Part shown: one piece after another, positions 1 through 27,902 of the stretch
Position numbering within the stretch: position 1 is the first letter of the stretch
Layout of the letters: each line of letters starts with the position of its first letter
DNA from: a virus
Strand: one strand, 5' to 3'
DNA length: 27,902 nucleotides
Virus record (IMG/VR): IMGVR_UViG_3300044627_001153
Span: 1-27,902 of that record
Translations under genes and position numbers: made by a program
Notes under the pieces: model-generated
What the model saw: the letters and a program-made list of their open reading frames with translations, nothing else
Told to the model about the DNA's origin: nothing
Databases searched by the model: none

Positions 1-57
1 GTTGCATTAAAGCGAAGTTTGTCTGATAGTAATTACCTAGTGTGTCATAACGAAATA

Positions 58-789
58 TCAGGCGAAAAAATTTTGTAGTCCTTTAATAACCATCTCCTCT
101 TCATAGCCACATTTCGGACAATGAAAATGAACATCTTTTTTAATCTCAGGCATGGTATCAAAAAATACACGAATTTTTTCCAAATCTTTTTGCTGCATAG
201 AATCTACAAATTCTTCAAGTTCTTTTCTAGAAGAATCTTTAGAATAATAAACTTGTTCATCGTCATATAAGTAATCGATACAATCAATTAGAATATTGAC
301 CATAATATCGTTTTCATCCATTTGTTCATATTTTTGAACCATTTCAAATGTAGGATATTTAAGGCTAATACCAATCTTATTGTTTAATAAAAATTTAGAT
401 GAGTGTTCGGGATGTTTTGTTGGTTCAATTTCCAACAAATTAACATCGAACTCAACCGAACCATTACAGACGGTATCTTCATTTTTATCATTTTTTATAG
501 TGTTATTACACTTATACTTTAGATTGACGATCTCCTCGACTGATCTTGCACGAAGATTCATAAACAAATATTCCAAATCAAATGTTGGTAAAATGTCAAC
601 ATTTACATCATCCAATATACAATTTTTCAATACTTGTTTAATTGTATTAATTGTTTCTTTTGAATCTTCAGATTCTGCTGCCATAAGGAACAACTTTTGT
701 TCTTTGACCAAAAATGGTCGAATGCGAACATCCTGTCCCGTCGAAATCAATTTAATGTTATAAATTGGTACATCAAGTTTTGGTAACAT
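58..789 (-). CDS. 26: T4 gp26-like baseplate hub assembly protein
   Basis: 243-aa protein that I recognise as the T4 gp26 type (T4 baseplate protein family), a factor in assembling the central baseplate hub. T4 gp26 is about 208 aa, so this one is slightly longer. The N-terminal stretch, with 'VRIRPFLVKEQKLFLMA' followed by 'LRARSVEEIV', is typical of the family. Four cysteines form two pairs, C94/C108 and C224/C227 (CPKC near the C-terminus), which could bind a metal; that is inference. The start is supported by an AGAGGA Shine-Dalgarno a few bases upstream on the minus strand. It is the last gene seen of the minus-strand run beginning at gp4, 17 nt after the gp54-like gene. Family call fairly sure; exact role is from T4 knowledge. 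Confidence 0.8.
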   Translation of the reverse strand: MLPKLDVPIYNIKLISTGQDVRIRPFLVKEQKLFLMAAESEDSKETINTIKQVLKNCILDDVNVDILPTFDLEYLFMNLRARSVEEIVNLKYKCNNTIKNDKNEDTVCNGSVEFDVNLLEIEPTKHPEHSSKFLLNNKIGISLKYPTFEMVQKYEQMDENDIMVNILIDCIDYLYDDEQVYYSKDSSRKELEEFVDSMQQKDLEKIRVFFDTMPEIKKDVHFHCPKCGYEEEMVIKGLQNFFA

Positions 790-806
790 AATTTCCTCTC
801 AATTAA

Positions 807-1550
807 TTAAAATCCAATTCCTCTTGTCAAAGCTGAGATACCTGTAGCCCCTAAAGTGGTTAAGGTCTGACCAACGTCAAAATTACCCTCATAGATTGGG
901 CGATACTTTTGGTATGCAAAACTTACCGACAAACGATGGAATCCATCATCTTGCCAACTAAGTGTTTGTGGTGCAATTCCCACAGGGAAAGCATCAATTA
1001 AATCTACTGCAAATACCTGACGAACCACATCATCATATTGTATGATTCGAATGTTGGTCAGGTAGCGTGAAGCATTACTTTTAGGGAAACGTATGTTGTT
1101 TGTATCGGGTGGAATAATTGCCTCCATCCATCGATCAAACAACTTGCGTTCATAGAAATCATTCGTACAAATAAAAGTCAAACTTGTATCGGTATACTGC
1201 ACACGATATGGTAATTTAAAAGACGGACCATAAATTCTTACATCTGCTGTTTCTAAAGTTTTACCTGGTAGTTCTGCCGCCTCACATTGCAGTGCAAGAT
1301 ATCGTGAAACTGTTGGGTTAGATGACTTCATCGGACCGTCCATATCCGTTGTCCCTAATGCAGAATTGATTGCACTTGAAACATCACTGAAGATGGAATT
1401 TGGAAAATTTAAAATCTTCTCAATAACCGAGTTACCGACAGCACTTCCAATATATGGTGGGATCGGTAGGATTACTTCAAACCTAGATGGTTTGGCTAGT
1501 CCACCTTTGGCATTGATATTCGATAAAAATAAATTGGGTGAAAATGACAT
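807..1550 (-). CDS. 54: Baseplate tail-tube initiator, gp54-like (gp19 tail-tube superfamily)
   Basis: 247-aa protein with the T4 gp19/gp48/gp54 tail-tube fold signature. An N-terminal 'AKPSRFEVILP' matches the tube-protein start. It is followed by a 'LQCEAAELPGK' strand, 'FYERKLFDRWMEAI' with the usual FDxW core, and a C-terminal 'DAFPVGIAPQTLSW' then 'RLSVSFAYQKY'. In T4, gp54 sits on gp48 and starts polymerisation of the gp19 tube. I prefer gp54 to gp19 because it lies among baseplate genes and not beside a sheath gene (gp18), and it is longer than gp19 (163 aa). T4 gp54 is 320 aa, so assignment within the superfamily is less certain. The ATG overlaps the stop of the preceding gene (TAATG) and has a strong AGAGGAC Shine-Dalgarno at 1559-1565, eight bases away. 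Confidence 0.65.
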   Translation of the reverse strand: MSFSPNLFLSNINAKGGLAKPSRFEVILPIPPYIGSAVGNSVIEKILNFPNSIFSDVSSAINSALGTTDMDGPMKSSNPTVSRYLALQCEAAELPGKTLETADVRIYGPSFKLPYRVQYTDTSLTFICTNDFYERKLFDRWMEAIIPPDTNNIRFPKSNASRYLTNIRIIQYDDVVRQVFAVDLIDAFPVGIAPQTLSWQDDGFHRLSVSFAYQKYRPIYEGNFDVGQTLTTLGATGISALTRGIGF

Positions 1551-2131
1551 TAAAATTTGTCCTCTGAGTCTGCAAAAACTTTGCTCTTGTCTGCTTTCAT
1601 AAAAGATTCAACTGGTAATAGTGCGGCGATATCCCACTCATCGGCGGTTATTTCCAGAAACCTTGATTGCACATGACTGAAAAGATAACGTTTAATACAA
1701 GGTTTAGCCTGATATAATCTTGATGCCCTAGAAAGATAATCGTAGCTAATCCTCAACTTTGTATTGGCATCAAAGTTATTGTCTGTTGCTATTTCACTCA
1801 ATTTATCTAAAAGAATGATACGCTGCTTTGGGTGTATGTAATGCAAATTTAACCCTAAGAAACCGTCTGGGTATCGTTCTATTGGTATAACCAATGGGAA
1901 CTTATCGTAATATGGCAGCTTATCCTTCGTTTTTGGATCATAAAAATAAAAATACATCCTACCTATAATAGAATTGTGTCTAAGTCTTTCCCTGTCACTC
2001 ATTAACTGTGCTTTGGTTGGTTTTAACGCTGGTATCTTGGAGCGCAACCAAGTTCGAGCATCACGCGATCTAGGTTCAAATCCCTTTTTAGCAAGGGAGT
2101 CCTTAATTCTATCTATTAGTTTTTTTGCCAT
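1550..2131 (-). CDS. Conserved T4-like phage protein, possibly gp2-like DNA end protector
   Basis: 193-aa basic protein that I cannot assign firmly. The core 'GRMYFYFYDPKTKDKLPYYD' followed by 'FPLVIPIERYPDGFLGLNLHY' is a block I remember from many environmental T4-like phages. Some of those proteins are labelled DNA end protector (gp2), and T4 places gene 2 directly next to gene 4, as here. The N-terminus is strongly positive (MAKKLIDRIKDSLAKKG), which would suit DNA contact. No catalytic motif or membrane segment is visible. T4 gp2 is about 274 aa, so this would be short. It lies 12 nt after gp4 and its stop overlaps the next ATG. The leader has no clear Shine-Dalgarno; instead ATAAATA (minus strand, 2136-2142) lies just upstream of the ATG. 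Confidence 0.55.
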   Translation of the reverse strand: MAKKLIDRIKDSLAKKGFEPRSRDARTWLRSKIPALKPTKAQLMSDRERLRHNSIIGRMYFYFYDPKTKDKLPYYDKFPLVIPIERYPDGFLGLNLHYIHPKQRIILLDKLSEIATDNNFDANTKLRISYDYLSRASRLYQAKPCIKRYLFSHVQSRFLEITADEWDIAALLPVESFMKADKSKVFADSEDKF

Positions 2132-2143
2132 GAGGTATTTATC

Positions 2144-2575
2144 TCAAATCCCTAGATGCTTTTCAGTAAGGACTTGAAATTCCCAACCATGATCTTTACA
2201 GAATTCTGTAGCGGCTTTCCATTTAGATTGGTTGACAACATAGGTTGCCGCTTCTTGGATATATCGCTTGGTCTTACGTTTCTGAGTTGGCGGCTTAGTC
2301 TGCGCTTCAGGTTTAACTTCAATCACAAAAGTCTTGATGATGCCATTCTTTTGTTTAATCTTGGCAACGAAATCGGGGAAGTAACGATGCTTCCTATTGT
2401 CCACTGGACTCCAATAAGGTATGACTAACTCTTCCGAACCCCACCAGATTACGTCTGGATGGTCATCTAAATAATGCATTACCTTTAGTTCCCATGATGA
2501 CCTGTAGATGATATTGGTCGCATCACCCTTGTATTTTGTTGGGTTTTTGGGAGTAAATTTACCTTTATATGACAT
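2144..2575 (-). CDS. 4: Head completion protein gp4 (PD-(D/E)xK nuclease-like)
   Basis: 143-aa protein closely resembling T4 gp4 (gp50/65), needed to finish DNA-filled heads before tails attach. The opening 'MSYKGKFTPKNPTKYKGD' followed by 'YRSSWELKVM' is diagnostic. A restriction-nuclease-like active site can be read: E29 in SSWEL, D68 in YFPDF, and E86-x-K88 in VIEVK. Family knowledge links gp4 to a TnsA/PD-(D/E)xK fold; whether it cuts DNA here is inference. Length matches T4 (about 150 aa). It is the first gene of the minus-strand run, divergent from gp48 across a 32-nt gap. Its start codon region overlaps the plus-strand late-promoter core at 2574-2580. No strong Shine-Dalgarno is visible. 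Confidence 0.87.
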   Translation of the reverse strand: MSYKGKFTPKNPTKYKGDATNIIYRSSWELKVMHYLDDHPDVIWWGSEELVIPYWSPVDNRKHRYFPDFVAKIKQKNGIIKTFVIEVKPEAQTKPPTQKRKTKRYIQEAATYVVNQSKWKAATEFCKDHGWEFQVLTEKHLGI

Positions 2576-2580
2576 AAATA
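2574..2580 (+). promoter_or_regulatory. T4-type late promoter core upstream of gp48
   Basis: ATAAATA, within GACATAAATACT at 2571-2582, matches the T4 late -10 consensus TATAAATA except for the first base. Predicted transcription start is about 2586-2587, giving a leader of roughly 21 nt that contains the gp48 Shine-Dalgarno AGGAC at 2599-2603. The same 12 bases recur at 27737-27748. It overlaps the start of the divergent gp4 gene. Late transcription by a gp55-type sigma factor is inferred. Confidence 0.6.
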
Positions 2581-2607
2581 CTATCTAGTCAACCTACTAG
2601 GACAACT

Positions 2608-3789
2608 ATGGCTTTCTTTGGTCTTTCCGATATAAAAATTTCTCCAGAAAATAATAAAGGACCGCTTTCTGCTCTTTTTGAAGGTGATATAACAAACACC
2701 TTCAGGTATCCAATGGATGTGGGTAACTATGATAAAGCCCACTACATGGTCATCCACATATTCCAACAGAAGAATACTCAGTTCACAGGTATTCAACAAG
2801 ACAAAGGTGGCGCACCAAGTGTAGCTAAAAATGAGGCAACTCCTGGTAGTGTGAGGGGATTGCCGAACATCAAAGAGAAATTTTCTAGCGCAATTAACAG
2901 TAAAATTGATAGTGCATTTTCTTCTGTAAATACAGCAGTGGGTGGAAAACTTTCTTTCTTTAAAGCATCCAAACCAGCATTCAGTTCAACTGAAGCTGCA
3001 AAGGCAACAAACGACAATAAACTGTATATTGATAAAGTTAGTGAAATTCAAAAATCCAGTTTCATAAACACAACAGTAAAAACTACAGATTCTATTGCAT
3101 TGTATATGCCAGATACTCTGCAATTTACATATTCGCAAGGATATGAAAACTTGGAAATGGGTAAAGAATTGGCAGGTCAAGCATTCCAAGTGGGTAAGGG
3201 TGCGATAGATAAAGTGAAAAGTGGTGAAGAAACTAATGTTACTGGTGCACTGAAGGCGGCTATTATTGCTGGTGCTGTTAAAGGATTGGGTGATGCGGCG
3301 GGTTCTTCTGCTACAGCTAAAGCTGGAACCTTTGCATTATTGGGTGGTGTGGTGAATCCAATGTTGGAAATGCTTTATTCCTCTCCAGATTTTCGTTCAT
3401 TTACATTTGAATTTCTTTTCTATCCACGTGATGAACGTGAAGCTTTAGAAGTACAGAACATTTTAGAAAGACTTCGTTTCCATCAAGCCCCCGAATTGGA
3501 TGATTCTTCCGGAGGTGTTCTTTTAATACCTCCTTCAGAATTTGAATTACAATTTTATTATGCAGGTAAACCAAACCCAAATATACCACCAATTGCACGT
3601 TGTGTATTAACAAACATTTCAATGGATTATGCACCAAATGGTTGGTCTTCCTATGAAATGCCGGGTGAGTATAGTCCTGCTTTAGGACGTACTGGTATGC
3701 CATCGGCAATCCGCTTGACATTAGAATTTAAAGAAACACAGTTCCTCACCAAGAAGGATTTTGGTAGGGCAACTAAAAGGATTCGGTAA
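2608..3789 (+). CDS. 48: Baseplate tail-tube cap gp48
   Basis: 393-aa protein of the T4 gp48 family (T4: about 364 aa), which caps the baseplate dome and is the platform for gp54 and the tail tube. The C-terminal half carries the recognisable core: 'FRSFTFEFLFYPRDEREAL' (about residues 264-282), 'PSEFELQFYYAG', then 'RCVLTNISMDYAPNGWSSYE' and 'AIRLTLEFKETQFLTKKDF'. Residues about 60-160 are Ser/Ala-rich and poorly conserved, as expected for gp48. A hydrophobic Ala/Gly segment around residues 210-250 resembles the gp48 middle region; I do not call it a membrane helix. The ATG at 2608 is supported by AGGAC upstream and the late-promoter core. It is first in the plus-strand run, and its stop overlaps the gp53 start (TAATG). 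Confidence 0.85.
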   Translation: MAFFGLSDIKISPENNKGPLSALFEGDITNTFRYPMDVGNYDKAHYMVIHIFQQKNTQFTGIQQDKGGAPSVAKNEATPGSVRGLPNIKEKFSSAINSKIDSAFSSVNTAVGGKLSFFKASKPAFSSTEAAKATNDNKLYIDKVSEIQKSSFINTTVKTTDSIALYMPDTLQFTYSQGYENLEMGKELAGQAFQVGKGAIDKVKSGEETNVTGALKAAIIAGAVKGLGDAAGSSATAKAGTFALLGGVVNPMLEMLYSSPDFRSFTFEFLFYPRDEREALEVQNILERLRFHQAPELDDSSGGVLLIPPSEFELQFYYAGKPNPNIPPIARCVLTNISMDYAPNGWSSYEMPGEYSPALGRTGMPSAIRLTLEFKETQFLTKKDFGRATKRIR

Positions 3790-4451
3790 TGGCAAAGTAT
3801 TTCAACTATTTCCCTACCACATATTATAGCAATTCAAATGAATCTACTGCGCTTGATACAGTAACGAATGTTATTGCTCGTTTTGCTTTTGAAAATTCAA
3901 TAAAAGATAATGCCTCACTCTTCTATCCTTATGATGTACAGGATGGTGAAACTCCTGAGATGATTGCAAACAAGTACTACGGTTCATCGGAAAAACATTG
4001 GATAGTCTTGCTATTCAATGACATCATCGATCCACAATACGATTGGCCATTAGATCAACGAACACTTATCAAGTATATTAACGACAAGTATTCTAAACAA
4101 GGTGCTACACATTCACCATTTCTAACGGGAATCCAATGGGCGCAAGATGCTGGTAACGTTAAGGCATACTATAAAACAGTGACTCGTTTAAGTTCTAAAC
4201 CAACCAACAATCAAATCGTCGAGAAGATTGAGATTGATGCTACAACTCATACAAACTTACCCGTAACAATTACCAGATATACACTTCAAGATGGTAGTAG
4301 GATTACTGAGACTATTTCTAAAACAACTCAAACATATTATGACTATGAAGTCGAGTTGAATGATGCTAAACGAAAAATACGTTTACTAAAATCTGATTAT
4401 GTAACCCAACAAGGTCTGATCAATGAATTCAAGAAAGTAATTAATTCATGA
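3789..4451 (+). CDS. 53: Baseplate wedge subunit gp53
   Basis: 220-aa protein matching T4 gp53 (about 196 aa), the wedge component that binds gp6 heterodimers and locks neighbouring wedges around the hub. The N-terminus 'MAKYFNYFPTTYY' and the LysM-like segment with 'DGETPEMIANKYYGSSEKHW' followed by 'IVLLFNDIIDPQYDWPL' (residues about 52-90) are characteristic. The last 90 residues are a charged, less conserved tail ending in 'RKIRLLKSDYV'. It overlaps gp48 by one base and the next gene by four (ATGA), so it is probably translated by coupling. In T4 gene 53 also lies just before gene 5; here a gp27-like gene is placed between them. Confidence 0.88.
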   Translation: MAKYFNYFPTTYYSNSNESTALDTVTNVIARFAFENSIKDNASLFYPYDVQDGETPEMIANKYYGSSEKHWIVLLFNDIIDPQYDWPLDQRTLIKYINDKYSKQGATHSPFLTGIQWAQDAGNVKAYYKTVTRLSSKPTNNQIVEKIEIDATTHTNLPVTITRYTLQDGSRITETISKTTQTYYDYEVELNDAKRKIRLLKSDYVTQQGLINEFKKVINS

Positions 4452-5791
4452 GTTCACAGCTTATGTCGGCATCGAAGTTTGTAGTAAATGAACTTTCTAT
4501 CATAACCAAGGCAGGTAAGATTGACATATCTTCAATATACGAAGAGATCAATATATTTGATTCCATTTTAATTCCGATTATGAATGGTAATGTACTGATC
4601 AATGATTCGGTTGGTCTGTCCTCTAAACTATTGTTCGATGGTTCTGAGTCTATATTGATTGATGTTGGTAAGACATCAGAATCCGATGTCTTGAAACTTA
4701 AAAAAGCATTTCGAATCTACAAACAATCTGACCGTAAGAACATCAATCAGACAAGTGAAATCTATGTACTTCATTTCGTTTCAGATGAAATGATGTTTTC
4801 AGACCAACAACTAATTAATCAAGCATACAAAACAACGTATTCTGATATTGTCAAAAAGATATTAGTTAATTATTTAAAAACACCTGACAATAAACTGAAT
4901 GGTAAGTTTGAAACTACCACTGGCATTCGTGATGTCGTTATACCAAATTTAAAACCTCTTGATGCAATTGAGTGGTGTGCCAAGCGTTCTATAGATGAAA
5001 ACCGTTCAGCTAACTTTGTATTCTTTGAAAACAATCTTGGATACAACTTTGCATCACTATCGTCACTCCTTTCACAGAAAGAATTGTTCACGATTAAGTT
5101 TTCACCCAAAAACTTAGAACAGACTAACGTAGTTGACGATTTGTTAAGTCCTCGTAATTTTGAAATCATTAATCAAGTTGATAAGATTAAATCAACTCGA
5201 TCAGGTGTTAATGCTGGTACGTTTATTGGATTTGATCCAGTTACTCGTTCTGTTGGTGTTAAAAAGATTAATTATGAAGATCATTATAATGCCATGAAGC
5301 ATGGCAATCCAAATCCCAATTACTTTTCTTCAATTAATCGCGGCGGTGACGATTCATCTCAAGCATTTGATTCAAGGAAGACTGTTAGTTCGTTTGGTGC
5401 GTTCCGTCGAGACAGTGCCTACATTAAAAAATACGATCCAACTTCTATTTCCAAACAGGAGACACAGGAAGATTTTATTTTTCAGCGTAAGGCAATCATA
5501 ACTAATCTGATGAACAAAAGAGTAAAGCTGGTTATGCCTGGTAATTTTCAATTGACTTCTGGTTTCAGTTTAAATCTTCGTACACCAGACTTTTCTATTC
5601 GTGAAACTGGCGGTGAGAATGATGATCGTTCATTGAGTGGGCGTTACTTGATTGTTGCTACTCGTCACATCATTGGTTATCAGAAACATGAAACTATAAT
5701 TGAATTGGCAACAAGTTCCAATGAACTACCGTTTATACCAACGGCAACAACTCAAGAAACAAAAGAAATAGAGAATTATGGAACAATCTGA
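4448..5791 (+). CDS. 27: gp27-like baseplate hub protein
   Basis: 447-aa protein that fits the T4 gp27 hub family (391 aa in T4). A gp27 trimer forms the torus holding the gp5 spike, and its two tube-like domains match the tail tube. Evidence is the segment 'PLDAIEWCAKRSIDENRSAN' followed by 'FVFFENNLGYNFASL' (residues about 172-205), a common hub motif of the form AI-W-A-R-N-FVFYE, and a C-terminal 'SGRYLIVATRHIIGYQKHET' block that resembles the last strand of hub domains. Position is also strong evidence: it overlaps the gp5-like gene by 14 nt and the gp53 gene by four. The residues after about 260 are specific to this lineage. The hub role is confident; sequence identity with T4 gp27 is probably low. 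Confidence 0.72.
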   Translation: MSSQLMSASKFVVNELSIITKAGKIDISSIYEEINIFDSILIPIMNGNVLINDSVGLSSKLLFDGSESILIDVGKTSESDVLKLKKAFRIYKQSDRKNINQTSEIYVLHFVSDEMMFSDQQLINQAYKTTYSDIVKKILVNYLKTPDNKLNGKFETTTGIRDVVIPNLKPLDAIEWCAKRSIDENRSANFVFFENNLGYNFASLSSLLSQKELFTIKFSPKNLEQTNVVDDLLSPRNFEIINQVDKIKSTRSGVNAGTFIGFDPVTRSVGVKKINYEDHYNAMKHGNPNPNYFSSINRGGDDSSQAFDSRKTVSSFGAFRRDSAYIKKYDPTSISKQETQEDFIFQRKAIITNLMNKRVKLVMPGNFQLTSGFSLNLRTPDFSIRETGGENDDRSLSGRYLIVATRHIIGYQKHETIIELATSSNELPFIPTATTQETKEIENYGTI

Positions 5792-6731
5792 AGACAGTAA
5801 AAACTTTGCTGGTAAAGGTGGTTTCATTTGGTTCATTGCGGTTGTTGAACGAATTAATGATCCGTTAAAACTTGGTCGGTGTCGTATACGATGTGTTGGT
5901 TGGCACACTGATAATAAACAGTTATTGCCTTCAGATTCTTTGCCTTGGGCGCAAGTTCTTTTACCGACAAACAATACAAACCCATATCCACCCCGTGAAG
6001 GAGATATGGTTGTTGGCTTTTTTACTGATGGTGAAAGTGGACAAGACCCCATAATTATGGGTGTTATGCCGGGTATCCCATTGGATGCAGCTAACCCACA
6101 AAAGGGATTTAGTGATCCACGGTCATCTTCTGAATTAGCAGCGGCACCTGTAAAGCCTGATGAGTCTGCCACAAACTATCCACGAAAGATAGATGAGCCG
6201 ACAACTTCACGTTTAGCACGAAATGATTCTGATTATCCGTCACCAATCTTAGCAGCAAAGAAATCCAAAAAAGCCAGTAAAGTGGAACCAGATTCTTACT
6301 ATGCTGCCAAATATCCGTACAACAATGTTTATGAATCTGAATCCGGACATGCATTAGAGTTTGATGATACTAAAGGAGCTGAACGAATTCACACTTATCA
6401 TCGTTCAGGTTCTTATGTTGAATATGGTCCACTAGGTGATCGTGCTGAAAGAATACAGCGTAACAAATTTACTGTAGTTGTTGGTGATGATTCTATTTAT
6501 GTTCAAGGTTCGGTGAAGATGTATGTTGATGGTGACTATGATCTGAACGTAACGGGTGATATTAGAATCAATGGTAAGACCGTCAACATTAATAAAGGAA
6601 CTATGGGTGCTGCTCGTATTGGTGATACTGCGGATACTGGCGATCAAGGTACAGGAAGCGATACTGATAATAATTCGGCAGGAACCAACGTAATTGAATC
6701 GGGTTCGGGTACAGTGTTCATCGGAGACTGA
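5778..6731 (+). CDS. 5: gp5-like baseplate spike protein lacking the lysozyme domain
   Basis: 317-aa central spike protein. Residues about 14-100 form the gp5 OB-fold, with 'FIWFIAVVERINDPLKLGRC' then 'PPREGDMVVGFFTDGESGQD' and PIIMGVMPG. A linker of about 70 residues rich in Pro, Ser, Asp and Lys follows, where T4 gp5 carries its lysozyme. Residues about 175-290 return to the spike-type beta-prism: 'SGHALEFDDTKGAERI', then short V-x-G-x repeats such as 'YVQGSVKMYVDGDYDLNVTG'. T4 gp5 is 575 aa; the missing length equals roughly the lysozyme plus part of the beta-helix. The product should pierce the outer membrane but not cut peptidoglycan. Its start overlaps the gp27-like gene and its last segment is Gly/Ser/Asp rich. 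Confidence 0.82.
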   Translation: MEQSEDSKNFAGKGGFIWFIAVVERINDPLKLGRCRIRCVGWHTDNKQLLPSDSLPWAQVLLPTNNTNPYPPREGDMVVGFFTDGESGQDPIIMGVMPGIPLDAANPQKGFSDPRSSSELAAAPVKPDESATNYPRKIDEPTTSRLARNDSDYPSPILAAKKSKKASKVEPDSYYAAKYPYNNVYESESGHALEFDDTKGAERIHTYHRSGSYVEYGPLGDRAERIQRNKFTVVVGDDSIYVQGSVKMYVDGDYDLNVTGDIRINGKTVNINKGTMGAARIGDTADTGDQGTGSDTDNNSAGTNVIESGSGTVFIGD

Positions 6732-6737
6732 TAAATA
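6731..6737 (+). promoter_or_regulatory. ATAAATA motif immediately upstream of gp25
   Basis: ATAAATA fills the 10-nt gap between the gp5-like stop and the gp25 ATG. It resembles a T4 late -10 element, but start spacing would put the transcript 5' end at about the ATG, so it may instead be an A/U-rich translation leader. No Shine-Dalgarno is visible in the gap. Confidence 0.3.
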
Positions 6738-6741
6738 AAAG

Positions 6742-7164
6742 ATGTCAACTACTATTACTTCAAATGATCCAACAATTGTAGCCGAAAGAGGTTACAAGGA
6801 TTTGGATTTAAATTTTACAGCACATCCTATTAAAAAGGATATTAGCAGACATTATAATGAAAAAGCGATAATCAACTCTGTTAAAAACTTGGTTTCCACC
6901 AATTTTTATGAGCGTCCATTTCGTCCAGAAATTGGTTCAGGTGTCAGAAGGATTTTGTTTGAATTGGTCGATTCAGTTTCCGGTGCGGCATTGGAAAGGC
7001 AGATTTCCGAAGCTATTAATAACTTTGAACCAAGAGTTAGTATAGAAACAGTTACTGCTATCCCTTCCCCAGATGAGAATGGATATAAAGTTACATTGTC
7101 CTTCTTTATTAATACATTGCCAAATCCAATAACGATTAACTTCTTTTTAGAGCGTATAAGATAA
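6742..7164 (+). CDS. 25: Baseplate wedge subunit gp25
   Basis: 140-aa protein of the gp25 family, the core wedge component conserved across phage tails and type VI secretion (TssE). The family EPR motif is present as 'NFEPRVSIE' (residues 94-102), preceded by 'RPEIGSGVRRILFELVD', which is the usual sheath-initiator surface. Length is typical (T4: 132 aa). gp25 binds gp6 and gp53 and seeds sheath polymerisation. The ATG follows an A-rich leader containing ATAAATA and no clear Shine-Dalgarno. It is separated by a single base from the gp6 start. Confidence is high because motif, size and neighbours agree. Confidence 0.92.
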   Translation: MSTTITSNDPTIVAERGYKDLDLNFTAHPIKKDISRHYNEKAIINSVKNLVSTNFYERPFRPEIGSGVRRILFELVDSVSGAALERQISEAINNFEPRVSIETVTAIPSPDENGYKVTLSFFINTLPNPITINFFLERIR

Positions 7165-7165
7165 A

Positions 7166-9223
7166 ATGACAGAACGTCTAAGAGTAACTGAACTTGATTT
7201 TGATCAGATCAAGCAGAATTTAAAAACTTATTTACAGAGGCAAACCGAGTTTACCGATTATGATTTTGAAGGTTCGGGACTGAGTGTACTGTTAGATATC
7301 CTTGCTTACAATACTCATTACAATGCTTACTATGTAAACATGATTGCCAATGAAGCATTCTTGGACACCGCATTGCTTCGTGACTCTGTTGTTTCTCATG
7401 CCAAAGTTCTTGGGTATGTTCCTTATTCCCGTAAATCACCACGGGCAAATATTAATTTCACAGTAGCATCAACCTCAAATACAACAGCTACTGTAACAAT
7501 TCCTAAAGGTTTCCGTTTTCTATCCAATGAGATTGATGGTATTAGCTACGGTTTTGTAACTCTTGCCGAGACAACTGTAACAAAATCAAATACAAGTTTT
7601 GACTTTTTAAACTTACCAATCCATGAGGGGCAATTAGTTACCTATTCTTATTCTTACGATCAGGCGACTAACCCTAAACAAGTCTTTGCAGTTCCCGATG
7701 AAGGTGTGGATACGTCAACGATTACGGTATCTGTTCAACCTTCAGCAACAAATACTGCATCTGAAGTTTATACTCTTGCTTCAGATGCCACAGAAGCAAC
7801 TACGACTTCTCCAGTATTTTATTTACAAGAAAACAAGAGTCAGAAATACGATCTTTATTTTGGTGATGATGTCATCGGTAAAAAGATTACTGATGGTTCT
7901 ATTGTATCAATTAGCTATTTAATAACAAATGGTACTGCTGCAAATAAAGCAAATAATTTTGTTGCAACTGCAACTCTTGCAGATTCATTGGGTAACAGTC
8001 TTACTAATTTCACGATTGATCCTGTTGGTGAAGCGGCAGGTGGCGCAGAACGCGAATCTGTTGATGAGATTAAGTTCTCTGCCCCACTTCAGTTTACTAC
8101 ACAGAATCGTTTGGTCACGTATAAAGATTACGAATCATTCATCAAGAAAAATTATCCGTCTGTAGATTCAGTATCAGTATGGGGTGGTGAGGATGAGACT
8201 CCCCCAACATATGGTCGAGTGTTCGTTGCTTTAAAACCAAAACAAAATTATTACCTTTCTGACACGGAAAAACAAAGAATCATTGACGAAGTAATTGCTC
8301 CAAAAGCAGTTGTTGCGGTACAAACAATCATTCGTGATCCAGAATTTTTGTATCTATTGATTTCACCTACTGTGACCTATGATCCAAAGAAAACTATTCT
8401 TACCACAGATCAATTAAAAACTAGCATTCGTAATGCTATATTGTCCTATAAGACAACGTATCTTGATAAGTTTGACTCTAAGTTCATTCTTTCCAAAGTT
8501 CAAGATGCTGTAGATGCAACTGATTCAAATTCAATTATTGGATCAAAAGTTTCTGTTCGTGTGCAAAAAAGATTCAAGCCAATAACATCACAGGCTAAAC
8601 CTTACTTTATTTACTTCAATGTTCCACTTCGTCGTGGGACAATCAGCAATAAATTATCATCAACGTTCTTTACAGTAGTTGACGCTGATGGTGTAGATCA
8701 AGTTGTCCAATTTGATGAGATACCTCAATCATTTTCCGGTGTGTCTGGAATCAGTGTTTTGAATGCGGGACAAAATTATACTAGCACACCAACAATTACA
8801 ATTACAGGTGATGGTACAGGTGCAAATGCTGCGGCGACTATTGTAAATGGTAGAGTTCAAAGCATAGAAGTTACTAATCGTGGTATCGATTACACCCGTG
8901 CCACTATATCTATTTCTGGTGGTGGTGGATTTGGTGCTACCGCAGAAGCAGTTATTGATGCTCGTACAGGTGAACTAAGAACGGTTTACTATGATTCAAA
9001 TGCACAACGTCAAATTGTAGACGGAACTGCTGGCACGATTGATTATGATGCGGGTATAGTCACAATTAATAACATCTACATAAAATCAGTTTTATCGACA
9101 GATGGTTACATTCGTTTATCCGTCGAATCGGAAAAAGGTATTATCAGCACAACTAAAAATACCATTGTTACATTAGATGTAGATGACCCAACTGCAATTA
9201 GCACAACACTAGAAACTGTATAA
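7166..9223 (+). CDS. 6: Baseplate wedge subunit gp6 with an inserted GSGY-type module
   Basis: 685-aa baseplate J-like wedge protein; T4 gp6 is 660 aa. The N-terminal 'LDFDQIKQNLKTYLQRQTEF', 'GSGLSVLLDILAYNTHYNAY' and NEAFLDTALLRDSVVSHAK are classic gp6 motifs. The middle contains 'GGAERESVDEIKFSAPLQFT' followed by 'QNRLVTYKDYESFI', the baseplate J core that dimerises around the hub. Residues about 530-608 are an inserted module: 'AGQNYTSTPTITITGDGTGA' then 'VTNRGIDYTRATISISGG'. This type of module is also found in the gp7-like, gp8 and DUF4815 proteins here. The C-terminal part after about 610 returns to gp6-like sequence. It ends in TAATG overlapping the next gene. Confidence 0.9.
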   Translation: MTERLRVTELDFDQIKQNLKTYLQRQTEFTDYDFEGSGLSVLLDILAYNTHYNAYYVNMIANEAFLDTALLRDSVVSHAKVLGYVPYSRKSPRANINFTVASTSNTTATVTIPKGFRFLSNEIDGISYGFVTLAETTVTKSNTSFDFLNLPIHEGQLVTYSYSYDQATNPKQVFAVPDEGVDTSTITVSVQPSATNTASEVYTLASDATEATTTSPVFYLQENKSQKYDLYFGDDVIGKKITDGSIVSISYLITNGTAANKANNFVATATLADSLGNSLTNFTIDPVGEAAGGAERESVDEIKFSAPLQFTTQNRLVTYKDYESFIKKNYPSVDSVSVWGGEDETPPTYGRVFVALKPKQNYYLSDTEKQRIIDEVIAPKAVVAVQTIIRDPEFLYLLISPTVTYDPKKTILTTDQLKTSIRNAILSYKTTYLDKFDSKFILSKVQDAVDATDSNSIIGSKVSVRVQKRFKPITSQAKPYFIYFNVPLRRGTISNKLSSTFFTVVDADGVDQVVQFDEIPQSFSGVSGISVLNAGQNYTSTPTITITGDGTGANAAATIVNGRVQSIEVTNRGIDYTRATISISGGGGFGATAEAVIDARTGELRTVYYDSNAQRQIVDGTAGTIDYDAGIVTINNIYIKSVLSTDGYIRLSVESEKGIISTTKNTIVTLDVDDPTAISTTLETV

Positions 9224-11433
9224 TGTCATTAGATTTAAAAACATCATTACTTGTTAATCGTCAAGTTCCTGAATTTGTTAGGGATGAGTATCCTACATTT
9301 GTCACATTCCTAGAGGCATATTATCAGTTTCTTGAAGGAACTGCTAACACAGGAACAACAGCAAATAATCTTGTCACGACTGCTAAAAGTCTTCGTGATA
9401 TCCGTGATGTTGATTCCTCGTTGGAAGAATTCCAAACAAATTTTTATAATACATATGCTTCACTGATACCGCTTGACGTTCAATCCAATAAACAACTTTT
9501 ATTCAAACATCTTGTACCTTTATATAAAACAAAAGGTAGTGATGCATCATTCAAGTTATTATTTCGCCTTATCTTTGGTGTAGATATTGATGTTGTTTTA
9601 CCTAAAAATAATGTTTTAAAAGCATCCAGCAGCAAATGGCAGATTGATAATAAACTTCGTATCAATCAAGATATTGCTTCAATATATTCTGGTGATGGAA
9701 CAACTAAGACATTTACACTTGCTCAAATCGTTGGAGCAGATGAGATAAGTGTCTTTGTAAACGATGTTCTCCAAAGTAATTTCTTTGTCAATAAAGAATA
9801 TCGTAAAATAAATTTCAATTCAGCACCCGCAAATAATTCTACTATTCGTATTGTCTATGATAGTTTTGATACTAATCTACTAAACAATCGTAAAGTAACT
9901 GGTCTTAAATCTGGCGCATCTGCGGTTATTGAACAAGCAAATCGTCGTATTATTTCCGATACATTTAATCTAGGTCTGCCAGTTGAGTTGCTTATCAACA
10001 CCAATTCGTTGGATGGCAGTTTCCTGAATGGTGAATATGTAACTATACCAATTATTAATCCAGATGAACCATACGGTAACACGATCAACATTGAAGCGTC
10101 AACGTTTTCGATTGTTAAAAAGTTTAATGTAATTGATGGTGGTTTCAATTATCAGGTAGGTGATCCTGTTATTGTTACTGGTGGTAATGCCGCAGTAAAT
10201 GCGATAGGTACAGTTTCATCTATTTTCCAAGGTTTGATTGAAACGGTTGCGGTATCAAGAGGGGGAGCAACATTTGCTAATTTATCTCCGGTTATTGTAT
10301 CAGGTAATGGTGGAGTTACATTAACGATTACCGTTGATGGCATCGATCAATCGGGTGTAAATGCGGCAAACAGTTTCATTGTTGTTAGTGATGTTATTGC
10401 TACATTTAACGGAAATACCAATTCAGTTAATACGATAATCAGTTCAGCAAACTATGAGTTTGCCAATTCCAGTACAGTCACAAGTCCAAACTTAAACACA
10501 CGAATCGTTGATGTTTTAGGTTTCCAAACATTATCAGTTGGACCAATCACAAACGTTAAGGTTCTATTGACATCTGGTGCTACACCAACAACTCCAACAC
10601 TTGATGCGTTTGGTGCGCCATATGGTTTACTTGGAGCACTTCGTTCACCAAAAAGTTTAAGATCAGTTGGGCGTATCAAAGTTAATAACTCTGGTTCTGG
10701 ATATGTTGTTGGTGATGAAGTTGTGTTTAATGTTAATCCTCCCGGCACATATGGTCAAGCCGCTGCTGCTACTGTGGAAGCAGTCAGTGCAACTGGTGCT
10801 GTTATTACTGTCGGGATGGCAAACACTCGTATAGTTGGCACTGCAACTGTTACTGGATCATCATCATCGGTTGGTGGAAGTGGAACACAATTCTTAACTG
10901 ATCTTCGTGTTGGTGATAAGATTGATATCAACAACGAATCAAGAATTGTATCAACTATTTCTGACGATACAACGTTATCTGTTACTTCACCGTTTACATA
11001 CTCAGCTTCAGGCAAAAAGATTGGTGTATTTGGTCGTAATCCAAAAGGTGGTCACAGCTATACACAGAATAATTTCCCATCTGTAACAATATCTTCCGTT
11101 GGCGGTGTTGGAGCAAATATTCAAATTGATTCCCTTGTATCTGATGGTGAATCATTACTTGCTTCTGGTACCGGACAGCCAGGAGAGATTCTTACTATTC
11201 AAGTGTTGAATCCTGGTTCTGGTTACGAATATATTCCTATTATAACTATCACTGGTGGTTCTGGAACAGCAACTGCAAATGCTGATATTGAACGTTCTTA
11301 CCTTTCATCACCTGGTCGTTGGATAACATCTGATTCTATTATATCGTCAACCGAAAGAAAACTTGCTGGTCAAGATTACTATGTTGATTATTCATATGTT
11401 ATAAGACTTACTGCATCCAGTTGGTTTTGTTAA
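9223..11433 (+). CDS. 7: gp7-position baseplate wedge protein, N-terminal part (frame ends early)
   Basis: 736-aa reading frame in the gene-7 position between gp6 and gp8. The opening 'LLVNRQVPEFVRDEYPTFVT' then 'FLEAYYQFLE', and 'LFKHLVPLYKTKGSDASFKL' then 'LFRLIFGVDIDV', are typical of the large virion protein found there in environmental T4-like phages. Later regions carry beta-modules: 'VIDGGFNYQVGDPVIVTGG' near residue 300, 'NNSGSGYVVGDEVVF' near 484, and 'VLNPGSGYEYIPIITITGG' near 657. A 'GTQFLTDLRVGDKI' type domain lies around 560. The frame ends abruptly after 'DYSYVIR' with a short nonsense tail LTASSWFC. The expected continuation 'LLHPVGFVNYAEFN' is present in the +1 frame from 11405, so this and the next ORF look like one gene. 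Equivalence to T4 gp7 (1032 aa) is by position, not clear sequence match. Confidence 0.72.
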   Translation: MSLDLKTSLLVNRQVPEFVRDEYPTFVTFLEAYYQFLEGTANTGTTANNLVTTAKSLRDIRDVDSSLEEFQTNFYNTYASLIPLDVQSNKQLLFKHLVPLYKTKGSDASFKLLFRLIFGVDIDVVLPKNNVLKASSSKWQIDNKLRINQDIASIYSGDGTTKTFTLAQIVGADEISVFVNDVLQSNFFVNKEYRKINFNSAPANNSTIRIVYDSFDTNLLNNRKVTGLKSGASAVIEQANRRIISDTFNLGLPVELLINTNSLDGSFLNGEYVTIPIINPDEPYGNTINIEASTFSIVKKFNVIDGGFNYQVGDPVIVTGGNAAVNAIGTVSSIFQGLIETVAVSRGGATFANLSPVIVSGNGGVTLTITVDGIDQSGVNAANSFIVVSDVIATFNGNTNSVNTIISSANYEFANSSTVTSPNLNTRIVDVLGFQTLSVGPITNVKVLLTSGATPTTPTLDAFGAPYGLLGALRSPKSLRSVGRIKVNNSGSGYVVGDEVVFNVNPPGTYGQAAAATVEAVSATGAVITVGMANTRIVGTATVTGSSSSVGGSGTQFLTDLRVGDKIDINNESRIVSTISDDTTLSVTSPFTYSASGKKIGVFGRNPKGGHSYTQNNFPSVTISSVGGVGANIQIDSLVSDGESLLASGTGQPGEILTIQVLNPGSGYEYIPIITITGGSGTATANADIERSYLSSPGRWITSDSIISSTERKLAGQDYYVDYSYVIRLTASSWFC
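11405..11433 (+). other. Frame-change zone in the gp7-like gene
   Basis: The upstream frame stops at 11431-11433. The downstream frame is blocked by a stop at 11402-11404 and is open from 11405. In the overlap, the downstream frame reads DLLHPVGFVNYAEFN, a sequence that belongs directly after the SYVIR end of the upstream frame. In proteins of this type I recall about a dozen extra residues between these two blocks, so a small deletion fits better than a single-base error. That comparison is from memory. Confidence 0.7.
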
Positions 11434-11467
11434 TTATGCTGAGTTTAATAAATCAAACACAATTGAG

Positions 11468-13243
11468 TTGACGGATGTAAGTGTATCTACAATCAATGTT
11501 GCTACTGATCCACAATTCTTGACAGTTGCTGGTACCGTAAACGTTGGTAACGGTAGAATTACTGTTACTGGCACGAATACCAAATTCAATCTTGCAACTT
11601 CACGGGGTGCATTCACCACTGGTTCCAGAGTGGCTGTAAATGGGGAAATACGTACAGTTAATTCTGTCGTAAGCAATACCTCATTATTGGTATCATCAAA
11701 TGTCAATAGTATTCTAATTGCCAACTCAGGTTCTGGTTATTCAAATGGTTTCTTAGTCTTTGCAAATGGTGGTGGACGAATAACAAGTTTGTCTATTACC
11801 AACACTGGTTCAGGATACGAAAGTGGCAATGTTGTATTATCTGGTGCCGATGAAGCAATTCCTGCTGTTGCGACTGTGGTTGCGAATGCAACAGGACACT
11901 TACAAAGCGTTACGTTGGTTAGTGGTGGTTTGTATTCTGGTGTGCCTATTGCATTGCCAGCAAGTGAACCTCATAAAGTCCTATACGCAAATACAATTAC
12001 TGTTACTAATCGGGGTGCAGGTTACTCTAATGGATTCCTAAACTTCACTGGTGGTGCTCCAGAACGAGCAGCAAATGTTTCAGTGGAAGTATATGAATCG
12101 AATGGTGCAATCAGATTACTTACCGTTAATGATTCTGGATTATATGAAAGCAATCCAACTTCAGCATCACCAGATTCAAGTGCAAATGTTGTAGTGTCAA
12201 ATGTGTTCTCTTCCATCTTAAATGTCGGTGGCGCACACTCAAACGGTATAATTATATTCTCTGGTGGTGGCACAGCGAACCGTTCAGCACAAGTTGCAGT
12301 TGAGGTTTACTCATCGAATGGTGCAGTCCGTAGATACACAATTCTCGACTCTGGACTATACACAACCACACCTACTGCTGTATTAAATACCAGCCCAAAG
12401 TCTGTTGCTTCTATTAATGCAAATACAGTTACATATAACGGTGTTGCATTAGCAAATGGAAATCTTGTGTTTACTGGTGGTGGTGCTGTTACTGATGCAG
12501 CAGGAACATATGAAGTCTATGAGGCAAATGGAGTTATACGTAGCATCACAATTACTAATGTTGGTCTGTATCGTTCCACGCCAAATGTAACTACGAATGT
12601 TGTTCCGACTTCCATTACTGAAGTCTTTGCTACGGATGGCGGTTCTGGATATGCCAATGGTTACATTATATTTACTGGCGGTGGTGCCAACTCAGTTGCC
12701 AATGTTTCGGCAGTAGTAAATGGCACTGGAGCGATTGTTCGAACCATCATAAATAATGTAGGATTGTATGCAAATGGTAACAGTATTGGAGTCTTGAGTG
12801 TTATAAATCCTGCTACAGGATCAGCACAGAGTCCAACGATACCTGCGACATTCCGTATTTCTTACAATGCAAATACAAGCAATATTGCAAATCTGATTGT
12901 TACCACATCTGCTAACGCATTCTATACAGCAAATGTAACAGTTACCGCAAATAGTAACTCAGTAACGAATGCATCATTTACGATGTCTGGTGTTTCGAAC
13001 ACCGAGACGGTGGCAGTAATTGCAGTTGGATTTACCGGAACAAATACAGCAGCGCAGAGTTCAATAGAAGTGTATCCATCAAACGGAGCAATTCGTAGTA
13101 TTAGTATCAGTTCGCAGGGTGAGTATTTCTATGCTCCTGATGTTACACCAAACACAGGTGGCACTGGAGCAGTTCTAAGAGTTAATAGTGTAGGAACATT
13201 TAGCCAGACCGCAAATGGTCAGGAAATGATTATATGGAAATAA
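11468..13243 (+). CDS. gp7-like protein, C-terminal part with tandem beta-repeats (out of frame)
   Basis: The frame is open from 11405. The first possible start is a TTG at 11468, with no Shine-Dalgarno, so independent translation is doubtful. It is probably the C-terminal continuation of the preceding gp7-like gene. After 'HPVGFVNYAEFNKSNTIELT' comes a 'GTVNVGNGRITVTGTNTKF' domain like one in the upstream part. Then roughly six degenerate repeats of about 70 residues follow, with units such as 'VEVYESNGAIRLLTV', 'VEVYSSNGAVRRYTI', 'YEVYEANGVIRSITI' and 'IEVYPSNGAIRSISI', each preceded by a '(G)YSNGFLxFxGG' strand. It ends 'GQEMIIWK'. There are no membrane or catalytic features. The composition (Asn, Thr, Val, Gly, Ala) suits an extended beta-structure on the baseplate surface. 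Confidence 0.65.
   Translation: MTDVSVSTINVATDPQFLTVAGTVNVGNGRITVTGTNTKFNLATSRGAFTTGSRVAVNGEIRTVNSVVSNTSLLVSSNVNSILIANSGSGYSNGFLVFANGGGRITSLSITNTGSGYESGNVVLSGADEAIPAVATVVANATGHLQSVTLVSGGLYSGVPIALPASEPHKVLYANTITVTNRGAGYSNGFLNFTGGAPERAANVSVEVYESNGAIRLLTVNDSGLYESNPTSASPDSSANVVVSNVFSSILNVGGAHSNGIIIFSGGGTANRSAQVAVEVYSSNGAVRRYTILDSGLYTTTPTAVLNTSPKSVASINANTVTYNGVALANGNLVFTGGGAVTDAAGTYEVYEANGVIRSITITNVGLYRSTPNVTTNVVPTSITEVFATDGGSGYANGYIIFTGGGANSVANVSAVVNGTGAIVRTIINNVGLYANGNSIGVLSVINPATGSAQSPTIPATFRISYNANTSNIANLIVTTSANAFYTANVTVTANSNSVTNASFTMSGVSNTETVAVIAVGFTGTNTAAQSSIEVYPSNGAIRSISISSQGEYFYAPDVTPNTGGTGAVLRVNSVGTFSQTANGQEMIIWK
11860..13130 (+). repeat. Degenerate ~70-codon tandem repeats within the gp7-like C-terminal part
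   Basis: Equivalent positions of the 'VEVYxSNGAIR' strand fall at 12083, 12299 and 12509, with weaker matches near 11870, 12710 and 13064. This gives steps of 216, 210, about 201 and 354 nt. DNA identity between copies is low, so the repeat is seen mainly at protein level. Confidence 0.6.
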
Positions 13244-13245
13244 CA

Positions 13246-13253
13246 AATAAATA
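13246..13253 (+). promoter_or_regulatory. AATAAATA motif upstream of gp8
   Basis: AATAAATA followed by CAAGTT and the gp8 ATG, in the 16-nt gap after the previous stop. It resembles a T4 late promoter core but is only six bases from the start codon, so it could be an A/U-rich leader instead. Confidence 0.3.
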
Positions 13254-13259
13254 CAAGTT

Positions 13260-14816
13260 ATGACTTCAGCAACCTCTAAAAAAATAGCATACATAGCGGC
13301 ATCACAGTTCAAGGAATCGTTCTACGAACCATCACCGACTGTGGGTTATGTGTTTCTGGGTAATCATTTACCTTACGCCGATGAGAATACTCCATCAGCC
13401 ATTATAGATTCCATTTCTGATGAAAAGAGTTCTTGGGACAATATGATTGGTGCCAAGAAAATTACTGGTAATGATGTTGAGTTTGTTATTCCAAGAGTGG
13501 GTTGGACAGCAAATACCAAATACAAACAATACGATGATGTTGTTTCTTTCGATGAATTATTGACAGGCAATACTTCGTTGAATGTAAAGCCCATGTACAT
13601 AACGACTTCGGGTAGAAATGTTTATAAGTGTTTGTCGAACAATGCTTCTGCAAATTCTACAGTAGAACCAACTGGAGATTATACATCATCAAATGGTAAT
13701 ATTGCTACATCCGATGGCTACATTTGGAAGTATATGTTCAATGTAAAACCATCAAACAAATTCCTTACAAATACATGGATTCCAACACCAACTTCTACAG
13801 CACAGATTGACTATGGTGTTAATGTGATTGGTGTGATTGATGGTGAATTGTCTACCATTGTTGTTACGAATTCTGGTTCAGGTTACTATGAAAATAACGT
13901 ATCCGCTACTTTATCATTTGCAACTGGTTGCTCAATTCTAACTCTTGCAAACACCACAAACGTTGCTGCAAATATGACAGTAACAGGAACAGGTATTACA
14001 CCAGGAACTTACATTTCTTCGGTTGACGTTCCAAATAATAAAATCACATTGTCCACATCCACAACTGCTGCTGGTGGTGGAAACACAAGTGCTAATCAAT
14101 TATCGTTGACAACTAGAGTTTATGTTGATGGTGATGGTACAAGTGTTGCCGCAACACCAGTTGTAAATGCGGCAGGTTACGTAACCAAGGTCACAGTATC
14201 AACGATTGGAATTGGATACTCACGTGCCAATGCTTTTGTTTATGGTACAGGTAGCAGTGCTACTCTTCGGTGTATCCTTGACCCGAAATATGGACATGCT
14301 TACAATCCAGCAAAAGAATTAGGTGCCAACAATATAATGGTTTCAGTAAAGATTGGTGAAATTGATTCTTCTGAAAACGGAAAGATATCTGCCAATACAA
14401 CATTCAGACAGTACGGCATCTTTGTAGACCCCCATAAATACGCAGATGCTAATGTAGTAACACAAGCAAATGCAAATTCAGTAGTGGCATTGACTACGGA
14501 CATTTCAGTTGATACTGGCGTTGCGTATACTTTAGATGAGTTTGTTTATCAAGGAACATCTCCAGCAACAGCATCAGCATATGGATTCATTGTTGATCAA
14601 AGTTCTAATGTAATTAAATTGACGAATGTAAAAGGTTCATTCTCAACAGGTTCTTCATTAGTTGGAGCAACTTCAGGTACAAGTCGTTTGATCATTGGTT
14701 CAGGAACACCAGAGTTTCAACCATATTCGGGTGACATTCTTTATACAGAAAATGCAGTCAAGACCACTAGAGCAGATGGTCAAGCAGAAAACATCAGACT
14801 TATTGTTAGATTTTAA
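13260..14816 (+). CDS. 8: Baseplate wedge subunit gp8 with insertions
   Basis: 518-aa protein of the gp8 family (T4: 334 aa), which dimerises in the wedge and links gp7 and gp10. Diagnostic features are 'SKKIAYIAASQFKESFYEP', then 'SSWDNMIGAKKITGNDVEFV' followed by 'IPRVGWTANTKYKQYDD', and 'VYKCLSNNASANSTVEPTG' with 'GYIWKYMFNVKP'. The excess length comes from GSGY-type segments: 'TNSGSGYYENNVSATLSF' (residues about 201-218) and 'VSTIGIGYSRANAFVYG' (about 313-329), flanking an 'MTVTGTGITPGTYISSVD' stretch. The C-terminus 'PYSGDILYTENAVKTTRADG' followed by 'QAENIRLIVRF' is typical of gp8. The start follows an AATAAATACAAGTT leader. Confidence 0.86.
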   Translation: MTSATSKKIAYIAASQFKESFYEPSPTVGYVFLGNHLPYADENTPSAIIDSISDEKSSWDNMIGAKKITGNDVEFVIPRVGWTANTKYKQYDDVVSFDELLTGNTSLNVKPMYITTSGRNVYKCLSNNASANSTVEPTGDYTSSNGNIATSDGYIWKYMFNVKPSNKFLTNTWIPTPTSTAQIDYGVNVIGVIDGELSTIVVTNSGSGYYENNVSATLSFATGCSILTLANTTNVAANMTVTGTGITPGTYISSVDVPNNKITLSTSTTAAGGGNTSANQLSLTTRVYVDGDGTSVAATPVVNAAGYVTKVTVSTIGIGYSRANAFVYGTGSSATLRCILDPKYGHAYNPAKELGANNIMVSVKIGEIDSSENGKISANTTFRQYGIFVDPHKYADANVVTQANANSVVALTTDISVDTGVAYTLDEFVYQGTSPATASAYGFIVDQSSNVIKLTNVKGSFSTGSSLVGATSGTSRLIIGSGTPEFQPYSGDILYTENAVKTTRADGQAENIRLIVRF

Positions 14817-14826
14817 AGGTTAATAA

Positions 14827-17800
14827 ATGGCACTAAACACAAATTTTAATGTTGAACCATATTATGATGACTTCGATGAAGATAAAAACTTTCATCGTAT
14901 TCTGTATAAACCAGGATACGCTGTTCAGTCCCGTGAATTAACTCAATCTCAAACAATTCTACAAGACCAAATTAAAAAGTTTGGTGATCATGTATTTAAG
15001 TCTGGTTCAATTGTAACTGGTGGTCAAATCTTTGTACAGAATACTGCATACATTAATCTCACATCAACATATGCTGGCAATGATATTACTGCATCCAATT
15101 TTGATAAAGAGTATATTACAAACACAACAGGTACAAAAAAAGCGTATGTTCTAAGAGCATATTCTGCGGATACCACTGCTGGCGAACCAATCACATTGAT
15201 TGTAAATCAGATGTATGGTAATAACTTCACTTCCAGTGAAACTATTATTACAGCAAATACCGACAATGGTGCGATTAATTATTATGCTAATACCGCTGCC
15301 AGTAATCCAACAGGCAATTCAAAAACATTCTCTATTAATGAGGGTGTGTTCTATTATGAAGGTTACTTTGTCAAGAATCAAGCACAGTCTATTGCAATTT
15401 CAAAATACGATAATGCGAATGCTGCTGGTCTAATTGGTTTTGAAGTGGGTGAAAGTATCATCGATTACACTGAAGATACTTCTTTACTTGATCCTGCACA
15501 GTCTGCATCCAATTTCCAAGCACCTGGCGCTGATCGTTACAAGATTTCTTTAACTCTAGCAAATCGTTCTTTAGATAGCACAGACCTTTCTCAGTTTATT
15601 GAGTTGAGTCAGTTCGATCAAGGTATACAGCAAAAAGTTATTCAAACACCAATCTATTCAACTATTGGTGATGAACTTGCTCGTCGCACATATGACGAAT
15701 CTGGAGACTATATTGTTAGCCAATTTGATATTGCAGTGACAGATAGTTCAGCAAATAATGCAAAAGCAAACGTAACTCTAGCACCAGGTAAAGCATATGT
15801 TCGTGGCTATGAGTATCAAACAATTGCTCCAACAACATTGGTTATTGATAAACCAAGAACTACAGATAACGTAAACAACCAACGTATTAGTGCTGACTAT
15901 GGTTACTATGTTTATGCAAACAGTCTGTTTGGAACATTACCTACAAACTTAGTTGGTAATGTTGAACTGTATGTTGTTGATGCTGGTGTTCTAACTAGCG
16001 TACAAGCAAATACTTCCAATTTGAATAATGTACGAATTGGTTCTGCTAAAATTAAATTACTTTCTTATGATTCAAGTTCAAATTCAGAATCATCGAATAC
16101 TTACATCTATAAAACATTCCTGACGGATATTAATACTCGTAGTATTTTTAACACTGCAACTGGTAACGGCTATAATGCACTTGCTGGTTCAACAACAACA
16201 ATCAATTTACCTTCAGGATTTTCAGCAAACAGTGATGTTTATGTTGGTGCTAGAGTTCGTATTGTTGCTGGACCTGGTACGGTTGATGGTCCACGTACAG
16301 TAAAAACTTATACAGTATCAGGGGGTACTGGTACCGAAACAACTCGTATTATTACAGTAGATAAACCATATTCAAATGTAATCACAACTGCTTCCCAATT
16401 CATACTCGATTTTGATTTTGGTCAAACAGATTCAATTGCCGTTATGACAAGTGCTGGAACAATTCGTTCAGCCTCTGCAAACATTCATCCTTATTCTAAA
16501 CGTCAAGTTACAATATCTTCGGGTGTTGTCCATTATCCTGCTTACATAACAGATGTTGGCTCTGAACCTCTACTGTTACAAGTAGGTGAAAATAATGTTG
16601 CTGATAATACAATTGCAGATTTCAGTTACCAATATCGTCGTTTATATCAATCTGTAGGTTCATTCTCAAGCGGTGTGTCACCTGCTCTCTCATTGGGAAC
16701 TGGCGAATCTTTGGTGTCTGCATCTTCAACATCATCTAAGTTACAGAACTATACCGTAATTGTAACTTCAAAAGGTTCTGGTATTTACGATGTGGGCACA
16801 GTTGTTCCTGCTCATGTAATGTCGATTGATACTGCATCACGTAAGATTACCGTAACTGATGGTGGCACTATGTCTGCCAACATCTATGCAACTATTAGTG
16901 CATCGAATCCTACATCAAAAACAAAAACATTTATTCGTGCAAATACTGTGCTGGTTGATCCTGCTGGTGGTGGTACAAATAGTGTGTTTGGTGCTGGCAA
17001 TACTTCGGTTTACGTTTCATCTCTGGATGGTCAAACAGCAATTACTGCTAACTCCATGTTAGTAACAACGCCTGGAGTTGATCAATATCTGTTTGCTTCC
17101 GATGTTCATTCTATCAATGCTATCTTTGATTTTAATGGCCAAACAATCAGCACAGCAAATTATAATGCATTAGATAAGTCTGCCACATCATCAGCAAATA
17201 TTACCACTCGGTATACTTTGGTAGATGGTCAAAAAGATTCCTATTATGATTGGGCATCTATTCGTCTAAAACCTGGTTATCCTGCTCCAAAAGGACCGTT
17301 GTTGATTCGTTACAATCGTTTCAAATCAACTGGTACTGGTTACTTTGATGTGGATTCGTATACACGTTTAGGTCCAAACAATTTTGCATATGCAGATATA
17401 CCGACATTTACATCACAAGATGGATTCATTTATTCATTAAATGATTATTTGGATTTCCGTCCTGTTCGCAAAGATGCAACCGAAGCATATTCAGCAAATA
17501 ACTTTGTGTTTGATGTTGAAGAAGCGGGTGCTGGTCCTAAAATTGTTGAAGTTGGAACTGATGTTGTTCTTGATTATAGTTTTTATTTGCCACGTATAGA
17601 CCGTTTAATTTTAAATAAAACTGGTTCATTCGAAGTTATTGCTGGCGTTCCATCATTGAATCCTTCGGCACCTGCCGAACCATCGGAGTCGATGACTTTA
17701 TACACTCTGTCATATCCAGCGTATTTGGGTTTTGCTTCATCGACAGGAATAAAAACTTTCAAAAACAAACGTTACACAATGAAAGACATTGGTAGTCTTG

Positions 17801-20800
17801 AGAGTCGTATTCAGAATCTTGAATACTACACATCTCTATCATTGATGGAACAAGCAACTCTGAGCAAACAAGACTTATCAACACTCGACTCAACTGGACT
17901 GCCACGATTCAAAAATGGTATGATGGTAGATACTTTTGTTGATAAAACGGTAGCAAACTTTATTGCAAATGATTTCTCTGCCGCTATTGATATTGTTGGT
18001 AACTTAGCACGAAATTCTTATAACCTAACATCGGTAAAAGTGTTTTCTAATAATAGTGTATCAGATTCTGGTATTGAGTATAATGGTCCTCTGCTAACAT
18101 TATCTGGTACCGATGAAGTTTATCTGTCACAAAATCTTGCTTCAAAATCAGTAAACATTAATCCATTTAACGTTATCAATTATATTGCTAGTGTTAAACT
18201 TGATCCTGTGTCAGATGTGTGGACTTCAGACACAAGAGTGGAAGCACAGAATATTGACTTAACGGGTGGTGATGCTGCACGTGATGCTTGGTCATCTATC
18301 CAAAGCACATCATGGGGCGCATGGCAAACAACATGGACTGGTACAGATATACTAGAAACTATTGGACCAGTAAAAACTACAACGACAAAATCTGCTAGAC
18401 ATTCTGTTGTAAATCCAAAAAATGGTAGATTGATGCGTGAAATCACTACGACTAAAACTCAAGATGCTTTGGTAAGTCGTACTACAAATGAATCTCGTCA
18501 AGGTATTCTTTCACAGATTGTACCACAACAATTAACTAAATCTCTTGGTGACCGTTTGATTGATGTTTCAGTTGTACAATTTATGCGTGATACTAATATT
18601 CTTGCTATTGGTACTGGATTCAAACCAAGAACAACTTTGTTCACATATTTTGATAATACAAATGTTGATCAGTACATCTATCGTGCCAATCTTCTTGAGT
18701 TTGCCAATAACAATCTAACGTATGATACAACGATTGGTGATCCGGAACTTATTGCATTTTATGATGCTGCTACTAATGAACTGATGGGTGACGGTGGCAT
18801 AGTTCTAACTGCTAACAATCATGCATTCATTACCAATATTGTTCCTCGTTCTGCTTACGGAACATGGGCAAATGCTGCAACTGGTATTAGAGTTGTCGGT
18901 GGTGCATCTGGTGCAACAAATCTTACAACAACTTGGTATCACTATTCAGGTAAAGCACTTGCTGGTTCTGCTGGCGTAGGTGCAGGTGGACCAACAATTC
19001 AACTTGCTTTCAACGCAGGTGGTGCAACTGAAACTGGTGATTATGTTGGTCAAACTATTCGTATTATTGCTGGTACTGGCGCAGGTCAATCCAGAGTAAT
19101 CAATGCATATAGTTCATCATCACGTACAGCAAACGTTTCTACGAATTGGACAACAGTACCAGACTCAACATCAACATACTCAATCGGTACATTAACATCT
19201 ACAATTGAGGGTGCAACTGCTGGAGTCTTTGCTGCACCTACAGATACATTCCGTGTTGGTGAAAAGTTACTTCGTATTATTGATGACCCAAATGGAACTA
19301 TTGAACGTTCAACAACAAGAGGTGAGACATCATTCTTCTCTCAAGGACTGATTCAAACAAAACAAGAAACATCAATTTCTGTATTTGTTCCGAATGTTGT
19401 TCGAAGCACTGTTACTGAAGATCGTACAACAACATCAACTTCTCGTCAAAGTGTTGTTGTTGGACAAAAAGTTAAGTATGATGATCCTCTTGCACAAACA
19501 TTCTTGGTAAACGGTGATATCTATCCGCAAGGTTTAATGATATCCAGTGTTCGTGTTTGTTTCAAAACTAAGGATGTATCTGCTCCAGTAACATTACAAC
19601 TTCGTTCTGTGGTAAATGGTTATCCATCAACTACAGTTTATCCTTATGCTGACGTTTCACTGACACCGGATAAGATAAAAATAAGTACATTACCAAGTTT
19701 GACAGACTCAACAAAATACACAGAATTCCATTTTGATGTTCCTGTATTCTTGTTACCTGGTGAACATTCGATTGTTCTTCTTTCGAACAGTAATGGATAT
19801 GAAACGTTTGTTGCGGAGATTGGTCAAACAAATCTTGCATCGTCTGCCAAGATTTCAGAACAACCATATACTGGTTCATTGTTCTTATCGCAGAACGGTT
19901 CAACTTGGACTGCTGATCAAACTTCAGACTTGATGTTCAGTTTGTATAAGAAAGCATATTCAATTACAACTCCAGGATATTCTTATTTTGAAGTTGATAT
20001 GTCTCAACAATCTGCAAATTCATTATACGACTTAATGCATGTAATGTCAACAGATGTTGTGCTGGCAAATACGGCAATTGATTATCAATTCATATCTGAA
20101 AATACCACAGGAACAACACATCCGTTTATTAGTTTTGTTCCGAACATTGACTACTCAATGGTAGATGGATATGGTCGCCGTGCATTGAATACCACAACTG
20201 GTAATACTACATTTACCTTACGAACAGTTCTATCGACATCTAATCGTGATATCACTCCGATGATTGATAGGAATCGTTTGAACTTGCTGGCAATTGAAAA
20301 TAAGATTAATAACTTATCTTTACAGACTAGCGATATCGTAATTACCAATCCAGGTACAACCTACACTTCAGCATCGGTTTCTATTACTGGCGGCGGCGGT
20401 AGTGGTGCGGCAGCATCAGCAACCGTTGCGGGTGGACAAGTTATTGGAATTACAATTACAAGTTTTGGTTCTGGATATGTAACATCACCAACAATTACAA
20501 TCACAGGTGATGGTTCCGGTGCTACTGCAATCTATAACGGTGAAGATAAGAAATCTGGTGGTAATGCTAAAGCACGTTACATTACTCGTAAAGTTCAACT
20601 GTCTGATGGTTTCGACTCGGGTGACTTGCGTGTGTATCTAACAGGTTACAAACCACCACAATCTGACATTTATGTTTATGCGAAGTATTTGTCATCGTCT
20701 GATCCACAATCTTTTGAAGATAAGAACTGGATTCAACTGACACAGATCAACGCAAATAATTTTGTCTCGGCAGATGAAACAGATTATCGTGAGTTGACTT

Positions 20801-20973
20801 ATGCACCAGGTGTCGATGGAGTTGAAGCAAATCGAATAAATTATACTTCAGGAAATGACAACTACACATCATTTATTACCTTTGCGATTAAGGTAGTTCT
20901 TGCTGGTCAAAGCACTGTTGACGTTCCTAAGATTAAAGATTTGCGAATAATTGCTTTGCCTGATGCGACATAA
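14827..20973 (+). CDS. Giant DUF4815-type virion structural protein
   Basis: 2048-aa protein. The N-terminus 'PYYDDFDEDKNFHRILYKPG' then 'AVQSRELTQSQTILQDQI' and 'FGDHVFKSGSIVTGGQIF' is the hallmark of the DUF4815 structural proteins that follow gp8 in environmental T4-like phages. 'GDELARRTYDESGDYIVSQF' (near residue 287) is a second family motif. A later part has 'YDDPLAQTFLVNGDIYPQGL' (near residue 1549) and 'VFLLPGEHSIVLLSNSNGYE', an adhesin/beta-sandwich-like block. Residues about 1837-1906 contain two GSGY-type units, followed by 'ARYITRKVQLSDGFDSGDLR'. It probably takes the place of outer baseplate proteins such as gp9/gp10, since no separate homologues are seen here; that is inference. 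The start sits in TTAATAAATG and the end overlaps the next gene (TAATG). Confidence 0.82.
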   Translation: MALNTNFNVEPYYDDFDEDKNFHRILYKPGYAVQSRELTQSQTILQDQIKKFGDHVFKSGSIVTGGQIFVQNTAYINLTSTYAGNDITASNFDKEYITNTTGTKKAYVLRAYSADTTAGEPITLIVNQMYGNNFTSSETIITANTDNGAINYYANTAASNPTGNSKTFSINEGVFYYEGYFVKNQAQSIAISKYDNANAAGLIGFEVGESIIDYTEDTSLLDPAQSASNFQAPGADRYKISLTLANRSLDSTDLSQFIELSQFDQGIQQKVIQTPIYSTIGDELARRTYDESGDYIVSQFDIAVTDSSANNAKANVTLAPGKAYVRGYEYQTIAPTTLVIDKPRTTDNVNNQRISADYGYYVYANSLFGTLPTNLVGNVELYVVDAGVLTSVQANTSNLNNVRIGSAKIKLLSYDSSSNSESSNTYIYKTFLTDINTRSIFNTATGNGYNALAGSTTTINLPSGFSANSDVYVGARVRIVAGPGTVDGPRTVKTYTVSGGTGTETTRIITVDKPYSNVITTASQFILDFDFGQTDSIAVMTSAGTIRSASANIHPYSKRQVTISSGVVHYPAYITDVGSEPLLLQVGENNVADNTIADFSYQYRRLYQSVGSFSSGVSPALSLGTGESLVSASSTSSKLQNYTVIVTSKGSGIYDVGTVVPAHVMSIDTASRKITVTDGGTMSANIYATISASNPTSKTKTFIRANTVLVDPAGGGTNSVFGAGNTSVYVSSLDGQTAITANSMLVTTPGVDQYLFASDVHSINAIFDFNGQTISTANYNALDKSATSSANITTRYTLVDGQKDSYYDWASIRLKPGYPAPKGPLLIRYNRFKSTGTGYFDVDSYTRLGPNNFAYADIPTFTSQDGFIYSLNDYLDFRPVRKDATEAYSANNFVFDVEEAGAGPKIVEVGTDVVLDYSFYLPRIDRLILNKTGSFEVIAGVPSLNPSAPAEPSESMTLYTLSYPAYLGFASSTGIKTFKNKRYTMKDIGSLESRIQNLEYYTSLSLMEQATLSKQDLSTLDSTGLPRFKNGMMVDTFVDKTVANFIANDFSAAIDIVGNLARNSYNLTSVKVFSNNSVSDSGIEYNGPLLTLSGTDEVYLSQNLASKSVNINPFNVINYIASVKLDPVSDVWTSDTRVEAQNIDLTGGDAARDAWSSIQSTSWGAWQTTWTGTDILETIGPVKTTTTKSARHSVVNPKNGRLMREITTTKTQDALVSRTTNESRQGILSQIVPQQLTKSLGDRLIDVSVVQFMRDTNILAIGTGFKPRTTLFTYFDNTNVDQYIYRANLLEFANNNLTYDTTIGDPELIAFYDAATNELMGDGGIVLTANNHAFITNIVPRSAYGTWANAATGIRVVGGASGATNLTTTWYHYSGKALAGSAGVGAGGPTIQLAFNAGGATETGDYVGQTIRIIAGTGAGQSRVINAYSSSSRTANVSTNWTTVPDSTSTYSIGTLTSTIEGATAGVFAAPTDTFRVGEKLLRIIDDPNGTIERSTTRGETSFFSQGLIQTKQETSISVFVPNVVRSTVTEDRTTTSTSRQSVVVGQKVKYDDPLAQTFLVNGDIYPQGLMISSVRVCFKTKDVSAPVTLQLRSVVNGYPSTTVYPYADVSLTPDKIKISTLPSLTDSTKYTEFHFDVPVFLLPGEHSIVLLSNSNGYETFVAEIGQTNLASSAKISEQPYTGSLFLSQNGSTWTADQTSDLMFSLYKKAYSITTPGYSYFEVDMSQQSANSLYDLMHVMSTDVVLANTAIDYQFISENTTGTTHPFISFVPNIDYSMVDGYGRRALNTTTGNTTFTLRTVLSTSNRDITPMIDRNRLNLLAIENKINNLSLQTSDIVITNPGTTYTSASVSITGGGGSGAAASATVAGGQVIGITITSFGSGYVTSPTITITGDGSGATAIYNGEDKKSGGNAKARYITRKVQLSDGFDSGDLRVYLTGYKPPQSDIYVYAKYLSSSDPQSFEDKNWIQLTQINANNFVSADETDYRELTYAPGVDGVEANRINYTSGNDNYTSFITFAIKVVLAGQSTVDVPKIKDLRIIALPDAT

Positions 20974-21209
20974 TGTTAGTACAAATTGAAAACGATAAGC
21001 ATCTAATTCGTGATACTACGAATAGAGCAATTCTAAATACTGATCGTGCAGGTCTTGAACGCTATCTGGCACAACGTCAGATAGCAAAGCAGCGTATGGA
21101 AGAACAGCAAGAAATAAACAGTAAAGTAATCAAATTAGAAAAGGACATCACGGACATTAAAGATATGCTCCGTGAACTTGTACAGATGAAAGCACCTAAT
21201 GGCAATTAA
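20973..21209 (+). CDS. Small coiled-coil phage protein following DUF4815 gene
   Basis: 78-aa charged protein, unassigned. Residues about 25-70 are predicted by eye to form a coiled coil (AQRQIAKQRMEEQQEINSK followed by VIKLEKDITDIKDMLRELV). The N-terminus 'MLVQIENDKHLIRDTTNRAI' resembles a small conserved protein that I recall in the same place in cyanophage genomes, where its function is unknown. It overlaps the giant protein gene by one base and the next gene by 11, so it is surely co-translated. A helper or oligomerisation role for the neighbouring virion protein or fibres is possible but unproven. Confidence 0.7.
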   Translation: MLVQIENDKHLIRDTTNRAILNTDRAGLERYLAQRQIAKQRMEEQQEINSKVIKLEKDITDIKDMLRELVQMKAPNGN

Positions 21210-21555
21210 TCAATTAAATACCAATAATACTTTTTCCGAATGGGTATCAACTACCTCATATTTGGTAGCGGTTGCCAACAATCTTACCGATGGAGCAAAT
21301 GGATCAGCATTCATTGCTAACAGTCAGATTGACATTTCTGGTGTAAACGCAAGTCTAAATGTTCGTAATAGTGGATCAATCAATCAACTGTATGCCAACA
21401 CCGCGAACATTGCAAACGCTAGTGTTTCAGGAAACTCATCTCTTGGTAATTTAGCAATCACAGGAACATTTACGGGTGCACCAAATACAGCAATTTACAG
21501 CACGATTAACGCTGCAATTGATGCGGGTATCGCATTTTCAATTGCACTTGGGTAA
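21199..21555 (+). CDS. Short fibre-like protein (fibre N-terminal type)
   Basis: 118-aa protein. The N-terminus 'MAINQLNTNNTFSEWVSTTS' followed by 'YLVAVANNL' resembles the attachment end of cyanophage-type tail fibre proteins (TFSEW motif). Residues about 40-95 are Asn/Ser/Ala-rich with short repeats (ANTANIANASVSGNSSLGN) suggestive of a trimeric beta-structure. The remaining part 'YSTINAAIDAGIAFSIALG' is short, with no receptor-binding tip, so it could be a connector or a cut-down fibre. It overlaps the preceding small gene by 11 nt. It is followed by the late-promoter-like sequence that begins the adhesin cassette. Confidence 0.62.
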   Translation: MAINQLNTNNTFSEWVSTTSYLVAVANNLTDGANGSAFIANSQIDISGVNASLNVRNSGSINQLYANTANIANASVSGNSSLGNLAITGTFTGAPNTAIYSTINAAIDAGIAFSIALG

Positions 21556-21561
21556 TAAATA
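21554..21561 (+). promoter_or_regulatory. Late-promoter-like AATAAATA before the small virion protein
   Basis: AATAAATA overlaps the stop codon of the mini-fibre gene. The spacing fits a T4 late promoter: the predicted start is near 21567, followed by an AGAGGA Shine-Dalgarno at 21574-21579 and ATG at 21584. It may give the fibre/adhesin cassette extra late transcripts. Confidence 0.45.
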
Positions 21562-21583
21562 ATTTTACAAAACAGAGGATTTA

Positions 21584-21910
21584 ATGGCTAATACGTTTAA
21601 AAACAACTTTCTCAAGGCTGCTGGAACTACAGCACAGAATGCTTATGCTGCTGGCGTAGGTGTTTCAGCCACAGTAATTGGCATGAGTATAGCCAATTTA
21701 ATCACAACTCCAATTTCAGCAAATGTAATTGTATCTTCTGGCGGTGTTGATTATTACATGATCAGAAATGCAACGATTGCTCCTGGTGGTGCATTAGTTC
21801 CAGTTGGCGGAGATCAAAAATTGGTACTGGAAGCAGGAGACTATCTACAAGTAAATACTTCTGTAGCATCTTCTGTTGACGTTATCACTTCGATTCTGGA
21901 GATTACCTAA
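21584..21910 (+). CDS. Small beta-rich virion-type protein A
   Basis: 108-aa protein, not assigned a T4 name. It has the pattern of a small beta-sandwich found among virion genes of marine phages: a hydrophobic strand 'ATVIGMSIANLITTPISANV', then 'YYMIRNATIAPGGALVPVGG', and the ending 'LVLEAGDYLQVNTSVASSVD' with VITSILEI. The 24112-24450 gene has the same layout. No signal peptide or catalytic residue is visible. A good AGAGGA Shine-Dalgarno precedes the ATG, and its stop overlaps the tail fibre start (TAATG). A role as a fibre-associated or surface protein is inferred from position. Confidence 0.65.
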   Translation: MANTFKNNFLKAAGTTAQNAYAAGVGVSATVIGMSIANLITTPISANVIVSSGGVDYYMIRNATIAPGGALVPVGGDQKLVLEAGDYLQVNTSVASSVDVITSILEIT

Positions 21911-23037
21911 TGTCTTATCTTGGTAATTCACCTGAATTAAATACTTTTACGATTGGCGTTGAGAAGTTCAACGGTTCTGGTGCGTGTACTCAATTTACTC
22001 TAACAAGAGATATTGACGATCCAAATTATATTGAAGTTGTCGTTGGTGGCGTTCAACAAACTCCAATTGATGCGTATACAGTCACAAACGGTATAATCAC
22101 ATTCAATACTCCACCTGGACTTGGCACAAACAATGTTGTTGTGATCTATCGTACAGGCACAACGATTGCTTATAATCAAATCTCTGCATCACAAATACTA
22201 GCGAATTCTGTAACATCAACTGGTCTAGCACCAAGTTCCGTAACGAATTCTAAGATTGCAGCAGGTTCAATCACTGGTGATAAACTTACTGATGGTGTCA
22301 TATCATCAAATAGTATTGTACTAAATGCTATAACAACAAATCTAATTGCGACTCAAGCAGTTGCGGGTAATCAGATTGGTCTTGGTGCTATTACAGGTAA
22401 TAATTTTGCTCAACCGATTACAGGTAATCTAATTGCAGATACTTCAGTGGCATCTAACAATATTGTTGTTGAGGCAATCACTGGGAATTTAATTGGTATC
22501 AAAGCGGTATCTGGTAATCAAATCGGTTTAGGTTCTATCAGTTCAAATCATTTTGCTGGTGGTGGAGTAACATCAGATGTGTTGTCAGCAAATTTGAGTA
22601 TTTCCACAGTTCGTATTTCTGAAACTATCAATGTAGTTACCACTCCAGTTAGTGGCAATTATCAGATTTATGTTGCTAATACCGGTGTTTATTATTTTAC
22701 AGCAAACGCCGCAGGTAGTGTGACATTTAATCTGATTGGTAGACAAGGTGTCAGTTTAAATGATTTGATTAGTATTGGTCAATCTGCATCTGTTGCAATC
22801 ATGTTGAAACAAGGTTCGACAAGATATCGTGCAAATGTTCAAGTTGATGGAGTATTACAAACATCATATTGGTTAAGTAACACGCAACCATCACAAGCAT
22901 CAGGTCAGAGTCAAGGTTTAGATGTATATAACTTTACTGTAATAAAAACAGAAAATAATGGATTTACATTACTTGCTTCAAACTCATCATACGCACAAGC
23001 AAACGGACAGGGCATGGGTCCTGGTGGAACTCAGTAA
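21910..23037 (+). CDS. Tail fibre protein with repeat shaft
   Basis: 375-aa tail-fibre-type protein. Residues 1-90 form a common fibre N-terminal domain: 'MSYLGNSPELNTFTIGVEKF', then NGSGACTQFTLTRD, 'YIEVVVGGVQQTPIDAYTV' and 'ITFNTPPGLGTNNVVVIYR'. Residues about 95-225 are a shaft of short repeats (I-x(4-5)-I, with 'GNQIGLGAITGNNF' echoed by 'GNQIGLGSISSNHF' about 50 residues later), consistent with a beta-helix. Residues about 235-360 form a tip domain with 'SLNDLISIGQSASVAIMLKQ', 'VDGVLQTSYWLSN' and 'GLDVYNFTVIKTENNGFTLL', seen in other marine phage fibres. Host contact is inferred. It is flanked by TAATG overlaps on both sides. Confidence 0.78.
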   Translation: MSYLGNSPELNTFTIGVEKFNGSGACTQFTLTRDIDDPNYIEVVVGGVQQTPIDAYTVTNGIITFNTPPGLGTNNVVVIYRTGTTIAYNQISASQILANSVTSTGLAPSSVTNSKIAAGSITGDKLTDGVISSNSIVLNAITTNLIATQAVAGNQIGLGAITGNNFAQPITGNLIADTSVASNNIVVEAITGNLIGIKAVSGNQIGLGSISSNHFAGGGVTSDVLSANLSISTVRISETINVVTTPVSGNYQIYVANTGVYYFTANAAGSVTFNLIGRQGVSLNDLISIGQSASVAIMLKQGSTRYRANVQVDGVLQTSYWLSNTQPSQASGQSQGLDVYNFTVIKTENNGFTLLASNSSYAQANGQGMGPGGTQ

Positions 23038-24092
23038 TGGCAGCAATAACTCCCATCACGATTGGTAGAGCAGCATTTGGTGCGAGAACAACTCGACCAT
23101 ATAATCAACCTGTATATGCAGCAGTACCGCCAACGATAGAATATTTACTTATTGCTGGTGGTGGAGGCGGCGGTCAAGGTCCGGGTGGAAATTTTACTGG
23201 CGGCGGCGGTGGTGCAGGTGGTGTTTTACAAGGTTCTGGTTATGGTGTTGCTGGCAATAGAACATATACCGTTGTAGTTGGTGGTGGAGGACCAAGAGCG
23301 CCAGGTGGAAATCAAAACGGTGTGAATGGTTCGAACACAGGATTTTACGCAACTGCCACAGGTGAAAACACTTGGGGTCGAGGTGGCGGCGGCGGTGGTG
23401 GAGGTTTTCCCGAATCTGGTCCTGGTGGTGATGTACCACGTGCTGGTGCCGCTGGTGGTTCTGGTGGTGGTGGTTCTCAACGTGATGGTTCTGGTGGAGC
23501 AGGAACAGGTGGACAAGGTAATGCTGGTGGATCAGGATGTAATGGTCCAAACGGTGGTAATGGTGGTGGTGGAGGTGGCGCAGGTGCTGGAGGTGGAAAA
23601 GGTTTAGGTCCGAGTGATGGTGGTGCTTGGCCAGCAGCACAACCATTTTCACCATTTGCCACAGGTGTTGGTGGTTATGGTAATGGTGGTTTAGGTGGAG
23701 TAGGTATATCAACTTCATTTGATGGAACACCACGTGCACTGGCTGGTGGCGGTGGTGGTGGTGGAGATTTAGGAGTTCGTTCATTTGGTGGTAGAAATGG
23801 GAGTCCTGTTGCTCCATTCCCCGCAACTGAACCTTTTGGTGGTGGTGAATCACGTGGTGATGGTGGTAATCAAAAAGGTGGAGGTGGTGGTGGCGCAGGT
23901 TCAAATCCTAGTGGTGAGGGTGGAAGTGGCGGTAGTGGAATATTTTGGATTCGATATCCAGCAGAATACGCTCCTATTCCAAACTCCACAGGTCTATCCG
24001 AATACACAGACAATGGAACATACAAAATATATAAATGGAACGGTTCAGGAAGTTGGTCATGGAATACACCAGGTGTTAATCCAGCACCATAA
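23037..24092 (+). CDS. Glycine-rich adhesin-like protein, single domain
   Basis: 351-aa protein dominated by glycine. After a 33-residue lead (MAAITPITIGRAAFGARTTR), a complete glycine-rich domain runs from 'IEYLLIAGGGGGG' (about residue 35) to 'GSGIFWIRYP' (about residue 312). It has long G-runs separated by loops with Pro, Phe, Ser and Arg. Such domains resemble the polyglycine-II helix lattice of gp38-type adhesins of T-even phages (S16 gp38). The comparison is by composition and pattern, so a receptor-binding role is inferred. The last 35 residues include 'YTDNGTYKIYKWNGSGSWSW', which looks like the first strand of another such domain that is not continued. It is directly coupled to the tail fibre gene (TAATG). 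Confidence 0.72.
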   Translation: MAAITPITIGRAAFGARTTRPYNQPVYAAVPPTIEYLLIAGGGGGGQGPGGNFTGGGGGAGGVLQGSGYGVAGNRTYTVVVGGGGPRAPGGNQNGVNGSNTGFYATATGENTWGRGGGGGGGGFPESGPGGDVPRAGAAGGSGGGGSQRDGSGGAGTGGQGNAGGSGCNGPNGGNGGGGGGAGAGGGKGLGPSDGGAWPAAQPFSPFATGVGGYGNGGLGGVGISTSFDGTPRALAGGGGGGGDLGVRSFGGRNGSPVAPFPATEPFGGGESRGDGGNQKGGGGGGAGSNPSGEGGSGGSGIFWIRYPAEYAPIPNSTGLSEYTDNGTYKIYKWNGSGSWSWNTPGVNPAP

Positions 24093-27000
24093 AACAACTA
24101 AGAGAAAATAAATGGCAAGAGCATATAAAATATTAGGTCAACTAAGTCCGTCAGCAAATGTACTGACGACTTTGTATACAGTACCTGCAACTAATTCCGC
24201 AATCATCTCTTCAATTACTATTGCTAATTTAGATGAGTCGGCAGCAAACGGTGCAGCATTTAGAATTGCTGCAAACACTTCTGGTTCTGCTACTGCTAAT
24301 GGAAATTATCTTGCTTACGGTATCAACGTGCCGGGTCGTGATGCGATTACATTGACACTTGGTATTACTCTTGCAGCAGGTTCACAAATATCAGTAAACG
24401 CTAATTCTGCTCTTCTAGCATTCTCAGCATTTGGTACTGAAGTCTACTAATGGCACTCAATAGAATAGCACTAAACAAAGTTTCACTCAAACGCATGACC
24501 GTGCCAGGTACTGGTGGTGGTGCTGCACCTGGTCCTGCTGCACCCACATTTTATACTGCGGTTCAAGTATTCAGTGGTTCACAAACATGGACACCTCCTT
24601 CTGGAGTATCCTCAGTTGATTGGTTAGTTGTTGCTGGTGGTGGTGGAGGCGGTGACCGTTATGGTGGCGGTGGTGGTGCTGGTGGTTATCAAACAGGAAC
24701 AGGATTAACAGTAACTCCGGGTACAACATACACTATGGCAGTTGGTTCTGGTGGTGGTGGTGCACCAGCAACTACTGTGAGTGGTAGTAATGGCTCAAAT
24801 TCAGGTATATTCAACACAAGTAGTGGCGCAACTTTAGTTAATTGGTCACTTGGTGGTGGAGGTGGTGGTTCTGAAAGTAATCCATTAGGCACTGGTGGTA
24901 ATGCTGGCGGTTCAGGTGGTGGTTCAAATTATAGTGGTTCTGCGGGTGCTGGAACGCCAGGACAAGGTTTTAGTGGTGGCACTGGTCAATTAACTGGCGC
25001 ATATAATGCTAGAGGTGGTGGTGGTGGCGGTGCTGGAGGAATTGGTGGAAATGCTAATTCTGCTATAGGTGGTAATGGTGGTATAGGAATCTTTTCCACT
25101 ATTTCAGGATCAAACACTGCATATGCTGCTGGTGGTGGAGGAGGTAGTGGTGGAAACATTGGCGGTATTGGAGGATTTTTAATTGGAGGCAATGGTTCGG
25201 CTGCTACCGCAACTGCTGCTGGTAACGGTGTTTTTTCAACAGGTTCAGGTGGTGGTGGTTCTGGAGTAACCGCACCAAACAACGGATCAGGAATTACTGG
25301 TGCAGGTGGTTCAGGTGTCATCGTTCTCAAGTGGACACAATCTACATCGACAAATGGTATCTTTGTTTTTAGTAATACAGGTCAATTCATTGTACCCACA
25401 GGTATATCACAAGTAGATTATCTTGTCGTTGCTGGCGGCGGCGGTGCGGGTGGTGGACATGGTGGTGGTGGGGGTGCTGGTGGAGTATTAACGGGTACAG
25501 GATATCCTGTTGGTTCTAATTCTGCAATAGCAGTTGTTGTTGGTTCAGGTGGTGCAGGTGGTATTGATTATGCTCCAGGAAATGGATCAAACGGAAGCAA
25601 CTCTGTCTTTGGAACAATAGTTGCACGTGGTGGTGGTTACGGCGCAGGTTATCAAGGTTCTCCTACTGCTGGATTCGGTGCATCAGGTGGTTCGGGTGGC
25701 GGTGGTGCAGGTCAAACAACTGGTTCGGGTGGACCAGGAACATCAGGACAAGGTAATGCTGGTGGTAATGGTAGTAATGGTAGTCCTGGCAATCAAGGTG
25801 GTGGAGGTGGTGGTGGCGCAGGAGGTGCTGGTTTGAACAGTGTTCCTGGTGCTGCAGGTAATGGTGGTATAGGAATATTTTCATCAATGTCGGGTTCTAA
25901 TGTAGCATATGCTGGTGGTGGTGGTGGTGGCACAAATGGAACTGCGCCATCAGTAGTAACACCTCCGGGTAGAGGTGGTGGTGGTTATGCATTATATTCA
26001 GCAGGATCACCTTGGTTAGGAACTCCATTTGGTGGCGGTAACGGAACTCCTCTTTCACCAGCAGGACCCGCAAACGTTGGCAGTTCAGCAAATAATAATA
26101 CTGGCGGTGGCGGTGGTGGAGGTGGTGGTGGAGCACCTCCTACTGTGACGGGAGGTTCTGGTGGTTCAGGTGTAGTCATCGTTTCTATTCCTACGACACA
26201 ACCAACTGTAGACAGATATATCTACACAGCATCAGGACAATGGACAGCACCGCCAGGAATTACTGCGGTAGATTATGCTCTTGTTGGTGGTGGTGGCGCA
26301 GGTGGTTCAAGTACAACAAATCAAGCAACTGGCGGTGGTGGTGCTGGCGGTTACTTAACTGGTACAAGTTTTCCAGTAGCACCAGGACAAACCTATCCTA
26401 TCATTATCGGTTCTGGTGGTGCTGGAACAGGTTCTCCTACTAATGGTGCAAACGGTTCAAATTCTTCTTTCTCATCTCTTGTAGCACTAGGTGGTGGTGG
26501 CGGTGGTGGTGCCACTGGTAGCGTTGGTATGTCTGGTGGCTCCGGTGGTGGAGGTTTTTTCAGTGCAGGTGGACCATCTATTTCATCACAAGGAAATTCT
26601 GGCGGTAGTGGCAGTCCAAGTCCTCCTTCATGGGGTGGTGGCGGCGGTGGTGGTGCTGGTGGTGCTGGTGGTAATGGAACATCTACTGAGGGTGGTGTTG
26701 GAGGTGCAGGACAATCAACAACACTTACTGGCACATTAACATATCTTGCTGGCGGCGGTGGTGGTGGTGCATCATCTGGACCTGGAGCAGGACCAGGATT
26801 ATCTACTGGTGCTGGTGGTATTGGTGGCGGTGGTCAAGGTGGTGGCATAGTAAATGGTGGTCGTGGCACTCCAGGTACTGGTGGCGGCGGTGGCGGTGCT
26901 GCTGCTAATTATGTTTCAGGTTCTGGTGGTTCAGGCATACTCATACTTAAACACTCAGCAACACAAGCAACAAGAGCAGTATTTTATGCATCAGGTTCAT

Positions 27001-27740
27001 TCACTGCACAATCAGCAACAGTAAATTATCTTGTCGTTGGAGGTGGTGGTTCTGGTGGTGGTAATATGGGCACTACTGCAAAAGTTGGTTCGGGTGGTGG
27101 TGGTGCAGGTGGCGTATTAACTGGAACTGGACACCCAGTAACACCAGGAACACAATATACAATCACTGTTGGTGCGGGTGGAGCAAGTTCTTTAACTACA
27201 AGAGGTTCAAACGGCACAAACTCAGTATTTGCTTCATTCACTGCTCAAGGTGGTGGCGCAGGGGGTTGTCAAATCGAAGGTAGTACAACTATTGTTTCTG
27301 GTGCCGCTGGTGGTTCTGGCGGTGGTGGTGCTTCAGATTCAGGATTGAATCCAGGTCCAGGTGGCGCAGGAACGCCAGGACAAGGAAACAATGGAGGTGC
27401 TGGCACATATAGTGGTCCTTCATATGGTGGAGGAGGTGGTGGAGGTGCGGGTGCTACAGGTTCAAATGGAACAAGCGGTGCTGGTGGTAATGGTGGTGCG
27501 GGTTTAGCATCATCATATTCTGGCACTCCAACATATTATGCTGGCGGTGGCGGTGGTGGTACATACACTTCAGGAACACTTGGGACAGGTGGATCGGGTG
27601 GTGGTGGAAATGCGGCTAGAGGAGGAACATCAATTGATGGAACTCCTAACACTGGAGGTGGGGGTGGAGCAAATGGTGGTACTCCAACTAATGTTTCTGG
27701 TGGTGCCGGCGGTTCGGGAATAGTCATCCTAACATGGACA
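23150..27740 (+). repeat. GGT/GGC-rich low-complexity DNA encoding glycine runs
   Basis: Long stretches of GGT, GGC and GGA codons recur through both glycine-rich genes, interrupted only by the 24093-24520 region. The composition differs clearly from the AT-rich neighbours. Such DNA favours unequal recombination and can also mislead assembly. Confidence 0.7.
24112..24450 (+). CDS. Small beta-rich virion-type protein B
   Basis: 112-aa protein, unassigned. The layout matches the 21584-21910 protein: N-terminal 'MARAYKILGQLSPSANVLTT' with LYTVPA, then 'SAIISSITIANLDESAANGA', 'NYLAYGINVPGRDAITLTLG' and the ending 'ISVNANSALLAFSAFGTEV'. This is a small beta-sandwich family frequent beside phage fibre genes. 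It sits between the two glycine-rich genes and overlaps the second by TAATG. The leader AAGAGAAAATAAATG holds a weak GAGA Shine-Dalgarno. It could be a fibre-tip or decoration subunit; the function is not known. Confidence 0.65.
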   Translation: MARAYKILGQLSPSANVLTTLYTVPATNSAIISSITIANLDESAANGAAFRIAANTSGSATANGNYLAYGINVPGRDAITLTLGITLAAGSQISVNANSALLAFSAFGTEVY

Positions 27741-27743
27741 TAA
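24450..27743 (+). CDS. Four-module glycine-rich adhesin-like protein
   Basis: 1097-aa protein made of a 37-residue lead (MALNRIALNKVSLKRMTVPG) and four tandem copies of a glycine-rich domain: residues about 38-295, 303-581, 588-836 and 841-1097. Each copy starts with a strand of the form 'VFSGSQTWTPPSG' or 'IYTASGQWTAPPG', then 'VDYLVVAGGGGAGG', a 'GGAGGVLTGTGYPV' turn, a 'YTITVGAGG' strand, an 'NGSNSVF' loop, long G-runs, an 'IGIFSSMSGSNVAYAGGGG' block, and a closing 'GGSGVVIVSI' strand. The pattern recalls polyglycine-II adhesin domains, so a multivalent receptor-binding tip is the best guess. The copies differ mainly in the loops between G-runs. It is the last gene of the coupled run. Confidence 0.75.
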   Translation: MALNRIALNKVSLKRMTVPGTGGGAAPGPAAPTFYTAVQVFSGSQTWTPPSGVSSVDWLVVAGGGGGGDRYGGGGGAGGYQTGTGLTVTPGTTYTMAVGSGGGGAPATTVSGSNGSNSGIFNTSSGATLVNWSLGGGGGGSESNPLGTGGNAGGSGGGSNYSGSAGAGTPGQGFSGGTGQLTGAYNARGGGGGGAGGIGGNANSAIGGNGGIGIFSTISGSNTAYAAGGGGGSGGNIGGIGGFLIGGNGSAATATAAGNGVFSTGSGGGGSGVTAPNNGSGITGAGGSGVIVLKWTQSTSTNGIFVFSNTGQFIVPTGISQVDYLVVAGGGGAGGGHGGGGGAGGVLTGTGYPVGSNSAIAVVVGSGGAGGIDYAPGNGSNGSNSVFGTIVARGGGYGAGYQGSPTAGFGASGGSGGGGAGQTTGSGGPGTSGQGNAGGNGSNGSPGNQGGGGGGGAGGAGLNSVPGAAGNGGIGIFSSMSGSNVAYAGGGGGGTNGTAPSVVTPPGRGGGGYALYSAGSPWLGTPFGGGNGTPLSPAGPANVGSSANNNTGGGGGGGGGGAPPTVTGGSGGSGVVIVSIPTTQPTVDRYIYTASGQWTAPPGITAVDYALVGGGGAGGSSTTNQATGGGGAGGYLTGTSFPVAPGQTYPIIIGSGGAGTGSPTNGANGSNSSFSSLVALGGGGGGGATGSVGMSGGSGGGGFFSAGGPSISSQGNSGGSGSPSPPSWGGGGGGGAGGAGGNGTSTEGGVGGAGQSTTLTGTLTYLAGGGGGGASSGPGAGPGLSTGAGGIGGGGQGGGIVNGGRGTPGTGGGGGGAAANYVSGSGGSGILILKHSATQATRAVFYASGSFTAQSATVNYLVVGGGGSGGGNMGTTAKVGSGGGGAGGVLTGTGHPVTPGTQYTITVGAGGASSLTTRGSNGTNSVFASFTAQGGGAGGCQIEGSTTIVSGAAGGSGGGGASDSGLNPGPGGAGTPGQGNNGGAGTYSGPSYGGGGGGGAGATGSNGTSGAGGNGGAGLASSYSGTPTYYAGGGGGGTYTSGTLGTGGSGGGGNAARGGTSIDGTPNTGGGGGANGGTPTNVSGGAGGSGIVILTWT

Positions 27744-27746
27744 ATA
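27740..27746 (+). promoter_or_regulatory. T4-type late promoter core before the last gene
   Basis: ATAAATA inside GACATAAATACT (27737-27748), identical over 12 bases to the promoter before gp48. It overlaps the stop of the glycine-rich gene. Predicted start near 27752, then AGGAG at 27768-27772 and ATG at 27780. Confidence 0.6.
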
Positions 27747-27779
27747 CTGAGTTACAACTTTTTTTATAGGAGTGATTGA

Positions 27780-27902
27780 ATGAATAACAAAGAAATTGAA
27801 TATGCACACTTTTTAATTGGCAGCAATAATAAATTAGTTTGTGGCATTGACACAGCAATTAAAGCATTACGTCCAACAGCACGTTACGATATGTCTGCAT
27901 CT
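27780..27902 (+). CDS. Unassigned gene, N-terminal 41 residues only (cut by window end)
   Basis: An open frame of 41 codons runs off the window. It begins 'MNNKEIEYAHFLIGSNNKLV' and continues 'CGIDTAIKALRPTARYDM'. The start is well supported: an AGGAG Shine-Dalgarno seven bases upstream and a late-promoter-like sequence about 35 bases upstream. Small proteins with a similar 'KA-WLIG-NKLV-GIDTA-KALRP' pattern occur, as I recall, near structural genes of T4-like environmental phages without known function. Too little is visible for a domain call. Confidence 0.6.
   Translation, partial: MNNKEIEYAHFLIGSNNKLVCGIDTAIKALRPTARYDMSAS

Follow-up and report, generated by a model that had tools for sequence, protein, structure and literature searches.

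Known cases in which one protein is encoded in two separated frames include T4 gene 60, in which the extra segment is an insertion skipped by the ribosome, and the +1 frameshift of prfB. The T4 baseplate wedge protein gp7 (PDB 5hx2/5iv5) has 1,032 aa. Assembly of the T4 wedge is strictly ordered and halts at a missing member (PMC3004832). Here, we analyzed an IMG/VR virus record of 27.9 kb (in full 27,902 nucleotides; the whole stretch is referred to as the window), which carries a T4-like baseplate cluster consisting of a gp25-like gene, a gp6-like gene, a broken gene, and a gp8-like gene.

Results

In the window, the baseplate genes and the break were located as follows.

6742-7164: gp25-like gene, a neighbor identified by PHROGs and Pfam
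7166-9223, + strand: gp6-like baseplate wedge gene, upstream neighbor (phrog_219, E = 2.9e-163; PF21379 Gp6-like_1st, E = 1.4e-22)
9223-11433, + strand: 5' part of the gp7-like wedge gene, one ORF of 736 aa (phrog_17744, E = 4.4e-35; PF23786, E = 6.5e-10)
11402-11406, + strand: deletion junction at which 41 nt of the relatives are absent (alignment to relatives)
11405-13243, + strand: 3' part of the gp7-like gene, a repeat-rich stretch of 612 codons read in the +1 frame and terminating in QTANGQEMIIWK
11468-13243, + strand: ORF called mechanically from the earliest possible start (TTG) of the downstream frame, with no sign of a separate gene
13260-14816, + strand: gp8-like baseplate wedge gene, downstream neighbor (phrog_438, E = 6.5e-76; PF09215 Phage-Gp8, E = 6.8e-9)

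The original prediction had described a 736-aa frame that ends after DYSYVIR with a nonsense tail and continues in the +1 frame from position 11405, and its coordinates proved correct. Codons 1 to 727 of the ORF (9223-11433) are homologous to the relatives, and its last 9 codons (11404-11430) form an out-of-frame tail; the terminus reads ...QDYYVDYSYVI and then RLTASSWFC, followed by the stop. The +1 frame begins at 11405 with DLLHPVGFVNYAEFN (DLLHPVGF...) and remains open for 612 codons through 13243. Both halves aligned residue for residue, far above chance, to one continuous ORF of the relatives. Since the +1 frame has a TAA at 11402-11404, immediately before its resumption, and frame 0 is closed at 11431, the overlap of the two frames is confined to 11405-11430. 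The earliest ATG, GTG, or TTG of the downstream frame is the TTG at 11468, and no Shine-Dalgarno sequence precedes this frame. Both features had been pointed out before, but the missing Shine-Dalgarno sequence is uninformative, because none precedes the starts of the gp7-like gene (9223) and the gp8-like gene (13260) either.

The gene lies between the gp6 and gp8 genes of a T4-like baseplate cluster, with gp25-, gp6-, and gp8-like neighbors recognized by PHROGs and Pfam. The family profile matched T4 gp7 weakly (E = 0.001), with its N-terminal residues 25 to 122 aligned to gp7 residues 663 to 758, over only ∼100 residues. PF23786 (Baseplate_wedge, Pfam) covers the first 40 residues, and the intact relatives matched phrog_17744 (baseplate wedge) and phrog_26741 at the N terminus and the DYSY...HPVGF domain. 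An AlphaFold model of a short relative (L023) had a mean pLDDT of 53, too poor for fold comparison; it contains a helix at residues 726 to 739, where the deletion falls, predicted with low confidence. Synteny and the weak N-terminal match thus agree with the earlier assignment, and gp7-like appears to be a fair name, which rests on the position between gp6 and gp8 and the weak T4 gp7 profile match and not on whole-chain homology.

Relatives were collected by two IMG/VR scans, one per gene half, which yielded 49 loci; 38 distinct contigs span the site, some of them nearly identical to one another. Comparing the gene between gp6 and gp8 in relatives had been proposed as a check, and in all 38 distinct spanning contigs a single ORF, never a split one, was present between the gp6-like and gp8-like genes, with exactly 14 codons (42 nt) at the site, counted between the equivalents of Ile-727 and of the Asp in DLLHPVGF. 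When ten virus records were rechecked for the segment, it was present in every one (10/10), with no internal stop. The six closest full-length copies compared are one ORF of 1,340 to 1,356 codons, in line with the earlier reading, in which a small deletion or an assembly error has disrupted one gene of ∼1,340 codons. L002 (contig 3300021962_001047) is the nearest relative, with protein identities of 93% and 96% for the two halves, and its 14 codons read SSQVEFYRYKQILK. The window retains 1 of these 42 nt, so that 41 nt are missing, within the range of ∼30 to 45 nt that had been anticipated, and in an alignment with L002 starting at the window's start codon this gap was the sole indel across the 4-kb gene. 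The lost segment includes six positions that do not vary among 20 aligned relatives (S724, S725, F729, Y732, K733, and L736 in L023 numbering). The missing segment was not found elsewhere in the window. Searches of viral contigs and prokaryote genome contigs, from which near-identical records may have been withheld, revealed neither the same junction in another contig nor another contig from the same population. With a single ORF in the relatives and the 41 nt absent from this contig alone, the site shows the pattern of a frame-breaking deletion or assembly fault that is private to one sequence, with the other copies intact.

These comparisons also bear on recoding. A programmed +1 ribosomal frameshift, for example at the TTTT at ∼11425-11428, would join both frames, which do overlap over 11405-11430, with a TTT-T run just ahead of the frame-0 stop. 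However, no relative has two frames, all being read through without a shift; the 14 conserved codons would remain absent from a shifted product, and a short T run is common by chance. We therefore consider a frameshift in this contig extremely improbable. As a conserved mechanism, it was rejected on account of the single continuous frame in 38/38 distinct contigs, and the original prediction, which had ranked it lower, gains no support for it. A bypass of the gene 60 type was likewise rejected, since the window lacks 41 nt rather than carrying an extra untranslated segment. A recoding mechanism is not needed to explain the two frames, and nothing specific was found in the literature on a gp7 frameshift or on broken genes in assemblies.

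To compare selection on the two parts of the gene, dN/dS between the window and L002 was determined, giving 0.058 upstream and 0.046 downstream of the break. Changes on the window branch were polarized with three outgroups; in the downstream part, 10 were nonsynonymous and 44 synonymous, versus a neutral expectation of ∼70:28. The downstream coding sequence thus appears to be still under strong purifying selection. The split between the window and L002 corresponds to a dS of about 0.5 to 0.7. Because neither dN/dS nor the branch counts indicated drift downstream, the break should be recent relative to the L002 split, or not real; judged from these substitution patterns, it would be either very recent or artificial.

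An intact downstream frame under purifying selection could also be expected if the gene were functionally split into two proteins, the second made from the TTG at 11468 by reinitiation, and Shine-Dalgarno sequences are often absent from genes in this phage. Yet an intact ancestor accounts for the purifying selection, no relative is split at the site, and the cut falls inside a conserved domain, not between domains, and removes invariant residues. Such a split is in our judgment very improbable. We assign the same low probability to the broader proposal of a gp7 that works in this strain despite the loss of 14 conserved residues, either as two separate polypeptides or with the two joined by a +1 slip.

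The deletion was placed at 11403/11404, with 1 nt of ambiguity, and as judged from L002 the missing segment is not bordered by direct repeats. Neither repeat slippage nor a k-mer misjoin was therefore visible. Repeat-mediated deletion was rejected, there being no direct repeat at the ends (judged from L002) and the repeats of the 3' part not lying at the junction. Identity to L002 was about equal on both flanks (94 to 98% when 50-nt windows between 11303 and 11502 were compared), and a strain chimera at the junction was rejected because this identity is unchanged across it. An assembler misjoin normally requires a k-mer shared at the join. By comparison with L002, no such k-mer is present (1 nt only), which speaks for a real or a chimeric molecule; the junction would be compatible either with a chimeric read at low depth or with a real but rare deletion.

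Length differences among the relatives were concentrated in one part of the protein. The whole gp7-like protein comprises 844 to 1,872 aa (844 to 850 aa in most members of one clade), with first residues that are similar among relatives and a last dozen residues that are similar in many. Extra beta-rich repeats follow the HPVGF domain and precede a C-terminal tail, QTANxQxxII, that is often similar (window 11405-13243; L023, L002, L046, and L048). Given this variation after the HPVGF domain and the similar ends, the repeat-rich third is read as a variable extension. By eye, short GSGY...P.ITITGG modules are common to the gp6-, gp7-, and gp8-like proteins and to a 2,048-aa protein (14827-20973), and phrog_460 matched both the gp6-like and gp7-like proteins.

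Further observations were made elsewhere in the window. Positions 5393-6532 are 92% identical to one relative (L043) without gaps, but identity is only 77% after 6731; another (L007) showed 89% identity over 3402-6580 and 77% after 6699. On these identities, there looks to be a recombination boundary near 6550-6700. Two very glycine-rich proteins are encoded downstream of the baseplate genes, at 23037-24092 (351 aa) and 24450-27743 (1,097 aa), the latter with about four similar repeats as judged by eye; both are probably tail-fiber or adhesin-like.

Discussion

The locus very probably represents a single gp7-like baseplate wedge gene of ∼1,353 codons (9223-13243) whose frame is broken by a 41-nt deletion at 11403/11404 that is private to this contig and would have arisen as an artefact or as a very recent inactivating mutation, without recoding. 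Taken as written, the sequence would yield a 736-aa product without the end of the conserved domain and without the entire repeat-rich C-terminal part, most likely a nonfunctional wedge protein. The predicted loss of the repeat-rich C-terminal third holds for the sequence as written, but this third varies greatly in length among relatives, and the conserved domain is also partly removed.

Two subcases of the single-gene reading are opposed to each other. In one, the deletion is real and recent in the sampled population, and the deleted genomes persist as a minority or by complementation, or are a dead end. The junction, with neither a repeat nor a strain switch to explain an assembly misjoin, speaks for a real deletion, as does the fact that a contig consensus is normally supported by reads. 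Against it, selection downstream is not relaxed, the junction was absent from every other contig searched, and loss of an essential wedge protein should block virion production, as far as can be inferred from T4 (PMC3004832). We regard a real deletion as possible, at somewhat below even probability. By analogy with the ordered wedge assembly of T4 (PMC3004832), a lasting gp7 knockout would be unlikely in a lytic phage, as would a dominant genome without gp7, which favors the other subcase; the deletion is thus somewhat more likely to be a library or assembly artefact than a recent inactivating mutation in the sampled phage.

The break is an ordinary one-off event, possibly an artefact, and does not represent a novel genetic mechanism. 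Its main relevance is to annotation, in which neither a split gp7 nor a case of recoding should be attributed to this contig. A by-product of modest interest, with regard to the evolution of proteins at the baseplate periphery, is the range of 844 to 1,872 aa among gp7-like proteins in this clade, reached through a repeat-rich extension that follows a fixed domain.

Compared with known systems, the gene resembles T4 gp7 in its position between the gp6 and gp8 genes and in the profile match to residues 663 to 758. In contrast to the 1,032-aa T4 protein, the relatives studied here range from 844 to 1,872 aa, and beyond the ∼100 matched residues they consist of beta-rich modules of variable number. 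With the families phrog_17744 and phrog_26741 and PF23786, the likeness is that the core is matched at both ends by the PHROGs and in the first 40 residues by Pfam; the close intact relatives differ from the two PHROGs by a long repeat insertion after the DYSY...HPVGF domain, and the window copy is broken within that domain. With the T4 gene 60 bypass and the prfB +1 frameshift, the locus shares, only in a formal sense, the possibility that one protein is encoded in two separate frames, whereas the window has missing DNA, in an arrangement that occurs in no relative.

Follow-up and report, generated by a model that had tools for sequence, protein, structure and literature searches.

The final complete ORF of the window, the 27.9 kb (27,902 nucleotides) stretch of viral DNA that we analyzed, encodes a 1097-aa protein that consists almost entirely of four glycine-rich modules in tandem. 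This protein is probably a receptor-binding fiber protein whose several binding modules would be variable and exchangeable. That putative role draws on a predicted fold like that of the Pam3 tail fiber, on matches to tail PHROG families, on the position of the gene beside baseplate and fiber genes, and on the variability of the loops, so that the adhesin function originally proposed for it now appears likely. The fold itself is known already; it is the tandem and positional-swap organization that appears to be undescribed in the literature searched. The features discussed below are as follows.

21584 to 21910, plus strand: 108-aa phrog_1276 protein, related to the 112-aa gene product (PHROG match)
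21910 to 23037, plus strand: fiber-type protein in which an ...SGNQIG... motif recurs (phrog_892 tail fiber at E 1.3e-15, with phrog_5906, function unassigned, as the best match)
23037 to 24092, plus strand: single-module sister protein, 351 aa (PF21722, phrog_2295, module profile)
24112 to 24450, plus strand: 112-aa gene, phrog_1276, the same PHROG as 21584 to 21910 (PHROG match)
24450 to 27743, plus strand: four-module glycine-rich adhesin-like protein, 1097 aa (ORF with ATG; PF21722 and phrog_2295 four times each; shuffle control)
24450 to 24548, plus strand: N-terminal segment, aa 1-33 (MALNRIALNKVSLKRMTVPGTGGGAAPG...), a putative anchor (related segments before modules in relatives)
24555 to 25340, plus strand: module 1 (profile match; 82% identical to module 1 of relative L004)
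25344 to 26192, plus strand: module 2 (profile match; groups with module 2 of relatives)
26196 to 26957, plus strand: module 3 (profile match; AF2 model of modules 3-4, pLDDT 93)
26961 to 27740, plus strand: module 4 (profile match; AF2 model of modules 3-4)

Four glycine-rich modules in tandem

Glycine makes up 36% of the protein (395 of 1097 residues), and a single Pfam family, PF21722 (Gly_rich_2), matches it in 4 stretches (E 4.5e-77) with 259.5 bits against a curated cut-off of 24.3 bits. The protein also belongs to phrog_2295 (E 5.9e-156, four stretches), and its other PHROG matches are the tail families phrog_863, annotated as "tail fiber assembly," and phrog_6202. A module profile made from other loci, with the window's own modules left out, yields four near full-length matches (aa 35-297, 302-579, 587-836, and 840-1097) and 703.6 bits in total. 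The best score against this profile was -196 among 100 full shuffles of the protein and 114 bits among 100 shuffles that keep the glycine positions. Because the profile score lies far above those of the shuffled controls, the four repeated modules are real, and the original prediction of a whole polyglycine-type domain repeated four times is supported. In alignments, modules 2-4 show 47-55% identity with module 1 or with one another, the linkers between modules are a few residues only, and about 33-34 residues before module 1 lie outside any module.

Related short N-terminal segments (e.g., MPIRKFTNGRFSLKRFTAPG) stand before two, three, or four modules in relatives, so that a single kind of segment can be followed by different numbers of modules. 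The 112-aa gene shares its last base with the start of the adhesin gene, and its homologs lie directly upstream in 35 of the 107 module-bearing genes. Its product may be a co-translated partner, perhaps an adaptor. The window contains two phrog_1276-type genes, and this family together with a module gene forms a recurring two-gene cassette in about a third of those sampled.

Predicted fold and its solved relatives

Modeled together with an alignment of 90 tandem pairs from the window and its relatives, modules 3 and 4 are predicted by AF2 at a pLDDT of 93 and a pTM of 0.67; a single module from sequence alone reaches a pLDDT of 37. The fold of the module is confidently predicted, and the relative placement of modules is uncertain because the pTM is only 0.67. 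In a Foldseek search of the PDB the query was this predicted two-module model, which depresses TM-scores, and the best match was the Pam3 tail fiber (7ypx, E 1e-6, prob 1.00, TMt 0.50), followed by Bxb1 tail-tip chains (9d93, E ~1e-5) and, as a weak third, by the glycine-rich domain of ALK (E 0.03-0.9). When PDB sequences were searched by profile, the Pam3 fiber again came first, weakly (E 0.015), and among predicted viral structures (BFVD) there were 265 matches at E ≤ 0.001, including a Bellamy protein (the second match) and the halovirus HF2 protein Q8V6M2. By structure comparison, the predicted model has the Pam3-gp24-type glycine-rich fold, a beta-sandwich with a glycine-rich lattice. At the level of alignment columns, the modules have conserved G-runs and variable loops, features of a putative polyglycine II lattice. 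As the ALK match shows, the fold also occurs outside adhesins.

Pam3 gp24 (7ypx, 7yfw), the best solved-structure match, is the fiber of a cyanophage myovirus and shares the TNF-like beta-sandwich, the glycine-rich lattice, and the variable tips. The published account of this fiber describes a TNF-like domain together with a glycine-rich lattice whose distal tips vary, remarks on the likeness to ALK, and attributes host recognition to these two domains (PMC9608196). Pam3 gp24 has one module per subunit, an N-terminal alpha-helical docking domain, and a trimeric assembly (PMC9608196), whereas the window protein has four modules after a short segment; a Pam3-type N-terminal alpha-helical trimerization/docking domain is absent, as the ~34 residues before module 1 leave no room for it in the ORF. 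The second-best solved match, the Bxb1 tail-tip protein (9d93 chains Qa/Qb), comes from a phage tail tip but belongs to a mycobacteriophage siphovirus tail, and its chains of 229-230 residues cover about one module, while the weak resemblance to ALK concerns an animal receptor rather than a phage protein. For the Gly-rich domain of Klebsiella phage TFP_Y, changes at residues Thr169 and Ser209 are reported to have made resistant bacteria sensitive again (PMC12671077). Since Pam3 gp24 and Klebsiella phage TFP_Y are characterized proteins with the fold of the window's modules, we count both in favor of the receptor-binding reading. The host range of hafunaviruses has been tied to a Gly-rich adhesin (PMC8651126); the Gly-rich HF2 protein Q8V6M2, a structural match to our model, may or may not be the product of the adhesin gene of that study. 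Gly-rich tip domains decide host range in several characterized phages, and the described ones carry one.

T-even gp38 (S16, 6F45; PP01), to which the protein had been likened, displays hypervariable loops on a polyglycine lattice that sits at the fiber tip, and it decides host range, and loop contacts with OmpC have been shown for PP01 gp38 (PMC12892980). It differs in having its own Pfam and PHROG families, a single lattice, and a beta-helix where the modules have a TNF-like sandwich (PMC9608196, PMC12892980). S16 gp38 belongs to PF05268 (GP38), PF21721 (Gp38_N), and phrog_2056, whereas the window protein belongs to PF21722 and phrog_2295, and a Pfam search found neither GP38 nor Gp38_N in it. 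Against the module profile S16 gp38 scores -14 bits, which 72 of 100 of its Gly-keeping shuffles equal or exceed, and 6F45 is not among the 34 PDB matches of the module model at E ≤ 10 in Foldseek. The missing gp38 families, the shuffle-level profile score, and the lack of a Foldseek match exclude the 1097-aa protein as a gp38, and the suggested kinship is not supported; gp38 is a sound functional analogy, with its Gly framework and variable loops.

Tandem modules in other viral contigs

Every locus fetched in searches of viral contigs was scanned for modules, which yielded 118 distinct ORFs. One copy is present in 52 of them, two in 39, three in 12, four in 9 (the window protein and eight others), and five in 1, and the remaining 5 have partial modules only. 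These proportions are not frequencies, since multi-copy proteins were used as queries and the sample is biased accordingly. Tblastn of phage records with the adhesin or with a 77-aa start segment returned no match, and a scan of genome contigs confirmed no relatives; the low-complexity filter probably strips such queries, and these negatives do not count as evidence that relatives are lacking. Pfam finds four or five PF21722 stretches in six of the 118 ORFs, and PF21722 is present in 8 of 13 phage records, most of the 13 picked by gp6 similarity. One of the phages with tandem modules is an isolate, Synechococcus phage Bellamy, in which genes 33, 38, 41 (phrog_2295), and 51 of the tail-fiber region are annotated as hypothetical and encode four PF21722 proteins with two modules each rather than four. 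Judged by these sequences, the four-copy layout is a recurring architecture in viral contigs that is unlabelled in annotations. A literature search for tandem polyglycine adhesins, with many subscription papers outside its scope, returned no published description. The layout had been proposed as one without a described phage counterpart, and it does stand as undescribed as a tandem adhesin in the literature searched, but it is not unique, since proteins with 2 to 5 copies recur in aquatic phages. Common four-copy proteins with another known role were to count against the original prediction; such proteins do recur, yet without any other known role.

The highest count seen is that of a 1386-aa protein with five modules (L083:4936-9093). 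In another locus (L008:3571-10708), two different four-module proteins are encoded side by side, and a separate small gene precedes each of them; one phage can therefore hold at least eight modules.

Variable loops, positional lineages, and apparent module exchange

Aligned with one another, the four modules of the window share 79% identity in framework columns and 19% in loop columns. Over seven close module pairs, with column classes defined from other modules, pN/pS is 0.47 in loops and 0.11 in the framework. On these ratios the loops are less constrained than the framework, and values below 1 give no indication of positive selection. The constant G-run lattice and the variable loops that had been read from the sequence are supported.

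In a tree of 71 modules, module 2 of the window groups with the second modules of relatives (support 99/96; it lies in a 12-row set at 97/94), and the third modules of these relatives likewise make up a group specific to their position (93/99, drawn open). Fourth modules are mostly together, and the window's own is placed without support; its nearest BLAST match is a third module, that of L008. Across seven four-copy proteins, mean identity is 55-63% between modules at the same position versus 46.5% at different positions. As far as the tree and these identities indicate, modules keep their positional identity across relatives, with the window's module 4 unsupported.

Single modules also appear to have been exchanged whole between phages. 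The second modules of L004 and L007 are 92% identical with flanks of about 51%, those of L006 and L030 are 92% identical, and the fourth modules of L004 and L008 are 94% identical. The steps in identity of these pairs fall near module boundaries, a pattern such as the exchange of whole modules would leave. Assembly chimerism is an unlikely source of the swapped modules, as the three separate pairs come from different contigs and datasets and show 6-8% protein difference with clear synonymous differences, more than the almost complete identity expected of a chimera.

A proposed role and its alternatives

We propose that a T4-like aquatic phage carries the 1097-aa protein distally on its tail fiber or at the periphery of its baseplate, where it would bind the receptor. 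The short N-terminal segment would dock it to the fiber or baseplate, possibly via the small protein encoded upstream. Each of the four tandem modules would combine a beta-sandwich with a polyglycine lattice of the Pam3-gp24 kind, in which the lattice is built by the conserved Gly runs; the intervening loops, almost wholly different among modules, may form the surface that contacts the receptor. Since the loops differ among modules, the chain would offer several different binding surfaces. Specificity could be diversified by whole-module exchange at fixed positions and by changes in module number, whole modules being exchangeable because each is a self-contained in-frame cassette.

If different modules bind different targets, the protein would be a multi-specific adhesin with a swappable receptor-binding slot at each position, a possibility to which we give somewhat less than an even chance. 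Host range would then be widened or shifted by slot-wise module swaps and by the gain or loss of slots, a fiber-based counterpart to carrying several different tailspikes. The chain could instead be a spacer or avidity device in which all modules weakly bind one abundant surface glycan and their number sets reach and avidity. The two, three, or four modules behind the same N-terminal segment would suit such flexibility, and mycobacteriophage baseplate accessory proteins do bind cell-wall glycans (PMC13252515), but the 19% loop identity and the positional lineages fit different ligands better than one, and we consider this explanation unlikely, though a serious contender. It is more doubtful still that the modules form an intrachain pseudo-oligomer replacing the Pam3 gp24 trimer, with the whole four-module head as the binding unit. 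The trimer of one-module subunits (PMC9608196) and linkers of just a few residues make such an arrangement conceivable, but no fixed symmetry explains a module number ranging from 1 to 5, and single modules appear exchanged.

T4 gp38 is a tail-fiber assembly chaperone outside the virion. A comparable non-virion role for the 1097-aa protein is very improbable, despite the annotation of phrog_863, given that its strongest family is phrog_2295, that no chaperone family was matched, that its fold is that of the Pam3 fiber and not of the Pam3 chaperone gp25, and that its size and variable loops are as expected of a displayed protein. A glycine content of 36% and a single-sequence pLDDT of 37 are what low-complexity sequence lacking a defined fold would give, but the pLDDT of 93 with an alignment and the gap between 703.6 bits and the ≤114 bits of Gly-keeping shuffles refute chance or low complexity as an account of the modules. 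If the multi-module receptor-binding reading is right, tandem chains, positional lineages, and whole-module exchange would together provide a clear, testable rule for aquatic phage host recognition, and would aid the annotation of many "hypothetical" proteins, such as those of phrog_2295, whose function is unassigned.

Genome context of the window

The window is a viral record that contains a T4-like tail block, with family matches to a DNA end protector, tail tube, head closure, and baseplate types gp48, 53, 5-OB, 25, 6, and 8, after which come a 2048-aa phrog_358 protein and then fiber-type genes. Its gp6 homolog is most similar to that of Methylophilales phage Melnitz (41.6% identity), followed by those of pelagiphages and cyanophages. 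The adhesin gene lies downstream of the gp25-, gp6-, and gp8-type baseplate genes and one fiber-type gene. The single-module sister protein is very divergent: its branch in the module tree is long, and its letter composition is unusual. Between the baseplate genes, an ORF of 591 aa with a TTG start (11468-13243) had no match in PHROG and a sub-threshold GH85_C match alone in Pfam. The gp5 homolog (5778-6731) has 317 aa and Gp5_OB as its only Pfam domain, without a lysozyme domain; Melnitz has a separate hub/lysozyme gene after an OB-only protein.
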